Assembly (NCBI RefSeq): GCF_000981765.1
Contig: NZ_CP010975.1
Location: 558,001 to 622,000, forward strand
Origin: Kangiella geojedonensis
Lineage (GTDB): Bacteria > Pseudomonadota > Gammaproteobacteria > Enterobacterales > Kangiellaceae
Length of the DNA stretch: 64,000 nucleotides
Reading direction: 5' to 3'
Below, one piece after another: positions 1-64,000 of the stretch. The stretch's first letter is position 1, and each line of letters starts with the position of its first letter. A model generated the notes under the pieces. It was not told the DNA's origin. It ran no database searches and saw nothing but the letters and a program-made list of their open reading frames with translations. The translations under genes and the position numbers were made by a program.

Positions 1-177
1 GATACTAATTTGGGTATCGGCATAAGCGATGGGCCTGAAACGTTTGGGGACAAACCGATCGCGAGCTAAACCGTGAATTTTATCCAGCACCCGTTGATCA
101 AGCACATTCCAAGGCCTAATTTGTTGTTCAACCATATTATGCCTAGCGATCTCAAAGTCAGTTGCCGCGCTTGTCAT
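1..177 (-). CDS. Protein-L-isoaspartate O-methyltransferase family, N-terminal part (partial)
   Basis: The first 59 codons of a gene that runs off the left edge of the window. The reading frame on the minus strand starts at ATG (177-175) and gives a protein beginning MTSAATDFEIARHNMVEQQI followed by RPWNVLD. The MVEQQIRPW stretch is typical of the PimT/Pcm-like methyltransferases that sit next to tolC in many gammaproteobacteria; these use S-adenosylmethionine to repair isoaspartyl residues. The SAM-binding core lies outside the window, so the assignment rests only on the N-terminal motif. It is divergent from nudF. Confidence 0.75.
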   Translation of the reverse strand, partial: MTSAATDFEIARHNMVEQQIRPWNVLDQRVLDKIHGLARDRFVPKRFRPIAYADTQISI

Positions 178-368
178 CACTACCTCACTTAGTTAAAGTC
201 TGGCGACTCTTTATTGTGATTCTATAACCCAATAATAAGTACAAAGAATAGTCATTTCTGATATTTCAAACAACACGCTAAGTGTAACAGATTATGAAAG
301 AGTGATATGCTCAATTTGGTTAAGCTAAGGTAAAGATTGGCGCGTTAGCATAGAGAGGGCAGTGTTGA
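178..368. other. Divergent intergenic region, methyltransferase / nudF
   Basis: This 191-base AT-rich spacer must hold the promoters for both divergent genes. I could not pick out a convincing promoter pair or a clear dyad. A weak purine-rich ribosome binding site (AGAGAGGGCAG) lies upstream of the nudF start. Confidence 0.4.
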
Positions 369-968
369 ATGACCCAGTTTACAAAGGATGACGTGAAGTT
401 TATTGATGAAGAGGAGCTGTACCAAGGCTTCTTTTCCATGAAAAGATACCGTTATCAGCATCGTCGCTACCAGGGGGACTGGAGTCCTGTGGTTGAGCGG
501 GAAATTTTTGAGCGAGGTAATGCGGTTGGTGTTTTGCTCTATGACCCATCCAAGGATAGATTTGTCATGGTTGAGCAGTGTCGTCCTGGCGCTATGCCTG
601 GCGATGAATCTCCGTGGTTAATTGAAATCGTTGCGGGGATGGTTGAGGAGGGAGAAGATCCAACTCAAGTTGCTTACCGAGAGGCTCAAGAAGAGGCTGG
701 TTGCGAGATTCAGTCACTAAAACCGTTGCCCGGATACTGGGTGAGCCCCGGAGGTACCACTGAGTACGTGGATTTGTTTTTAGGGTTAGTGGATAGTGAT
801 GATGTGGCTCAGTTTGCTGGCTTAGATACTGAGCATGAAGACATTAAGGTACTGGTTATCGAGCGAGCCGAGCTATTAGAGCTGTTGCAGCAAGGGCGGA
901 TTAATAACGCCATGGCTCTAATTGCGGTACAATGGTTTTTAATGAATGAAAGATCTTTAGCGGTATAG
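369..968 (+). CDS. nudF: ADP-ribose pyrophosphatase (Nudix)
   Basis: A 199-residue cytosolic Nudix hydrolase that splits ADP-ribose to AMP and ribose 5-phosphate. The full Nudix box is visible at about residues 90-112: G90, E96, then REAQEEAG, matching GX5EX7REUXEEXGU. Length and N-terminal region match the NudF/TrgB type, including the downstream GYWVSPGGTTEY segment. It is the first gene of a nudF-yqiB-cpdA-parE-parC run, the order seen in enterobacteria (there with yqiA before parE). The next gene starts 31 bases downstream, which suggests co-transcription. Confidence 0.95.
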   Translation: MTQFTKDDVKFIDEEELYQGFFSMKRYRYQHRRYQGDWSPVVEREIFERGNAVGVLLYDPSKDRFVMVEQCRPGAMPGDESPWLIEIVAGMVEEGEDPTQVAYREAQEEAGCEIQSLKPLPGYWVSPGGTTEYVDLFLGLVDSDDVAQFAGLDTEHEDIKVLVIERAELLELLQQGRINNAMALIAVQWFLMNERSLAV

Positions 969-999
969 TGGTTGATTGACAGAGAGTAGTGAATAGAGC

Positions 1000-1455
1000 A
1001 TGGCACGAGTTAGGCGTAAATACATTCCCGATCTAAAAGAGTTTATGGCTCTTTGCGCGAGCAATTATGCCAAGCTGAATAGGATCGTGAACTTGGCTGA
1101 GGTTGAGCTCGGTCAGGCTTTCTCTATAGCCATCGATAATCAGCCGAATTTGTCAATTACTTTGAAGCAACAGAGCCGACATACAGCTACTTATGAACTA
1201 GAGCAGGAGTCAGCTCAAGTTGGCCTTAAGCGACGTTATTTGGTGCGTATGTATCATGATGCGAAGGTAGCAGAAGTCCTGTCAGGTTTGAACAAAGGTA
1301 TGCTTCCGCCTGTCTTTCCCTATCCCAATGAGCAAATGAAGCAACCTGATGAAAAAATTCAACTCAACCGCTTTTTATCGGAATGGTTAAATTTTTGTTT
1401 AGAATTTGGGCAATCTCACAGTTTAAACAAGACCCAATTGGTTTTTTTTGATTAG
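1000..1455 (+). CDS. yqiB: DUF1249 family protein (YqiB-like)
   Basis: A 151-residue protein without signal peptide or membrane segment. The opening (YIPDLKEFMALCASNYAKL) and the RYLVRMYHDAKVAEVL segment are characteristic of the DUF1249/YqiB family, whose biochemical role I do not know. Its position between nudF and cpdA is the conserved one and supports the call more than any motif. It is probably translated as part of the nudF operon; the cpdA start lies 42 bases after its stop. Confidence 0.85.
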   Translation: MARVRRKYIPDLKEFMALCASNYAKLNRIVNLAEVELGQAFSIAIDNQPNLSITLKQQSRHTATYELEQESAQVGLKRRYLVRMYHDAKVAEVLSGLNKGMLPPVFPYPNEQMKQPDEKIQLNRFLSEWLNFCLEFGQSHSLNKTQLVFFD

Positions 1456-1497
1456 AAATCAAGCGATAATAACAAGTAAGTAATAAGAGGGTATGGT

Positions 1498-2322
1498 TTG
1501 AATCAACAGCAAACGCGTCTTTTTGTGGGGCGCTCTAATATGAAAATACTGCATTTGTCCGATCCACATTTGTTTGCGGATGATTCGTCGACGTTGCTTG
1601 GTGTGAACACCAATGAAAGTTTACAGGCAGTATTGGATGATATTAGGCGTCGTAACATTACTCCAGACTTGTTTGTGGTGACTGGTGATATCTCTCAAGA
1701 TTACACGCCTGAATCCTATCAGAAATTCGTCGATTATCTCGCACCGTTCAATAAACCTGTACTGAGCTTGGCGGGCAATCATGATGAAAGGCCTAAACTA
1801 AAGCAATACCTATCCAAGTCACCTTTTACTACTGCGGAGCAAATGGTTACAGAGCACTGGCAACTATTGATGCTGAACAGCCATGTTCCGGGCAAAGTCT
1901 ATGGTCATTTATCTGAAGAAGAACTGTCGTGGTTGGAGTCTTGCCTAGTGGATAATCGGGACTTGCCGACCATGGTATTCACTCACCACCATCCGATCCC
2001 TGTGGGAAGCCACTGGCTTGATCAGATCGGTATTGAGAATGGCCAACAACTCGTCAATCTGTTGTCACAGCATTCACAGGTCAAAATGTGTGCGTTTGGA
2101 CATGTCCACCAATCCACGGATCGCCATCATAAGCATATTAATTACTGCTCAGTGCCTTCAACCTGTGTCCAATTCAAAAAGCATTCTGCTGATTTTTCTG
2201 CCAGCCAAGAAAAACCAGGGTATAATTTGTACGACTGTACTGGCGATGGACAAATTATAGTGAACAGTTTTCGCGTGGATAACTATTTACCATCGGTCAA
2301 TATGGCTATTTCTGGGTACTAA
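1498..2322 (+). CDS. cpdA: 3',5'-cyclic-AMP phosphodiesterase
   Basis: A 274-residue calcineurin-type metallophosphoesterase that hydrolyses cAMP and so sets CRP activity. The metal-binding motifs are all present in order: SDPHLF (21-26), TGDISQD (62-68), GNHDE (93-97), HHHPIP and GHVHQS near the C terminus. The C-terminal SGY matches the E. coli enzyme. I keep the TTG start at 1498 because AGAGGG lies six bases before it and the 15-residue lead before the first strand equals that of E. coli CpdA. An ATG at 1540 (starting MKILHLSDPH) is the alternative. An ATG at 1493 is closed at once by a stop. Confidence 0.93.
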   Translation: MNQQQTRLFVGRSNMKILHLSDPHLFADDSSTLLGVNTNESLQAVLDDIRRRNITPDLFVVTGDISQDYTPESYQKFVDYLAPFNKPVLSLAGNHDERPKLKQYLSKSPFTTAEQMVTEHWQLLMLNSHVPGKVYGHLSEEELSWLESCLVDNRDLPTMVFTHHHPIPVGSHWLDQIGIENGQQLVNLLSQHSQVKMCAFGHVHQSTDRHHKHINYCSVPSTCVQFKKHSADFSASQEKPGYNLYDCTGDGQIIVNSFRVDNYLPSVNMAISGY

Positions 2323-2436
2323 TTGGCCACAATACCGCTCAGATTCGCTACTCTTCTTCTAATATCCTCCGCAAAAATATTTTGCTTGCACAAAGAGATC
2401 TGCCTTTATAGGATAAGGCGATATAACAATATATAG

Positions 2437-4380
<1,944 letters not shown>

Positions 4381-4397
4381 ACGAATAGTGAGTTAAC

Positions 4398-6644
4398 GTG
4401 GAAGAAATAGATTACGAAGGTATTGAGAAACGTTCTCTAGCCGAATTTACTGAGCAGGCGTACTTAAACTATTCGATGTACGTCATTATGGATCGTGCTT
4501 TGCCACATATTGGTGATGGCTTAAAGCCGGTGCAGCGACGTATCGTTTATGCCATGAGTGAGCTTGGCTTAAAGGCGACTGCAAAATATAAGAAGTCTGC
4601 GCGGACCGTGGGTGATGTGTTAGGTAAGTTCCATCCGCATGGTGATTCTGCCTGCTATGAAGCTATGGTGTTGATGGCGCAGCCATTTTCTTATCGCTAC
4701 CCCTTAGTTGATGGTCAGGGTAACTGGGGAGCCCCTGATGACCCTAAGTCTTTCGCTGCAATGCGTTATACCGAGTCACGTTTAGCGGCTTACTCCGATG
4801 TTTTGTTAAAAGAGGTTTCGCAGGGTACGGTTGACTGGATTCCTAATTTTGACGGCACCATGACAGAACCGAAAGTGCTGCCTGCACGAGTACCAAATTT
4901 ACTTTTAAACGGTACCACAGGTATTGCTGTCGGTATGGCGACGGATGTCCCACCGCATAACCTCACTGAAGTAGCCAATGCATGTATCCATATGCTGGAT
5001 AACCCAAAAGCTACCGTCGAAGACTTGATGGAGCACGTACAAGGCCCTGATTATCCAACCGATGCAGAGATTATTACGCCAAAAGCGGATATCGTTGAAA
5101 TGTATCAAAAAGGGCGCGGTTCGATTCGTATGCGTGCTCATTTTGAAAAAGAAGATGGCGAGATCGTCATAACGGCATTACCACACCAAGCATCGGGTTC
5201 GAAAGTTCTAGAGCAAATCGCTGGCCAGATGCAGGTTAAAAAACTGCCGATGGTAAGCGATCTACGTGATGAGTCGGATCATGAAAACCCAACGCGCTTG
5301 GTTGTTGTGCCTCGTTCAAATCGAGTTGATACCGACGAGTTAATGAAGCATTTATTCGCCACAACCGATTTAGAAAAAACGTACCGCGTCAATATGAACA
5401 TGATCGGTCTTGATGGTCGACCACAGGTTAAAAACCTGCAAATGTTTGTAAAGGAGTGGCTTGAGTATCGTTTAGAAACGGTTCGTCGCAGGTTGCAATA
5501 TCGCTTAGATAAAGTGATGGACAGGCTGCATATCTTGGATGGTCTATTGATCGCTTATCTTAATATTGATGAAGTGATACACATTATTCGCACCGAAGAT
5601 AAACCAAAGCCTAAATTGATGGAGCGCTTCAAGTTATCGGACACGCAAGCTGAAGCTATTTTAGAGTTAAAGTTACGCCATTTAGCGAAACTTGAAGAGA
5701 TGAAGATCAAAGGCGAGCAAGCTGAGCTTGAAGATGAAGCTGATTGGTTGCAGTTGACGCTTGGTTCTAAGCAACGCATGAAAACCGTTGTTAAGAAAGA
5801 GCTTCAAGAAGTCGTGGATGAGCATGGAGATGAACGTCGTTCGCCAATCGTTGAGCGTGAAGACGCGAAAGCATTGTCGGAAACTGACCTGATTCCGACT
5901 GAGCCTGTTACGGTTGTGTTATCGGAAAAAGGGTGGGTTCGTTGCGCGAAAGGGCATGATATTGATGCTGCTGGAATGAATTATCGTTCAGGTGATTCTT
6001 TCCTCGATGCTTCGCAGGGCAAGAGTAATCAATATGCCGTTTTCCTCGACTCTACGGGACGCAGTTTTTCATTACTTGCTAACACACTTCCTTCGGCACG
6101 AGGTTTAGGAGAGCCGGTTACGGGACGTGTAAACCCTATCGCTGGAGCTGAGTTTTTAGCGACCATCATGGGCGAGGATAATGACAAATTATTATTTTCA
6201 TCCGATGCAGGTTATGGTTTTATCGCTAAGTTCAGCGACCTTGTTTCTAAAACAAAAAATGGTAAGGCCTTCCTCAGTCTGCCATCTGGGGCGAAAGTGT
6301 TGAAACCAAAGCGTATACCCAGCGAAGGTGAACTCTATTGTGTCGCAATCTCAAACGAAGGCCGTATGCTGGTGTTCCCACTGGATGATTTGCCAGAACT
6401 TGCAAAAGGTAAAGGCAACAAGATTATCAGCATTCCAACAGCTCGAGCTAAAAGTCGCGAAGAGTTTATGGTCTCTGTAGCGGTGGTGGCGTCTGATGAT
6501 AGCTTAGTGATTTATTCCGGTAAGCGTCACTTGACGTTAAAGCCGAAAGACCTAGAGCACTATCGTGGTGAAAGAGGTCGCCGGGGAAGCAAGCTCCCAA
6601 GAGGATTCCAGCGTGTAGATTCAATGGAAGTTGAGCAGGGCTAG
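4398..6644 (+). CDS. parC: DNA topoisomerase IV subunit A
   Basis: The 748-residue cleavage subunit. The catalytic tyrosine is Y124 (in [10 protein letters not shown]) and the quinolone-determining region reads [14 protein letters not shown]84 and E88, equivalent to E. coli S80 and E84, are the sensitive-type residues. The C-terminal third carries the short ParC-type beta-pinwheel repeats and lacks the longer GyrA tail. The start is GTG at 4398 with GAGTTAACGTGG upstream. The stop lies one base from the stop of the convergent smp-like gene, so the two transcription units meet with essentially no gap. Confidence 0.98.
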
Positions 6645-6645
6645 C

Positions 6646-7773
6646 TTAATCATCACTTAAAAATCGTACCTGGCGCTCGATCAATCCACGTTGTTCAGCG
6701 TCAGGCTCTTCTAAACGACAAAGCTCGATAACTTCATGAGTGTCTAATTCAATATCTATGACTTTCTTCGCCGGCCAATTATAGTCTTGGTTTTTTTCTT
6801 GCAATGCCTTTTCGTACCAGACACCGGGTTCAATGACACCAAAAAACATTTGATAGATATCGCGATCAAAGTTTAAGCGGTGAAGTAATATTTTGGGCTC
6901 TAGTTGAATGTGTTGGAAACAGCGCTCTAATGCGTGTAGAGCATTACGGCTAAGAGGCCCCTTTTCGTCATCTAGACCTAGCACCAGTAACCCATGGTTG
7001 AATCGAGTGGCTAACATTGCATTTTGTGGCAGCCAGCGGCTGAGGGTTCGTAATAGCTGAGTATTAGATTCAACAGATAGTTTTGACCAGTCAGCTTTAA
7101 TCACTATAGAGTGCTTGATGGTGGTGCTTTTGAGTTGTTGTCGGTTGCGTTTAATGAGTTCCTTGAGTAGCTGACCATTCTGCTGTGATTTAGAACCGCT
7201 GCCAATGGATTCATTGCTTTCAGTCTTAGGTGTTTTTGCTTTATCTCGCTTAATATTTAAAAGCAGGAAGATAATCAGCCATAAAATACCACCAAATATC
7301 CACAACACATAACTGTTGAGCCACAAAGGCTGGTCATTATTGATAAACTGCTCGGAGCTAACAAAGTAGATGACTAAGTAGCCGTTATAAGTGTCTTCGT
7401 AGGCGATGTTTGCGATGACCGGATCGCTATAGGCCTGCTCAGTATTGCCGGCAGAAAAAACAAGTTCGCCATTTCGTCGATAAATAGATATCTGCTGGAT
7501 ATTGTCGTTTGAGGCCAACCTTTGACCAATAGACTCTATAGCGTCGGTATTTTCATCTTCTATGAGATGACCTAAAAAAGCAGCACTGAGATCGGCCATT
7601 CCTTGGTTGTAGCTTTTGCTAAACTCTTGTCTTTGGTGGTTGTCAGCCTCTTGATTCCAGGTGAAGACCATAAAAGACAAAGTAATGATCGTCATTGCAG
7701 TTGAAATCAATATAGGCAAACGAATCGTTTGTAGATAGCTACGCTGTTTATTGTTTTGTTTACTCACAGACAT
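6646..7773 (-). CDS. Smp/AhpA (YtjB)-like inner membrane protein
   Basis: A 375-residue protein with a hydrophobic segment near residues 18-37 and a second near 155-172, flanking a periplasmic domain of about 115 residues; the rest is cytoplasmic. The first segment and the AAFLGHLIEDEN and IYRRNGELVFSAGN stretches resemble the Smp/YtjB/AhpA family. It lies head to head with serB, the same arrangement as ytjB/serB in E. coli, which supports the call. Function in this family is poorly defined; links to haemolytic activity or to membrane stress have been made. No catalytic motif is visible. Confidence 0.8.
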   Translation of the reverse strand: MSVSKQNNKQRSYLQTIRLPILISTAMTIITLSFMVFTWNQEADNHQRQEFSKSYNQGMADLSAAFLGHLIEDENTDAIESIGQRLASNDNIQQISIYRRNGELVFSAGNTEQAYSDPVIANIAYEDTYNGYLVIYFVSSEQFINNDQPLWLNSYVLWIFGGILWLIIFLLLNIKRDKAKTPKTESNESIGSGSKSQQNGQLLKELIKRNRQQLKSTTIKHSIVIKADWSKLSVESNTQLLRTLSRWLPQNAMLATRFNHGLLVLGLDDEKGPLSRNALHALERCFQHIQLEPKILLHRLNFDRDIYQMFFGVIEPGVWYEKALQEKNQDYNWPAKKVIDIELDTHEVIELCRLEEPDAEQRGLIERQVRFLSDD

Positions 7774-7864
7774 TCATAGAGTTTAGCTTTGCTGGTAATA
7801 TATCATAGATTTATTGACTTAGTAGCACTGGAAAATGTGCCTTAATTAGAGATTTGGGTATACG

Positions 7865-8776
7865 ATGACTAATAAACTAAAAGCAGAATGGCTCCTTTTT
7901 ACTCTGAATCCGCTTGAGGCAAAGCTATTAGAGAGTGAGGTTAAGAAATCTTGTAGCGCTATTGATGCTCTATCTATTGTGGCGCTACCTATTAAGTTAG
8001 AGTCTTATCAGTTCGTATATCGAATAAGCATCACAGCAGGTGATAATCACTCTAAAGAAAGCCTTATGACGGCTATTGAAAAAGCATCTCAGTCACTCAG
8101 TTTTGATTATTGTTATTTAACGAGCGTTAAGCCGATCAAGTTGGCTGTTTTTGATATGGACTCGACGTTAATTCCGATGGAAGTGATTGATGAGTTAGCA
8201 TGTGAGGCAGGGGTTAACGATCAGGTTTCTAAGATCACTGAGGCTGCAATGCGCGGTGAATTGGACTTTAATCAGAGCTTTGAGCAGAGACTGTCTTTAT
8301 TAAAAGGCATGTCTGAGCAAGCTGTAAAGTCAGTAAAGTCACGACTAAGATTTAACCCAGGTGTTGAGCGATTCATCAAATACCTTGTTGAACAAGGGGC
8401 TGTAGTGGCCATCGCCTCAGGTGGGTTTACACCATTTGCAGAGGCGCTGTCTGATAAAGCTCCAATTACTAAAGTTGTGGCCAACCAGTTGGAGTTCGAG
8501 CAAGGACAGTTAACAGGTGTGGCAGCAAAACCAATCGTGAATGCTGACATAAAAGCGATGCAACTACAGCATTGGAAAAACGAACTTGGGTTAAAAACAG
8601 AAGAGGTTATGGCCGTTGGCGATGGAGCTAACGACAGTCTTATGTTGAGCGTAGCGGGGCTAGGGGTCGCTTATAAAGCGAAACCTTTGCTTCGAAGAAA
8701 AGCGGACTGCGTGATTCAACAGGGAGAGATGGACGGATTGGTGGATATTCTCAAGGCACTTGAAGCAAGTTGTTAA
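7865..8776 (+). CDS. serB: Phosphoserine phosphatase
   Basis: A 303-residue HAD-family enzyme that catalyses the last step of serine synthesis. The nucleophile motif DMDST is at 97-101 (D97 nucleophile, D99 acid/base), followed by PMEVIDELAC, motif II SGGFTPF and the metal-binding GDGANDSLML. The first 85 residues form the N-terminal ACT-like regulatory domain found in longer SerB proteins. It is monocistronic: divergent from the smp-like gene and closed by a strong bidirectional terminator 20 bases after the stop. Confidence 0.97.
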   Translation: MTNKLKAEWLLFTLNPLEAKLLESEVKKSCSAIDALSIVALPIKLESYQFVYRISITAGDNHSKESLMTAIEKASQSLSFDYCYLTSVKPIKLAVFDMDSTLIPMEVIDELACEAGVNDQVSKITEAAMRGELDFNQSFEQRLSLLKGMSEQAVKSVKSRLRFNPGVERFIKYLVEQGAVVAIASGGFTPFAEALSDKAPITKVVANQLEFEQGQLTGVAAKPIVNADIKAMQLQHWKNELGLKTEEVMAVGDGANDSLMLSVAGLGVAYKAKPLLRRKADCVIQQGEMDGLVDILKALEASC

Positions 8777-8796
8777 CTTCATATGCTACTTCAATC

Positions 8797-8826
8797 AAAA
8801 AAGCCCAAGATTAACTTGGGCTTTTT
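8797..8826. terminator. Bidirectional intrinsic terminator
   Basis: A perfect stem of AAAAA plus GCCCAAG (8798-8809) pairs with CTTGGGC plus TTTTT (8815-8826) around loop ATTAA. T-runs are present in both directions, so it serves serB and the convergent FimX-like gene. Confidence 0.92.
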
Positions 8827-8841
8827 ATTTTTTTGATGTGA

Positions 8842-10914
8842 TTAGAAATCACTGTCAGCAAAGTCGTAATTGAGTTTTGTAATAGGTTTTGAAACATAGT
8901 TGCCCATGACAAAATCAATACCTAAAGGCCAAATTTGTGCCAAAGTTGATGCATCTTCTAAGTTAGTAATGATGGTTTTTGCTTCAACTTCTGACGTAGC
9001 ATTGACGATTGGCTGAACCTTTTCCGAACCGTGTTCTTTCAGCATTTCGATAAAGTTGGGCGCAAAAGAAACCAGCTGCGGGCGAATTGAGCGAACGATT
9101 TCGCTATTATCCGTTGCAATTCCTGATAAGCAGAAAGGAACGCCAATCTTTTTCAGGTTAGCCTTTAACTCGATAACTTTCTTCAAATAAGTCTGAGCTG
9201 TATGCCCTTTAAGAGTCAAAATCAGGTTATCACTATTAATACCTGCGGCAGTAATGAGTTTTTCTAACCACTCTTCTAGGTCCTCTCTCAACAGCGTATT
9301 AGGGCTGAGAGCGACAAATAGTTTGTTGTTATTGCTTTCAGCTTTATCCTTCGCTAAGACCTTAAGTGCATGCTTCAGAGTAATCTTATCAATATCAGCG
9401 TCAATGCCGACCTTTTCGAAAATATGGAAGATATCTTCGCCAAGTCCCCAACCACCGTCTCTGAGTTGATAACGGAAGTAGCACATGTATTGCTTGTTAG
9501 GACTGCCTTTCAGGCTCATCATTGGTTGATAGAACAAGGTCATATTGCCTTCTTCACGGGCAATAGAAAATTCCTCGTAAATTTTTCGCTCTTCATCATT
9601 GAGCAAGCTGTCAATGGATGGGTTAAAGATCTGGTAGTTATTACCACCTTTATCTTGTAGGTTGTGTGCAGCAGTAGTGGCATGCAATAGCAGCTTACTT
9701 GCCTCAACCTCGTTGTCAGTGCATGGCACGCCACCGATACTGAACGTGATTTTTAGGGTTTGTCCAGAAACCTCAAAGAGCTGACCTTCGATATCTTTAA
9801 TTAGCTTTTTAGGAAGTTCTGTTGGCGCTTTTGGGGTATCACTTAACATCAAGGCGAAGCTAGTATCACTAATACGGCCTAAAACATCACTGCTATCGCA
9901 ATGATCTCGTAACCAGTCAGCTAGATCTTTTAACAGAACATCACAGTCAGAAATACCGAACTTACTACGGTAATCAGTGAAGTTATCGATCTCAATCAGG
10001 TAAAGAAGTGCACTGTGATTTGCTGCTCTTGCGGCCTCTACAGATTGTTTTAGGTGGTCCATAAAGGCAGGGCGGTTGAGAACGCCAGTGACTTGGTCGA
10101 TCTGACTGACTTCTTTTAATTTTTTCATCAACTCTTGTTGATCACCAATATCTCGCACTAATAGTTGCACACACTCTTCATCATCGTAAATAGCAGAACT
10201 AATGATAAAGTCAGCTTCAAATTCTTCGCCGTCTGCGGTTTTGCCTTTTAAGACCTCGCTGACTTCTGTCCCTTCTTGTGCTTGACGTTTAAGCAAAGAC
10301 TTAATGGAGCCTTTATCATCTTCAGCAATGATATCCATAATGGACATGACAATGATTTCGTCTTCTTCATAACCAAAACGCTTGATATAAGTCGGGTTAG
10401 TATAAATGTGCATGCCTTCGTGGATATAGGCAATGGCATCTTTTGAGCTGTCGAGCAATAACTCGTTACGCTTATTGGTTTCGTAAACAATTTTATTCGC
10501 CTGCTCTAGAGACTGGAGCGAATTGACTAGTTGCTGGTCACGCTTCACCAGAGTTGAAAGCAGGTCGAGAGATTTGGCCGGTATATAGTCTTTTAACCCC
10601 TGGGCAATATACTCAAATCGCTTCTCTTCATTGTAGTTTGTCGATAATAGAACCGCTGGTACAGCTATAGGTTGGGTTTTGAGCTGTTTCAAAGCTTGCT
10701 TAATGGGTAAGTTCTCAAGCTCATCAATAAATAGGGCTTGTTGCCAATGTTTGGAGTCTAGGGCATCTTTTAGCTGCTCGCTATCAGCAACCACTTGGTG
10801 CCGAATGGGCAGTCCCATATTCTTCAGATGGCTGGCCACCTGCTCACTGTCGTTCAGTGAAGAGGAGAAGATGAGTGTATTGATCGGGGGCTGCTTTACC
10901 TTTTCTTTCATCAT
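8842..10914 (-). CDS. FimX-like degenerate REC-PAS-GGDEF-EAL protein
   Basis: A 690-residue cytosolic signalling protein. Visible layout: receiver-like domain (about 10-125, one candidate aspartate at D64), PAS (about 150-260), GGDEF (about 270-430) and EAL (about 445-680). Both enzymatic sites are broken. The GGDEF loop reads RISDTSF (347-353), and the EAL position reads YMCYFR (about 476-481). The layout and length match FimX of Pseudomonas aeruginosa (691 residues), a c-di-GMP receptor for type IV pilus assembly that also has degenerate domains. I infer a c-di-GMP sensor, not a synthase or esterase. The next gene upstream on the same strand is PilZ-like. Confidence 0.8.
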   Translation of the reverse strand: MMKEKVKQPPINTLIFSSSLNDSEQVASHLKNMGLPIRHQVVADSEQLKDALDSKHWQQALFIDELENLPIKQALKQLKTQPIAVPAVLLSTNYNEEKRFEYIAQGLKDYIPAKSLDLLSTLVKRDQQLVNSLQSLEQANKIVYETNKRNELLLDSSKDAIAYIHEGMHIYTNPTYIKRFGYEEDEIIVMSIMDIIAEDDKGSIKSLLKRQAQEGTEVSEVLKGKTADGEEFEADFIISSAIYDDEECVQLLVRDIGDQQELMKKLKEVSQIDQVTGVLNRPAFMDHLKQSVEAARAANHSALLYLIEIDNFTDYRSKFGISDCDVLLKDLADWLRDHCDSSDVLGRISDTSFALMLSDTPKAPTELPKKLIKDIEGQLFEVSGQTLKITFSIGGVPCTDNEVEASKLLLHATTAAHNLQDKGGNNYQIFNPSIDSLLNDEERKIYEEFSIAREEGNMTLFYQPMMSLKGSPNKQYMCYFRYQLRDGGWGLGEDIFHIFEKVGIDADIDKITLKHALKVLAKDKAESNNNKLFVALSPNTLLREDLEEWLEKLITAAGINSDNLILTLKGHTAQTYLKKVIELKANLKKIGVPFCLSGIATDNSEIVRSIRPQLVSFAPNFIEMLKEHGSEKVQPIVNATSEVEAKTIITNLEDASTLAQIWPLGIDFVMGNYVSKPITKLNYDFADSDF

Positions 10915-10986
10915 TGCAATCTGTTTTTTATTTATTGATCTCCAAAGAAATATTCTATCCGGTTTCTTTGGGGCTTACTGTAACTA

Positions 10987-11038
10987 GGCCACAGATTCTA
11001 CAATAATTAACAATTGTTACAATCGCAAGTTTGTGGCC
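10987..11038. repeat. Inverted repeat around a 12-bp palindrome
   Basis: GGCCACA (10987-10993) and TGTGGCC (11032-11038) flank a central perfect palindrome TAACAATTGTTA (11008-11019). It lies just after the stop of the PilZ-like gene and upstream of the FimX-like gene on the minus strand. It could be a hairpin between two genes of an operon or a regulator site for the FimX-like gene; there is no T-run to make it a typical terminator. Confidence 0.5.
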
Positions 11039-11048
11039 CTGCTAATGT

Positions 11049-12824
11049 CTACTTTCGGCTAAATTGAAACTGAATAAAGTTATCTGTTTCGATTATTTTT
11101 TTGTTGAGCTCAAGCTTAAATTCATCGTCTGGCGTTAAAATTGCCACGGTTTGACCCGAGCGATAGCCAAGAGGGGGAAGAATAACCGTTGCATCAATTC
11201 CAACATTTGGCATTTCTGGTAACAGTAATCCGTTGTGGTGATAGGCTGGTTTAGCGTAGTCCCAATCTAGAGTAGCTCGAACTGGGGTAGCCTCTGGAGC
11301 AATAATTTCAACCCCGATAAGGAATACTGAGTTTTTGTGCCACCGGTTCCAGCGGATCATTCCTAAGTTATACTGTTCTTGATTATTTTTAATATTCTTT
11401 ATAGTAATTAGCTCATTTGCTTCAGCGTAGCTTGAAGGCGCTTTTTCGAAACCAAGGCAGAACCCAGCGGGACTAGAGTCTCTTACAATGCCATGAGTCC
11501 ATTGGTACCGTGACTTGGTTTTGATATCTTTGAAGGGTTTATCCTCCATAGTATGCTGTTTTTCTTCTTTACTCGGCGGCTTGTATATCGAAGCAAAAGC
11601 GTCTTTTTTCTGATCACCGCTCAAGGTTGAAGAGTTTGAGCGATTTTTCCAGACAAAGCTATGTTGGCTGTCTTCTTCTTGCTCAAGCTGGAGAGAGTCA
11701 GGTTCAATGTTGGTTTTTATGCTTTTCTTTTGCCCAAAAAAGCGTTGCCTTACTTCGTCACCGAGCTTTTCGACTAAGAAGTGGTGCGAAGAAGCCAAAC
11801 CAATAGAAACTTCTGTTTTGGCCTGCGAATTCATGCGGATAAAATTACGATTGAGTTGCTTGCTCCAATGCGTAATAAGGTGCTCAGAAAGCTCTTGGTC
11901 TAGCTCTACCTGAGGGCTTTTCTTCGTGAAACGACTAAAGAAACCTCCAGACTCACTCTTCAGGCTTTGTTCAACTGTTTCCGCTAAGGCCGTTAAGTTT
12001 AACCCGATGACAGCTTGGCCTTCTACTTCGATAGAATTCACTGGCTGTGGCGGGATATCACTATCCGGTAAATAAGCGAATAAGCAGTTTTTTGTATTAT
12101 TGGGTTGTAACTCTGCCAGCTCTACGATTTCGTCTAGGCTGTTATAAACTTCGTTAACTTCACCATGTTTCAACTGGTATGGGTTGGATACCGGTAAAAC
12201 TAAGTTGATCAATAATTGTTTCTTTATTGTGACTAGAGGAGCAGAGTCTTTGCGTAACTTGTGCTCTAGTAAGTCATACTGTTGGGCCAGTTTATAAATA
12301 ATGTTTTGTTGCACCCACAGTTTTGCCCCTACAGTTTTATATAACTGGTACCGTTGGAGTTGAATAAAGCTTTGAAACTGAAGACTATTTGCGCAAGCGG
12401 CGGGTAATATCGTTTTCTGATATTTCTCTAATGAGCTTTTATCGGCATTAAGATCTTCGATAACGGTATTGAAACCGAATACTGTTTCAGATGCTATGGC
12501 ATGCACTAGCTCTGAAGCAGACTGCAGTTTTTGCGAATACTTGAGTGGACTATGGATATAAACTGTTGCTAAGGAATTTAACGTATTAAGGCAAGAAGGC
12601 TTGATTGCTTCCAAGATTTGTAAGCGTACTTTAGGTGACAAAGGAGACTGATTTAAGTCGTACAGATAATGAAAAAGCTTGGATGCCGTTTCACCCATGT
12701 CAGCCACAGGAAGATCTTCAACCCACTGTTTCGCTGCTTTGACAGTCGCAGGAATATCCGCAACCATCGCACTGTTTTGGACCCGAACGGTCAGTCCCAA
12801 AGTTCCTTTCGTTAGCGCCACCAT
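11049..12824 (-). CDS. PilZ-like domain protein, large N-terminal region unknown
   Basis: A 591-residue, probably cytosolic protein. The first 390 residues are mostly helical and I do not recognise them. Residues about 391-430 are a polar linker. From about 437 there is a PilZ-like domain: basic KSRYQW, then the signature DSSPAG at 449-454 (DxSxxG), consistent with c-di-GMP binding. The RxxxR half of the motif is weak, so binding is not certain. The stop lies 135 bases from the FimX-like gene, same strand, which suggests joint work in c-di-GMP or type IV pilus control; that link is inferred. Confidence 0.6.
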   Translation of the reverse strand: MVALTKGTLGLTVRVQNSAMVADIPATVKAAKQWVEDLPVADMGETASKLFHYLYDLNQSPLSPKVRLQILEAIKPSCLNTLNSLATVYIHSPLKYSQKLQSASELVHAIASETVFGFNTVIEDLNADKSSLEKYQKTILPAACANSLQFQSFIQLQRYQLYKTVGAKLWVQQNIIYKLAQQYDLLEHKLRKDSAPLVTIKKQLLINLVLPVSNPYQLKHGEVNEVYNSLDEIVELAELQPNNTKNCLFAYLPDSDIPPQPVNSIEVEGQAVIGLNLTALAETVEQSLKSESGGFFSRFTKKSPQVELDQELSEHLITHWSKQLNRNFIRMNSQAKTEVSIGLASSHHFLVEKLGDEVRQRFFGQKKSIKTNIEPDSLQLEQEEDSQHSFVWKNRSNSSTLSGDQKKDAFASIYKPPSKEEKQHTMEDKPFKDIKTKSRYQWTHGIVRDSSPAGFCLGFEKAPSSYAEANELITIKNIKNNQEQYNLGMIRWNRWHKNSVFLIGVEIIAPEATPVRATLDWDYAKPAYHHNGLLLPEMPNVGIDATVILPPLGYRSGQTVAILTPDDEFKLELNKKIIETDNFIQFQFSRK

Positions 12825-12907
12825 TTTCCCCTTACAATACTGGCCAGTTTGTTAACTCCTATATTAGCGAAAAGGGGGGGCGGGTGCTAGTAATTTCTTA
12901 GCTTAAG

Positions 12908-13948
12908 TTATTGATTATTATTGCCTAAATCAATCCAAGATTTATGCAGTTTTCCGCCTTCCTCGCGCACCAGCTTCGGAATTAAAAAGCCAGCCAGTTC
13001 AATTTGTAGCTGTTTCATGATGGCTTTGGCATGCTTTTCACTGGTGTCGAAGTGATGAGCGCCCGTAACTTTATCAAGTAAATGAAGGTAGTAGGGCAGT
13101 ATTTTGCACTCAAACAGCTTCTCGCTTAACAGTGCAAGGACAGAAGCGTCATCATTGATATCTTTTAATAACACGCTTTGGTTGAGTAGCGAAATGCCGG
13201 CCTGACTCAACCGTTCCATGGCCTGAGCAAAGAGTTCATCTATCTCATTAGGATGATTGATATGGGTGACAAAAACAGTCTGTAAACGACAATTTTTTAA
13301 GGTGGTAACTAGCTCTGAGGTCACTCTTTGAGGGATAACGACGGGTAAGCGACTGTGGATTCTAAGTCGCTTAATGTGAGCAACCCCCGCTATCATGCCG
13401 ACAAAATCGCTTAAATATTTATCCGTAACCGCTAAAGGATCACCGCCGCTTAAGATGACTTCATTGATTTCGGGGTGTTGTTGAAGGTAATCAATGATAT
13501 CTCCCCACCGAGATTTACCAAGTTGGTTATCCGAATAAGGGAATTCACGACGAAAGCAGTAGCGACAGTTAATGGCGCAGGCTGTTGATAGCATGACCAG
13601 TACTCGGCTTTTGTATTTATGAAGCAGCCCTGGTAGTGCACTATCATGCTCTTGCAAAGGATCGGTGACATACCCCGGTATGATGTTATTTTCTTCTGCC
13701 AAAGGCAAAACCTGAAGCAGTAGTGGATCATGAGGATTACCTTTTTCCATACGTTCCACAAACGGCAAGGGCACTCTTTGAGCGAAGGCATGATCATTGA
13801 GAATCGAGTAGGGTAAACTCTCAAGATCAAGATCCAAGTACTGTAAAAGCTCAATTGGCGTGGAAAATGCCCCAGAAAGCAACTTTTTCCACTCATTGTC
13901 CTGCCAATAAGAGTCATTTCGCGTTAAAATCTGCAGGTTTTGAATCAT
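12908..13948 (-). CDS. epmB: EF-P beta-lysylation enzyme, lysine 2,3-aminomutase
   Basis: A 346-residue radical SAM enzyme that turns L-alpha-lysine into R-beta-lysine for attachment to EF-P. The iron-sulfur cluster motif CxxxCxxC is C124, C128, C131 (CAINCRYC), followed by SGGDPLA, the SAM-binding glycine motif. Length matches E. coli EpmB (342), and the PLP-dependent domain structure is conserved (HYL...VTGAHHFDTS near the C terminus). It is divergent from efp with only 26 bases between the start codons, so the promoters must overlap the coding regions. Confidence 0.95.
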   Translation of the reverse strand: MIQNLQILTRNDSYWQDNEWKKLLSGAFSTPIELLQYLDLDLESLPYSILNDHAFAQRVPLPFVERMEKGNPHDPLLLQVLPLAEENNIIPGYVTDPLQEHDSALPGLLHKYKSRVLVMLSTACAINCRYCFRREFPYSDNQLGKSRWGDIIDYLQQHPEINEVILSGGDPLAVTDKYLSDFVGMIAGVAHIKRLRIHSRLPVVIPQRVTSELVTTLKNCRLQTVFVTHINHPNEIDELFAQAMERLSQAGISLLNQSVLLKDINDDASVLALLSEKLFECKILPYYLHLLDKVTGAHHFDTSEKHAKAIMKQLQIELAGFLIPKLVREEGGKLHKSWIDLGNNNQ

Positions 13949-13974
13949 AAATATATCAAGTGTTAGAGGAACTC

Positions 13975-14538
13975 ATGGGAACAATTACTACAAACGACCT
14001 ACGCAATGGTACCAAATTGATACTCGATGGCGAACCATGCACGGTAGTTGATAATCAATTCGTTCGACCAGGCAAAGGCCAAGCATTCAGTAAAACAAAA
14101 GTATTATACTTGTTAACTGGACGTACTGTTGAGAAAACTTTTAAATCTGGCGAAAGTATAGAAACTGCGGACGTGATTGATACCGATATGGACTACATCT
14201 ACAACGATGGTGAGTTCTGGTACTTCATGGACCCGAATAGTTTTGAGCAAGTTCAAGCAGACGCCAACGCAGTTGGTGAAGCGAAAAACTACCTGATCGA
14301 GCAAGACAAGTGCCAAGTGACTTTATGGAACGGCAGCCCAATTGGCGTAACGCCACCTAACTTTGTCATTCTCGAAGTCACAGATACCGATCCAGGTCTA
14401 CGCGGTGACACTTCTGGCGGTGGCTCGAAGCCTGCTACTATGCACACGGGCGCTGTAGTTAAAGTGCCTTTGTTTGTGAATATTGGCGATAAGTTGAAGG
14501 TTGATACGCGAAACGGTGAGTACGTTTCACGCGCCTAA
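13975..14538 (+). CDS. efp: Elongation factor P
   Basis: A 187-residue translation factor that rescues ribosomes stalled at proline runs. The modification site is K34 in RPGKGQAF, exactly the E. coli position, and [10 protein letters not shown] and [10 protein letters not shown] mark the OB domains. I start at ATG 13975, preceded by GAGGA five bases away; a longer GTG-started reading from 13960 adds MLEEL and spans this ribosome binding site, so it is less likely. The gene sits between its two modifying enzymes, epmB (divergent) and epmA (downstream). Confidence 0.97.
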
Positions 14539-14566
14539 TGGGCTAAAATTCACTTGGTACTTTGTT

Positions 14567-14626
14567 GGATAATCATTATTTTTTGCTCATTTACTATTCG
14601 TAAATTCCGCAAAATAATGATTATCC
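14567..14626. repeat. Long stem-loop, 16-bp perfect arms
   Basis: Arms GGATAATCATTATTTT (14567-14582) and its exact complement (14611-14626) enclose a second nested stem, ATTTAC (14589-14594) with GTAAAT (14600-14605). The structure lies 28 bases after the efp stop. It may act as a transcription terminator for efp, though the T-run is inside the arm rather than after it, or it may be a small mobile repeat. Confidence 0.75.
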
Positions 14627-14791
14627 GCCGCGTCCAAGCAAATTTTATCTCCTTTAGGTGTTTTTGTGACTGGTTACACGTTACAAAAAGCAGCGAGTCT
14701 TGTTTAGTAGGAAACTTCCTTCGTTCAATGGTTCGAAATTCACTAGGCGCTATTTACGATCATTCAAACTTACACAAGGAATATTTCAAGA

Positions 14792-15310
14792 GTGCGTATT
14801 TTCATAACTTCTAGTATAGCCCTGTTATTACTGACTGGGTTCACGGGCAATCAGAGCTTAGAAGTTGATTCTCAGGATGATAGTATCGATTATAATGGTG
14901 ATGGGCATCCAGATGTAACCTATGACTATTATGAAGACTATTTTTATGAGTTTATTGACAGAAATTATGACCTGAAAACTGATGTGAGTAATAAGTTTAA
15001 CTACGAAGACAACCTACCTATTCAGACTACATACGATAATAACTTTGATGGTTATCCAGAGACTAAAGTCTTTTATCAAAACGGGTGGGTTGATTACTCC
15101 TTTGTGGATATCAATAACGATAATAAATTCGATGTTTATGAGTCCTATGAATATGGAGTCCTTAAGTTCTCATAGAAATATGTTGCTGCTATAGATGGTA
15201 AAAGTGCATATATTGAGAAAATAGAATATAAGCTGGGTTATCCTATTAAAACTATTAAGGTACAAACGCCATTAACTCGAGATGAGTTCCAGAGAGTAAG
15301 AAGTAAGTAG
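14792..15310 (+). pseudogene. Secreted EF-hand-like repeat protein with in-frame TAG
   Basis: An ATG (14792) opens a signal peptide (MRIFITSSIALLLLTGFTG) followed by acidic calcium-binding-like loops: DYNGDGHPD, DNNFDGYPE, and DINNDNKFD. These resemble EF-hand or dockerin loops. The frame stops at TAG (15173-15175) after 127 codons, but the same frame continues for 44 more sensible codons (KYVAAIDGKSAYIEKIEYKL and on) to a TAG at 15308-15310. Full length would be about 172 residues. The simplest reading is a recent nonsense mutation; a working 127-residue protein or stop readthrough are alternatives. I do not know the family. It separates efp from epmA. Confidence 0.6.
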
Positions 15311-15399
15311 TTAATAGAGGCGGGTAATTGATAAGGCTCTAGAATTATTCGGTACGCCACATTAAATCCTGCCTAGCTAGAGAAATAGAGATAATCAAC

Positions 15400-16353
15400 A
15401 TGCCTAAATGGAAACCAACTGCTTCAATCGAAACTTTGAAAGCGCGCGCTAAGATAATGGCGCGGGTTCGCGAGTTCTTTTATGAGCGGGATATCCTTGA
15501 AGTAGAAACACCATTGCTAAGTCGGCATAGTGTGACGGATCGCTATATGAAATCTTTTCAGGTAAAGGAGTTCATGGGTGAGGATGGTTATCTTCAAACG
15601 TCACCTGAGTATGCGATGAAGCGCTTGCTGGCGGCGGGTTCTGGTTCTATTTATCAAATCTGTAAGGCATTTCGTCAGGATGAAATCGGTGCTCGACATA
15701 ACCCTGAGTTTACGATGCTGGAGTGGTACGTTGTAGGCTTTGATTATGACCAGCTGATGGAACAGGTTTTTCAGTTGCTCAATACTTTATCTCATAAGCC
15801 ATTAAAGCTTAGCCGTCTTAGTTATCAAGACGTTTTTAAGCAATACCTTGATATTAATCCCTTTGAAGCGACTTCTTCCCAGCTAGCAAATCTAAGTGCA
15901 ACCTTGTTGGGTGACTTACCTGAAGATTTAGAAAGGGACGATTATTTAGCGCTGTTATTTGAAGACCAGATTGAGCCGCAGCTTGGACAAGCTGATGAGG
16001 TTTGTTTTATCTATGGGTATCCTGCTTCTCAGGCTGCGCTGGCGAAGCTCGATCCGGAAAACCCTCACACAGCTTGTCGATTTGAGGTGTATTGGCGGGG
16101 CGTCGAGTTGGCAAATGGTTTTAGTGAATTAACGTGTTCTTCCGAACAGCGTCAACGATTTGAGATGGATAACGCATGGCGCAAAGAAAATGGGCTGCCT
16201 CAAATGTCCCTAGATGAACATTTTCTGACAGCCCTAGAAGTTGGCCTCCCCGAGTGTGCTGGCGTAGCCTTAGGTCTCGATCGTCTTATTATGATTTTAT
16301 TAGAGCTAAGTGATCTGACCAAAGTGGCTGCATTCCCTGCAGATAGGGCCTAA
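15400..16353 (+). CDS. epmA: EF-P lysine lysyltransferase (GenX/PoxA)
   Basis: A 317-residue class II lysyl-tRNA synthetase-like enzyme that attaches beta-lysine to K34 of EF-P. It consists of the catalytic domain only and lacks the N-terminal anticodon-binding domain of LysS. Motif 2 appears as YQICKAFRQDE with NPEFTMLEWY, and motif 3 as GVALGLDRLIMILL. Length fits EpmA (325 in E. coli). With epmB and efp it completes the beta-lysylation pathway in one locus. I saw no epmC in the window. Confidence 0.96.
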   Translation: MPKWKPTASIETLKARAKIMARVREFFYERDILEVETPLLSRHSVTDRYMKSFQVKEFMGEDGYLQTSPEYAMKRLLAAGSGSIYQICKAFRQDEIGARHNPEFTMLEWYVVGFDYDQLMEQVFQLLNTLSHKPLKLSRLSYQDVFKQYLDINPFEATSSQLANLSATLLGDLPEDLERDDYLALLFEDQIEPQLGQADEVCFIYGYPASQAALAKLDPENPHTACRFEVYWRGVELANGFSELTCSSEQRQRFEMDNAWRKENGLPQMSLDEHFLTALEVGLPECAGVALGLDRLIMILLELSDLTKVAAFPADRA

Positions 16354-16357
16354 GCCC

Positions 16358-16711
16358 TTAGGCTGCCGTCGAGGTAAGCACTGGTGAAATATTTGCCTCC
16401 TTTTCTACTGCTTTTATAACTTTCTGATAAGTACGATGATCGGACGAAGCGATAAATCGTCTTTTGTCTTTGAGTTTCACCATAAAGAAAATGACATCAT
16501 CACCTGGGGCGGAAATAAATTGCTTAGTATCTTCATCAATATCAAGAAGCAACAGGAATTCTTCAGTAGCCTCATCAATGAAAGTCACTTGCTGGGCCGG
16601 TACTGTTTCACACAGATAATGGTTTTCATCACCTGGTAAAGTAAAGTTTCTGATAGTAAATCGACCGACTCCAGTAGGAAAGTCCCCAGCTATTATGGTG
16701 AGTTTTGACAT
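16358..16711 (-). CDS. Small protein of unknown function, paralog A
   Basis: A 117-residue protein with no signal peptide or membrane segment. It shares with paralog B (16959-17336) the opening MSK[LV]T[IV][IL]AGDFP, the block FTLPGD..HYLCETV, and the later FMV[KR]L.D[KR]RRFIA. About half of the residues match along the length. I recall longer bacterial proteins opening with AGDFPxG and ending with a KDGRKFLA-like strand, but the glycine-rich centre of those is absent here. Function is unknown. It converges on epmA, whose stop is 4 bases away. A GAGGTCAGAAT ribosome binding site precedes the start. Confidence 0.8.
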   Translation of the reverse strand: MSKLTIIAGDFPTGVGRFTIRNFTLPGDENHYLCETVPAQQVTFIDEATEEFLLLLDIDEDTKQFISAPGDDVIFFMVKLKDKRRFIASSDHRTYQKVIKAVEKEANISPVLTSTAA

Positions 16712-16958
16712 ATTCTGACCTCATAATCCTTACACTGAATGAGTGACGATTAAATTCATCTTGATCTAAAAAGAGCGTTTTTAAAAAGATGTATTTAAAA
16801 GTTGCTTTTAAGTATTTGTATAGGACAAAAAATGAACAGTCAAATAAATCGACTCTTGGAGTAAGAGAGTTGAGACAGGGTTATTATTTTGTGCAAATTT
16901 GACTTATGTTTAAAGCGTAACTGCTTGAACTATAAGTTAAAACTGCATTGTTTAATGT
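16712..16958. other. Spacer between tandem paralogs
   Basis: This 247-base AT-rich stretch has no open frame I can support, and must carry the promoter for paralog A unless the two are co-transcribed. I saw no clear terminator after paralog B. Confidence 0.35.
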
Positions 16959-17336
16959 TTAAGCGCTACTCGCGACTGAGTTGCTATCTCGTTGTACACT
17001 TTCTTTCATCGATTTTTTAATCTTATGAAAGGTAGTGTCATCGGTTTCGGCTATAAAGCGCCTTTGATCGGATAGCCTTACCATAAAAATAACGTCGTGC
17101 TCGTCAGCTACTTTTATCTTTTCTTCGAGTTCGAGTTGTATTTCTTCAGCTACTTCGGGATCATTATTTAACAATAACGCCATTTTGGGGTTAGCGGTAT
17201 TGATAAATTCAATCTGACTAACGCAGACTGTTTCACATAAGTAGTGGTCTTTGTCGCCCGGCAACGTGAAATTGCGAAATGTGAAGTACCCGGTCCCTCT
17301 GGGGAAGTCGCCTGCTAGAACTGTTACTTTTGACAT
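16959..17336 (-). CDS. Small protein of unknown function, paralog B
   Basis: A 125-residue soluble protein, paralog of the gene at 16358-16711. It opens MSKVTVLAGDFPRGTGYF and carries the same FTLPGDKDHYLCETV and FMVRLSDQRRFIAETD blocks; a charged insertion (about residues 67-80, EELEEKIKVADE) makes it eight residues longer. A strong AAGGAGG lies upstream of the start. The pair probably arose by tandem duplication. The conserved block pattern (N-terminal AGDFP strand, C-terminal RRFIA strand and helix) suggests a small beta-rich fold. No function can be named. Confidence 0.82.
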   Translation of the reverse strand: MSKVTVLAGDFPRGTGYFTFRNFTLPGDKDHYLCETVCVSQIEFINTANPKMALLLNNDPEVAEEIQLELEEKIKVADEHDVIFMVRLSDQRRFIAETDDTTFHKIKKSMKESVQRDSNSVASSA

Positions 17337-17508
17337 GGCCTATAGCCTCCTTGACTCATGTAATTGTCACCTACTTCCAGCATGGAAGAGGAATTTCCGT
17401 ATTTCAGCTATGACAGTGTGTTGCTTATTATTTGAACTATTCTATAGTCTTACCCCAAAATGTGACCCAATTCAAGGTGTTTCATATCTCAAAAATAGAG
17501 ATATTCTA

Positions 17509-18456
17509 TTAAATTTTCATAAGCCATTGATTTATAAGCTCTCTTGAAATGGAAAACTTGAAAGGTAATACCAGTGCATCCGCCTTTACCGCAGCCTTAA
17601 GCTCTTGTCGTGAGAACCAATGGGCTTCTTCTAACTCCTGATCCAGTAGCTTGATTTCTGGATGGACCGCTTCAGCGGTAAAGCCGACCATAAGCGACTG
17701 TGGGAATGGCCAGGGCTGTGAGCGGTAATACTCAATATGCTTTAGCGTTAAGCCAGTTTCTTCGTAACCTTCTCTAGCCACTGCTTGCTCTAAGGTTTCA
17801 CCCGGCTCGACAAAGCCGGCTATGACCGAGTAGCGCTTGTCTGGCCAAGACGTTTGTCGCCCCAGTAATATCTTATCTTGATAAGTGATAGCGCAAATCA
17901 CCGCGCTATCCGTTCTCGGAAAATGCTGCTTTTGGCAGTTTTGATTAGAGCAGTTGCGAACAAAGCCTGATTGGTGGGAGTAGGTTTCATGGCCGCAAAA
18001 GCCGCAATATTGGTGGGTGTTATGCCAATGTTCCATGGCAACAGCCACGCTACACAAGTGTGCTTGTTCTGATGATAACTGCTTAAATAAGCCTCGAAGG
18101 TTACATAGCTCAAGTTCGGTATCAGGGGTAAGTTGAGCTATACGTTGTAGGCTTTCAGAGGACTTTAGGCGAAAGGTAAAGTAGTGCTTACTATCAATCT
18201 CGCCTAGGTAAATCAGGTGTTTTTTAGAGAATGAGTTGAATAACCGTTGTAACTCTTGGGGCTGAAACCAAAAAGGTTGCCAGTTGTGATCTACAGTACT
18301 ATTTGCGCTATTAGTGTTGCTTCTGACGCAAACAATAGACTGTTGGTGCACCAGTAGAAAATAGGTGTTTGGTAATTCGAGTAACGGATTGATGAAGTCG
18401 TCAGTATGGCGAATCTCGCCATGACGGTTAAGCGGAGTGGTTTGAAAAGCAAACAT
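17509..18456 (-). CDS. nudC: NAD+/NADH diphosphatase, RNA deNADding enzyme
   Basis: A 315-residue Nudix hydrolase that cleaves NAD(H) and removes NAD caps from RNA. The zinc ribbon is C151-x2-C154-x14-C169-x4-C174; the last pair is spaced by four rather than the usual two residues. The Nudix box reads GFVEPGETLEQAVAREGYEE (214-233), and the NudC-specific SQPWPFPQS follows at 246-254. The protein is longer at the N terminus than E. coli NudC (257). It is 15 bases downstream of the YeiH-type gene and probably shares its transcript. Confidence 0.94.
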   Translation of the reverse strand: MFAFQTTPLNRHGEIRHTDDFINPLLELPNTYFLLVHQQSIVCVRSNTNSANSTVDHNWQPFWFQPQELQRLFNSFSKKHLIYLGEIDSKHYFTFRLKSSESLQRIAQLTPDTELELCNLRGLFKQLSSEQAHLCSVAVAMEHWHNTHQYCGFCGHETYSHQSGFVRNCSNQNCQKQHFPRTDSAVICAITYQDKILLGRQTSWPDKRYSVIAGFVEPGETLEQAVAREGYEETGLTLKHIEYYRSQPWPFPQSLMVGFTAEAVHPEIKLLDQELEEAHWFSRQELKAAVKADALVLPFKFSISRELINQWLMKI

Positions 18457-18471
18457 AATGCCTCTGTTCTG

Positions 18472-19416
18472 CTACCAGTAAAAGACTAACGCCAGCGTTG
18501 CGATAGATAAGACAATCCATAAGATTACGCCAAGCAACAAGGCTTTTACAGGAATAGTCTTGATCGCTTGTTTATTTAAACTGGTTCCCATCCAAAGAAG
18601 GCTGAGGGCAAAGAGGTTTTTAGCGGCTGGCTGAATATACTCGGCAAAAGCTTCAAGGTTAATAAAACTGCCAATACTGCTGGCTAATAGGAAGAACACA
18701 ATAAACAGCGGAATGGTCAGTTTAAATTTTCCCGAGCTTACCGCAAAAGAAGCGACGAGTGCGACTGGGATAATCCATAAGGCTCGTGCGAGTTTAGCGG
18801 TAGTCGCTATTTCTAGCGCTTCTTTGCCGTACTCTGCGGCTGCACCCACGACGCTACTGGTGTCATGGATGCCAAGCGCTGCCCAGATCCCAAACTGTTG
18901 TTGACTCAACTCTAACCAATGCCCTACAGCGGGATAAACGAAAAGAGCGACCGCATTGAGTAAAAACACAATGGCCAGTGAAACGACCATTTGCTGGTGA
19001 TTGGCCTTAATAGATGAGCCTACCGCTGCAATGGCGCTACCACCACAGATCGCAGTACCGGAACTAATCAACCAGGTTTGGTGTTTATCGAGTTTGAATA
19101 GCTTACCAAGAAGTAATCCTAGGATAATGGCACTAGCAATGACGGTTACAGTAAGCCAAAAGCTGTCTCCAGCGTTGATGACGAGCTCTCCGAAGGGAAG
19201 AGTAAAGCCTAGCAATACAATGGCGACTTTAAGTAATAGGCTCGCCCACGAACCCAGCGGAAGTTGGTGCGATCCTGAGAAAAACCATCCCCAAGCAAGT
19301 CCTGCCGCCAAAGCATAGCTGGCCTTTAATAATCCGACTACGCACAAAATTGTGAGAACTATCAATAAGATATTTGAGGCAAGCTGAATGTTTTTATTGG
19401 TTTTTGGAGCCATCAC
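18472..19416 (-). CDS. YeiH/UPF0324 family putative sulfate exporter
   Basis: A 314-residue, highly hydrophobic protein with about nine to ten membrane segments. The signature SSGTAICGGSAIAAVG after a LLLGKLFKLD segment, the GIHDTSSVVGAA motif and the C-terminal LLWMGTSLN mark the YeiH/UPF0324 family, often called putative sulfate exporters. The substrate is not proven for the family. It is the first gene of a two-gene unit with nudC and is divergent from the GntR operon. Confidence 0.88.
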   Translation of the reverse strand: MMAPKTNKNIQLASNILLIVLTILCVVGLLKASYALAAGLAWGWFFSGSHQLPLGSWASLLLKVAIVLLGFTLPFGELVINAGDSFWLTVTVIASAIILGLLLGKLFKLDKHQTWLISSGTAICGGSAIAAVGSSIKANHQQMVVSLAIVFLLNAVALFVYPAVGHWLELSQQQFGIWAALGIHDTSSVVGAAAEYGKEALEIATTAKLARALWIIPVALVASFAVSSGKFKLTIPLFIVFFLLASSIGSFINLEAFAEYIQPAAKNLFALSLLWMGTSLNKQAIKTIPVKALLLGVILWIVLSIATLALVFYW

Positions 19417-19528
19417 TTATATTAGAAACTCTTAAACTTAGGCGACAGTTTACGCTTCTAGCGAGGGATATTCATCCCTTAATTTTACTTCAGTATAAAA
19501 AATATTCACAAAAGTGCTTTACTGATTA

Positions 19529-19552
19529 GGTGTTATATGTAACTATAACACC
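19529..19552. promoter_or_regulatory. Perfect 9-bp palindrome, likely GntR/YtrA operator
   Basis: GGTGTTATA (19529-19537) and TATAACACC (19544-19552) are exact complements with a 6-base spacer. The GT...AC ends fit YtrA-subfamily GntR operators. The right arm contains a possible -10 hexamer (TATAAC). It lies 127 bases before the GntR gene and about 112 before the divergent transporter start. Confidence 0.72.
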
Positions 19553-19679
19553 ATATCGGTATGACACGATAAAGCAATACTGTTATTTGACTGTCATATT
19601 GACTCTTTAGAAGGCCGATAGGTACCAGCTTTTTGCTGAACACGATATTGAGCCTGTAGACGTATAAGGTATTGATGGT

Positions 19680-20054
19680 ATGCAAATACAGTGGGATGAC
19701 TCACAACCAATCTACCTCCAACTGAGGGATCGTGTGCAGAACATGATTCTAGAGGGAAATCTGGCAGAAGGTGAAGCTTTGCCATCGGTGAGAAACGTTT
19801 CGGCAGAATATCAGCTGAATCCGATTACCGTGTCTAAAGCTTATCAGTTGTTAGTGGATGATCAGTTGGCAGAAAAGAAGCGAGGCTTAGGTATGTTTGT
19901 CGTAGATGGTGCAAAAAATAAATTATTACAGCAGGAGCGTGAGTTGTTTTTAAACACTGAATTGCCTGCGTTATTAAGAAAACTAAAACGGTTGAATATT
20001 ACAAGAGAAGAGCTGCTGGATGCACTCGATAAGGAGGAATCGGATAATGGCTAA
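19680..20054 (+). CDS. GntR family regulator, YtrA subfamily
   Basis: A 124-residue repressor-type protein. Residues about 8-75 form the winged helix-turn-helix (PIYLQLRDRVQNMI, LPSVRNVSAEYQLNPITVSK, then the wing GLGMFVVDG). The short C-terminal helical tail, with no ligand-binding domain of the FadR or HutC type, marks the YtrA subfamily, which usually controls an adjacent ABC transporter. That is the case here: its stop overlaps the ATPase start by eight bases. It probably represses its own operon through the palindrome at 19529-19552. Confidence 0.92.
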   Translation: MQIQWDDSQPIYLQLRDRVQNMILEGNLAEGEALPSVRNVSAEYQLNPITVSKAYQLLVDDQLAEKKRGLGMFVVDGAKNKLLQQERELFLNTELPALLRKLKRLNITREELLDALDKEESDNG

Positions 20055-20934
20055 TGTCATTTCGGCAAAAAACGTGAATAAGTCTTATGGTGACTTTAAA
20101 GCGTTAAATGACGTCAACTTTGAACTAGAAAAAGGCAGAATCTTAGGGCTGATTGGTCCAAATGGCGCGGGTAAGACTACCTTACTAAAAGCGGTTTTAG
20201 GATTGACCAATTACTCAGGGGACTTAAAAGTACTGGGCCTTGACCCGCACAAGCAACGCGATGAGTTAATGCAGCGCGTTTGTTTTGTGGCCGATGTGGC
20301 AGTATTGCCGCGTTGGATTAAGGTTAGCCAGGCGATTGACTTTGTGGAGGGAGTCCACCCGAAATTTAACCGTGAACTGTGTGAAAAGTATCTAAAAGAA
20401 ACAAAGATCAAACGTGATAGTAAAGTTAAAGCGTTATCGAAAGGTATGGTTGCCCAGCTACACTTAGCTTTAATTATGGCAATTGACGCTGACTTATTGA
20501 TTCTTGATGAGCCGACTTTAGGTTTAGATATCCTATACCGTAAATCTTTCTATGAAAGCTTATTGAATGATTACTTTGACTCTGAGCGAACCATTATTAT
20601 CACCACGCACCAGGTTGAAGAAATAGAACACATACTGAGCGACCTAGTGTTTATTCAGGATGGAGAAATTGTTCTTGACGACAGCATGGAAGAAGTGGGG
20701 CAGTCGTACTTTGAAGTCATGGTCGAAAAGGAATTTGAAGAAGCTGCGATGGCCTTGAATCCAATGAATGTACGTGAAGTCTTCGGTCAAAAAGTGTGCT
20801 TATTCAATGGTGTGGAGCGCAGCCAAGTAGAAGCATTTGGGAAAGTTCGTAAACCGAGTGTTGCCGATTTATTTGTAGCTAAGATGAGAGGACAGAGTAA
20901 AGCAGAAGGTCAAGCGAAAGGAGAGGTGGCATGA
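20047..20934 (+). CDS. ABC transporter ATP-binding protein
   Basis: A 295-residue ATPase. Walker A is GPNGAGKTT (37-45) and Walker B is LLILDEPTLGLD; the signature is LSKGM rather than LSGGQ. The H-loop is TTHQVEE. The family fits the YtrB/CcmA type of exporters partnered with ABC-2 permeases. I start at ATG 20047, which has AAGGAGG ten bases upstream; a longer frame from 20020 would swallow that site. It overlaps gntR by eight bases and ends in an ATGA overlap with the permease, indicating translational coupling. Confidence 0.94.
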   Translation: MANVISAKNVNKSYGDFKALNDVNFELEKGRILGLIGPNGAGKTTLLKAVLGLTNYSGDLKVLGLDPHKQRDELMQRVCFVADVAVLPRWIKVSQAIDFVEGVHPKFNRELCEKYLKETKIKRDSKVKALSKGMVAQLHLALIMAIDADLLILDEPTLGLDILYRKSFYESLLNDYFDSERTIIITTHQVEEIEHILSDLVFIQDGEIVLDDSMEEVGQSYFEVMVEKEFEEAAMALNPMNVREVFGQKVCLFNGVERSQVEAFGKVRKPSVADLFVAKMRGQSKAEGQAKGEVA

Positions 20935-21890
20935 ATACATTCGTAACTTTATTAAAACGTGAATACTGGGAAAGTAAAACCAGTTTCGTATGGGTGCCAC
21001 TCGTTATTACAGGGATAACGCTCTTTACAGCGGTACTGGGGCTAATCATTGTGTCTACCGGTAATATCGAAACGGTTGAATATGGTTCCCACGATTTAGG
21101 TAGTCTGTTTAAGCTCTATGACGTTTCGGTAGACTCGGATATCAAAGCCTTTGCCACTCAAAGTGCATTATATTCAGGCGTTTACACCTACTACTTTGTT
21201 TTGGCGATTGTAGGATTCTTTTACTGCTTGGGTGCTTTGTATGACGACAGAAAAGATAAAAGTATTTTGTTTTGGAAGTCGATGCCTGTGTCGGACTCTC
21301 AAACAGTGCTGTCAAAGTTAGTATCGGTGACAGTGGTAGCGCCACTGCTTTACTGGTTGGTGATTATAACCACTAATTTTTTAATGCTGATTATTGGGAC
21401 CATATTTGCATGGTTGTCAGGAGTCGATGCGTGGAGCGCTTTATGGGCAAACTCAGGCTTTTTTAAAATTGCCGCCTATCAATTTGCTGCTATTTATATG
21501 GCAATGTTTTGGGCAATACCATTTGTCGGATACTTACTATTGGTCTCAAGCTGGACCAAAAAAGTGCCTTTATTAGTCGCGACCGTACCACCAGTATTGG
21601 TTGTTATAGCGGAGGGGATGATTTTCAAAACCGCACATGTTATTAGCTTCCTAGGCGAAAAGATGTTTGGTGTGGTGCAAGCGCTAGTGGCCCCATTTAA
21701 CTCTCTAGCAAGAGAGTTTTCGCAGAAGCGAGCTGATGTGGAAGATGATATCCCTATTTTTGACGAGTTTGAATTCATGTCTTTTGGTCAACAGTTTCAA
21801 GATAGCGGCTTTTGGGTTGGTTTAATTCTTGGCGCAGCGATGATTGCCGCTGCTATTTATATTCGTCGTTTCCGTGACGAAGCGTTTTAA
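20931..21890 (+). CDS. ABC-2 type transporter permease
   Basis: A 319-residue membrane protein with about six hydrophobic segments (near 20-43, 85-105, 133-160, 180-205, 214-232 and 297-313). The opening (TLLKRELYWESK-like: LLKREYWESKTSF) and the long periplasmic loop after the first segment are typical of ABC-2 permeases. The block DRKDKSILFWKSMPVSDSQT is a family hallmark. Start codon overlaps the ATPase stop (ATGA). It should form the membrane half of the exporter; the substrate is unknown, although YtrA-linked exporters are often induced by cell-wall or membrane stress. Confidence 0.9.
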   Translation: MNTFVTLLKREYWESKTSFVWVPLVITGITLFTAVLGLIIVSTGNIETVEYGSHDLGSLFKLYDVSVDSDIKAFATQSALYSGVYTYYFVLAIVGFFYCLGALYDDRKDKSILFWKSMPVSDSQTVLSKLVSVTVVAPLLYWLVIITTNFLMLIIGTIFAWLSGVDAWSALWANSGFFKIAAYQFAAIYMAMFWAIPFVGYLLLVSSWTKKVPLLVATVPPVLVVIAEGMIFKTAHVISFLGEKMFGVVQALVAPFNSLAREFSQKRADVEDDIPIFDEFEFMSFGQQFQDSGFWVGLILGAAMIAAAIYIRRFRDEAF

Positions 21891-21917
21891 TCGACACGGA
21901 ATCTATAGGAGTAAGAG

Positions 21918-22106
21918 ATGACTTATAACAGGAAAACAAGTAAGCGTGTGAACCAAATTTGTTTGTACATCGCAATTGCGGCAATAGGCTATACAGTAGC
22001 TGCTAAGTTAAACCGAGTACAACCAGAAGTAGGGGTTCTGGACAGTTTAGAAACTGTCCAGACAATTCAAAAAGGCTTTAAAAGTTTTTTATCAAATGTT
22101 GATTAA
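21918..22106 (+). CDS. Small single-pass membrane protein, fourth gene of ABC operon
   Basis: A 62-residue protein with one hydrophobic segment (about residues 15-27, LYIAIAAIGYTVA), a basic N terminus and a soluble tail. A good ribosome binding site (TAGGAGTAAGAG) lies before the ATG, and it follows the permease by 27 bases, so it is probably the last gene of the GntR-ABC operon. I do not recognise it. Its coding sequence contains a perfect 12-bp inverted repeat (22037-22062). Confidence 0.7.
   Translation: MTYNRKTSKRVNQICLYIAIAAIGYTVAAKLNRVQPEVGVLDSLETVQTIQKGFKSFLSNVD
22037..22062. repeat. Perfect 12-bp inverted repeat inside a small gene
   Basis: TCTGGACAGTTT (22037-22048) and AAACTGTCCAGA (22051-22062; last base a62) with a two-base AG spacer. 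It lies within codons of the 62-residue protein, near its 3' end. It could be an operator, a recombination or protein-binding site, or an RNA hairpin limiting expression. Confidence 0.65.
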
Positions 22107-22421
22107 ATAATATCGAACGATTGTTGGTAGCATTTGCTGGAAAATGTTACAGACTTATATCTAGTAAGACACCCTTCCTAATCTCGGAGAGTATGTGGTG
22201 AAGATACCCTTACTCTCCATCTATTATCCTAATACAGTCATCTTTTTTAGTGTGATTTTTTTAAGTTTAGCCGTCTAAACTCTTCGCTCTGTTATATTTC
22301 TTGCTAAAAAGTGGAGATTATTGATAGTATGCAAATTAACAAGTGGTATGACGTCTTATGGAAAGCCACTTACGAATAATGTAATAAACAGCTGATTCCT
22401 GTCGATGGGGGAAGGAATTAT
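22107..22421. other. 315-base intergenic region before the DUF1302 gene
   Basis: Contains a hairpin, GGAGAGTA (22186-22193) with TACTCTCC (22211-22218), enclosing a small GGT/ACC stem, followed after about 20 bases by a T-rich stretch; it may end the ABC operon. A 16-codon frame (22329-22379, MQINKWYDVLWKATYE) with GGAG upstream is too short to call. The rest should hold the promoter of the DUF1302 module; GGGGGAAGGA precedes the start at 22422. Confidence 0.5.
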
Positions 22422-24323
22422 ATGAATAGAAATAAACCTCTAATGACCTTATCTAAGATTGCTGCTGGTGTTTCTTTGGCGGTGGCCGCATCTGCATCTA
22501 ATGCAGTGGGTTGGGAAAGTGAAAACTTCGATTATAGCTTTGACTCCACTATTTCTGTGGGTGCGAGCATGCGTGTTGAAGAACGTGACCGAAACTTAGT
22601 TGGTAAAGCAAATCTTTATCAACTTGAGACCGGGATGCCTATTACGAACTTATACGGCTCAGGTGTGGTCCCAGACGGCGCTTGGTCTAATAACTCTGAT
22701 GACGGCAACTTGAACTTTGACAAAGGTGATTTCTTCTCTCAGGTAATCAAGGGTACTCACGAATTCGATATGCGCCATAAAGATGGCGACTATGGTTTCT
22801 TCGCTCGTGGTTTGTGGTACTACGATCGTGTCCTTATGGATAAAGAGTTACGATTCCGAGACTTAGATACATATCCTGAAGGCGCTTACGCCGCTGGTGA
22901 TACGACTGCCCGTAAAGAACAAGGTTATGATGCTCGTATGCTCGATGTTTATGCATGGGCTAACTTTGAAGTCGGTGACTACAGCATTTTACAAGTTCGC
23001 TTGGGTGAGCAGGTCGTGAGCTGGGGCGAAAGTACTTTCATTCAGCATAGTTTATCTGAAGCTAACGCCGTTGATTTAAGAACACTTAGAAACCCCGGTG
23101 CAGAATTAAAAGAAGCGTTTATTCCTTCTAGCATGTTATGGGCGTCTATTGACCTTTCTGAAAGTTGGTCAGCACAAGCTTTTTATCAATTTGAATGGGA
23201 GCCAGTTCGCACAGATGAGCCGGGCACCTATTTTGCAACTCGTGACTTCCTAGGGCTTAAAGGCTCTGAAGTACACTTAGGTTTTGCTCAGTTCCCAGAA
23301 GGTCAGCCTGGAACCGTTGCGATACGTCGTGACACTCGTGAAGCTGACGATAATGGGCAATATGGTATGAAGCTTGGCTATTTCACCGAAGGTGGAACTG
23401 AGTGGGGTTTCTACTACATGAATTATCATAACCGTCGACCTATTATTTCAGCAAATGCTGCCGATAATACGGGAACGGTTTATGGTTTCTTAGAATACCC
23501 TGAAGATATCCAGATGGGTGGTGTGAGCTTCAATACAGCAACTGATAGTGGCCTATCGATTGCTGGTGAAATGTCTTACCGTAAAGATGAACCTTTGCAG
23601 GTCGATGATGTAGAGCTATTATTTGCTACGCTTGAGCCAATTGGTCAGGTTCCTAGTGGAACTAGCCAGGTTGCTAATGGTGTTGGCCTAGGTGATGAGA
23701 TTTCAGGCTATCGTTTGCATGATACCATTCAGGCTCAGATGACCATCACTAATCTATTGGGATCTGTGTGGGGATCTGACCAAACCGTCTTCTTAATTGA
23801 AGTTGGTATGAATAAAATATTAGACATGCCTGAAAAGAGTGAACTTCGATATGAAGCCGAGGGTACTTTCCGTTCAGGTAACCCAGCACGTGGTGTTGAT
23901 GCTAATGGTAATGGTACTGTAGGCGGTGTGTTTGAGTTAGCGCCTCCAGGCAGTACACCTTGTGGCTTTACTAACCCGAATAATGGCCAGCGTGTCACAA
24001 CCGAGTGTGAAGGTACAACGGATGGATTCGCTGACGATTTCTCGTGGGGTTATCGTATAGCAATGCGTTGGGACTACAACGATGTATTTAGTGGCTGGAA
24101 TATGCAACCAAGAATCGTATTCCAACATGATGTAAAAGGTAATACACCTGCACCTATTTCGAACTTCTTAGAAGATCGTCAGTCTGTAGCACTAGGCACA
24201 AGTTTTGATTACCAACGTCGTTGGAAGGTCGATTTCGCATACAATGCATTCTTTGGAGCTGAAGATAAAAACCTAATCTCGGACCGAGATTACGTCTCTT
24301 TGGCACTAAGTTATTCATTCTAA
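22422..24323 (+). CDS. DUF1302 family outer membrane protein
   Basis: A 633-residue secreted protein. Signal peptide about residues 1-28 (ending SASNAVG), then DYSFDSTISVGASMRVEERD, the family-typical opening. The chain is rich in alternating aromatic strands and ends in a terminal phenylalanine (LALSYSF), as expected of an outer membrane beta-barrel. DUF1302 proteins usually stand next to DUF1329 proteins; this one is 18 bases before it. In other bacteria such pairs occur near genes for steroids, terpenes or other hydrophobic compounds. Role inferred: outer membrane part of a transport module. Confidence 0.9.
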   Translation: MNRNKPLMTLSKIAAGVSLAVAASASNAVGWESENFDYSFDSTISVGASMRVEERDRNLVGKANLYQLETGMPITNLYGSGVVPDGAWSNNSDDGNLNFDKGDFFSQVIKGTHEFDMRHKDGDYGFFARGLWYYDRVLMDKELRFRDLDTYPEGAYAAGDTTARKEQGYDARMLDVYAWANFEVGDYSILQVRLGEQVVSWGESTFIQHSLSEANAVDLRTLRNPGAELKEAFIPSSMLWASIDLSESWSAQAFYQFEWEPVRTDEPGTYFATRDFLGLKGSEVHLGFAQFPEGQPGTVAIRRDTREADDNGQYGMKLGYFTEGGTEWGFYYMNYHNRRPIISANAADNTGTVYGFLEYPEDIQMGGVSFNTATDSGLSIAGEMSYRKDEPLQVDDVELLFATLEPIGQVPSGTSQVANGVGLGDEISGYRLHDTIQAQMTITNLLGSVWGSDQTVFLIEVGMNKILDMPEKSELRYEAEGTFRSGNPARGVDANGNGTVGGVFELAPPGSTPCGFTNPNNGQRVTTECEGTTDGFADDFSWGYRIAMRWDYNDVFSGWNMQPRIVFQHDVKGNTPAPISNFLEDRQSVALGTSFDYQRRWKVDFAYNAFFGAEDKNLISDRDYVSLALSYSF

Positions 24324-24341
24324 TAAGGGTATTAACAGTTT

Positions 24342-25718
24342 ATGGCTAATATTATGAATAAATGGTTATTGGCGAGTGCAGTCGCTTCGGTACTCTTTTC
24401 GGGTGTGGCATCTGCAAAAGTGTCAGAAGAAAAGGCGGCTCAGCTAGGTGGAGATGTTTATACCCCAATGGGCTCCGAAAGAGCTGGTAATGAAGATGGC
24501 TCTATTCCTGCATGGGATGGTGGCATCCAGCAAGCTCCGGAAGGGTATGAGGTCGGTGATCATCATCCTGATCCATTCGCTGACGATGAAGTGGAATTCA
24601 CTATTACTGCTTCTAACTACAAAGATTACGAAGATTTCTTGACGGTCGGTCAGGTTGCATTATTTAAGACTTACCCTGAAAACTTCAAAATGAACGTCTA
24701 CCCAAGTCGCCGTTCGGCATCATTCCCGCAACACGTTTATGATGCGATTAAAGCAAATGCTCCAAGAGCAGAGCTAGTTCAAGGTGGTAATGGTATTAAA
24801 GGTGCTTCAATTGGCGTGCCTTTCCCGTTCCCTGAGAATGGCTTACAACTTATTTGGAACGCAATTACTCGTTATCGTGGTGTATCCGTTGAACGTGAAG
24901 TGGGTCAGGCATCACCATTACCTGATGGCGACTTCGTGTTAGTGAAACTGAAAGATGAGCTTCACCACATCTACAACGAGCCTGATATGACGCCAGAAAA
25001 GTTGGCTGAAGGCAATGTTCTATTTTTATTCCGTCAAATCGTAGAAGCGCCAGCGCGTCTAGCAGGTACAGCACTTTTAGTTCATGAAACTATGGACCAG
25101 GTAAAGGAACCGCGTAAGGCTTGGACATACAACCCTGGCCAGCGCCGTGTTCGTCGTGCACCAAACGTTGCATATGATGCTCCAGGTACAGCTTCGGACG
25201 GTTTAAGAACAACTGATGACTTTGATATGTTCAATGGTGCGCCAGATCGTTACAACTGGACAATCAAGGGCAAGAAAGAAGTTTATATCCCTTATAACAA
25301 TTATAAACTTCACTCTGATCAGCTTGAGTACGATGAAATCGTGAAGCCAGGTGTTATCAATTCAGACTTAGTGCGCTATGAGAAGCACCGTGTATGGGTT
25401 CTCGAAGCTGACTTGAAGCCTGATACTCGTCATCAATATAAAAAGCGTGTTTTCTATATTGATGAAGATAGCTACCAAATCGTCGCAGAGGAAATGTACG
25501 ATGAGCGTGGTGATTTATGGCGTGTTGCGCAAGCTTACCCAATTAATTACTACGAAGTGCCTACACTGTGGTCAACGTTAGAAACTTATTATGATCTTCC
25601 TTCGGGCCGTTACCTTGTTATCGGTTTGGACAACCAAGAAGATATGTACGACTTCAATGTTGATTTTAGAGGTTCGCACTTCACTCCATCGGCACTGCGT
25701 AGAATTGGTCGTCGATAA
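24342..25718 (+). CDS. DUF1329 family periplasmic/outer membrane-associated protein
   Basis: A 458-residue secreted protein with signal peptide (about 1-25, ending GVASA). It carries the family hallmarks LGGDVYTPMGSERAGNEDGS, IPAWDGGI, and the late GDLWRVAQAYPINYYEVP. The fold is expected to be LolA/LolB-like, a hydrophobic-cavity half-barrel that could carry lipids or other greasy molecules across the periplasm; that is family knowledge plus inference. It follows the DUF1302 gene by 18 bases, and the YCF48-like gene follows after a hairpin. Confidence 0.9.
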   Translation: MANIMNKWLLASAVASVLFSGVASAKVSEEKAAQLGGDVYTPMGSERAGNEDGSIPAWDGGIQQAPEGYEVGDHHPDPFADDEVEFTITASNYKDYEDFLTVGQVALFKTYPENFKMNVYPSRRSASFPQHVYDAIKANAPRAELVQGGNGIKGASIGVPFPFPENGLQLIWNAITRYRGVSVEREVGQASPLPDGDFVLVKLKDELHHIYNEPDMTPEKLAEGNVLFLFRQIVEAPARLAGTALLVHETMDQVKEPRKAWTYNPGQRRVRRAPNVAYDAPGTASDGLRTTDDFDMFNGAPDRYNWTIKGKKEVYIPYNNYKLHSDQLEYDEIVKPGVINSDLVRYEKHRVWVLEADLKPDTRHQYKKRVFYIDEDSYQIVAEEMYDERGDLWRVAQAYPINYYEVPTLWSTLETYYDLPSGRYLVIGLDNQEDMYDFNVDFRGSHFTPSALRRIGRR

Positions 25719-25727
25719 TATAACATC

Positions 25728-25750
25728 AGCGGTCGGGTTCACCGGCCGCT
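25728..25750 (+). terminator. Hairpin between DUF1329 and YCF48-like genes
   Basis: AGCGGTCGG (25728-25736) pairs with CCGGCCGCT (25742-25750), one G-T wobble, loop GTTCA, followed by TTGCTTTT. It may attenuate transcription inside the operon, lowering the last two genes relative to the first two, or protect the upstream message. Confidence 0.65.
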
Positions 25751-25781
25751 TTGCTTTTAACTCCAAGAAAAAACCAAAACA

Positions 25782-26798
25782 ATGAAAACAGTCCTACAAG
25801 TTCTATTTAGTGGCTTGGCTCTTGTAGCATCCTTTGTGGGTCAGGCAGAACCAGCAATCATAGCTCCAAAAGCTAAAGATTCGTTATTATTGGATATCGT
25901 TAAGGTTTCTGATGATCGTTATGTTGCAGTCGGCCAACGAGGCCATATTTTGGTCTCTGATAACCAGGGAAACTCTTGGCAACAAGTAGCCGTACCCGTC
26001 AGCGTTAATCTTACCGCTATTGATTTCTTAGATGAAAACCATGGTGTCGCTGTTGGCTTTGACCAAACCATCTTGCTGACTGAGGATGGGGGGGCAACTT
26101 GGAGCAAGAGCCATCAAGAGATTTCTAATTTTCAACCTGCTTTATTCAGTGTTTTGTATGCTTCGAAAGAGAATATCACCGCTGTGGGGTCATACGGACT
26201 TTACCTAGAGTCAAATGATGGCGGTCTGACATGGGATAATCGTGAGGTTACCAGTCTAAGTGATGCTTATGATGGTTTTAGTCACTTCTATGACCTAGAA
26301 AGACTAAACGATAACACCTGGTATATCGCGGGTGAAAAGTTTATTGCAGAGGCCACAGAAGATGGCGATGAGTCTAGCAAAGGCATGATCGCCGTAACGA
26401 AGGATGCAGGAAAAACTTGGGAAAAAGTTAATTCTCCTTATGAAGGCTCGTTTTTTGGGATTACTGTTAAAAACAGCGATATCTATGTTTATGGCTTAAG
26501 GGGTAACCTATTCCACTCTACCAACCAAGGTGATTCTTGGCAGCGTATCCGTCTGAATAATGAAGCGGGCCTACATGACATGATCGTTCTTGATGACGGT
26601 CAGCTAGTTTTAGTCGGGACTGGCGGTGTATTAGTGACTAAAGATGGTAGTAACATTACCTTAAAAAAGCGTACGGATTTAAAAGGGCGTGCTGCTTTGG
26701 TTAGTGTTGGTGTTGAGCGTTATATTATTGTTGGTGAAGGTGGAGTAGAAACTTTCGCTAGCACGGACTTAGACAAACCAGTAGAGAAAGGTCAATAA
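25782..26798 (+). CDS. YCF48-like (Asp-box / BNR repeat) secreted protein
   Basis: A 338-residue protein with signal peptide (about 1-22, ending VGQAEP). Five Asp-box repeats are visible: SDNQGNSW, TEDGGATW, SNDGGLTW, TKDAGKTW and STNQGDSW, spaced about 45-80 residues, which indicates a beta-propeller like plant and cyanobacterial YCF48. The stop is followed after one base by the RND start, so the two are tightly coupled. In comparable loci this protein accompanies RND, DUF1302 and DUF1329 genes; it is probably the periplasmic scaffold. No enzymatic site is apparent. Confidence 0.9.
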   Translation: MKTVLQVLFSGLALVASFVGQAEPAIIAPKAKDSLLLDIVKVSDDRYVAVGQRGHILVSDNQGNSWQQVAVPVSVNLTAIDFLDENHGVAVGFDQTILLTEDGGATWSKSHQEISNFQPALFSVLYASKENITAVGSYGLYLESNDGGLTWDNREVTSLSDAYDGFSHFYDLERLNDNTWYIAGEKFIAEATEDGDESSKGMIAVTKDAGKTWEKVNSPYEGSFFGITVKNSDIYVYGLRGNLFHSTNQGDSWQRIRLNNEAGLHDMIVLDDGQLVLVGTGGVLVTKDGSNITLKKRTDLKGRAALVSVGVERYIIVGEGGVETFASTDLDKPVEKGQ

Positions 26799-26799
26799 G

Positions 26800-29421
26800 A
26801 TGGCGAACAATAAACTAGAACCTTTAGTTAAGTCTTTATTTTTCTCTAAACGTGGCCTCTGGGTGGCTTTATTTGCCATCGTTACGGTGGTCATGGCTTA
26901 TTTTGTGTCTCAATTAAGAATTGATGCAAGCTTTGAAAAAAATATCCCTCTCAAGCATGAGTACATGCAAACCTACCTGCAGTATCAAGAAGAGTTTGGT
27001 GGCGCTAACCGTGTTTTTGTAGCGCTTGAAGCGAAAGAAGGCGAAATCTTTACCGAGAGCTTCTTTGAAGCACTGAGGCAAGCGGATGACCGTGTTGAAG
27101 GCATTGAAGGCGTCAACCAGTCACAGGTGCAGTCACTTTTTTCCCCTTCGGTTCGTTATATTGAAGCGAGCGAGCAAGGCTTAGAAGGTGGCCCAGTTAT
27201 CCCACCTGAATTTGAGCAAGTCGATAAAGAGCAAGCTTTCACAAAGGTGAGAGAGAATATACTAAAAGCTGGAATACGAGGCCGTTTAGTTTCTAATGAC
27301 TTTACCTCGGCGATGATTTCTGCACAGCTATTCTCTGAATATAATGATCCTAATGCTGAGCTTCAGCTTGACGCCGACGGGAATGCCGCTTCACAGATGG
27401 TGCAAACTGATTATGTGAAAGTTGCACACCAGCTGGAGAAACTCCGAACCGATATTGAGGCGGAGTATCCAGATATCGAAGTCCATATCATTGGTTTTGC
27501 TAAAATGATTGGGGATGTCAGCGATGGTGCTGGTAATGTCATCTTCTTCTTTTTAATAGCTTTCTTGATCACGGCACTGTTAGTTTTCTGGTACTCACGC
27601 TCTGTAAAATTAACATTGTTACCGCTTCTCACCTCTAGTGTTGCAGTAGTTTGGCAGCTGGGTATTCTAACTGCTTTAGGTTATGGCATAGACCCAATGT
27701 CTATCTTGATTCCGTTCTTAATCTTCGCGATTGGCGTCAGTCATGGCGTACAGATGATTAATGGCGTACAACACAATGTGGGCAAGGGATTAAAAGTATT
27801 TGATGCGTCGATCGTTGCTTGTGCCGGATTGATCGTGCCCGGCGGCGTGGCTTTGCTGAGTGATACTATCGGCTTCTTAACGCTACAGTTGATCGAGATT
27901 GATATCATTCGTGAACTGGCTATTACGGCCAGTATTGGTGTTGCCGTATTAATCTTAACGAACCTAATTTTACTGCCGTTATTACTTTCTTATACTCACT
28001 TTAGCGATAAATTTGTAACAAGTGTGCAAAAGCGTGAGAAGGCTCACGAAGCTATTTGGCATAAGTTGGCGGTGTTCGCTAAGCGTCCTATGGCAACAAT
28101 AGTTGTCGTTATTAGTGTTCTGTTAGGCTTGCTAGGTTATTGGGGCTCACAAAACATGAAGGTTGGTGATTTACATGCCGGTGCTCCAGCACTCAAGCAG
28201 GACTCGCCTTATAATATCGATACTAAGTTTGTGACTGATAAATATTCGATTGGTACCGACGTTATTTCGATACTGGCGGAAACTAAGGCCGATGGTTGTA
28301 CTTATTACAACATTATGGAAACTATTGATGATTTCCAGTGGCAGCTAGCCAATGTCGAAGGAGTGCAGTCAACATTAAGCTTGCCTCAAATTTCGAAAGT
28401 GGTGAATGGTCTGTTAAGCGAAGGGAATCTGAAGTGGAAAATGCTACCGAAAGATGAGGCTGTGCTTCCATATACAATTGCCCGTGTTGAAACCAGTACG
28501 GGGCTCTTGAACTCGGGTTGTAGCGTTATGCCGGTTATGGTGTTCTTAAAGGATCATAAAGCTGAAACTATTGAGCGTGTTGTTGGTTCAGTGAAGTCTT
28601 TTCAAGCCAACTATTTGGAAAAAGAGAAAAGTAAGATACTCAGCGCTGTACCTGAGTCATTTTCTCAGCTTGATGATGAGCAACAAGAAACTATCAGTAA
28701 CAAGCTAGACTCATTAATGAATAGCTACGCTGAACTTTCTTACAGTGAAGATTCTGAACGACCATCTCTGGAAACTTATGTTGGTGAGCAACTAGCGGAA
28801 AGCTCTGAAGTAAGCACTGAGCAGGTCTCCGAAATTCAAGCTATTATTAAGGAGCAGCTACCTGCAAGTGGCTTTAAGCCGGTTAAGTTTAGGTTGGCGA
28901 CAGGCGCTGTAGGTGTTATGGCTGCGACCAACGAGGCGGTCGAAGCGGCACAAGTGCCAATGATGATTTGGGTTTACTTGGCGGTAACTCTGTTATGTCT
29001 AATCAGCTTCCGTTCGGTTAGAGGGACAATTTGTGTGGTATTACCGCTGGTTGTGGTGTCATTGTTGGCACAAACCTTGATGACATGGTTGGAAATCGGT
29101 CTAACGGTGGCTACACTGCCTGTGATTGCGCTGGGTGTCGGAATTGGTGTTGATTACGGTATCTATATCTTCTCGCGAATGGTTGGCTTTATACGAGAAG
29201 GGCGCTCGGTATCAGAGGCTTATTTTGAAACATTAAAGTTAACCGGTAATGCCGTCCTGTTTACGGGGTTAACCTTGGCGATTGGCGTCAGCACCTGGAT
29301 CTTCTCGGCTCTACAGTATCAAGCTGACATGGGAATCATGCTTACCTTTATGTTCTTAGTGAACATGTTGGGTGCAATTTTCTTATTACCCGCATTAGCT
29401 GCATTATTCTATCGTCGCTAA
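26800..29421 (+). CDS. RND superfamily (MMPL-type) transporter
   Basis: An 873-residue inner membrane protein with the two-half RND layout. One membrane segment at about 18-35, a large periplasmic domain to about 245, five segments to about 400, a sixth repeat start at about 430, a second periplasmic domain, and a final set from about 725. It has the SSD/MMPL hallmark LGVGIGVDYGIYIFSRM (about 780). It lacks the length (about 1030) of AcrB-type pumps. Two periplasmic cysteines are present (C506 and C573 region). With the upstream three genes it suggests transport of a hydrophobic compound between membranes. Confidence 0.92.
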   Translation: MANNKLEPLVKSLFFSKRGLWVALFAIVTVVMAYFVSQLRIDASFEKNIPLKHEYMQTYLQYQEEFGGANRVFVALEAKEGEIFTESFFEALRQADDRVEGIEGVNQSQVQSLFSPSVRYIEASEQGLEGGPVIPPEFEQVDKEQAFTKVRENILKAGIRGRLVSNDFTSAMISAQLFSEYNDPNAELQLDADGNAASQMVQTDYVKVAHQLEKLRTDIEAEYPDIEVHIIGFAKMIGDVSDGAGNVIFFFLIAFLITALLVFWYSRSVKLTLLPLLTSSVAVVWQLGILTALGYGIDPMSILIPFLIFAIGVSHGVQMINGVQHNVGKGLKVFDASIVACAGLIVPGGVALLSDTIGFLTLQLIEIDIIRELAITASIGVAVLILTNLILLPLLLSYTHFSDKFVTSVQKREKAHEAIWHKLAVFAKRPMATIVVVISVLLGLLGYWGSQNMKVGDLHAGAPALKQDSPYNIDTKFVTDKYSIGTDVISILAETKADGCTYYNIMETIDDFQWQLANVEGVQSTLSLPQISKVVNGLLSEGNLKWKMLPKDEAVLPYTIARVETSTGLLNSGCSVMPVMVFLKDHKAETIERVVGSVKSFQANYLEKEKSKILSAVPESFSQLDDEQQETISNKLDSLMNSYAELSYSEDSERPSLETYVGEQLAESSEVSTEQVSEIQAIIKEQLPASGFKPVKFRLATGAVGVMAATNEAVEAAQVPMMIWVYLAVTLLCLISFRSVRGTICVVLPLVVVSLLAQTLMTWLEIGLTVATLPVIALGVGIGVDYGIYIFSRMVGFIREGRSVSEAYFETLKLTGNAVLFTGLTLAIGVSTWIFSALQYQADMGIMLTFMFLVNMLGAIFLLPALAALFYRR

Positions 29422-29451
29422 ATAACCTCAACTGGTTGTAGCAGTTGTAAA

Positions 29452-29486
29452 AAATGGCACCTTAATCGTAAATTAAGGTGCCATTT
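29452..29486. terminator. Intrinsic terminator after the RND gene
   Basis: A perfect 15-bp stem (29452-29466 with 29472-29486) with loop CGTAA; the 3' arm ends in ATTT and no longer T-run follows, so termination rests on the very strong stem. It closes the DUF1302-RND unit. Confidence 0.8.
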
Positions 29487-29560
29487 CGTATCTAAATGTC
29501 CTAGAATTAGGTAACGTTGCAGTAACGTGATTTAACCCATAATTATTCTTGGACAGGACA

Positions 29561-32500
29561 ATGGCCAGTGTAAGCAATACTTCCAAATTGTTGGAAAACG
29601 TCCAGCAAATCTGCGATCAAAAATTCTCAAAAAAACAAGCTGAGCTTGTAAAGCAATTCTCCCAACTTATTTACTCTAGTGTTTCAGAATATGAATTCAG
29701 TGAGCGTACTGCTGAAGAGTATTTTGACTCTATCAGTAGTTTATGGGGCTTTATACAAGATTTCGATGGCTCGTCTAAGGTTAGGGTATTTAACCCTGAT
29801 CTTAAGAAAGATGGTTGGGAGTCACGCAACACCATCATTCAAATCAACCATAAAGATATTCCGTTTTTAGTAGACTCTATTCGTATGGAGTTAAACCGTC
29901 ATGGTGTTGATGTGTTACTTCACATCCACGTGCCGATGTACATTAAGCGTACTAAAACTGGCAAAGTGTCGCAGTTAGACGTGTCGTACGATAAAGGAAC
30001 TAAAGAAGGCGAAAACATAGAAACGCCTATGTACTTAGAAGTTGATCGAATGATTGACCCTGAGTTCATGAAATTGCTAGAAGAAGATTTAGTTCGAATT
30101 TTGCGTGACGTTCGCTCTGCTGTAGCTGACTGGAAGCCGATGCGTGAAAAAATGAACAGCATTGTTTCCGAGTTAGAATCGTCGCCACCGCCAATGCGTC
30201 AAGATCGTATTCAAGAAGCTGTAGATTTCTTACGGTGGGTTAAAGAAAACCACTTTGTTTTCATGGGCGCGAGAACCTATGACTTAAAAGATGAAGGCGA
30301 TGACCTTTACTTGAGGTCTGTGAAAGGCTCTGGTCTAGGAATACTTGCTGATGAGCGCAAGTATTCAGAATACCAACTATCCCGTTCTCCGAAAGGCGCG
30401 CAAAAACTAGCCTTGTCGACGGACCATATTCTCGTGCTAACCAAAACAAGTACATTATCGACCGTACACCGTTCGAGCCATGTTGATTATATTGGTGTGA
30501 AACGCTTCAGCGAAAAGGGTGAAGTTATTGGCGAACATCGCTTCTTCGGTTTGTTTACCTCTGCTGCCTATAACATGGATCCGCAGTTAATCCCGGTCTT
30601 GCGTAAGAAAATCAATAATGTCTTAACAGAGTCTAAGCTGAAGCCTGGCGGTCATGATTACAAAGCGCTGAAAAACATTTTGGAAACTTATCCACGAGAT
30701 GAGCTTTTCCAAATTCCGACCTTGAAGTTACTTGATGTTGTCATGGGGATTCTGCACATTCAAGAGCGTCGCCAGGTGCGTGCTTTTGTCCGTCGCGACC
30801 CTTTTGGCCGTTACTTCTCAGTACTGACGTTCGTTCCTCGAGATACTTACAACACGCGTATTCGTCTGAAAATGACGAATATTCTATCAGAAACCTTTGA
30901 TAGTAAAGGTGAGATAGAATTTACCACCTATTTCTCAGAGTCAAACTTAGTCCGAACTCATTTCCGCGTGCCTGTGGAAAATACAGAAACTATTGAGTAT
31001 GACATCGAACAGCTTGAAACTGAGCTGGCAAAGTCTGCTTTAAGCTGGGAAGAGGTCTTATCCGACGAAATAAATAAAGCTTTTGACGGGGAAGAGGCCG
31101 CGGTACTGTTGAAAAAATACCGCCAGGCGTTCCCGCCTAGCTTCCAGAATCAGCAGAGCGTCGACTCTGCAATGATTGATATCAAAAACATTGAAAACCT
31201 TAGTGATGATTGGCCGTTGGGCATGTTCTTGTATCGCTCAGGAGATGGGGAGTCGTTACGCTTTAAGCTATATCATAAAGATACGCCATTGCCATTGTCG
31301 GCAGTGATGCCGATGCTCGAAAATATGGGGCTAACGGTTATTGATGAAACGCCCTACGAGGTATCATCAGAATTTTTGGGTGATTATCGAATTCTTGATT
31401 TTGATGTGCAATACACAGAATCAGACATTGATGTCGAAACGATTCGTGACAAATTCCACAAAGCTTTTGGTAAGGCTTGGTATAAACAAGCTGAGAATGA
31501 TGGGTTTAATCGTCTCATTATGGCGGCAGGCTTGGATTGGCGACAAGTTGCCATACTTCGCGCTTACGCTAAGTATATGTGGCAGATAAACTTTACCTTT
31601 AGTCAGGTTTACATCGAACAGACCTTATCTCAGTACCCTGAAATTGCAACTGGCTTGGTTGAGTTGTTTGAGCTTAAGTTTAATCCGCACGAGGAGTTTA
31701 GCCAGAGAAAGTATGCACTGAAGAAAAGTCAGCTGTTGAAAGACGTTCAAGACGTTGAGAGTCTCGACCAAGATAAGATCATTAACAAGTACATTGAGTT
31801 AATTGAGGCGACTTTACGAACAAACTTCTTCCAAGCTGATGAGAATGGTAAAGATAAGCCGTACATTTCATTTAAGCTGAACCCAAGCATTATTACAGAA
31901 ATGCCAAAACCTGTACTGATGTACGAAATTTTTGTTTACTCGCCTCGTGTTGAAGGTGTGCACTTACGCGGTGGCAAGGTCGCTCGTGGTGGACTACGCT
32001 GGTCAGATCGCCGTGAAGATTTTAGAACCGAAATTTTGGGCTTGGTAAAAGCTCAGCAGGTTAAAAACTCTGTGATTGTTCCTGTCGGTGCCAAAGGTGG
32101 TTTTGTTTGTAAACAACTACCAAGCTCAGGTGGCCGAGAAGCGTTCTTTGCAGAAGGTGTCGAGTGCTATAAAACCTTCATTCGAGCGTTGCTGGATATT
32201 ACCGATAACTATGTTAATGACAAGTTAGTGCACCCTCGCGATGTGGTTGTTCATGATGAGCCTGATGCTTATTTGGTAGTGGCGGCCGATAAAGGAACAG
32301 CGACATTCTCTGATATTGCTAACGGTATTTCAGAAGAGTATGGACACTGGTTAGGCGACGCATTCGCTTCAGGCGGCAGTAATGGTTATGACCATAAAGC
32401 TATGGGTATTACTGCTAAAGGGGCTTGGGAGTCCGTTAAGCAGCACTTCCGCGAGATGGGAGTCGATTGCCAGAATGAGGATTTCACTGTTGTTGCTTGC

Positions 32501-34399
32501 GGTGATATGTCTGGTGATGTGTTTGGTAATGGTATGTTGTTATCGAAGCATATTCGTTTACAAGTTGCCTTTAACCATATGCATATCTTTGTGGATCCAA
32601 ATCCAGATGCCGCAGAAAGCTATAAAGAGCGTGAACGCTTATTTAATCTGCCACGCTCTGGTTGGAATGATTACAACAGTAAACTTATCTCTAAGGGCGG
32701 TGGGATATTTGAACGTAGCGCCAAAAAGATTGAGCTAACACCTGAAATTCAAGAAATGTTGGGTGTTAAGGCTAAGTCTTTAGCGCCAAATGAGTTTATC
32801 AATGCCGCACTCAAAATGAAGGCTGATCTGTTCTGGAACGGTGGTATCGGAACCTATGTGAAGTCTTCTAAAGAGACCCACCAACAAGTCGGTGATCGAG
32901 CTAACGATAATTTGCGTGTCGACGGTAAAGACATGCAGGTTAAAGTGATAGGCGAGGGTGGTAATCTAGGTTGTACACAGTTGGGGCGTATAGAGTACAT
33001 GCAGCACGGAGGCCGTGCTAACGCTGACTTTATCGATAATGCTGGTGGTGTTAACTGCTCTGATAATGAAGTTAATATCAAGATTTTATTGAATGGTGTT
33101 GTGTCTGATGGCGGTCTAACCGTAAAACGTCGTAATAATTTACTGGCGCGTATGACCGATGAAGTATCGGATATTGTGATACAAGACAACTACCGTCAAA
33201 CCCAGTCTATCAGTATTACCGAATCTCGTGCACCGTCGATGGTAAAAGAGCATATGCGCTTTATCCACGGGCTTGAGAAAACGGTTGGTTTAGATCGAAG
33301 TCTTGAATTCTTGCCAAGCGATGAAGAGTTGCTTGAACGTGAAGCGAATGGCCGCGGGCTAACTCGGGCAGAATTAGCGGTACTACTGGCTTATGGAAAA
33401 ATCGAGCTGAAAGATTCGCTCTGTATTCCAGAAGTCACAGAGAATAGTTACTTCGAAAGTTATTTGCTTGAGTATTTCCCAAAACCACTACGCAAAAACT
33501 ACGTCGATAATATGAAGAAGCATCCACTCAAGGATGAAATTATCGCCATGTGTTTAGCCAATGAAATGGTTAACTTAATGGGGACGAATTTTGCCTTCCG
33601 AGTGATTGATGAAGTTGGTGCCAATATTGGTGAAGTTGCTCAGTGTTACGTCATGGCAAAAGAAACGTTTAACCTAACAGGGCTGTGTGAGAGCATCGAA
33701 GCGCTGGATAACAAGGTTCCAGCTGAAGTCCAGACCAAGATGATGTTCCAAGCACGTCGCATTGTACGTCGCGCAACCCGTTGGTTTGTTCGTAACCGGA
33801 GTAAAGATCAGACGATTGAAGAAGTCATTAGTTTCTTTAAGAAAGGCGTGTCTGAACTTCAGAAAAATGTCCATAAGACTCTGGAAGCGAAAGAAGCTCA
33901 GGGTATTGAAAAAGAAATTAAGTCGCTGGTTGAGCAGGGAGTTCCAGAAAAGCTTGCAAGACAAGTGGGTTACCTCAGCACCATGTTCTCATCAATGGAT
34001 ATTGTTGAGTTATCGACTCAATATAAGCTGCCGATTTTGACGGTGGCCGAAGTTTACTACAAGCTTGGTGCGCAAATCGATCTGCACTGGTTCTTAAATC
34101 AAATTATTGCGCAGCCTGTATCTAACCATTGGCAAGCCTTTGCCCGTGCAGCGTTCCGAGAGGAGCTGGATTATCAGCAACGTAACTTGATTGAGGCGGT
34201 TCTGCCATTAACGGCTAAATACAAGTCTCCTGAGACCCGTATTAAGCACTTCTTGGCTGATCATGATGATTTATTGTCGCGTTGGAGTGAGATGGTTAGT
34301 GACTTTAAGCAAAGCAATACACATGAATTTGCAAAATTCTCGGTAGCACTCAGAGAACTGCAGATTCTCGTGCAGCGAAGTCATCGTCTCATAAAATAG
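29561..34399 (+). CDS. gdhB: NAD-specific glutamate dehydrogenase, GDH-180 class
   Basis: A 1612-residue enzyme that oxidises glutamate to 2-oxoglutarate with NAD+. Size and layout match the large GDH of Pseudomonas aeruginosa and Streptomyces: about 700 N-terminal residues with ACT-like regulatory modules, a catalytic core from about 700 to 1200 (GGLRWSDRREDFRTEILGLV, VPVGAKGGFV, CGDMSGDVFGNGML, NGGIGTYVK), and a helical C-terminal domain. I start at ATG 29561 with AGGACA just upstream; a TTG-started frame from 29549 uses the ribosome binding site as codons. It is transcribed alone between two terminators. It probably feeds amino acid carbon into the TCA cycle, fitting a proteolytic lifestyle. 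Confidence 0.97.
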   Translation: MASVSNTSKLLENVQQICDQKFSKKQAELVKQFSQLIYSSVSEYEFSERTAEEYFDSISSLWGFIQDFDGSSKVRVFNPDLKKDGWESRNTIIQINHKDIPFLVDSIRMELNRHGVDVLLHIHVPMYIKRTKTGKVSQLDVSYDKGTKEGENIETPMYLEVDRMIDPEFMKLLEEDLVRILRDVRSAVADWKPMREKMNSIVSELESSPPPMRQDRIQEAVDFLRWVKENHFVFMGARTYDLKDEGDDLYLRSVKGSGLGILADERKYSEYQLSRSPKGAQKLALSTDHILVLTKTSTLSTVHRSSHVDYIGVKRFSEKGEVIGEHRFFGLFTSAAYNMDPQLIPVLRKKINNVLTESKLKPGGHDYKALKNILETYPRDELFQIPTLKLLDVVMGILHIQERRQVRAFVRRDPFGRYFSVLTFVPRDTYNTRIRLKMTNILSETFDSKGEIEFTTYFSESNLVRTHFRVPVENTETIEYDIEQLETELAKSALSWEEVLSDEINKAFDGEEAAVLLKKYRQAFPPSFQNQQSVDSAMIDIKNIENLSDDWPLGMFLYRSGDGESLRFKLYHKDTPLPLSAVMPMLENMGLTVIDETPYEVSSEFLGDYRILDFDVQYTESDIDVETIRDKFHKAFGKAWYKQAENDGFNRLIMAAGLDWRQVAILRAYAKYMWQINFTFSQVYIEQTLSQYPEIATGLVELFELKFNPHEEFSQRKYALKKSQLLKDVQDVESLDQDKIINKYIELIEATLRTNFFQADENGKDKPYISFKLNPSIITEMPKPVLMYEIFVYSPRVEGVHLRGGKVARGGLRWSDRREDFRTEILGLVKAQQVKNSVIVPVGAKGGFVCKQLPSSGGREAFFAEGVECYKTFIRALLDITDNYVNDKLVHPRDVVVHDEPDAYLVVAADKGTATFSDIANGISEEYGHWLGDAFASGGSNGYDHKAMGITAKGAWESVKQHFREMGVDCQNEDFTVVACGDMSGDVFGNGMLLSKHIRLQVAFNHMHIFVDPNPDAAESYKERERLFNLPRSGWNDYNSKLISKGGGIFERSAKKIELTPEIQEMLGVKAKSLAPNEFINAALKMKADLFWNGGIGTYVKSSKETHQQVGDRANDNLRVDGKDMQVKVIGEGGNLGCTQLGRIEYMQHGGRANADFIDNAGGVNCSDNEVNIKILLNGVVSDGGLTVKRRNNLLARMTDEVSDIVIQDNYRQTQSISITESRAPSMVKEHMRFIHGLEKTVGLDRSLEFLPSDEELLEREANGRGLTRAELAVLLAYGKIELKDSLCIPEVTENSYFESYLLEYFPKPLRKNYVDNMKKHPLKDEIIAMCLANEMVNLMGTNFAFRVIDEVGANIGEVAQCYVMAKETFNLTGLCESIEALDNKVPAEVQTKMMFQARRIVRRATRWFVRNRSKDQTIEEVISFFKKGVSELQKNVHKTLEAKEAQGIEKEIKSLVEQGVPEKLARQVGYLSTMFSSMDIVELSTQYKLPILTVAEVYYKLGAQIDLHWFLNQIIAQPVSNHWQAFARAAFREELDYQQRNLIEAVLPLTAKYKSPETRIKHFLADHDDLLSRWSEMVSDFKQSNTHEFAKFSVALRELQILVQRSHRLIK

Positions 34400-34420
34400 A
34401 GTACCTCTTACTCTCTACTA

Positions 34421-34446
34421 AAAGCCCGAGAAATCGGGCTTTTTTT
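34421..34446 (+). terminator. Intrinsic terminator of glutamate dehydrogenase gene
   Basis: AAAGCCCGA (34421-34429), loop GAAA, TCGGGCTTT (34434-34442), then more T to 34446. Classic rho-independent form with a stable tetraloop. Confidence 0.93.
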
Positions 34447-34581
34447 GTATTTGCAGCACAAAATGCCTCAATTGCCATAATTCGCCATAATTCATTCATT
34501 GAAACTTCAGATTCCTTTGTTCTACTAGACTGAACAAAAGATAGAGACAGTAATGTTTTTATAACGAACTAGGAGTCAAAC

Positions 34582-34749
34582 ATGTGTGTTTTAGTAGTCC
34601 CGGATGAGATGAAGCAATCGAAGCAATATACCGAAGTGTTCGAAGCTTATTGGCAAGAGCAGCAGAAAGATAAAACTGAATTAGTCGCAGCAGAGCGAGT
34701 GAAAGATCGTTCCTTCTTAAGTATGGTGAAAAAAAGCACCAAGCTGTAA
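34582..34749 (+). CDS. Small protein of unknown function, 55 residues
   Basis: ATG (34582) is preceded by AGGAG seven bases upstream. The product opens MCVLVVPDEMKQSKQYTEVF and is hydrophilic and mainly helical, with a polar QEQQKDK stretch; no signal peptide or membrane segment. I do not recognise it. It lies between two terminators and has its own 130-base upstream region. The 3' end of the gene is also the 5' arm of the hairpin that terminates the convergent dehydrogenase gene. Confidence 0.65.
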   Translation: MCVLVVPDEMKQSKQYTEVFEAYWQEQQKDKTELVAAERVKDRSFLSMVKKSTKL

Positions 34750-34760
34750 ACTGGTGCTTT
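34731..34760 (-). terminator. Terminator of the SDR gene, inside the 55-residue gene's 3' end
   Basis: Read on the minus strand, AAAGCACCA (34760-34752) pairs with TGGTGCTTT (34741-34733), 10-base loop, followed by a continuing T-run (to 34729). On the plus strand there is no T-run after the stem, so the element mainly serves the minus-strand gene. Confidence 0.85.
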
Positions 34761-34781
34761 ACATAAGAGAATTTTTAGGCT

Positions 34782-35540
34782 TTATTGAAGTCTAGCGGCT
34801 GCATCTAAACGGATAGTAGTACCGTTTAGGTAAGCATTTTCAACAATATGTTGTACTAATTTTGCATATTCTTCAGGCGTACCAAAACGTGATGGGTTCG
34901 GGATACCTGCAGCAATTTGCTCACACACTTCAGGTGTAATCTTTTCCATCATAGGTGTTTCAAACACACCTGGAGCCACAGCCATAACACGAACCTTAAT
35001 ACGTGCGAATTCACGGGCTAGCGGCAATACCATTCCAACAATCGCCGACTTAGTGGCTGAGTAAGCGGTTTGACCAATTTGACCTTCGTAGGCAGCAATA
35101 GATGCGGTATGAACAATGACACCGCGCTCACCGTTAACTTCCTCATTGTCTTGCATGTGTCTAGAGGCTGCGCGAGTCAATAAAAAGCTACCAACAAGGT
35201 TAATATCGACCACTTTCTGGAAGTAATCAGCAGGCATAGGACCTTTTTTGCTGTGGATTAAGCCTGCACCTAATACTCCAGCACACCCTACGGCAAGGTT
35301 GATCCCCCCCATAAATTCAGCGGCTTTATCAGCTGCATCTTCGACTTGTTGCTCTTTACTGATGTCGGTGGCGATAAATATAGCATTGTCACCGAGTTCT
35401 TTAGCGACTGCATCGCCTTGTTCTTGGTTGATGTCTAGTAATGCGACTTTCCCGCCAGCAGCAATAATATGCTTTGCTGTGGTTAAACCAAGGCCAGAAG
35501 CTCCGCCACTAATCAAAGCTTTTGATTGTGAGAAATCCAT
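34782..35540 (-). CDS. SDR family 3-hydroxyacyl-CoA dehydrogenase-like protein (HSD10 type)
   Basis: A 252-residue Rossmann enzyme. Cofactor-binding SGGASGLG is at 11-18 with D36 at the end of strand two, favouring NAD; the catalytic S147, Y160 and K164 are in TASIAAYEG and AYSATK. The C-terminal block RFGTPEEYAKLVQHIVEN then LNGTTIRLDAAARL is typical of type-2 3-hydroxyacyl-CoA dehydrogenases related to human HSD17B10. It may act in branched-chain fatty acid or isoleucine breakdown; the substrate cannot be told from sequence. Convergent with the 55-residue gene. Confidence 0.88.
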   Translation of the reverse strand: MDFSQSKALISGGASGLGLTTAKHIIAAGGKVALLDINQEQGDAVAKELGDNAIFIATDISKEQQVEDAADKAAEFMGGINLAVGCAGVLGAGLIHSKKGPMPADYFQKVVDINLVGSFLLTRAASRHMQDNEEVNGERGVIVHTASIAAYEGQIGQTAYSATKSAIVGMVLPLAREFARIKVRVMAVAPGVFETPMMEKITPEVCEQIAAGIPNPSRFGTPEEYAKLVQHIVENAYLNGTTIRLDAAARLQ

Positions 35541-35637
35541 AATCTGTTCTACTCATCGTTATGTGCGTATATAGGTGTGGCATTGTACCAACCCCTGCGT
35601 AGCATGCCAATTAGGCGAAGCTGACAGGGGAAGGTTA

Positions 35638-37395
35638 TCAAAGACGTTTATCGTAAAGTCCGGGGAGAGAGTTTGCACTCTGGTTTTGCGACGTCCACTT
35701 AAATGTAGACAGGTACTGGGCAAGTCTCTGTCCCTGCCAGCTGTGCTGAGAGTGTGATTGATTAGCCGACTTGGAATAACAGGCTTGTTGTAAGTTAGCG
35801 AGCTCTTCAGCAAGTTCAGGTTGGTGCTCACTGTGGCAGTATTGAATGAGCTGAGTAATATTGTTTACCGAAGCTGGGTTTGCCTGGTTCTTTAGCCAAG
35901 AAGTGAGATGCTGTGCCGTGGCTTTAGCATTATTGCTTTTAGCCGCACTTATTGCGTCTTTCAGCTTAGAATTATGATTGAATTGCTGGTTAGGCTCATC
36001 AGAGCCAACGTTTTTTGCTGGGGTTTTGTTGCGTCGCTTTATCAGTAGCAACAAAGTTAGGAGCCATAAAAGGAACAAGCCATAGGATGTGTATTGCCAA
36101 TAAGTGGCTGATCGACTCGATGTTCCAGTGTCGTTACTAGAAACGGTCGGTGTAGCAGTATCTTTTTGTTGCATCGCTTTTTGTTGCGCTTCAGGAATAA
36201 CAGTTTGAGCTTTATTATCGGCAATTTGCTGACTACTTTGTTCGACTTTGATGGTTTGTGCCGGTAATACGGCGTACTCTTGTTGATCCGTCTTAACGTT
36301 CCACCAAGGTACTCTTACCTCAGGAATCGTGAGCTCACCTGCCTGATTGGGGATAATAGCAATTTTTTCGAAGTGGTAGCTGTTGACACCGAAGCGATTG
36401 ATTCGCTGATGGTATTGTGGAGTATCACGGTAAATAGTGATGCCTTCTTGATCGGGGAAACTGACCGTTGGTAATTGTGTTTTAAGTAACCCAGTTCCTT
36501 TTATGATGAAGTCTAGATTCGCAGGATCACCGACTCTAAACGTTTGATTCTTGGGCTGCCACTCAGCCTCTAGTTCTAAATTTGACGCTGGTAACCAAGG
36601 TTCGTCGGCATTTTGAGGTTTAGGTTTTACCTTGATAGTGTATTTCTGAGTACTTAGGCTTATGGGCTTAAGCTGTGAGCGTTGCCATGGCGAGCGCCCG
36701 GAAGAGTCTTCCAACACAGTAGCACTATAAGTGATGGGTTCGATAACCATTTCGCCACTTTGTTGTGGAAAAATAGCATAACGTTGCTCAACTACGCGAA
36801 AGTTATTGCCGTTTTGAACAACATCAAAGGTTTTGTTGTCACCTAGCTGTTCGACCAAAGCATTGCTGACTCGTATTGGAGTAATTTTCTGGTTACGAGC
36901 TACCACAGAGCGGTAGATCCGCAGTGTAAACATCAACTGTTGCTGCACATAAACTTCTTCGTCACTGAGTTTTGCACGTAGTTTAATTTTTGCGTTAGCA
37001 GCATCTCCAATATCATCTTGTTGCGGCATAATGCGAATAGTAAAAGGTTCTGAGTGTTCGTTACCAATACTTAATGCAGGGATGGTGTAAATACCGGGCT
37101 CTTTTGCCAGTAACTCAAAGTCCCAGCCCATTTGAGCGTTATACTGACCATTAATAATGACACTGCTATTAAATTCTTGGCGACTGCGGATAGTTATCGC
37201 TTCAGGAATGAAGTTTTTGGAAGCGCCAGCGCTCAAAGTGCTGGACTCCTCAACCTGGACTCTTAAATGAAAGGTTTCATTAGCATGGATGTCAGTGCGA
37301 TCTAGAGCCAATGTTATTTTTGCGGATGCCGTTGATGCTGCTAATGTCAGTAGCAGCATTGAGATAAGTTGAATGATAGACTGTTTATACTTCAT
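35638..37395 (-). CDS. batD: BatD family protein, aerotolerance operon
   Basis: A 585-residue protein with signal peptide (about 1-25, ending ASTASA), a long periplasmic region of repeated Ig-like beta domains (opening KITLALDRTDIHANETFHLR), and a membrane segment near 433-452 followed by a cytoplasmic tail. This is the BatD layout. It is the last gene of the minus-strand MoxR-DUF58-DUF4381-BatA-BatB/C-BatD unit; its start is 6 bases after the BatB/C stop. The exact biochemical role is unknown; Bat proteins are tied to oxygen tolerance and envelope stress in Bacteroides and others. Confidence 0.9.
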   Translation of the reverse strand: MKYKQSIIQLISMLLLTLAASTASAKITLALDRTDIHANETFHLRVQVEESSTLSAGASKNFIPEAITIRSRQEFNSSVIINGQYNAQMGWDFELLAKEPGIYTIPALSIGNEHSEPFTIRIMPQQDDIGDAANAKIKLRAKLSDEEVYVQQQLMFTLRIYRSVVARNQKITPIRVSNALVEQLGDNKTFDVVQNGNNFRVVEQRYAIFPQQSGEMVIEPITYSATVLEDSSGRSPWQRSQLKPISLSTQKYTIKVKPKPQNADEPWLPASNLELEAEWQPKNQTFRVGDPANLDFIIKGTGLLKTQLPTVSFPDQEGITIYRDTPQYHQRINRFGVNSYHFEKIAIIPNQAGELTIPEVRVPWWNVKTDQQEYAVLPAQTIKVEQSSQQIADNKAQTVIPEAQQKAMQQKDTATPTVSSNDTGTSSRSATYWQYTSYGLFLLWLLTLLLLIKRRNKTPAKNVGSDEPNQQFNHNSKLKDAISAAKSNNAKATAQHLTSWLKNQANPASVNNITQLIQYCHSEHQPELAEELANLQQACYSKSANQSHSQHSWQGQRLAQYLSTFKWTSQNQSANSLPGLYDKRL

Positions 37396-37401
37396 CGAAT
37401 T

Positions 37402-39156
37402 TTACCAATTTTCTTCAACATGTTGCTTGTGCCCGCGACGTTGGTACTCACGATACATTTTTCGTCTGAGTAACCCACCAGGATCATCAGAAAGTCGTTT
37501 GAGCCACTGTTCCATTTCCTGATCTTTTTCTTCTTCTTTGAACTGCTCTTCGAGCTGTTCTGGAGTAGGCTCAGCTTGTTGCTTCTGCTCTTCTTGTTGT
37601 TGCTCTTGCGAGTCACTTTGTTGCTCTGATGACTCTTGTTGGGAGTCCTGCTGATTGTCTTGTTGTGATTCTTGTTCCTGATCTTGCTGTTGATCTGACT
37701 CGCCTTCTTGATTCTGATCTTGTTGTTTCTTTTGATCCTGTTCTTGCTTCATTTGTTCAACAATATTCTTATTGTATTGGGCATCTTCATGAGAAGGGCG
37801 CATGTCGAGCGCTTTGTCATAAGCCTCGATTGCAGATTCATACTGCCCATCTAAAGCCAAGGCGTTGCCTTGATTATAGTAGTCGTCTGCACTCAGTGCA
37901 TCGCCTGGAATTTTATCGAGTAAGTTTTGAGCGGCTTTGTAGCTACCCATACGGTATGCTGCGGTTGCTTTCCAGCGAGGGTCTTGAAATTGATTATAAG
38001 CTTCCGTTGAATTGCCCTGATCAAGAAGTTGTTTCCCGAGTTGATCGTTATTCAAGAATAATTTCTGAACAGTGCCAATCTCGCTACCAGGCTCAGCTTC
38101 GCTGGCTTGGACGCTTGGTGTCGCTAAACCTGCAAACATGATAATACATAAGCATCCCAGTAAACTTCGGTGTTTAAAGCTGAGTAAAACGATAGGCAAT
38201 AAAAGAATGATTAGCCAGTAGCCCAGATCAAACCAGTCGTCAGCAAACGTATTGTCTTTGGCAGAGTCCGCAGTATGAATACTGGATGCTTGCGCCATTA
38301 ACTGCACATCGTCATTATTGACTGTTACTGGGGTCAACACAGCACCGACCTTTTCAGCAAAGCGGGTCATTAGGGCATAGTCGAGCTGTGGAATAACAAT
38401 ATTACCATTACGATCTTTAAGGAATCCTTCCTCATCAGAAAGTTTGATAGGTGCTCCGTCTTCTGTACCCAATGCCATAATATTGAGCTGGTAAGGGGTA
38501 TCATCCATAAGATCAGCTACCTCGTCCAAGCTGTCTTTGTCAGCACCGTCGGTGAACCAAAGAATTTTTCCTTGAGCCAGTCCAGTATTATCTAACAAAT
38601 CGATGGCGTGCTCGAAACCTGTTTCAGGGCGGCTACCGAGTAGAGGCATGATTTTCGTTGAAACAGCGCCTAAAAGATTTTCAATCGTATCTTTATCAGT
38701 GGTCAATGGACTAAGAATAAACCCATCTCCAGCGTAAACGACTAAACCGGTCAACCCTTCATGATGAAGCTTTAAATAATCCTTGATTTTAAATTTAGCT
38801 CGCTCCAAACGACTGGGCTTAATATCGTCGGCATCCATTGATAGCGATAGATCCAGCAGAATCACCTGAGTCGCTTTGCTGGAAAAAACAGGCTGTGGTG
38901 TTTTCTTCCAAGTGGGACCCGCTAGCGCAATGCTAGCGATAATCCAAAAGACCAAGAGCATCATTGGCATGTGCTTCAATCCCTTGGCGTTGTCGGAGCG
39001 AGGCATTATCCAGCTCAATAAGTGGGGATCGATGATCGCTGCCCAACCTTCTTGAGCATGGTTTTGCTTGCGATAAAACCAATACAGTATGGCTGCTGGA
39101 ATAATTAGCAGCAGGGCCCAGGGGCGGATAAAGTGGAATAAACTCAAATCAGGCAT
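37402..39156 (-). CDS. BatB/BatC-type fusion: von Willebrand A domain plus TPR
   Basis: A 584-residue inner membrane protein. Segments at about 12-28 and 65-80, a VWA domain (about 95-290) with metal-binding DLSLS at 102-106, a third segment near 310-330, then TPR repeats (about 395-470) as in BatC. Next comes a strongly Q/E/D/S-rich linker (about 475-545), ending in LSDDPGGLLRRK, a BatC hallmark, and a C-terminal tryptophan. BatB and BatC are thus one protein here. It overlaps the BatA-like gene by eight bases. It should pair with BatA in a membrane complex. Confidence 0.9.
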   Translation of the reverse strand: MPDLSLFHFIRPWALLLIIPAAILYWFYRKQNHAQEGWAAIIDPHLLSWIMPRSDNAKGLKHMPMMLLVFWIIASIALAGPTWKKTPQPVFSSKATQVILLDLSLSMDADDIKPSRLERAKFKIKDYLKLHHEGLTGLVVYAGDGFILSPLTTDKDTIENLLGAVSTKIMPLLGSRPETGFEHAIDLLDNTGLAQGKILWFTDGADKDSLDEVADLMDDTPYQLNIMALGTEDGAPIKLSDEEGFLKDRNGNIVIPQLDYALMTRFAEKVGAVLTPVTVNNDDVQLMAQASSIHTADSAKDNTFADDWFDLGYWLIILLLPIVLLSFKHRSLLGCLCIIMFAGLATPSVQASEAEPGSEIGTVQKLFLNNDQLGKQLLDQGNSTEAYNQFQDPRWKATAAYRMGSYKAAQNLLDKIPGDALSADDYYNQGNALALDGQYESAIEAYDKALDMRPSHEDAQYNKNIVEQMKQEQDQKKQQDQNQEGESDQQQDQEQESQQDNQQDSQQESSEQQSDSQEQQQEEQKQQAEPTPEQLEEQFKEEEKDQEMEQWLKRLSDDPGGLLRRKMYREYQRRGHKQHVEENW

Positions 39157-40183
39157 TATGAATCTCCTGTTGAGTCTCGTTGCGAAGGGGCTCGTTGCGC
39201 TTCTTCGGGCTTACCAGAGTACGTATAAGCACCTTGAGTAAGCTGAGAGCTATTGCTAACAGCAGTGGGATGAAGAAAAGCGCTTTGCTTGGGCGATAAC
39301 TTTGATCGAGATCCTCCACCGGCTCCAGCTCATCAAGCTTGGCATAAATTTGCTGCAACTCTTGAGTGTTCTTTGCTCTGAAATACAGCCCACCTGTTTT
39401 CTCGGCCACCGCTTTTAACGTCGCTTCGTCTAACTCTTTAGATGGGTTAATGGTGCGATTGCCAAAAAAGCTATTCCTAACCACCATTTTTTCCGCACCG
39501 ACACCAATGGTGTAAATGGTCACACCTGCATGTTCTGCTAACTCTGCTGCTTGAATCGGGTTTAACACCCCCGTATTGTTTTGGCCGTCTGTTAGTAGAA
39601 TCAGTACACGGTTTTCAGCATCACGGTCTTTTAGGCGCTTTACGGCTAGACCAATGCTATCGCCGATAGCCGTTCTTGATGAACCGGCTAAACCAATTTC
39701 CGTCTCATCCAGCATGAGTTGTACGGTTTTTAAATCAAACGTTAAAGGCGTTTGTAAGTAAGCTTGCTCACCAAACAGAATAAGACCAAGGCGATCACCA
39801 TCACGGCGTTCAATGAACTCTTTCATTAACGCTTTTACCGCCACTAAGCGATTGATCTGTTGGTTGTCGATCATCATATCCTCCATTTCCATGGAGCCAG
39901 AAATATCAATACTCACCATGAGATCGCGACCACTGCTGGGCAGGGCAACGGAGTCGCCAACCCATGTCGGTCTTGCTACCGCAATGACCAGTAATAGCCA
40001 AAGTAAAAAGTTATACCAAGGAAAATGGCTCTTTACCTTCTTTCCTTGCTGGCGCTGCATTTTCCAATAAAGAAATAACGGTGCTCTTAGGGCTTGTTGC
40101 CGCTGTTTGCGTTCTTCAAGCCACCAGACGAGCAGAGGGAGCGGTAATAATAACAGCAACCATGGCCACTGGAACTCAAACAT
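39149..40183 (-). CDS. batA: BatA-type von Willebrand A domain protein
   Basis: A 344-residue inner membrane protein. Two N-terminal segments (about 5-20 and 57-72), then a VWA domain (about 85-300) with a perfect MIDAS motif DISGS (93-97) and the later T and D residues (LTFDL, LLTDGQNN), and a C-terminal segment near 305-323. The domain should bind a divalent metal and a protein partner. Adjacent DUF4381 and BatB/C genes overlap it on both sides, so the operon is translationally coupled. Confidence 0.92.
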   Translation of the reverse strand: MFEFQWPWLLLLLPLPLLVWWLEERKQRQQALRAPLFLYWKMQRQQGKKVKSHFPWYNFLLWLLLVIAVARPTWVGDSVALPSSGRDLMVSIDISGSMEMEDMMIDNQQINRLVAVKALMKEFIERRDGDRLGLILFGEQAYLQTPLTFDLKTVQLMLDETEIGLAGSSRTAIGDSIGLAVKRLKDRDAENRVLILLTDGQNNTGVLNPIQAAELAEHAGVTIYTIGVGAEKMVVRNSFFGNRTINPSKELDEATLKAVAEKTGGLYFRAKNTQELQQIYAKLDELEPVEDLDQSYRPSKALFFIPLLLAIALSLLKVLIRTLVSPKKRNEPLRNETQQEIHNA

Positions 40184-40706
40184 GATGAGGTTCCTCTTGG
40201 CGTTGCTGAGTATAACTTTTTACCTCTTCAGGTAGCTGCTCTGCCCAGTTGATAATGTCACGCATGACACTATCTTTATCCACGTCGTCGCTGGCTGTTG
40301 CAGGCTTATAAGGTAAGTCCACAAAAACAGCTAAGGTTTCATCACTCAACTGCTGACCATTGGTGGCTTGTAAAAACTGCATCCACTGTTGTTGGTTCAT
40401 CGAGCCTACCAGCGCTTCATCGACATAACATAAGCTGAGACGTCGCATGATATTTTGGCTTTTAGCCAGCCAGCGCGGGTCGTCGCTTTTTCTGAGTTGA
40501 TGCAACTCTATGGATGCGAATCGAACAAATCGGTAATGGCGTCTTTTGAGCAAAAATCTTATCAGTAACAAAAGACCAATTAAGACAACAAGACCCATAA
40601 TAATCCACCAACCTGTGGCTAATGGCCACCAATTAACGGCCTCTGGCTGATGAATATCACGCAGCTGTTGTAAGAGTTGGCTTTGGGCGGAATTTGCGGT
40701 CAACAT
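40176..40706 (-). CDS. DUF4381 family membrane protein
   Basis: A 176-residue protein with one membrane segment near residues 30-52 (WWIIMGLVVLIGLLLLIRFL) and a cytoplasmic helical domain. The opening QLRDIHQPEAVNWWPLATGWW is the DUF4381 signature. It is the usual third member of gammaproteobacterial MoxR-DUF58 aerotolerance operons. It overlaps the BatA-like gene by eight bases and abuts the DUF58 gene with no gap. The molecular function is unknown. Confidence 0.9.
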   Translation of the reverse strand: MLTANSAQSQLLQQLRDIHQPEAVNWWPLATGWWIIMGLVVLIGLLLLIRFLLKRRHYRFVRFASIELHQLRKSDDPRWLAKSQNIMRRLSLCYVDEALVGSMNQQQWMQFLQATNGQQLSDETLAVFVDLPYKPATASDDVDKDSVMRDIINWAEQLPEEVKSYTQQRQEEPHHV

Positions 40707-41699
40707 CTACTTCACCTCCGCATTCACAAGCGACAGGCTGTTTTGAATATTGGGATCAAGCGATAGATCCGTGATGGAATCTGCGGTACTGCAAAGAGCG
40801 AAAGCCGATTGCGACAGCGTAAAATTCTGACGTATTTGTGCGACCCGCTGTTCGAATGCTTGCTGATGCTGTTGCATATCACGTTGATTGCTGGCATCAA
40901 TCCGAATATGGCGCAGACCATCAGTCAGGGTGTACTGCCCCGGTAATGGTATTGATGCTTCTAACGGATCGGCAATCATGACGCCGTAAATGTCATTGTG
41001 CTGGGCTAAGTAGGTTAGGTGCTGCCGACAATCATCGTTCAGGTTCATAAAGTCACTGAAAATATAAATCAAGCTACCGCCTTTAACCAAGTGGCGCAGC
41101 CGCATTAACATTTCCTGAAGCGAGTTTTGATTGATGTTGTAGGCTTCTGCTTCGGAATAAACCGATTCCAGTCGCTGGTTGTGCAGCTCCATCAAGCGTT
41201 GCAATAGCCTTAAACCGTTCTGACGGCGGTTTGAAGGCTTTAACTCGATATGTTCGTTTGCGGTGCTGAAAAGTCCAGCAACACGATTACCGGTGTTGAA
41301 GGCCGCCCAAAAAGCACGTGCCGAATGTAAGCAGGCTAAGGTTGATTTAAAGCGGTTACGCGAGCCAAAAAACATGGTGTCTTGTAAGTCTGTCACTATG
41401 TAGACAGGGCGCTCGCGTTCTTCTTGAAAAATTTTGGTATGGACTTTGCCGGTACGAGCCGTTACGCGCCAGTCGATGGTGCGAATATCATCGCCTGGCT
41501 GGTACTGTCGAACTTCGGCAAACTCCATGCCACGCCCTTTGAAGGGGGATAAGTGTCCGCCAACGAGGTGGGCACGAGTCTTTTTATGAGGCAAAGGAAT
41601 CGACTCTTTTGCCCAATACTGACAGGCAATAAGCTGCTCTAAGCTCAGCTCGATACTGTGCTCGCGGGCTTGTTTGGCCGTTACGCTGTGTTCAGTCAT
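40707..41699 (-). CDS. DUF58 domain protein of the aerotolerance operon
   Basis: A 330-residue soluble protein. It holds the DUF58 core: GRGMEFAEVRQYQPGDDIRT followed by IDWRVTARTGKVHTKIFQEE, and a VWA-like fold downstream (YIVTDLQDTMFFG, IYIFSDFMNLNDD). DUF58 proteins are partners of MoxR ATPases. Unlike the second DUF58 protein in this window (49262-50203) it has no N-terminal membrane segments. Start lies 19 bases after the MoxR stop. Confidence 0.92.
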   Translation of the reverse strand: MTEHSVTAKQAREHSIELSLEQLIACQYWAKESIPLPHKKTRAHLVGGHLSPFKGRGMEFAEVRQYQPGDDIRTIDWRVTARTGKVHTKIFQEERERPVYIVTDLQDTMFFGSRNRFKSTLACLHSARAFWAAFNTGNRVAGLFSTANEHIELKPSNRRQNGLRLLQRLMELHNQRLESVYSEAEAYNINQNSLQEMLMRLRHLVKGGSLIYIFSDFMNLNDDCRQHLTYLAQHNDIYGVMIADPLEASIPLPGQYTLTDGLRHIRIDASNQRDMQQHQQAFEQRVAQIRQNFTLSQSAFALCSTADSITDLSLDPNIQNSLSLVNAEVK

Positions 41700-41718
41700 G
41701 CAACACTAATAATGTTAT

Positions 41719-42678
41719 TTAAGGCGTTGGTACTAAATGAATCAACTTGCTAATCACGTCATTGGTGCTGACGCCTTCTGCTTCAGCCTGATAGCTGAGA
41801 ATGATTCGGTGGCGTAAGATTTCCCCAAGAATCGCTTGAATATCACCTGGCGTGACGTAATCACGGCCATCCAGCCATGCTTGTGCTCGTGCACAACGAT
41901 CTAAAGCGATGGTGGCACGTGGGCTGGCGCCGTATTCAATATAATTGGCTAATTCAGGAGCATGCTGAGCTGGCTCTCGAGTCGCAATAATGAGTTGGAT
42001 CAAGTATTGCTCGACTTCAGGCGCCATGTGTACCGTTAAAACTTCTTTGCGTGCAGCAAATAAATGCTCCTGGCTAATGCTCAAGGCTTTTGGCGGCTCG
42101 CCTGATAGGGCTTCCTGGCGATTAACCGCTAGAATCTGAGCTTCGGCATCATGGCTTGGATAACCCACCTCAACGTGCATTAAGAAGCGATCTAGCTGTG
42201 CTTCGGGTAGTGGATAGGTTCCTTCCTGCTCAATTGGGTTTTGAGTTGCCATCACCAAGAAGAAGGGCGGTAATTCAAAACTCTCGCGGCCAACCGTGAT
42301 TTGACGTTCGGCCATGGCTTCTAGGAGCGCAGACTGAACTTTCGCTGGAGCACGGTTAATTTCGTCGGCCAGAATTAAGTTATGGAATAACGGGCCTTTT
42401 TGGAAGTGAAAGCTGCCGTCTTGCGGACGATAGATTTCTGTACCGGTTAAATCAGCTGGTAAAAGGTCTGGCGTAAACTGGACGCGGTGAAAACTACCTT
42501 CCATCGCCGTCGACAGCTCTTTAATCGCTCGGGTTTTAGCAAGTCCCGGAGCGCCTTCAACCAGTAAGTGACCATCGGCAAGCAGTGCAATGATCATTTT
42601 ATGCACCAAGCTTTCCTGGCCAATAATTCGTGATTTTAGAAATTCATTAAGCTGAATAAATTGTTCTTTTGTACTCAT
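41719..42678 (-). CDS. MoxR family AAA+ ATPase of the aerotolerance operon
   Basis: A 319-residue AAA+ ATPase. Walker A GAPGLAKT (42-49), Walker B LILADEINRAPAKVQSALLE, sensor 1 MATQNPIEQEGTYPLPEAQL and the downstream DRFLMHVEVGYPS are the MoxR hallmarks. MoxR proteins are thought to act as chaperones that insert metals or activate VWA partners, which are all encoded downstream. It is the first gene of the six-gene minus-strand unit, so the promoter lies in 42679-42895. Confidence 0.95.
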   Translation of the reverse strand: MSTKEQFIQLNEFLKSRIIGQESLVHKMIIALLADGHLLVEGAPGLAKTRAIKELSTAMEGSFHRVQFTPDLLPADLTGTEIYRPQDGSFHFQKGPLFHNLILADEINRAPAKVQSALLEAMAERQITVGRESFELPPFFLVMATQNPIEQEGTYPLPEAQLDRFLMHVEVGYPSHDAEAQILAVNRQEALSGEPPKALSISQEHLFAARKEVLTVHMAPEVEQYLIQLIIATREPAQHAPELANYIEYGASPRATIALDRCARAQAWLDGRDYVTPGDIQAILGEILRHRIILSYQAEAEGVSTNDVISKLIHLVPTP

Positions 42679-42824
42679 GATTGCCTTTGCGCACGAAAAA
42701 GTGTGTTCAATGTAATGTATTTACTGGCTGTTTTGTATCAAAAAACCATAAAAAGTTGCAACTAATTGTTACGACTGGAGGTATTTGGCGTTAGTTTGAA
42801 TAGAAATGTAAGATTTCGAATAAA

Positions 42825-42842
42825 TTCAAACATACGTTTGAA
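42825..42842. promoter_or_regulatory. PsrA-like operator before fadIJ
   Basis: TTCAAAC (42825-42831) and GTTTGAA (42836-42842) are exact complements with spacer ATAC. This fits the known PsrA (TetR family fatty-acid regulator) consensus of CAAAC and GTTTG half sites with a short spacer. A half site GTTTGAA also occurs at 42794-42800. No psrA gene is seen in this window. Confidence 0.75.
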
Positions 42843-42865
42843 ATATGGCGTTAGTTAGGTAGAAT
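42838..42865 (+). promoter_or_regulatory. fadI: Sigma-70 type promoter of fadIJ
   Basis: TTGAAA (42838-42843), 16 bases, TAGAAT (42860-42865). The -35 box overlaps the right arm of the PsrA-like palindrome, the expected geometry for repression. Expected start near 42872, giving a leader of about 24 bases with AGGAG before the ATG. Confidence 0.65.
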
Positions 42866-42895
42866 CAAGAATAGAATATTTTATCAGGAGTCAAC

Positions 42896-44245
42896 ATGAG
42901 CGAGACTAGCGCTTCCAGTACTACCAAAAAAAGTACCACCAAAAAGACGACGCGTAGCACGAAGCAAGATCGCGTTGCGATTGTTTCAGGGTTAAGAACA
43001 CCTTTCGCCAAGCAGGCGACTCATTTTAGAGGCATTAATGCTATCGAGCTTGGGAAAATGGTGGTGAATGAACTTATCCAAAAGACCGAGCTGGATCCTA
43101 AGGTCATTGAACGTGTGGTATTTGGCCAAGTGGTTATCTTGCCTGAAGCTCCAAACATTGCTCGTGAAATTGTTCTGGGCACGCCTATGGATGTTCACAC
43201 CGATGCTTACTCGGTATCACGCGCTTGCGCTACCAGTTTTCAGAGTGTCGCTAGTTTAGCCGAGTCAATCATGGCGGGTGACGTGTCTGTTGGTATTGCT
43301 GGCGGAGCAGACTCCTCATCAGTAGTGCCGATTGGCGTGAGTAAGAAATTGTCTTTGGCGTTAGTTGATTTGCAAAAAGCAAGAACCTTTGGCCAAAAGC
43401 TGTCGATTCTTAAAACGCTTCGCCCTAAAGACTTGATGCCTGTGCCTCCTGCGATTAAAGAATACTCCACAGGGTTAACCATGGGGCAAAACGCTGAGCA
43501 AATGGCTCGTGATCGTGGAATTACTCGCCAAGAACAGGATGAATTAGCTCATCGTTCTCATACGTTAGCGGCTCAAGCATGGGAAGAGGGCAAGTTAGAC
43601 GATGAAGTCATGACGGCTTATGTCGAGCCTTATACGAAAGAGCCGCTGTCACGAGATAATGTGGTTCGCTTTAACTCAACGCTTGAGGGTTATGCCAAGT
43701 TACGCCCTGCGTTTGACAGAAAGTACGGTACCTTAACGGCGGCTAATTCAACGCCATTAAGCGATGGTGCTGCTGCCGTGGTATTGATGAAAGAGTCACA
43801 AGCAAAAGCACTAGGCTATGAGCCTCTGGGCTATATCCGAAGCTATGCTTTCTCAGCGATAGAAGCTGCTCATGACATGCTGATGGGACCTTCTTACGCA
43901 ACGCCTAAAGCTCTGAAAAAGGCTAAGTTGAAACTGAGTGATTTAGACTTGATTGATATGCATGAAGCTTTTGCTGCGCAAACGATTTCCAATATCCAAG
44001 CCTTTGGTTCGACTCAATTTGCTAAAGAAAAGCTGGGGCAGAGAACCAAGATTGGTGACATCGATATGGACAAGTTTAATGTGCTGGGGGGATCGCTGGC
44101 ATATGGGCATCCTTTCGCAGCGACGGGTGCGCGAATGATTACTCAAACACTCCACGAGCTGAAGCGACGTGGCGGTGGATTAGGGTTAACCACGGCGTGT
44201 GCCGCTGGTGGTCTTGGTGCAGCAATGATTTTGGAGGTTGAATAA
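42896..44245 (+). CDS. fadI: Acetyl-CoA C-acyltransferase, beta-oxidation thiolase
   Basis: A 449-residue thiolase that cleaves 3-ketoacyl-CoA. The acylated cysteine is C111 in SRACATSF; the second pair is GHPFAATG and [10 protein letters not shown] at the C terminus. The closest type is FadI (436 residues in E. coli) because it pairs with a FadJ-like alpha subunit. Residues 1-24 form an extra Ser/Thr/Lys-rich tail ([17 protein letters not shown]) that is unusual for a thiolase. Its stop overlaps the fadJ start region by one base, so the two subunits are co-translated. Confidence 0.94.
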
Positions 44246-46398
44246 TGTCGGACAATACATTCTTTACATTTGAGCACCAAGAAGACGGTATCGCAGTTAT
44301 AACCATTGATGTGCCAGGTGAGTCGCAAAATGTGCTTAAAATGGAGTTTATTGAAGAACTCGAGCCGGTGATTGACCAAGTCAAATCAGACAGTTCTATT
44401 AAAGGATTGATCATCCGAAGTGGTAAAGCAGGCAGCTTTATTGCTGGCGCAGATATCACCATGTTCGGTAAAGCAAATACAGCTGAAGATGCTGAGAAGC
44501 TATCAACGGACGGTCATCGAATTTTTAATAAGATCGAGAACCTAAAGAAGCCGGTAGTCGCAGCGATCCACGGTACATGTCTTGGTGGTGGTTTGGAGTT
44601 GTCATTAGCGTGTAGCGGACGTGTCATTTCAGACAGCCCTAAAACCAAGATCGGATTACCAGAAGTTCAGTTGGGTGTGCTGCCAGGCGGTGGTGGTACT
44701 CAGCGTTTACCAAGATTGGTGGGTATTGCTCCTTCGCTAGACATGATGCTTACGGGTAAGCAGCTATTTCCTAAACAAGCCAAAAAACTTGGCTTGGTCG
44801 ATGAAGTTGTGCCTGAAGCGAATTTAATGAAAGCTGCTAAAAAGCGCGTCAGTGATTTGCGTAAAGGCAAAGAGAAGAAAGCGCCGATTAGCAGTTACTT
44901 CACCATGAAGGGGATTCAAAAACTGGTATTAGAGTCGAACCCAATTGGTCGAAACATTATTTTTGACCAAGCACGCAAAACCGTAGAAAAGAAAACTAAA
45001 GGCAATTATCCAGCGCCGAAAAAGATTATCGAGTGTGTTGAAAAAGGCATGTCTCAAGGTATGGAAGCTGGTTTGGCGATAGAAGCGCGAAACTTCGGTC
45101 AGCTGGTTGTATCGCCAGAAGCTAAGGCTTTGATCAGTGTTTTCTTCGCTACAACTGAGCTTAAGAAAGATAATGGCGTAGATTCAGATGCTGAAGCTGT
45201 TGAGCTGAATAAGATTGGCGTGCTGGGTGGCGGCTTGATGGGTTCAGGCATCGCCTATGTTTCAGTGGATAAAGCCAAGAAAAAAGTGCGCGTAAAAGAC
45301 GTTCGAGAAGAGGGCGTTAACGGTGCTCTTAACTACTCGTGGAAGCTTATATCCAAGAAGATGAAGAAGCGAATCGTGAGTCCTTCTGATGCTCGTCGCA
45401 CCATGTCCTATTTAACCGGAACCACGGATTACTCAGGTTTTAAAGATACCGACATGGTGATCGAGGCGGTCTTTGAAGATTTGGATTTAAAGCACCAAAT
45501 GGTTAAAGATGTTGAGGAGCACTGCTCTGACAACACCATTTTCGCTACCAACACATCATCAATTCCAATCACCAAGATTGCGGGAGGTGCCAAAAATCCC
45601 GAGAAAGTGGTTGGTTTGCATTATTTTTCACCGGTTGAAAAGATGCCGTTAGTCGAAATTATCGCGACTAAGAAGACCGAGGACTGGGTGATAGCGACTT
45701 GTGTGGCGTTAGCAAAGCAACAAGGAAAAACACCTATCGTTGTTAATGATGGCGCAGGTTTTTACGTCAACCGTATTTTAGCGCCTTATATTAATGAAGC
45801 GGGTATTTTGTTGAATGAAGGTGTGGCTATTGAAAAGCTGGACAAAGCTATGGTTCAAGCTGGTTTTCCTGTTGGGCCAATTACCTTGTTGGATGAAGTG
45901 GGGATTGATGTCGCTACTAAAGTTGCGCCTATTCTTGAGGATGCCTTTGGTGAGCGTATGTCGACGCCGAAAGCTTTTGAAAAGTTGAAGGAAGATGACC
46001 GCAAAGGTAAAAAGAACAAGCGCGGTTTCTATAAGTATGATGGTAAATCTAAAGGCAAAGAAGTTGATGAAAGCGTCTATTCTGTACTAGGTATTAGTCC
46101 AGATAAGCATGTTGACGGAAAAGAAATTGCTGAGCGAGGACTGTTACTAATGGCCAATGAAGCGGCACGCTGTCTGGACGAAGGCATCATCCGAAGTGCG
46201 CGTGATGGTGATATCGGAGCTATATTTGGCATTGGCTTCCCACCATTTAAGGGTGGACCATTCCGCTATATGGATAGCTTAGGGATAGAAACAGTGGTGG
46301 AGCGCCTTGAGCATTACCAGCAATTACATGGTGATCGTTACAAGCCCGCCGATATCCTAGTGAAGATGAAGAGTAACTCTGATTCATTCCACTCTTGA
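44245..46398 (+). CDS. fadJ: Fatty acid oxidation complex alpha subunit
   Basis: A 717-residue bifunctional enzyme. Residues about 1-190 are the enoyl-CoA hydratase half, with catalytic E118 (GGGLELSL) and E140 (GLPEVQLG). From about 315 comes the 3-hydroxyacyl-CoA dehydrogenase half, with NAD-binding GVLGGGLMGSGIA (about 328-340), and the catalytic H in GLHYFSPVEKMPLVEI. It forms the trifunctional-type complex with FadI. Length matches FadJ (714) and FadB (729); the fadI-first order favours FadJ. A terminator follows. Confidence 0.95.
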   Translation: MSDNTFFTFEHQEDGIAVITIDVPGESQNVLKMEFIEELEPVIDQVKSDSSIKGLIIRSGKAGSFIAGADITMFGKANTAEDAEKLSTDGHRIFNKIENLKKPVVAAIHGTCLGGGLELSLACSGRVISDSPKTKIGLPEVQLGVLPGGGGTQRLPRLVGIAPSLDMMLTGKQLFPKQAKKLGLVDEVVPEANLMKAAKKRVSDLRKGKEKKAPISSYFTMKGIQKLVLESNPIGRNIIFDQARKTVEKKTKGNYPAPKKIIECVEKGMSQGMEAGLAIEARNFGQLVVSPEAKALISVFFATTELKKDNGVDSDAEAVELNKIGVLGGGLMGSGIAYVSVDKAKKKVRVKDVREEGVNGALNYSWKLISKKMKKRIVSPSDARRTMSYLTGTTDYSGFKDTDMVIEAVFEDLDLKHQMVKDVEEHCSDNTIFATNTSSIPITKIAGGAKNPEKVVGLHYFSPVEKMPLVEIIATKKTEDWVIATCVALAKQQGKTPIVVNDGAGFYVNRILAPYINEAGILLNEGVAIEKLDKAMVQAGFPVGPITLLDEVGIDVATKVAPILEDAFGERMSTPKAFEKLKEDDRKGKKNKRGFYKYDGKSKGKEVDESVYSVLGISPDKHVDGKEIAERGLLLMANEAARCLDEGIIRSARDGDIGAIFGIGFPPFKGGPFRYMDSLGIETVVERLEHYQQLHGDRYKPADILVKMKSNSDSFHS

Positions 46399-46428
46399 GT
46401 TAGGCACTTGACACTGACTGTTGAAACT

Positions 46429-46463
46429 AAAAAGCCTTGAGGCGTAAACCTCAGGGCTTTTTT
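46429..46463 (+). terminator. Terminator of fadIJ
   Basis: A stem of AAAAGCC-T-TGAGG (about 46430-46442) with CCTCA-G-GGCTTTT (about 46449-46461), loop CGTAAA, then a T-run to 46463. Confidence 0.88.
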
Positions 46464-46484
46464 ATACGGTGAAAAAACTGGGGG

Positions 46485-46513
46485 CAAAAATAAAGGCAGC
46501 CTAGGCCACCTTT
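46485..46513 (-). terminator. Terminator of the 52-residue membrane protein gene
   Basis: On the minus strand AAAGGTGGCC (46513-46504) pairs with GGCTGCCTTT (46501-46492) using two G-T wobbles, then ATTTTTG. It faces the fadIJ terminator, giving two back-to-back one-way terminators. Confidence 0.6.
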
Positions 46514-46537
46514 AAATTTCTATAGGAAGAACGTCTT

Positions 46538-46696
46538 TTAATCAAAAACTCTTTTAAGTAAAGGTTTGGCTAACAAAGTCAGTACCAAAGCACCCAAAAG
46601 CTCTTTATTTTGTTGAGCAGTTTCTAAAATCATGGGCTCTTCGATTAAGAATTTAATGCCCACTACTCCAGCTATAACAGCAAGCACGTATTTCAT
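46538..46696 (-). CDS. Small membrane protein, 52 residues
   Basis: Minus-strand ATG at 46696 with AAAGGTAATAG upstream opens MKYVLAVIAGVVGIKFLIEE, a hydrophobic N-terminal segment without a cleavage site, then a helical stretch and a second apolar run (ELLGALVLTLLAKPLL) ending KRVFD. It probably spans the membrane once or twice. I know no family for it. It is flanked by terminators on both sides, so it is a separate unit with its own promoter in the 55 bases before it. Confidence 0.6.
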   Translation of the reverse strand: MKYVLAVIAGVVGIKFLIEEPMILETAQQNKELLGALVLTLLAKPLLKRVFD

Positions 46697-46751
46697 GACT
46701 ATTACCTTTTGCAATGGATTCGTTAAACAGTGTCTAAAATTTTAACAACAT

Positions 46752-46789
46752 ATAAAAAAGGTTCTGTGGTATAAGTCTCACAGAACCTT
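46752..46789 (-). terminator. Terminator of the outer membrane barrel gene 2
   Basis: An 11-bp perfect stem (46758-46768 with 46779-46789), 10-base loop; on the minus strand it is followed by six T. It lies about 115 bases after the stop of the gene at 46905-47531. Confidence 0.9.
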
Positions 46790-46904
46790 GATTTTATGTG
46801 AACAAGTTTGCAAAAGTGCGATTTATAGCGTCAGATTCGTTTACACATCATCTAAAACCGCAAGTTTATGCTTACTAACGTCGCAAGCTATTGTATTTAT
46901 ACAA

Positions 46905-47531
46905 TTAAAGGTTAAGTCTAAAGTCGAAACCAGACGTCAATCCAGTAATTTCTTCTGAAGCTTTAATACCAAACGACCAGTTTTTTGACAAGTAATAACG
47001 TCCTTCTAAGCCATAAGTGGTTGATGTTGAATCTTCATGCAGGGCTTCGTTAACATATGGCGAGAAGTCGTAGTCTTTGTAGCCTGCGAAAAGTTTGTAT
47101 TCCCAGTTAGTAGATAGGCGACCTCGCAAGCCAAGGTTAACTAAAAAACCATCTTCATCATTACCATACGTCGTTTGTGGAATGACGCCGTCACCATCAA
47201 ACTTCACATAACCAGCTTCCATGAAGAAGTCATCGGTACGAGAGCTTGGAACATGAAAGCCAAACGCCATTTCATATTCTTTTGCTGTAACTTCAGCTTG
47301 TGAACCTGCAACCCATACGTCAGCAGATTGAGACTGTAACGTACTGCGCACATACCAGGTATCATCAAACGCCAACGAAAGGTTAAGTTCATAGCCTGTT
47401 TTATCACTAGTACGCTCGCCTTCACTATGGATATAGCCGAAGTCAATATAGTCGTAGCGCAGTTTATCGTTCGCCTCAGCAGCTGTGTGCATTAAAAGGG
47501 CTAGGGTGGCAAGGGTAATGTATTTTTTCAT
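46905..47531 (-). CDS. Small outer membrane beta-barrel protein, tandem paralog 2
   Basis: A 208-residue protein with signal peptide (about 1-20, ending HTAAEA). It continues LRYDYIDFGYIHSEGE, with alternating aromatic strands of about ten residues and a strand-rich C terminus (YGLEGRYYLSKNWSFGIK), all consistent with an eight- to ten-stranded barrel. The last residues are FRLNL, so the terminal aromatic is replaced by leucine. Similar in layout and phrases to the adjacent gene (RYYLSKNWS against RYHFNRNMS), so a duplication is likely. Function unknown; lipid- or stress-linked OprW/OmpW-like roles would be guesses. Confidence 0.75.
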   Translation of the reverse strand: MKKYITLATLALLMHTAAEANDKLRYDYIDFGYIHSEGERTSDKTGYELNLSLAFDDTWYVRSTLQSQSADVWVAGSQAEVTAKEYEMAFGFHVPSSRTDDFFMEAGYVKFDGDGVIPQTTYGNDEDGFLVNLGLRGRLSTNWEYKLFAGYKDYDFSPYVNEALHEDSTSTTYGLEGRYYLSKNWSFGIKASEEITGLTSGFDFRLNL

Positions 47532-47612
47532 TGTGGATTATCGTCAGTCAGTGTCTAAAATTTGTGCTTAGTGTACTACAAAGGTTCTGCGTGAGAAACT
47601 TCTCTAAGCATT

Positions 47613-47637
47613 AAAAAAGGCCGCATAATGCGGCCTT
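47613..47637 (-). terminator. Terminator of outer membrane barrel gene 1
   Basis: AAGGCCGC (47617-47624), loop ATAAT, GCGGCCTT (47630-47637). On the minus strand the stem is followed by six T. It separates the tandem barrel genes into two transcripts. Confidence 0.9.
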
Positions 47638-47651
47638 GGTAATGCTAGCTT

Positions 47652-48203
47652 TTAGAAGCTGTAACGGAAGTTAGCACCATAGTGGTTGTCTAACTCATCG
47701 TCGTTACCAATTTCAACGCCAACTGACATGTTACGGTTGAAGTGGTAGCGACCCTCTAGCGTTAAATCTGTAGACTCTAGAACGTCAGAGTATTGAGCAT
47801 AACCGCCTAACTCGAAATTACTGCTGGCCATTCCGCGGAAACCGGCTAAAGCGTTAAAGCCTGAGTCATCAAAACCACCAACTTCATAATCTTCAAAACC
47901 AGCTTCGGCAACGAAGTCTACTGAGTTGTTAATCGGTGTATGGAAACCAACGTTTAGGCGGATACGGTCAACATCAGCATCACCGACATTGGTGTCGCCC
48001 TTGAATAACTCAGCTTTACCATACCAGTTTTGGTTGAAAGACATAGCGCCTTCAAATTCAACACCATCAAACTGGTCATCATAATCTTGGATGCCGCCTT
48101 GTACATAGTCGTAACTAACGCCATTGGCCATGACTAGACTTGAAGAAAGTGCGATACTTGATGCTACAAATAGTTTTTTAAGTGTCATTTTTTTGATAGA
48201 CAT
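47652..48203 (-). CDS. Small outer membrane beta-barrel protein, tandem paralog 1
   Basis: A 183-residue protein starting MSIKKMTLKKLFVASSIALS, with signal peptide cleavage likely after VMA. ATG at 48203 has GAGGAGACGAC before it, which is why I do not use the upstream frame opening at 48296. The mature chain (NGVSYDYVQGGIQDYDD...) shows alternating barrel strands and ends NFRYSF with a terminal phenylalanine, as outer membrane proteins do. The next gene downstream is a divergent copy. No specific family can be named with confidence. Confidence 0.78.
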   Translation of the reverse strand: MSIKKMTLKKLFVASSIALSSSLVMANGVSYDYVQGGIQDYDDQFDGVEFEGAMSFNQNWYGKAELFKGDTNVGDADVDRIRLNVGFHTPINNSVDFVAEAGFEDYEVGGFDDSGFNALAGFRGMASSNFELGGYAQYSDVLESTDLTLEGRYHFNRNMSVGVEIGNDDELDNHYGANFRYSF

Positions 48204-48344
48204 TGTCGTCTCCTCATAAATTCTTGTTAAATAATGCAAGTGTATTATGGATTTAGTAAACTGAATTTTGACTGAACTAAGTCTTAAACGCGCCATATTA
48301 ATGAGAAGCTATTCACAAAAATATTTATTAAGTTAAGGAATTGT

Positions 48345-49262
48345 ATGAATTCGCCGATTTTACCCGTACTAGAACAGCTCAACAAAGTTGTACTAGGTAA
48401 GTCCTTTCAAGTTAAATTAGCGGTCGTTTGCCTGTTAGCTAGAGGCCATTTACTGATTGAAGATTTGCCAGGTATGGGTAAAACAACGCTAGGACAGGCT
48501 ATGGCCAAAGTTTTTGGGTTAGACTTTCAGAGAATTCAGTTCACCAGTGACATCCTTCCCGCAGATATTGTCGGCGCTAATATTTTTGATCGTGAAAAAT
48601 CGACCTTTGAATTTCATCCTGGTCCTGTGTTTTCTCAGTTAGTCTTGGCTGATGAGATCAACCGAGCTACACCGAAAGCGCAGAGTGCTTTATTGGAAGC
48701 GATGGAAGAACAGCAAGTGACAGTCGAAGGGAATACTTATGAATTACCTAACCCCTTCTTTGTCATTGCCACTCAAAACCCAACTCATCAAATCGGGACG
48801 TACCCGTTACCAGAATCTCAGTTGGACCGTTTCTTGTTTAAAATTAATTTGGGCTATCCAGATCCTGATTTGGAGAAGATCTTATTAAAAGGCGAATCTG
48901 GTCGAACGAAGATGTCATCTTTGGAGTCTTTACTGGATTTAGACACTCTTAAGGACCTACAACTAAAAGTATCAAAACTCACCGTAACGGAACATTTATT
49001 GCAGTATGTGATGGACTTGATTTTGGCGACCCGACAAAGTCCTGACTTTGCCCATGGTTTATCGCCTCGAGCTGGCTTAGCAATTGTTAGCGCAGCCAAA
49101 GCTTGGGCTTTTGTGGATGGTCGCGACTATGTACTGCCGGAAGATATTCAACAAGTATTTGTAGCTTCTGCTCGCCATCGACTGCAGTCGGTGAAAACGT
49201 CTTCAACCTCAACCATAGAGTTGATTGAAGAGCTTATTAACGATACGCCCGTTCCTGCCTAA
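48345..49262 (+). CDS. MoxR family AAA+ ATPase, second system
   Basis: A 305-residue AAA+ ATPase. Walker A lies in DLPGMGKTTLG (about 40-50), Walker B LVLADEINRATPKAQSALLE, and sensor 1 is ATQNPTHQIGTYPLPESQLD. It is only distantly like the MoxR of the aerotolerance operon: Walker A PGMGKTT against PGLAKTR. It stands first in a unit with a DUF58 gene and a transglutaminase, a common trio. The stop overlaps the DUF58 start by one base. Confidence 0.95.
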   Translation: MNSPILPVLEQLNKVVLGKSFQVKLAVVCLLARGHLLIEDLPGMGKTTLGQAMAKVFGLDFQRIQFTSDILPADIVGANIFDREKSTFEFHPGPVFSQLVLADEINRATPKAQSALLEAMEEQQVTVEGNTYELPNPFFVIATQNPTHQIGTYPLPESQLDRFLFKINLGYPDPDLEKILLKGESGRTKMSSLESLLDLDTLKDLQLKVSKLTVTEHLLQYVMDLILATRQSPDFAHGLSPRAGLAIVSAAKAWAFVDGRDYVLPEDIQQVFVASARHRLQSVKTSSTSTIELIEELINDTPVPA

Positions 49263-50203
49263 TGCTTGCTGCCATTAAAAGTAAATTTTTTTCTTGGATC
49301 GATAGTCGAGCGCCGAAGCAACCGTCAACATTGCTTCGGCAAAGAAATATTTATATTTTGCCGACTCGTTATGGTTGGCTAATGCTCGGTATCTTGATTT
49401 TGATTCTTATCGCTTCGACTAACTATCAGAATAACATGGGGTTTATGGCAGGTTTTGTATTACTTGCTGTGGGCTTGTTGTCAGTATTCTATACTTTTCG
49501 AAATTTAAAGGGTGTTGAGGTGAGATGCTTAAAGCCTGTGGCAGTCTTTGCAACAGATATCGCTACGGTGCCGGTTCAGCTCGTCAATAACACGAAAAGT
49601 GAACGAGTGGGGTTTGGAGTCGGCTTTTCCAAAAGGAGTGTGTCATATACGGATGTGGGGGAGCAGGCAAAAAGCCAGGTTGAGTTAACCTTAGAAACAC
49701 GTAAAAGGGGAATGATGGATATTCCAAGGATCGCTTGCGCATCGATATTCCCCTTTGGAATTTTCGAAGCCTGGTCGTGGGTGAGAACGCCTTATCAAGT
49801 ATTGGTTTATCCAAAACCCATCCCCTGTCCTGAACCCTTAGTAGCGACTAGCTCAGGTATAGAAGAGGGTCAAACTCAAGAAAAAGGGTCTGAGGACTTC
49901 CATAATTTGCGTGATTACCAAGCAGGCGACCCGATTAAGCAGGTGATGTGGAAAGCGTATGCTCGTGAGCGCGGTCTTTATAGTAAAGAGTTTGAAGATT
50001 ATGTGGGTGAGCACCAAACATTAAGCTGGGAAAGTGTCGCACATTATGAAAAAGAACTGGCGATTTCATACCTGACCGATGCCGTCTTGACCGCAGAGGT
50101 TAGTCAAAATGTTTATGGTTTAGAGTTACCGCAAGAAACCATAGATAAAGGCCAGGGCCCTGAGCATCTGCATTCATGTCTTAAAGCTTTGGCTTTAATG
50201 TAA
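49262..50203 (+). CDS. DUF58 domain protein, second system, membrane-anchored
   Basis: A 313-residue protein with two N-terminal membrane segments (about 37-52 and 58-77), then an extracytoplasmic or cytoplasmic beta domain and the DUF58 core GSEDFHNLRDYQAGDPIKQV followed by MWKAYARERGLYSKEFEDY. This is the longer, membrane-bound DUF58 form that goes with TgpA. Its start overlaps the MoxR stop and the transglutaminase gene starts 15 bases later. Confidence 0.92.
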   Translation: MLAAIKSKFFSWIDSRAPKQPSTLLRQRNIYILPTRYGWLMLGILILILIASTNYQNNMGFMAGFVLLAVGLLSVFYTFRNLKGVEVRCLKPVAVFATDIATVPVQLVNNTKSERVGFGVGFSKRSVSYTDVGEQAKSQVELTLETRKRGMMDIPRIACASIFPFGIFEAWSWVRTPYQVLVYPKPIPCPEPLVATSSGIEEGQTQEKGSEDFHNLRDYQAGDPIKQVMWKAYARERGLYSKEFEDYVGEHQTLSWESVAHYEKELAISYLTDAVLTAEVSQNVYGLELPQETIDKGQGPEHLHSCLKALALM

Positions 50204-50218
50204 TAGGGGTGAATTGAG

Positions 50219-52183
50219 ATGAATGTTAAAGCACTACCTATTACTCGCCAAGGTGTTATCCCTTTATTGATCATGATTCAAGCTGTGGTCTTATTCCCAC
50301 TATGGTTTCATATTCCATTCTGGATAAGCGCAGTGACTATTGCTTTGCTATTAGGTAAATACGGGATGTATCGACAGGGCGTCAAAGCTCCTCGGTGGAT
50401 ATTGCTGATTGTCGTTTTGCTGTGCGTGGGCGGAGTTTTCTGGCAATTCAAAACGTTGAATGGCCGTGATGCTGGAATCGGCTTGATCGTCTTGATGTAC
50501 GCTTTTAAGTTGTTGGAAGCTCGAAGTTATCGCGATGCGTCGCTCATATTGTTCATCTCATTTTTTATCGTCGTGACGGCATTTTTTTACAGTGAAGCTA
50601 TTTGGATGGGCGTGTACTTACTCCTTTCAGTACTGTGTATCTTATTAGGGTTGGTCGCTCTAAACAGTCCAAAAGGAATGCAGGGCATAGGTAGCTTAGG
50701 AAAGATTTCAGGCGTGACCTTATTGCAGGCACTCCCGATCATGATCCTACTGTTCTTTTTCTTTCCAAGAAGTTCTGCACCGCTGTGGTCTATGCCAACA
50801 GACACACAGGCCGGTAGCGGTATTGATGACACCATGAGCCCAGGTAGTATTGGTGCATTACATACTTTTGATGACATCGCTTTTCGGGTGGACTTCGAGG
50901 ATAAGGTTCCTCCACGTTCAGAAATGTATTGGCGTGGTTTGGTATTATCTGAGTTTGATGGTTTTACCTGGTTTAAGGAAAAGCATAGCCCTATCCGTCA
51001 AGAGTTAGAACTGCCCATGACGCCCACTTACCAGTATCGAATTCAAATGGAGCCCAATAATCGTAATTGGATCTTTGGCTTAGAAAATCTGGCTGAAGCT
51101 CCGAAAGGGGCTTATCTATTTAGTGATTTCACGTGGAATCGTCGCCGCCAGACAACCCAGCGTTTTATTTATTCCGCTCAGGCCTACGATATCGATTTTA
51201 GTCAAAGGCCCTTAACTGAGTTTCAACAAAGTCGCTACTTACAGTTACCAGATGATAGTAATGAGGACACTCGCGAGTGGGCTGAAGAACAGCGAAGTAA
51301 TCATCAAAGCGATGAAGCTTTTATCCGTTGGATTTTATCGTATATCCATCAAGGCGAATTTTATTATACGTTGAGCCCACCGGTGATCGAAATTGACTCC
51401 ATTGATGGCTTTTGGTTTGACTCTCAGCAAGGCTATTGTGAGCATTATGCGGGTGCTTTTGTCTATATTATGCGCTCAGCGGGCATTCCTGCAAGGGTGG
51501 TAACTGGCTACCAAGGGGCTGAGTATAACCCTTATGGGGATTACTATATCATCAGGCAGTCTGATGCCCATGCGTGGACAGAAGTGTGGCTTGATGATGA
51601 AGGTTGGCGCCGCATTGACCCAACCGCAGCGATTCACCCGTCTAGAGTTGAAGAAGACTTGAGGAGTGATGCGAGTTCTCGTGACGGCTGGATGGAAGAG
51701 TTTGGCTCGGACGTTGGGTTTGAAGCTCCTGAAGGATTGATGCGGAATTTAGCGCTTCGCTGGGATGCAATCCAAAGCTTTTGGAGTGAGACGGTGATGG
51801 GGTACAGCCAAGACATGCAGTTTAATTGGTTGCGTAAGTTAGGCATTGAAAGGCATCAGTATCGTTATCTCGGCTATGGTTTATTGGCGACCATTCTTTT
51901 GGCTGGTTTGATTTTTGGGTATCTAGTGCTTCGAAGTACCCAACGGTTAGAGCCAGTGACCAAATACTATTTGTTATTGCTTAAAAAGCTGCGCGACCAT
52001 GGTATTGACTGTGATCGAACGATGGGCCCAAGAGATGTTTTGCAGTTGACGCGTGCGACTTCACAGAAAGTTTACGCGAGAGCTGCGCCAGCGCTCAAAA
52101 CCTATATCTCCATGCGCTATCAACACGAAACGTTATCGCCGGAAGCCATTAAGCAGTTTAAGCAGCAAGTTTCCAGAGTGTAA
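50219..52183 (+). CDS. TgpA family transglutaminase-like protein
   Basis: A 654-residue inner membrane protein. Six or seven N-terminal segments (about 15-185, DUF3488), a periplasmic transglutaminase domain with triad C407 (GYCEHYAGAF), H451 (DAHAWTEVW) and D467 (RIDPTAA), a further segment near 560-580, and a C-terminal cytoplasmic tail (DUF4129-like). This matches TgpA, an essential protein of Pseudomonas aeruginosa whose substrate is not settled. The neighbouring MoxR and DUF58 proteins probably regulate or assemble it. Confidence 0.93.
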   Translation: MNVKALPITRQGVIPLLIMIQAVVLFPLWFHIPFWISAVTIALLLGKYGMYRQGVKAPRWILLIVVLLCVGGVFWQFKTLNGRDAGIGLIVLMYAFKLLEARSYRDASLILFISFFIVVTAFFYSEAIWMGVYLLLSVLCILLGLVALNSPKGMQGIGSLGKISGVTLLQALPIMILLFFFFPRSSAPLWSMPTDTQAGSGIDDTMSPGSIGALHTFDDIAFRVDFEDKVPPRSEMYWRGLVLSEFDGFTWFKEKHSPIRQELELPMTPTYQYRIQMEPNNRNWIFGLENLAEAPKGAYLFSDFTWNRRRQTTQRFIYSAQAYDIDFSQRPLTEFQQSRYLQLPDDSNEDTREWAEEQRSNHQSDEAFIRWILSYIHQGEFYYTLSPPVIEIDSIDGFWFDSQQGYCEHYAGAFVYIMRSAGIPARVVTGYQGAEYNPYGDYYIIRQSDAHAWTEVWLDDEGWRRIDPTAAIHPSRVEEDLRSDASSRDGWMEEFGSDVGFEAPEGLMRNLALRWDAIQSFWSETVMGYSQDMQFNWLRKLGIERHQYRYLGYGLLATILLAGLIFGYLVLRSTQRLEPVTKYYLLLLKKLRDHGIDCDRTMGPRDVLQLTRATSQKVYARAAPALKTYISMRYQHETLSPEAIKQFKQQVSRV

Positions 52184-52195
52184 AGACCCCATCAA

Positions 52196-52224
52196 CTGAC
52201 AAGTTAGTGCTGAGTCGTTATAAT
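52196..52224 (+). promoter_or_regulatory. miaE: Sigma-70 promoter of miaE
   Basis: CTGACA (52196-52201), 17 bases, TATAAT (52219-52224). A near-consensus promoter with a start expected around 52231. Confidence 0.75.
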
Positions 52225-52267
52225 GTGCGCCATTCAAAGTAAGCTCTAAGACCCTACTGGCGCACAT
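52223..52267. repeat. 10-bp inverted repeat framing the miaE leader
   Basis: ATGTGCGCCA (52223-52232) and TGGCGCACAT (52258-52267), 25-base spacer. The first arm overlaps the -10 box and expected start site; the second ends one base before the miaE ATG. The leader shows no Shine-Dalgarno sequence. Confidence 0.8.
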
Positions 52268-52268
52268 C

Positions 52269-52910
52269 ATGGCAGAAAAGTTAGCGGAAAAAGCCGTTGA
52301 TATCACTCCTATTCATCAATTTTTATACTGCAGCACTCCACAGGCATGGCTTGAGTATGCGCTGTCAGATTTAGAAACATTACTCATTGATCATGCTCAC
52401 TGCGAGAAAAAAGCCGCAGCCACCGCTGTAAAGCTTATGTTCCGCTATCCTGAACATATTGACCTGTTGAAAAAGTTATCGCAGCTTATTCGAGAAGAGG
52501 TGCTTCATTTTGAGCAGGTTCTAGAGTTTATTGAGCAACAAAATATTAAATATCGTGCGATCAAACCCTCACGCTATGCCGCTGGCTTGCATCAGTTTGT
52601 TTCAAAAGATGAGCCTCAGCGGTTAATTGATGCACTGATTATTGGTGGCATTATCGAAGCACGATCATGTGAGCGTTTTCATGCACTTGTTCCCTACTTG
52701 AAAGATACGTATCCTGACTTAGCGAAGTATTATCGCTTTTTATTGAAGTCAGAGTCGCGTCACTTTATGGACTATATCGATCTTGCAAAGCAGTATGCGA
52801 GCGAACCGATTGATGAACGCTTAGAGTTTTTCTTAGCCAAAGAAAAAGAACTTATTGAGTCGCCAGATCCATTATTCCGTTTCCACTCTGGCGTACCCGT
52901 ACATGACTAA
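52269..52910 (+). CDS. miaE: tRNA-(ms2io6A)-hydroxylase
   Basis: A 213-residue non-haem diiron enzyme that hydroxylates the isopentenyl chain of ms2i6A37 in tRNA. Metal-ligand helices show EEVLHFEQVLEF (ExxH) and SESRHFMDYIDLA (ExxH), with IIEARSCERF between, matching the ferritin-like diiron pattern. The opening FLYCSTPQAWLEYAL is the family start. The message appears to have a 38-base leader without a ribosome binding site. pepE starts 8 bases after the stop. Confidence 0.95.
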   Translation: MAEKLAEKAVDITPIHQFLYCSTPQAWLEYALSDLETLLIDHAHCEKKAAATAVKLMFRYPEHIDLLKKLSQLIREEVLHFEQVLEFIEQQNIKYRAIKPSRYAAGLHQFVSKDEPQRLIDALIIGGIIEARSCERFHALVPYLKDTYPDLAKYYRFLLKSESRHFMDYIDLAKQYASEPIDERLEFFLAKEKELIESPDPLFRFHSGVPVHD

Positions 52911-52918
52911 GGTGAATT

Positions 52919-53647
52919 ATGACTGTTGAAAAATTGTCCCCCAAGAATTTATTACTCTTAAGTTCGTCAAGAGAAGGTCAAACGGCTTATCTTGAGCACG
53001 CTTTGCCGATGATCGATAGTTTCTTAGATAGTAACATTAAGCAGGTTTTATTCATTCCTTATGCTGGTTTTGCTATGGGTTATGATGCTTATGAAGAGAA
53101 GGTTAACCAGCCGTTTCAAACTATTGGCAAAGAGGTTGTATCGATTCATCGCTTTGATGATCCGGTTAAAGCGGTGCAAGAAGCTGATGCCATCGCTATC
53201 GGTGGTGGCAATACATTCCATTTACTAAAAGCTTTGTATGACAATGAGCTCATCGACGCCATTCGTAAGCGCGTTGATGAAGGAATGCCGTATATGGGCT
53301 GGAGCGCTGGCTCAAATGTTGCAGGATTAACTATCTGCACCACAAACGACATGCCAATTGTTGAGCCTAGAAGCTTTAACGCCTTAGCGTTAGTGAACTT
53401 TCAGATTAACCCTCACTATACCGATTACCAGCCACCGAACCATAATGGTGAAACCCGTGCTGAGCGTTTGTTTGAATATGTCCGTGCCAATCCGCATCGC
53501 TATGTGGTGGGTACTCGAGAAGGAACTGCGCTTCAACTTAAAGACAATCGTCTTACATTAATCGGCAATAAACCGGGCTTAGTGTTCCGTGATGGAGAGA
53601 AAATTCGACCAATCAAATGCAATACTGACATAAGCTGGTTGCTTTAG
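52919..53647 (+). CDS. pepE: Dipeptidase E (alpha-aspartyl dipeptidase)
   Basis: A 242-residue serine peptidase of family S51 that cleaves dipeptides with an N-terminal aspartate. The nucleophile is S129 in GWSAGSN, and IGGGNTF (94-100), TTNDMPIVEP and QINPHYTDY are family hallmarks. E. coli PepE is 229 residues; the extra length is mainly the first ten residues (MTVEKLSPKN). It probably shares the miaE promoter; the spacing is 8 bases. Confidence 0.95.
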   Translation: MTVEKLSPKNLLLLSSSREGQTAYLEHALPMIDSFLDSNIKQVLFIPYAGFAMGYDAYEEKVNQPFQTIGKEVVSIHRFDDPVKAVQEADAIAIGGGNTFHLLKALYDNELIDAIRKRVDEGMPYMGWSAGSNVAGLTICTTNDMPIVEPRSFNALALVNFQINPHYTDYQPPNHNGETRAERLFEYVRANPHRYVVGTREGTALQLKDNRLTLIGNKPGLVFRDGEKIRPIKCNTDISWLL

Positions 53648-53724
53648 TTGCAATTATGACTTAAGTGGTTGGATTTGTTGAAAAAACTCTTCCTTCAATC
53701 GCCCGAATGGGCTAGTGTGAAATC

Positions 53725-53764
53725 ACCATGGAAGGTGATAATAAAAGGGTATACCTTCCATGGT
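53725..53764. repeat. 12-bp perfect inverted repeat before the mono-heme gene
   Basis: ACCATGGAAGGT (53725-53736) and ACCTTCCATGGT (53753-53764) are exact complements with a 16-base spacer. It lies 29 bases before the start codon and overlaps an unused upstream ATG. Could be an operator with half sites about 28 bases apart or a leader hairpin. Confidence 0.8.
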
Positions 53765-53792
53765 ATATCTTATAGCACTGAAGGAGAGCTCT

Positions 53793-55337
53793 ATGAAAAA
53801 GCAAATCTTGGGTTTGATGTCGCTGGCGTTGGCGGCTTCTAACTCGACTGCAATTGCAGGAACTAATCATAACAACGATAACCTGGTGGGGAAGGTTCCA
53901 TTTTTAACGACCACGTCAATGGATTTTAGTGACGCAAACTCCCCAATCCATCCTTTTACTAACTCCGCATTACCTAACCCTCCATCGGATGTGTATGACG
54001 GTAATCTGTTTCAGTTACGTCATGACTACCCAGCGACTGCTGCGGTGAAAACATCGCCACCATGGAAAAAGGTGACTAATAACGGTTTGATCACTCAGCA
54101 AAATGCCATGGCTTATGTCGAGGCATTAAAAAGTTACGTATCTGCTGACATGCGAAAGCTTATTTATGATTATGACAACTGGAACGCAAGTGAAGAGCCT
54201 TGGTGGCAGTCTATCTGGTTAGGTACAGAGCGAGAGCCGATTCATGGCTTTTATGTGGGCTCCGGTTTTCCTGCAGGAACGCTGACTCATCAAAAGCTCG
54301 ATCTAACCACTTATGTACTGACGTTATATGATGATACTGCTGCAGCAACCTTGGGCAATATCTGGGGAACAAGTTTAGCTCAAGCCTATGCGCCGAATAT
54401 CACTAATCCTGGAGCGCAGTACGCAGAGGGCAGTGTCATTGTGAAGTTTGCTTTTGTGACCCCTTGTGGTGCCGATTGGTCACCGATGGAAGGTACAGCT
54501 TCGTTGCCGATTTATGCTCCTTTGAATTCGAGCAATGGCTCAGGTAACAACCCTGATAAATCGCAGTGTCCGAATAACGGCTCGGAGGGTTCAGTATCAG
54601 AGCCATCGCTGACCAATATTTACTTAATGCAGTTTGATATTATTGTTAAGGATAGCGAAGCCGCACCTGAAACCGGCTGGGTTTTCTCGACGCTGATCTA
54701 TGACAAGAATGCTCCAGGCGACGACTCGTGGGATAAAATGGTGCCGTTAGGCGCAACTTGGGGTGGTAATCCAGACGTGATCAATACCTCAAGCGAAGCA
54801 CTGACGCCGCCAGCACAAGTGAATACGAAGTTGACTCAAAACTGGATAAACATGAACACACCAGAGTACGCGCGCTCCACACTTGGTTGGGACGGTCGTT
54901 TATCAGGACCTAACGATGGTGCGGTAGTGACGCCAGCTTGGGCTGGTGGCCATTATTATCCAGCAGGTCTGTCAACAGCAGGTTGCTTAGGCTGCCACAG
55001 TTCAGCGCAGTACAACCCTGAGAGCTTAACCACAGACCAGCCAAACATGACCTCGTTCTTGTTACCGTCTACCACTCAGCCGCCGCAGGTCAGCGCACCG
55101 CCACTATCGAGTGGGCCAAAGAATAGTTTGGTGCTTACAGAGCCAGGTTCGGCACTATGGATGAAGTGGTTCCAAAGCCGTGCAGGGGATGAACCAATGG
55201 ACCCAAAACAAGTGGCTTTGGATTATGACATGGTGACTGCGTTTAAAGCGATTCCGATGTGGCAAGCAGCATTAAAAGCCATGAACCAGGAAGACTCGAT
55301 AAAAGTTAATGCTTCTCTTAAGCGTAAAGCTCACTAA
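53793..55337 (+). CDS. Secreted protein with single CxxCH haem motif, function unknown
   Basis: A 514-residue protein starting MKKQILGLMSLALAASNSTA, a signal peptide with cleavage probably after AIAG; AAGGAG precedes this ATG, so I reject the start 33 bases upstream at 53760. One haem-binding motif C398-L-G-C401-H402 lies near the C terminus (AGLSTAGCLGCHSSAQ). The rest has no domain I recognise, though the phrases WDGRLSGPNDGAV and HGFYVGSGFPAG look conserved. A role in periplasmic electron transfer or a c-type cytochrome enzyme is possible; the catalytic part is unknown. It stands before a DUF924 gene. Confidence 0.75.
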   Translation: MKKQILGLMSLALAASNSTAIAGTNHNNDNLVGKVPFLTTTSMDFSDANSPIHPFTNSALPNPPSDVYDGNLFQLRHDYPATAAVKTSPPWKKVTNNGLITQQNAMAYVEALKSYVSADMRKLIYDYDNWNASEEPWWQSIWLGTEREPIHGFYVGSGFPAGTLTHQKLDLTTYVLTLYDDTAAATLGNIWGTSLAQAYAPNITNPGAQYAEGSVIVKFAFVTPCGADWSPMEGTASLPIYAPLNSSNGSGNNPDKSQCPNNGSEGSVSEPSLTNIYLMQFDIIVKDSEAAPETGWVFSTLIYDKNAPGDDSWDKMVPLGATWGGNPDVINTSSEALTPPAQVNTKLTQNWINMNTPEYARSTLGWDGRLSGPNDGAVVTPAWAGGHYYPAGLSTAGCLGCHSSAQYNPESLTTDQPNMTSFLLPSTTQPPQVSAPPLSSGPKNSLVLTEPGSALWMKWFQSRAGDEPMDPKQVALDYDMVTAFKAIPMWQAALKAMNQEDSIKVNASLKRKAH

Positions 55338-55339
55338 TC

Positions 55340-55921
55340 ATGTCTTTTGATGAAAACGCTTACCAAGAGCTCACCGAAGAGGTGATAACATTTTGGTTTG
55401 GTGCACCCGACTCTGCCGAGTTGGGTGCCAACCGTGCTATTTGGTTTGACTCTAATCCTGCGTTTGATGATGAAATTCGTGAGCGTTTTGGGGAAGCCAA
55501 CCAGCAAGCCGCTGCTGGTCAACTGGATGCCATGATGCAAACTCAACGAGGCTCGCTAGCGTTAATTATTCTACTGGACCAGTTTTCAAGGAATATCTAT
55601 CGCGGTAAGGCTGAAGCCTTTGCGAATGATTTGAAAGCAAGGGATGTAGCTCAACAGTCGCTGGATAAACGCTTTGATCAAGGCCTTTTAACCGTTCAAC
55701 GTAAGTTTATGTACTTACCTTTTGAGCATGCTGAAGATCTGACCTTGCAAGATAAAAGCGTTGAATTGTTTATAACACTTGGCGATAACAATTCGACCAG
55801 TCACGCTCTGTGTCATCGTGATCAAATTATTCGTTTTGGTCGTTTCCCCGACCGCAATAGAGCCTTAGGAAGGAAAAGTACTTTGGCTGAGCAAAGGTTT
55901 CTGGAAAAACCGTTTTGCTAG
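55340..55921 (+). CDS. DUF924 family protein
   Basis: A 193-residue soluble protein. The opening EEVITFWFGA, then RAIWFDSNPAFDDEIRERFG, LIILLDQFSRNIYRG and KFMYLPFEHAEDL are the DUF924 hallmarks; the family resembles TPR-like alpha-helical proteins and its function is unknown. Start is two bases after the stop of the haem-motif gene. The stop TAG shares bases with the stop of the convergent lipoprotein gene (CTAG). Confidence 0.93.
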   Translation: MSFDENAYQELTEEVITFWFGAPDSAELGANRAIWFDSNPAFDDEIRERFGEANQQAAAGQLDAMMQTQRGSLALIILLDQFSRNIYRGKAEAFANDLKARDVAQQSLDKRFDQGLLTVQRKFMYLPFEHAEDLTLQDKSVELFITLGDNNSTSHALCHRDQIIRFGRFPDRNRALGRKSTLAEQRFLEKPFC

Positions 55922-56640
55922 TGCGGCTTGAGTGATTCTAAGTCTTGAGGATTAACATCTACTCTCAACACTTCTAGGTAAGGTCTGTATTTTCGCCACT
56001 CCCATACTCCATCAAGTAATTGGATATTGGTAAGACCAAATTTTTTCATGTCCTCAATAGAGTAATCGTAACCAAGAGTCTCATTAAAGTAGTGATATAA
56101 GAAGTTCCAAAAAGTGAGCTTTAATTCTTTGTGGCCATACTCACCTAACAAAGGATGCACATTAATTCTTTTATAAAACCTATTTTCAGCTGTTCGCCAG
56201 TTTACGGCATTCTGCTCACCTTGCTCGACACGATCATTAACGTTCTCTTGATATGAGTTACCATGCCAAATTAAAGCGGAGTCTTTATATAAGTATTTCT
56301 TTGTTCCAGCAGGGAATACGTAATTAGCGCAGGATGAAGCGCATCCTTTGCCAACAATGACATCAAGTTGATTATCGAAAACCCAATTACCTAATCTGAT
56401 TCCCTCCATGACGTCACCACCCTTACTTGTTATTTGAAGTTTCGTTGGCTTTTCTGGAAGTGATCTATAAAGCTCAAAAATACGTTTGTTGGCGTCTTTG
56501 TTGATTCCCCCATCGTAATGCAGAACATGGTTAACACCTAAAAAGACTTTTGTTTTGGATTCCAGAGTTTTAGTATTTTTTAGTGTTGAGCAGCCCGAGA
56601 TGAGCAGGAAAGCAGTTAGAAGTAATAGTCGGTAAAACAT
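55918..56640 (-). CDS. Lipoprotein with ClpP-like fold, putative serine peptidase
   Basis: A 240-residue protein. Signal with lipobox LISGC (C17), then a ClpP/crotonase-like core: TSKGGDVMEGIRLGNW (about 71-86), GKGCASSCANYVFPAG (98-112) with a serine in the nucleophile elbow (S102 or S103), and ALIWHG (122-127) giving a histidine as expected for the catalytic base. No clear third residue. Similar secreted ClpP-like proteins occur widely, mostly uncharacterised. The gene is 22 bases downstream of lpxH and shares its direction. Confidence 0.7.
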   Translation of the reverse strand: MFYRLLLLTAFLLISGCSTLKNTKTLESKTKVFLGVNHVLHYDGGINKDANKRIFELYRSLPEKPTKLQITSKGGDVMEGIRLGNWVFDNQLDVIVGKGCASSCANYVFPAGTKKYLYKDSALIWHGNSYQENVNDRVEQGEQNAVNWRTAENRFYKRINVHPLLGEYGHKELKLTFWNFLYHYFNETLGYDYSIEDMKKFGLTNIQLLDGVWEWRKYRPYLEVLRVDVNPQDLESLKPH

Positions 56641-56662
56641 CGTAAACGTCCTTGTTAACAGC

Positions 56663-57382
56663 TTAGATAGTAAAGTAGTGCTCAGCTACCGAATCACCCT
56701 CAATCGTTAGGTAATGACCTTTTTCGCCCCAGTCACTTAAAACGATTCGCTGACAGTGTTTACCCTCGACTTCGATATCGTGAAAGTCTGGGCGATGGGT
56801 ATGACCGTGAATTAATACCTGCGCTTTGTGGTCTTTCAGCACCTCTTCAACCGCTTGAGGGTGAACGTCAGTGATGGCGCTGGCTTTGTTCTCTTGAGCT
56901 TCGCGACTTTTACCACGTAAGTCAGCCGCGATACCTCTGCGTACTTCTAGCGGTTGTGACAATAATTGTTGTTGCCACTGCTCGGAGCGCACCATTTCAC
57001 GAAACTGCATATACTCTTTGTCATCCCAACACAGGCTATCACCATGCATCATAATGGCTTGTTTATCGCCAAGCTGGATAGGATGTACTTCAGGTAACAA
57101 CTCGCCACCTGTTTTATCAGCGAATGTATCACCTAATAAGAAGTCACGGTTTCCGTGTTGGAAGTACAACTTTTTTCCACTGTCAGAATAAGCTTTAAAA
57201 AGCGCGATTGTTGACTCAACAAATGTGGAGTCATCATCATCGCCAATCCAGCTTTCGTATAAATCACCGAGCACATACAGCTCGTTAGACTGTGGCGCGA
57301 TTTCCTGCATAAAATGCTCAAAGAGCGCCGTTAAATCGGGGCGCTCTTCGCAAAGGTGTAGGTCGGAAATTACTAACGTCAT
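56663..57382 (-). CDS. lpxH: UDP-2,3-diacylglucosamine diphosphatase
   Basis: A 239-residue metallophosphoesterase of lipid A synthesis that makes lipid X and UMP from UDP-2,3-diacylglucosamine. Metal motifs: SDLHL (6-10), LGDLYESW (38-45), HGNRDF, MHGDSLCWDD and HGHTHRPDFH near the C terminus. It directly follows ppiB with a 2-base gap, the order seen in many gammaproteobacteria. Confidence 0.96.
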   Translation of the reverse strand: MTLVISDLHLCEERPDLTALFEHFMQEIAPQSNELYVLGDLYESWIGDDDDSTFVESTIALFKAYSDSGKKLYFQHGNRDFLLGDTFADKTGGELLPEVHPIQLGDKQAIMMHGDSLCWDDKEYMQFREMVRSEQWQQQLLSQPLEVRRGIAADLRGKSREAQENKASAITDVHPQAVEEVLKDHKAQVLIHGHTHRPDFHDIEVEGKHCQRIVLSDWGEKGHYLTIEGDSVAEHYFTI

Positions 57383-57384
57383 AC

Positions 57385-57891
57385 TTAGCCGTTAATCTCA
57401 GCTTTCTCGATAAGCACTGTCTCAGTCGGAACATCTTGGTGCATGCTGTAACTGCCTGTAGGAACTTCTTTAATGGCGTTAACCACGTCCATACCTTCAG
57501 TGACTTTACCGAATACACAGTAACCCCAGCCGTTCATAGATTCATTTTTAAAGTTCAAGAAGTCGTTATCATTAACGTTAATAAAGAACTGGCACGATGC
57601 TGAGTGTGGCTCCATAGTGCGGGCCATAGCAACGGTGCCGACTTCGTTGGCTAAGCCATTATTCGCTTCGTTAGCAATTGGCTCCTTGGTCTCTTTCTGC
57701 TCCATATCCGCCGTAAAACCGCCACCCTGAATCATAAAGTTAGGAATCACGCGGTGGAAAATCGTACCGTCATAATGACCTTCTTCAACATAGCTCAAGA
57801 AATTCTTAACCGTTTCAGGCGCTTTGTCCTGATATAACTCAAGAGTGATGTCGCCGTGGTTGGTGGTGAACGTGACTGTAGGATTGCTCAT
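57385..57891 (-). CDS. ppiB: Cytosolic peptidyl-prolyl cis-trans isomerase B
   Basis: A 168-residue cyclophilin without signal peptide, hence PpiB not PpiA. Active-site residues appear as [13 protein letters not shown] (45-57) and CQFFINV, with a C-terminal [13 protein letters not shown]. Starts at ATG 57891. It is the first gene of the ppiB-lpxH-lipoprotein unit and is divergent from cysS. Confidence 0.96.
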
Positions 57892-58055
57892 GGGGATTTC
57901 CTCAAAATTAGTGATTTAGCCTTGTTTAAGCTAGCCTGCACGTAACTTGAACGCTACAATGCTAGGCTGTTTGGCGCATATGATACTTATTTTAGTATTA
58001 AATTGCGATTTTAGCGAAAAATAGTCGACATAGAACAGTCAGAAGAGAAGTGAGC

Positions 58056-59453
58056 ATGTTACAGATTTACAACAACTTAAACCGTCAAAAAGAACCTTTC
58101 AAGCCATTAGAAGAAGGCAAGGTATCCATGTATGTGTGTGGCGTGACGGTTTATGATCTGTGTCATATTGGACATGCGCGCACTTATGCAGCTTTTGACG
58201 TGATTAATCGCTATCTAAAGTTTAAAGGTTATGACGTCAACTATGTCCGCAACATCACGGATATTGACGACAAAATCATCAACCGCGCCAATGAAACTGA
58301 CCAAGCCTTCGAGGATGTGACGGAAAAGTTCATTGGCGAAATGTATCAAGACTTTGATGCCATTGGCCTTCAACGTCCAGATATTGAGCCGCGTGCCACT
58401 GCTACCATGGCTGAAATCATCGAGATGAACCAAACCTTGATTGAAAAGGGTGCGGCCTATGCCACGGAAGACGGTGATGTCTATTTCCATGTCCCAGCCT
58501 ACGATGATTACGGTAAATTAAGCCGCCAAGACTTAACACAACTCAATGCGGGCGAGCGTATTGATGTTCGTGACTCGAAAAAGGATCCGATGGATTTTGC
58601 CTTATGGAAAGCAGCAAAGCCAGGCGAGCCTTCATGGGATTCGCCGTGGGGTCAAGGGCGTCCTGGTTGGCATATTGAATGTTCTGCCATGAGCAAAAAG
58701 TGCTTAGGCGAAACTTTTGATATTCATGGTGGTGGTTCAGATTTACAGTTCCCACACCATGAAAACGAAATCGCGCAGTCAGAATGTGCTAACGGTTGCA
58801 CCTTTGCCAAGACTTGGATTCACACCGGCATGGTGCAAGTAGATAAAGAAAAGATGTCAAAATCGCTTGGCAACTTTTTCACCATCCGTGATGTATTGAA
58901 GCAATATCGTGCGGAATCGGTGCGCTATTTCTTAATGAGCGGCCACTATCGCAGTCAGCTGAGTTATACGCAGGCCAATATTGAATCCGCTGACGCCAGT
59001 TTAGAGCGCTTGTACACGGCACTAAGAGGTGTGGATTTATCGCAAGCCACAGGCGAGTCTTTGGACATTATGGAAAAAGCACAAACTGATTTTGTCAAAG
59101 CGATGGATGATGACTTTAATGTGCCAGAAGCCATGCCTGTGTTGTTTGACTTAGCCAAAGAAGTCAACCGCCTGAAAGCTAGCGATATGCCCAAAGCGGC
59201 AACTATCGCGGTGAAACTGAAAGAGCTCGCTGGCGTGTTGAGTTTGTTGCAGCAAGATCCTGAGGAGTTCTTAAAGTCCGCCGCCGGTGACAGCGATGTG
59301 TCTGATGACGAAATTGATGCCTTGATCCAACAGCGTCTACAAGCTCGCGCCGATAAAAACTGGGCGCTTGCTGATAAAATTCGAGATCAACTTAATGCTC
59401 TGAATATCGAGCTAGAGGATGGGGCGGGTGGTACAAGCTGGCGTCGTAAGTAG
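58056..59453 (+). CDS. cysS: Cysteinyl-tRNA synthetase
   Basis: A 465-residue class I synthetase. Zinc ligands include C28 and the [14 protein letters not shown] region, the HIGH motif is at 37-40 and the KMSKS motif near 268. I start at ATG 58056 (MLQIYNNL), which aligns with the E. coli N terminus (MLKIFNTL); a GTG frame from 58050 adds only two residues. The C-terminal part carries the DALR-like and cysteine-specific helical domain. The upstream region is shared with ppiB. Confidence 0.97.
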
Positions 59454-59487
59454 CAAGTAAAGAGATTTTTTGGGTGGTAGTGTTAAT

Positions 59488-59805
59488 ATGAGGATGAAAG
59501 AGTTAGAAGGAGAAAATATTCTTGCGATAGAGTTACCGGCTGATGAAAGTTACTTAAAGTTTGTAGTTTCAGCACCAGAAAACTCAGGGTTCTCTACTTT
59601 AAACGCTCGCTTCTTTAATAGTGATGGACATAAAGTCGAAGTGGAGTTTTTAACCCTTCATCTAAACTTGCTTTGGGATTCTGATGATGACTCAGTAACA
59701 CTTGGCGAGTTTGAGTCTGTTGACTTGGCAGATGGAGGCTATTTGATTTCAGGTGATTTCGGCCAGGTAGTGGTGCGCTGTAACTCGTGTTCTCCAAACA
59801 TCTGA
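59488..59805 (+). CDS. Hypothetical soluble protein
   Basis: About 105 residues, starting at ATG 59488 (MRMKELEGENILAIELPADE); ATG 59494 and TTG 59470 are other starts, none with a clear ribosome binding site. It is acidic and looks beta-rich, with two cysteines near the end (VRCNSCSPN). No domain recognised. It lies 34 bases after cysS and might be transcribed with it. Confidence 0.5.
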   Translation: MRMKELEGENILAIELPADESYLKFVVSAPENSGFSTLNARFFNSDGHKVEVEFLTLHLNLLWDSDDDSVTLGEFESVDLADGGYLISGDFGQVVVRCNSCSPNI

Positions 59806-59834
59806 TATTGCGTTAAATCTATGTGATAAAGATA

Positions 59835-60578
59835 TCAGGCTGACTTCCTTCTCAAATCATTAAACACCGATAACTCCCAGTTTCTCAAACCAACCACTAA
59901 GCTTGTCCCTTTCTTTTCATCCAAGGTTAAACTTTTGTCTTGGCTTAACTGTTGTCGATAAGCAGTACCCAATTCCTCAATTAACTCCTGAATCTTTTTG
60001 TTGGATTCGTCGCTGAGCATGCCTGAAATAAATAAAATCTTTTCCGTGGGCTGATCAAAACGTGAGTTAAAAAACTCACTTTGAATATGCTCGGCGAAGA
60101 ACTTGCGTACTGGGCCATCCGTTTGCCATTTAAAGTGCGGGCTTACTCTTTTCCGTATCCGGTTATTGGGCAGTAGCTCAATAAAATGTATGCGATCCAG
60201 TTTAGCCAAGTACTGAATCAGTTGATGTTCTGTAAACTGGTAGCGCGCTAACATATCCTCAAACGTCCAATCGGATAAACACAGTTGAGCGACCAGTAAT
60301 AACCGGTAATCCGTGATTAACTCTTCTTCTTGCTCCAAGGTTAACTCAGAAATCTTGTGCTGTTGACTTTGCGCGCTCTGTGCAAGCTGGAGTATATCCA
60401 TGTGAAGTAGGTTGCAGATTACCTCTAAACGTTCTACTGACAGCTTGTTTTGTGAAAAGATGCGTTTAACGTTAGCTTCACTCATGGATAAATGCTTGGC
60501 TAAGTCTTTATAGGTCACACCCTGGCTACGCAGGTGCTGCTTTAATGTTTCTAGTAACTGCGTTGTTTGTCTGCTCAT
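59835..60578 (-). CDS. XRE family transcriptional regulator
   Basis: A 247-residue regulator. Residues about 10-60 form a helix-turn-helix (YKDLAKHLSMSEANVKRIFS), after which comes a helical domain ending with LISGMLSDESNKKIQELI-type helices and the C-terminal VVGLRNWELSVFNDLRRK. The remainder resembles no domain I can name. It is divergent from the phospholipid gene module, with 159 bases between starts. A palindrome GTATATTTATAC (60593-60604) lies 15 bases before its start, a plausible self-regulatory site. Confidence 0.85.
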   Translation of the reverse strand: MSRQTTQLLETLKQHLRSQGVTYKDLAKHLSMSEANVKRIFSQNKLSVERLEVICNLLHMDILQLAQSAQSQQHKISELTLEQEEELITDYRLLLVAQLCLSDWTFEDMLARYQFTEHQLIQYLAKLDRIHFIELLPNNRIRKRVSPHFKWQTDGPVRKFFAEHIQSEFFNSRFDQPTEKILFISGMLSDESNKKIQELIEELGTAYRQQLSQDKSLTLDEKKGTSLVVGLRNWELSVFNDLRRKSA

Positions 60579-60737
60579 AAAACCCTACAAAAGTATATTT
60601 ATACAATACCAGCGGCGTACTTTATGGAGACTATAACATAAAAGGTGGCTTTTTGATCGTCCTTATGGGAATTTAGGACCATCAATGCTTAGCAAGATGT
60701 GTAAATCAAGCCCAAGCAATAAAACAAAGGATTCAAC

Positions 60738-61328
60738 ATGATTTCAGTCTATCAACTCAAACCTAAGTTTCAGCAACTATTACGACCGCTGACTAACGGT
60801 CTAGCGAAGGCGGGCGTTACAGCGAATCAAGTGACGGTCTTCGCGATGCTATTAAGCATTGCTACGGGGGCTTTCATCGTGTGGCAACAAAGTCTCGTCT
60901 GGTTTTATCTTCTTCCTGCCGTGTTGTTTGTGCGCATGGCGTTGAACGCTATTGACGGCATGTTAGCGCGTGAGCACAACCAAAAGTCTAAGCTAGGTGC
61001 TTACCTGAATGAGCTGGGCGACGTTGTTTCCGATACTGCGTTGTTTTTACCGTTATTTATCTTGCCTCAGGTGTCCCCATGGCTCGTTGGTGCTTTTATT
61101 TTTATGGCGATTCTTGTTGAGTTTGTGGGGGTGATGGCGTCAATGGTGGGCAAGCAACGTCAGTACCAAGGCCCCATGGGGAAAAGTGATCGAGCATTAG
61201 TGTTAGGTCTATTAGGAATTGTTTTACCACTTTGGCCAGCGATGGGCAGTTACATTAATTATGTGCTGATGGGTGCGATTGCGCTATCGGTGGTGACAAT
61301 GATTAACCGCATCAGAGCAGCGCTTTAA
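60738..61328 (+). CDS. CDP-alcohol phosphatidyltransferase, YnbA-like
   Basis: A 196-residue integral membrane enzyme with about five segments that should join an alcohol to CDP-diacylglycerol. The signature is N70-A-I-D73-G74-x2-A77-R78-x8-G87-x3-N91-x3-D95; two of the four usual aspartates are asparagine. By memory this is the same pattern as in E. coli YnbA, and the phrase NAIDGMLAREHNQ also matches. The alcohol substrate is unknown. It heads a three-gene unit with a CDP-diacylglycerol synthase and an acyltransferase. Confidence 0.9.
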   Translation: MISVYQLKPKFQQLLRPLTNGLAKAGVTANQVTVFAMLLSIATGAFIVWQQSLVWFYLLPAVLFVRMALNAIDGMLAREHNQKSKLGAYLNELGDVVSDTALFLPLFILPQVSPWLVGAFIFMAILVEFVGVMASMVGKQRQYQGPMGKSDRALVLGLLGIVLPLWPAMGSYINYVLMGAIALSVVTMINRIRAAL

Positions 61329-61361
61329 TTACTGAATAAAAAGAATTTTAAGGAGAACCTT

Positions 61362-62321
61362 ATGTTATTTGATTTTGAAAGTATGAGGGCAGTAACTCAA
61401 GTCTTTGTGTTTCTATTGGCGGGGCTGTCTTTGGCAACGGTGATTGGCTGGGTATTATCGCTGACGAATAAACAGAAAGATTACACCGAGTTAAAGCAGC
61501 GTATTAATTCGTGGTGGATCATGATTGGTATTTTTGGCCTAGCGTTAGTAATGGGGCCTTTAGTGACTGTGTTGCTGTTTGCCATGCTGAGTTTTATCGC
61601 GCTAAAAGAGTATTTCTCGATGACGCCGACGCGGTTGGTGGATCGTAAAGTATTGTTCTGGGCCTACTTGACCATCCCACTTCAGTACTACTGGATTGCG
61701 ACTGGCTGGTACGGCATGTTCATTATTTTTATCCCTGTTTATGCCTTCCTCTTCATACCATTCCGCATGGTGCTGGCTGGCGAAACAAAAAACTATTTAC
61801 GCGCAGTAGGTAATATTCACTGGGGCTTAATGTTAACGGTCTTTACGTTAAGTCATCTTGCGTACTTGGTAATGTTACCGAGCGAAGGGGAGTATCAGTC
61901 GTTAACCATGTCAGGCGACGGAGCAGCGTTACTGCTTTACCTCGTGATGCTGACTCAGCTAAATGATGTGGCGCAATATGTTTGGGGTAAGATTTTGGGC
62001 ACAACGCCAATTGCACCGACTATTAGCCCTAACAAAACACGTGAAGGTTTAATTGGTGGTGTCATTACCACAGGTGTACTCGCCATGATTTTAGCAGGGT
62101 TGTTAACGCCAATGATCTGGTGGCAGGGCCTGTTGGTTGGTTTGGGTATTGGTATCGCAGGCTTTATTGGTGACGTATCTCTATCAGCGATTAAACGTGA
62201 TATTGGTATTAAAGACTCAGGTCAGTTAATCCCTGGTCATGGCGGTATCTTGGATCGCCTCGATAGTCTGACGTTTACTGCGCCCTTGTTCTTCCACGTT
62301 ATGCGCTACTTTTACTTCTAA
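61362..62321 (+). CDS. Phosphatidate cytidylyltransferase family (YnbB/CdsA-like)
   Basis: A 319-residue membrane enzyme with about eight to ten segments that makes CDP-diacylglycerol from phosphatidate and CTP. The CdsA signature is seen as SPNKTREGLIGG and the C-terminal DSGQLIPGHGGILDRLDSL (about 287-305). Following a YnbA-like gene it resembles E. coli YnbB, a second CDP-diacylglycerol synthase; the housekeeping cdsA should be elsewhere. It starts 33 bases after the YnbA-like stop, with AAGGAGAA. Confidence 0.93.
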   Translation: MLFDFESMRAVTQVFVFLLAGLSLATVIGWVLSLTNKQKDYTELKQRINSWWIMIGIFGLALVMGPLVTVLLFAMLSFIALKEYFSMTPTRLVDRKVLFWAYLTIPLQYYWIATGWYGMFIIFIPVYAFLFIPFRMVLAGETKNYLRAVGNIHWGLMLTVFTLSHLAYLVMLPSEGEYQSLTMSGDGAALLLYLVMLTQLNDVAQYVWGKILGTTPIAPTISPNKTREGLIGGVITTGVLAMILAGLLTPMIWWQGLLVGLGIGIAGFIGDVSLSAIKRDIGIKDSGQLIPGHGGILDRLDSLTFTAPLFFHVMRYFYF

Positions 62322-62334
62322 GGAGGGAATGAGT

Positions 62335-62985
62335 ATGAAGTACATTAACTTAGCACTTCGTTGGTTGTTTTTTGCCGTGATCATTAAGCCTATCGTCAAA
62401 ATCGTTATTGGCTTGCGTTATCAAAATACGCCTATTCTTCCGAAGGATGGGCCTGCAATTTTGATCGCCAATCATAATAGCCACCTTGATACCATGGTGT
62501 TGATTTCATTATTACCACTGAACATATTGCATAAAGTGAAACCAGTAGCCGCTGCGGACTATTTCTTAAAAAATAAATTTTTGGCGTGGTTTGCCTTAAA
62601 TATTATCGGTATTTTGCCGATTGAGCGTCAGGGTAAAGATAAAAGCGTTAACCCAATTGAGCAGTGCGCGAAAGCACTCGATAGCGGCAAGATCTTAATT
62701 TTCTTCCCAGAAGGTTCACGTGGCGAGCCAGAGAAGATGACCGATTTGAAATATGGCGTGGTAAAGCTGGCTGAACGCTGTCCTAATGTTCCACTTTACC
62801 CAATTTATATGCACGGCCTAGGAAAGACTTTGCCCAAAGGCGATGCACTATTTGTACCGTTTTTTTGCGATGTGGTGTTTTCAGAACCGATGACATATGA
62901 AGCAAATAGTGAAGGCTTTTATGAAAACGTCAAAACACGCTTCGCTACCTTGCAGGATTCGGTTAAGTTACCGAAGTGGGATTAG
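62335..62985 (+). CDS. 1-acyl-glycerol-3-phosphate acyltransferase family (PlsC-like)
   Basis: A 216-residue acyltransferase. The HX4D motif is H47-x4-D52 (NHNSHLD), with IERQGKD and EGSRGEPEKM as motifs II and III (FFPEGSRG), and P in the fourth block (VPLYPIYMHG). A membrane anchor lies at about residues 8-26. I start at ATG 62335, eight bases after AGGAGG; the ATG six bases upstream is too close to that site. It should add the second acyl chain to lysophosphatidate, giving the substrate for the upstream cytidylyltransferase. Confidence 0.92.
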   Translation: MKYINLALRWLFFAVIIKPIVKIVIGLRYQNTPILPKDGPAILIANHNSHLDTMVLISLLPLNILHKVKPVAAADYFLKNKFLAWFALNIIGILPIERQGKDKSVNPIEQCAKALDSGKILIFFPEGSRGEPEKMTDLKYGVVKLAERCPNVPLYPIYMHGLGKTLPKGDALFVPFFCDVVFSEPMTYEANSEGFYENVKTRFATLQDSVKLPKWD

Positions 62986-63000
62986 TATATGGAGTTTAGG

Positions 63001-63618
63001 ATGAAGTTGAAAGTTATAGTGGCTGCAATTGGTATAATGTTCGTCTCAGCGTGCACTATGGGTTATGACGAGTTACAGGCAATGTGTAAGAAAGATGCTG
63101 GAACTGTTATTTATGAGCGAGTGGAGGTTGATGGTTACTACAGCGATAATTGTACAGGACCTTGTTGGTCAGAATTGTTACATGACCAGTTTGAGTTCGT
63201 TGAAATCTATAACCCGACCGAAAGAGACTTTTATAATCCAGGGAAAGGGTATTGGCATATTTATCTTTCTAAGCAGGGAGATGAAAATTGTTATTCACGA
63301 GTAACATCTAGACAGGAGCATCGGCTTGATTCTGGGCAATGCATTGCTTTTAAGAAAATTGATAAACCAACAGCTATATATGGATATAAGCATGAACTGA
63401 GTGATACTTTTATCCTTAAAAATTATTATGGTTCAGAAATTTCAAAGTATATAACAACGGCTTATAGAATCTCGGATAATAAAGTTTTAGCAGAAAGTGT
63501 AGACTACAGGTTGGATAGGGACCCTAGCACTACAGGCGATGGCGGTGGAGTTGGATGTAAACGGTCTGGTAGTGGAAAAGAGCCTTTAAAATATATGAAG
63601 ACAGAAGTTTTTGAATAA
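63001..63618 (+). CDS. Lipoprotein of unknown function
   Basis: About 205 residues from ATG 63001 (GGAG upstream). The signal ends in lipobox VSAC (C18), so the protein is lipid-modified. The mature part has several cysteines (C29, C51, C55, C90-96 region, C113, C184-190 region) and phrases such as CTGPCWSELLHDQFEFVEI. No family is recognised. It may not belong to the phospholipid operon, although it follows 15 bases after it. Confidence 0.6.
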   Translation: MKLKVIVAAIGIMFVSACTMGYDELQAMCKKDAGTVIYERVEVDGYYSDNCTGPCWSELLHDQFEFVEIYNPTERDFYNPGKGYWHIYLSKQGDENCYSRVTSRQEHRLDSGQCIAFKKIDKPTAIYGYKHELSDTFILKNYYGSEISKYITTAYRISDNKVLAESVDYRLDRDPSTTGDGGGVGCKRSGSGKEPLKYMKTEVFE

Positions 63619-63620
63619 GT

Positions 63621-63638
63621 GGTGCGCCTTGACGCACC
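63621..63638. repeat. Short hairpin between convergent genes
   Basis: GGTGCG (63621-63626), loop CCTTGA, CGCACC (63633-63638). No T-run on either side, so it would be a weak terminator for both convergent units. Confidence 0.5.
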
Positions 63639-63655
63639 ATTCAAAAACCTAAAAC

Positions 63656-64000
63656 TTACAGAATTAAAGCTAATAAAGCACAAATCGCTAATGCGATGCC
63701 AAGTGGAATCTGAATCGAGGTTAGCTTTCGTGCTGCTTGAGCACCTTTTTCTTGGGCGGTTTCATTTTTTGATAATAGCTTTTCCGACAGTAACCCATAA
63801 GAAAGAATAAAGCCGACCAATATCATCAAAATTTGCATAATAAGGCTAAATAGACCAGCCGAGTATTTCATCATGGCACCTAAGTGCGCCAAGCTGTGGA
63901 ACAAGAAGTAATACAGGCCTAAGATCAGTAAGATAACACCGATTACGCCTTGATAAGGCGCCAGTTTTTTTAAGGCGTTACCTGCGTCTTGTGACTTTTG
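63656..64000 (-). CDS. Membrane protein, C-terminal part (partial)
   Basis: A minus-strand frame that stays open to the right edge of the window, at least 114 codons. An in-frame TTG at 63904 is not needed as a start: upstream codons read KKLAPYQGVIGVILLILGLY, clearly coding. Three further segments follow (about 18-37, 52-72 and 95-112 of the visible part), ending ALAICALLALIL. A membrane protein of unknown family; its N terminus lies outside the window. Confidence 0.7.
   Translation of the reverse strand, partial: QKSQDAGNALKKLAPYQGVIGVILLILGLYYFLFHSLAHLGAMMKYSAGLFSLIMQILMILVGFILSYGLLSEKLLSKNETAQEKGAQAARKLTSIQIPLGIALAICALLALIL

Follow-up and report, generated by a model that had tools for sequence, protein, structure and literature searches.

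Gene content of the cassette and its neighbors

The window, by which we mean the whole 64-kb stretch of DNA from Kangiella geojedonensis that was analyzed, contains a cassette of four genes, all on the + strand. An earlier reading of the sequence alone had placed a four-gene module at 22422–29421, and the ORF list and Pfam matches confirmed all four ORFs and their families exactly there. The genes encode a DUF1302 outer-membrane beta-barrel protein resembling AmeA (22422–24323; 633 aa; PF06980, E = 9.8e-173), a DUF1329 periplasmic LolA-like carrier resembling AmeB (24342–25718; 458 aa; PF07044, E = 1.2e-154), a YCF48-like beta-propeller protein resembling AmeC (25782–26798; 338 aa; PSII_BNR PF14870, E = 1.7e-24), and an RND/MMPL transporter resembling AmeD (26800–29421; 873 aa; PF03176, E = 7.9e-32). 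The successive intergenic gaps are 18, 63, and 1 nt. Pfam labels both DUF1302 and DUF1329 as being of “unknown function,” and the genome has a single DUF1302 gene.

A large gene for an NAD-specific glutamate dehydrogenase (GDH) lies outside the cassette on its 3′ side (29549–34399, + strand; PF05088, E = 1.9e-265), as it does in 32 of 80 DUF1329-anchored loci. It was ruled out as a member of the cassette operon because a strong intrinsic terminator, matched by the detector at 29455–29483 (+ strand), separates it from the RND gene; the RNA folding z-score for 29420–29500 was −7.74. This terminator was detected in only 15 of 28 loci of the family and in 25 of the 32 GDH-type loci. Located 13.5 kb downstream of the cassette are linked genes, identified with Pfam, for a FadI-like thiolase and a FadJ-like beta-oxidation enzyme (fadIJ; 42896–46398, + strand). 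The earlier statement that no degradation genes are adjacent therefore holds for the immediate neighbors, but not for fadIJ, whose linkage to the cassette is kept in the family.

Promoter, leader, and terminators

A promoter-like pair, TTGCTA–18 nt–TAGTAT, occurs 5′ of the DUF1302 gene (22301–22330, + strand) in a conserved block that was recognized by eye in an alignment of 14 same-genus upstream regions. This is a weak call because a consensus promoter scan did not list the pair; the scan of 21850–29700 returned 11 sites, fewer than the mean of 15.5 in shuffled sequences, and so adds nothing. A leader hairpin, ATTCCT…AGGAAT (22395–22418, + strand), overlaps the ribosome-binding region of DUF1302. 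Its pattern was found in 16 of 16 same-genus genomes and in none of the five examined from other genera, and the folding z-score of the leader was only −1.28.

The barrel–carrier half and the propeller–pump half are parted by an intrinsic-terminator-like hairpin with a T-rich tail (25728–25750, + strand; −17.2 kcal/mol). It was found at the same position in 29 of 29 family loci (the window included) versus 0 of 145 shuffles, and in 26 of the 32 GDH-type loci, with 13 positives among 34 other loci; L116, L122, and L136 were excluded from these gap counts because their ORF assignment was ambiguous. Gaps without a terminator were shorter in this comparison (means of 32–70 nt) than those with one (154–193 nt). 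The cassette had been called one tight unit, a wording that overlooks this conserved hairpin between the DUF1329 and YCF48 genes.

Folds and family assignments of the four proteins

The DUF1302 protein has an apparent signal peptide, as judged by eye. The best structural matches of its AlphaFold model (pLDDT 80.7) were Occ/OprD channels (Z = 18.3, rmsd 3.7, 308 residues); FadL was absent among the 50 structural matches listed, which says nothing about a relation to the FadL fold. The DUF1329 protein, also with an apparent signal peptide, matched LolA_like PF17131 as well (E = 6.2e-14; 52.5 bits versus a cut-off of 30), and its model (pLDDT 88.7) superimposed on LolA3 (9tp6) with Z = 20.6 and an rmsd of 2.7 for 237 residues, with model residues 165–456 aligned and coverage confined to residues ∼163–457. 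By fold and by PF17131 score, it is a member of the LolA-like superfamily. The YCF48-like protein has an apparent signal peptide and matched a solved Ycf48-like chain at E = 3e-16. Its identification as a genuine Ycf48 photosystem II assembly factor (NF010237) was rejected at 77.8 of 326 bits, far under the equivalog cut-off; only the propeller family PF14870 was reached.

The RND protein has ∼12 hydrophobic segments and two large loops. Its best curated subfamily was TIGR00921 (HAE3), at 178.4 bits versus a cut-off of 351.9, and it was consequently not filed under that model. The HpnN/BstA models were all under their cut-offs (TIGR03480, 70.5 of 751.85 bits; NF052374, 17.5 of 1100; NF045600, 23.8 of 1400). 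The solved RND relatives matched in the PDB are named exporters or efflux pumps wherever a function is given. Residues S314–H315 (TM4) and D785–Y786 (TM10) were kept in 40 of 40 aligned sequences. An Asp–Tyr pair carries protons in MmpL proteins, and the alignment suggests a proton-relay motif that may be confined to one half of the protein. Neither the Asp–Tyr nor the Ser–His pattern was found in four other RND stretches of the same genome, which is no proof of absence, as the stretches are partial and the pattern is narrow.

Conservation and genomic context of the cassette

The 80 DUF1329-anchored loci were collected from named genomes, and 68 had sufficient flanking sequence for a gene-order check. 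A script found the same four-gene order in 57 of these 68, or in 58 when L122, which it had mis-sorted, is counted. In a class-wide sample of 114 genomes (one per genus), DUF1302 was found in 16 and RND in 17, and 16 genomes were common to both, so that only one RND-positive genome was without DUF1302. Independent occurrence of the genes in most genomes, set beforehand as part of the refutation of a module, was thus not seen. Among 61 relatives, DUF1302 and full-length DUF1329 were found in an identical set of 39 at a DUF1302 threshold of 1e-20; G022 (E ∼1e-15) and G032 (E ∼1e-13) fall outside it, and the count with both is 41 of 61.

Some cassettes are plasmid-borne among catabolic genes. The earlier remark that similar sets occur near hydrocarbon, terpene, or steroid genes was confirmed insofar as relatives stand beside catabolic genes, and DUF1302/DUF1329 pairs have been reported within a phenol-hydroxylase cluster and close to an entry for a fatty acid-CoA ligase (PMC7603352, PMC7012976). 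Lipase, acyl-CoA ligase, or thiolase genes adjoin the cassette in 19 of 48 non-GDH loci, with one representative per neighbor cluster named by Pfam. The sole control for these counts was the GDH-type loci, the window's own kind, in which GDH is the constant neighbor and the three lipid-gene clusters adjoin 0 of 32. ORF cluster 10 was set aside as spurious, as its ORFs overlap the cassette genes on the opposite strand.

Absence of FadL matches and linkage to fadIJ

A search for FadL (PF03349) gave no match at E ≤ 0.001 across the genome, the DUF1302 gene included, and the E. coli positive control was matched. None of the 37 family genomes had a strong FadL match (three had weak partial matches), and FadJ was present in all 37. 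The distance between the RND and fadJ starts was examined in 30 family genomes; 9 have the two genes on different contigs, and in all 21 others the distance is ≤ 30 kb. Of 12 genomes examined from other families, 4 have FadL and fadJ on different contigs, and in all 8 others the FadL start lay ≤ 14 kb from fadJ; G058 was excluded from this list because its only FadJ match was 37% identical. FadL was present without a FadJ match in G038, G040, and G043.

At the thresholds used, the cassette was not found in 7 of the 37 family genomes, one of them with a completeness of 55%, and among 55 FadJ-positive relatives, 8 had neither a strong FadL match nor the cassette; the cassette is therefore not needed for beta-oxidation. 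FadL and the cassette were both present in 5 of 30 genera, and the statistical association between them was weak, with genus-level p values of 0.047 and 0.041 that ignore descent.

FadR-like sites

A conserved element, AAGTGGTATGACGTCTT (22341–22357, + strand), was found by pattern search just 3′ of the promoter-like pair, and was the sole match in the window at ≤ 3 mismatches; a slightly looser pattern was found in 14 of 16 same-genus genomes. This candidate operator is only weakly FadR-like, since it has 5–6 mismatches to the scoring consensus, which we take to be that of FadR. At ≤ 4 mismatches to this consensus, FadR-like sites occurred 5′ of the cassette in 17 of the 32 GDH-type loci versus 6 of 413 control windows, and in 0 of 37 other loci. 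None of 1119 permuted palindromes reached 17 GDH-type loci, the maximum being 5. In two other genera of the family, sites with 3 mismatches were located 5′ of the cassette in 5 of 5 genomes. In the window itself, sites with ≤ 4 mismatches were found at three other places, none of them before the cassette. FadR-like sites were also seen 5′ of a second, orphan DUF1329 gene, a result obtained without a control set.

Several other candidates were rejected. The site AACTGGTTGTAGCAGTT, between RND and GDH (3 mismatches), was not counted because it is kept only in the closest relatives and adjoins the terminator hairpin. Across 21 entries, the best FadR-like site before fadI had 4 to 7 mismatches, and the best PsrA-like palindrome before the cassette had 3–6 mismatches in 21 genomes; none was clear. 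A PsrA-like palindrome is present before fadI. In Shewanella, the FadR regulon is reported to comprise fadIJ and fadL (PMC3223726, PMC5343134).

Comparison with known systems

Cassettes of this kind have already been described, and publications cover the complete set of four genes, a mutant in which it is deleted, and a co-folding model (PMC6394551, PMC10866462, PMC13101534). These reports notwithstanding, the sequence-only reading was fair in speaking of an incompletely described trans-envelope system; the set co-occurs as a unit and fits a transporter of this type. AmeABCD of Castellaniella defragrans shares all four families and their order; its RND protein was assigned to a separate lineage of HAE3, the members of which are encoded in such cassettes, and the genes lie in a catabolic island, are up-regulated on monoterpene, and were read as efflux genes (PMC6394551). 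In contrast, the cassette in the window is chromosomal, stands beside GDH, is linked to fadIJ, and belongs to a genome in which FadL has no match; its RND protein has an extra insert of ∼88 residues, at about residues 605–690. In P. putida, a DUF1302/DUF1329 pair (PP_0765/PP_0766) is combined with a periplasmic protein and a multidrug-efflux-type transporter (PP_2018/PP_2019); the predicted contacts are strong for PP_2019–PP_2018 and weak for PP_0766 with PP_0765 and PP_2019 (PMC10866462). At the family level, the P. putida halves lie at two loci, judging from the gene numbers, whereas those in the window are contiguous but parted by a terminator. The “Nanopod” cluster of the ORM2a benzene degraders encodes porin-like, DUF1329, YCF48-related, and MMPL proteins and is highly expressed, but has two extra internal genes, and its proposed cargo is benzene (PMC13101534). 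The available text of these accounts makes no mention of an internal terminator, FadR-like sites, or a one-sided relay, and we found no literature naming YCF48 together with an RND transporter.

The FadL/FadR system (PMC3223726, PMC5343134) has the job proposed here, the outer-membrane entry of long-chain fatty acids. It shares with the cassette the FadR-like sites, seen in relatives of the cassette, and the linkage to fadIJ, but FadL belongs to another family, PF03349, with no match here. We know of no dedicated periplasmic carrier or RND engine for FadL. In NPC2/NPC1 and BstB/BstC/BstA, a soluble carrier hands a hydrophobe to an RND protein; these systems resemble the cassette in this hand-over and differ in having other carriers, a sterol cargo, and no DUF1302-type barrel.

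Proposed function and alternative explanations

We consider, with a probability of about one half, that this chromosomal AmeABCD-type cassette is a trans-envelope transporter of hydrophobes that imports fatty acids or similar compounds, likely doing the job of FadL in this organism. This reading builds on what was computed, namely gene content, co-occurrence, two protein folds, the lack of a FadL match, fadIJ linkage, the terminator, and the FadR-like sites in relatives. Fatty-acid uptake is favored over efflux, in which the RND protein would capture toxic hydrophobes, either in the periplasm or in the inner membrane, and pass them through the DUF1329 and YCF48 proteins, acting as adaptors, to DUF1302 and the outside, as proposed for AmeABCD. 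Two points speak for efflux: the sole deletion mutant of a complete cassette, ameABCD, had a lower yield on monoterpenes and a higher net Nile Red influx in CCCP-treated cells, from which its authors concluded efflux (PMC6394551), and the solved RND relatives are largely named exporters and efflux pumps. Also counting against the fatty-acid reading are the weak operator of the window, the lack of sites with ≤ 4 mismatches at the 37 other loci, the absence of the three lipid-gene clusters from GDH-type loci, the family genomes without the cassette, the FadJ-positive relatives with neither a strong FadL match nor the cassette, the genera that have both, and the weak statistics. We nevertheless regard efflux as rather unlikely here. 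The barrel fold is nearest to Occ/OprD uptake channels, though sharing a fold does not establish function; related loci have acyl-CoA ligase, thiolase, and lipase genes and FadR-like sites as their context; and PP_0765, PP_0766, PP_2018, and PP_2019 were all reported to be essential on Tween 20 (PMC10866462), a phenotype that toxicity could also explain.

The sequence-only reading had suggested that the module may handle an endogenous lipid, moved from the inner to the outer membrane. A LolA-like carrier with an RND protein does resemble lipid-trafficking logic, and HpnN, which moves hopanoids, and BstA, of the sterol-moving BstABC, gave weak matches to the RND protein; both models remained so far under their cut-offs that hopanoid or sterol transport was rejected. 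An endogenous house-keeping route is unlikely because of the patchy distribution (16–17 of 114 genera) and the plasmid copies among catabolic genes. The lack of a FadL match, the fadIJ linkage, the FadR-like sites that other genera show at loci of the same type, and the lipase, acyl-CoA ligase, and thiolase neighbors elsewhere point instead to exogenous fatty acids or hydrophobes, and we consider an endogenous cargo improbable. It is more improbable still, to a high degree, that the cassette is an envelope or outer-vesicle assembly factor with an indirect effect on transport. DUF1302 and DUF1329 proteins were reported in Delftia nanopod preparations (PMC3110197), and the ORM2a cassette bears the name “Nanopod” (PMC13101534), but occurrence in a preparation is not function, and the invariant Asp–Tyr pair of the RND protein is expected of a pump.

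For the import reading, we infer the cargo (fatty acid), the inward direction, the hand-over, and what the propeller does, as follows. The DUF1302 barrel would take up a fatty acid or a similar amphipathic hydrophobe at the outer membrane, and the LolA-like DUF1329 protein would shield it and ferry it through the periplasm. The YCF48 propeller may hold or position this carrier at the proton-driven RND protein, which would pass the cargo on at the inner membrane, to be consumed there by beta-oxidation (fadIJ). The terminator would divide the cassette into two expression units, barrel–carrier and propeller–pump, and one engine may therefore serve several barrel–carrier pairs; G138, with one DUF1302 match and six RND matches, counts against several barrels per engine. 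To our knowledge, the passage of long-chain fatty acids and other hydrophobes through the periplasm, once they are past the outer membrane, has yet to be explained; if the cassette does import fatty acids in place of FadL, it would provide a way in that has its own periplasmic carrier and an inward-working RND protein. The small genome, with no FadL match and a single DUF1302 gene, offers a clean place to test this.

A more specific version, that the family lost FadL and replaced it with the cassette under a FadR-like operator, as an RND-driven, inward-working, NPC1-like importer with a one-sided relay and a terminator-separated engine serving several barrel–carrier pairs, is offered tentatively and with some doubt.

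Composition of the cassette and its known relatives

The four ORFs that the sequence-only reading had assigned to window 22422–29421 (+ strand) were borne out in position and family: a DUF1302 barrel, a DUF1329 carrier with a LolA-like signature, a YCF48-like propeller, and an RND/MMPL transporter, separated by gaps of 18, 63, and 1 nt, respectively. In the available text on AmeABCD of Castellaniella defragrans, the same four genes occur in the identical order (PMC6394551), and we consider that the window cassette is a trans-envelope cassette of this type, with a probability of about 0.97. Deletion of ameABCD was reported to lower the yield on monoterpenes and to increase the net influx of Nile Red in CCCP-treated cells, which the authors read as efflux (PMC6394551). 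In Pseudomonas putida, all four genes (PP_0765/0766 and PP_2018/2019) were reported to be essential on Tween 20 and a novel transport system was proposed; the predicted contacts were strong for PP_2019–PP_2018, whereas those of PP_0766 to PP_0765 and to PP_2019 were weak (PMC10866462). A highly expressed cluster of the same components was described in benzene degraders, and the same report states that in Delftia, loss of a DUF1329 gene by deletion made growth on phenanthrene poorer (PMC13101534). Based on these reports, this kind of cassette is known, and its transport direction is debated.

The genome holding the window (2.495 Mb, single contig) contained one DUF1302 match in a profile search, and two full-length matches and one weak partial match to DUF1329. 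Within the 19 kb read, no barrel, propeller, or RND gene adjoins the second full-length DUF1329 (locus L016, 9014–10408; 55% identity to that of the window). It is an orphan, and the genome has two carriers for one barrel. A small regulator upstream of the orphan looks MarR-like. A further RND gene was observed at G000:C1:2411132-2413474 (L003, L023, L024), where an adjoining small protein weakly matches the DUF1329 profile; such weak matches to small proteins were frequent among the relatives.

Co-occurrence and order of the four genes

In 61 relatives, including the own genome (E ≤ 1e-20 for DUF1302 and RND, E ≤ 1e-60 for full-length DUF1329), DUF1302 and full-length DUF1329 were present in the identical 39 genomes. 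RND was found in these 39, apart from DUF1302 in two (G037 and G048), and in one 55%-complete genome that held only its last 70 residues. A broader, class-wide sample took one genome from each of 114 genera, the own among them (DUF1302 E ≤ 1e-40; RND profile E ≤ 1e-100). DUF1302 was present in 16 of these and RND in 17, and 97 had neither (p = 1.3e-18); RND occurred without DUF1302 in G163. In 13 of the 14 genomes (of 16) in which the DUF1302–RND distance was measured, it was 2.35–2.63 kb, leaving room for DUF1329 and YCF48, and it was 0.24 kb in the other (G138). Among 72,556 plasmid records, 41 had DUF1329 and 40 had RND, with 37 common to both among the 40 listed for each. In named genomes, we used 80 loci anchored on DUF1329 (the best 80 of 591). 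The order barrel–carrier–propeller–pump was detected by script in 57 of the 68 with enough flank, or 58 counting L122. Among the exceptions are loci of Pseudomonas and Marinobacter that have just the barrel and carrier genes, and Pseudidiomarina, where the propeller–pump pair adjoins DUF1329 on the opposite strand.

The four genes are a unit. The sequence-only reading had named independent occurrence in most genomes as the result that would speak against it; however, the relatives, the class-wide genomes (16 shared by DUF1302 and RND), the plasmids, and the conserved order in named loci all showed the reverse. Copy numbers varied: G083 and G156 each had seven DUF1302 matches, with three and two RND matches, respectively, and this was reversed in G138, with one DUF1302 match and six mostly low-scoring RND matches.

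Transcriptional organization

An intrinsic-terminator-like hairpin was detected in the DUF1329–YCF48 gap (25728–25750), as in 29 of 29 family loci vs. 0 of 145 shuffles, and its stem sequence differs between genera. With the same detector (shuffle background in named loci, 0–1%), it was found in 26 of the 32 GDH-type loci (those with a gene for a large NAD-specific glutamate dehydrogenase after the cassette) and in 13 of 34 other named loci. No such hairpin was found in 70 DUF1302–DUF1329 gaps or 59 YCF48–RND gaps, both of which are shorter. The four genes, described as one tight unit in the sequence-only reading, are not a uniform operon. The split fits the arrangement in P. putida, in which the barrel–carrier and propeller–pump halves are reported at two loci (PMC10866462). 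It also fits a scheme in which one propeller–pump engine may serve several barrel–carrier pairs, although the copy numbers in G138 speak against this.

A strong terminator lies 3' of the RND gene (29455–29483; detector and folding z -7.74), so the adjacent glutamate dehydrogenase (29549–34399) is probably a separate transcription unit. This gene came next after the cassette in 32 of the 80 named loci (L059–L092), mostly Alteromonadales by title, and in 28 of 29 family loci (L029–L057), the remaining locus stopping at a contig end.

Regulatory elements

In 17 of 32 GDH-type loci, the 420 bp preceding the DUF1302 match contain a site with ≤ 4 mismatches to AACTGGTCNGACCAGTT, which we take to be the FadR consensus; loci from the same clade do not count as independent. 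Of 413 control windows taken from the same loci, six had such a site, and of 37 other loci, none did. None of 1,119 permuted palindromes reached 17 loci (best, 5). A 3-mismatch site was found in all five genomes from two further genera of the family. In the window's genus, a conserved element, AAGTGGTATGACGTCTT, lies directly behind a promoter-like pair and is 5–6 positions off the consensus, and a window-wide scan gave three places with ≤ 4 mismatches, all away from this element. Given these mismatches and the better sites elsewhere, FadR-like control of the window's own copy is only weakly suggested by sequence. Upstream of the orphan DUF1329 gene, a site with 3–5 mismatches was seen in all 14 genomes read (≤ 4 in nine), a set without a control.

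A perfect PsrA-like palindrome, TTCAAACATACGTTTGAA, lies upstream of fadI (42825–42842). Of the 21 genomes read, 20 have it with 0–2 mismatches, and the sequence from the remaining one is a 130-nt fragment. The Shewanella loci L082, L084, L085, and L092 had 6–7 mismatches to the FadR consensus, in agreement with the FadR regulon reported there, which comprises fadIJ and fadL only (PMC3223726, PMC5343134). A leader hairpin with a G-rich loop (22395–22418) covers the DUF1302 ribosome-binding region; all 16 same-genus genomes carry it, none of the five from other genera does, and it may be a translational control element.

Gene neighborhoods and cargo

The beta-oxidation genes fadIJ (42896–46398) lie 13.5 kb downstream of RND. 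The order cassette, glutamate dehydrogenase, SDR, Bat/MoxR-like genes, and fadIJ was conserved in all four family genomes read out (G013, G017, G023, and G024) and was not present in G049, of another family. RND started < 30 kb from fadJ in all 21 family genomes with both on one contig (9 of 30 were split). FadL (PF03349), the usual outer-membrane fatty-acid channel, had no match in the own genome by profile search and no strong match in 37 family genomes (weak partial hits in three), of which 37 had FadJ and 30 the cassette at the thresholds used. In other families, FadL started < 14 kb from fadJ in all eight one-contig genomes (12 FadL-bearing, four split). FadL or the cassette occurred in 22 of 24 FadJ-positive vs. 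3 of 6 FadJ-negative genera (p = 0.041), and the FadJ-positive genera comprised five with both, nine with the cassette only, eight with FadL only, and two with neither (p = 0.047); both values are weak and uncorrected for descent. Counted by genome, eight of the 55 with FadJ had neither.

At the 48 non-GDH-type loci, AMP-binding (acyl-CoA ligase-like) cluster genes were found in the flanks of nine and thiolase cluster genes in those of eight, and a bacterial-lipase-like cluster gene lay directly upstream of DUF1302 in eight. Any of these occurred at 19 of the 48 and at none of the 32 GDH-type loci. All four cassette genes were present in 10 of 11 plasmid stretches, hand-picked and not random, with a differing order in some. 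By annotation, most of the 11 stretches lie amid genes for catabolism, such as acyl-CoA dehydrogenase, AMP-binding, ring-cleavage enzymes, and arylsulfatase, and one does not.

We lean toward a fatty acid or a close hydrophobe as the main cargo here; the odds that the cassette works inward are about even. In the available text on AmeABCD, P. putida, and the benzene degraders, no fatty acid was found named as cargo of the four-gene set, although Tween 20 is a fatty-acid ester. Efflux, as the ameABCD authors read their deletion, is the alternative with the most support. The sequence-only reading had suggested an endogenous lipid because no degradation genes are adjacent, and this fares worst when set against fatty-acid cargo and efflux.

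Structural features

The DUF1329 model (pLDDT 88.7) gave LolA-like matches, the best being LolA3 (9tp6; Z 20.6, rmsd 2.7, 237 residues). The structure 4z48, whose deposition names it a DUF1329-family protein, gave Z 19.5 and rmsd 3.0 over 230 residues. The DUF1302 model (pLDDT 80.7) is a barrel whose top matches were Occ/OprD channels (Z 18.3, rmsd 3.7, 308 residues), a likeness of fold that says nothing on function.

The RND protein has about twelve hydrophobic segments and two large loops. Ser-His at 314–315 (fourth segment) and Asp-Tyr at 785–786 (tenth segment) were conserved in all 40 aligned members (the window, 30 named-genome loci, and nine plasmid loci). In MmpL-type pumps, each half has an Asp-Tyr pair, whereas here the pair is in one half, which suggests that the proton relay of this family is one-sided. 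An insert of about 88 residues lies in the second large loop (residues ∼605–690; window 28612–28869). The full 873-residue protein was matched in eight same-genus genomes, including the own, and the insert of G013 differs and is longer. The RNDs of other relatives, mostly ∼780 aa, match in two pieces flanking the insert.
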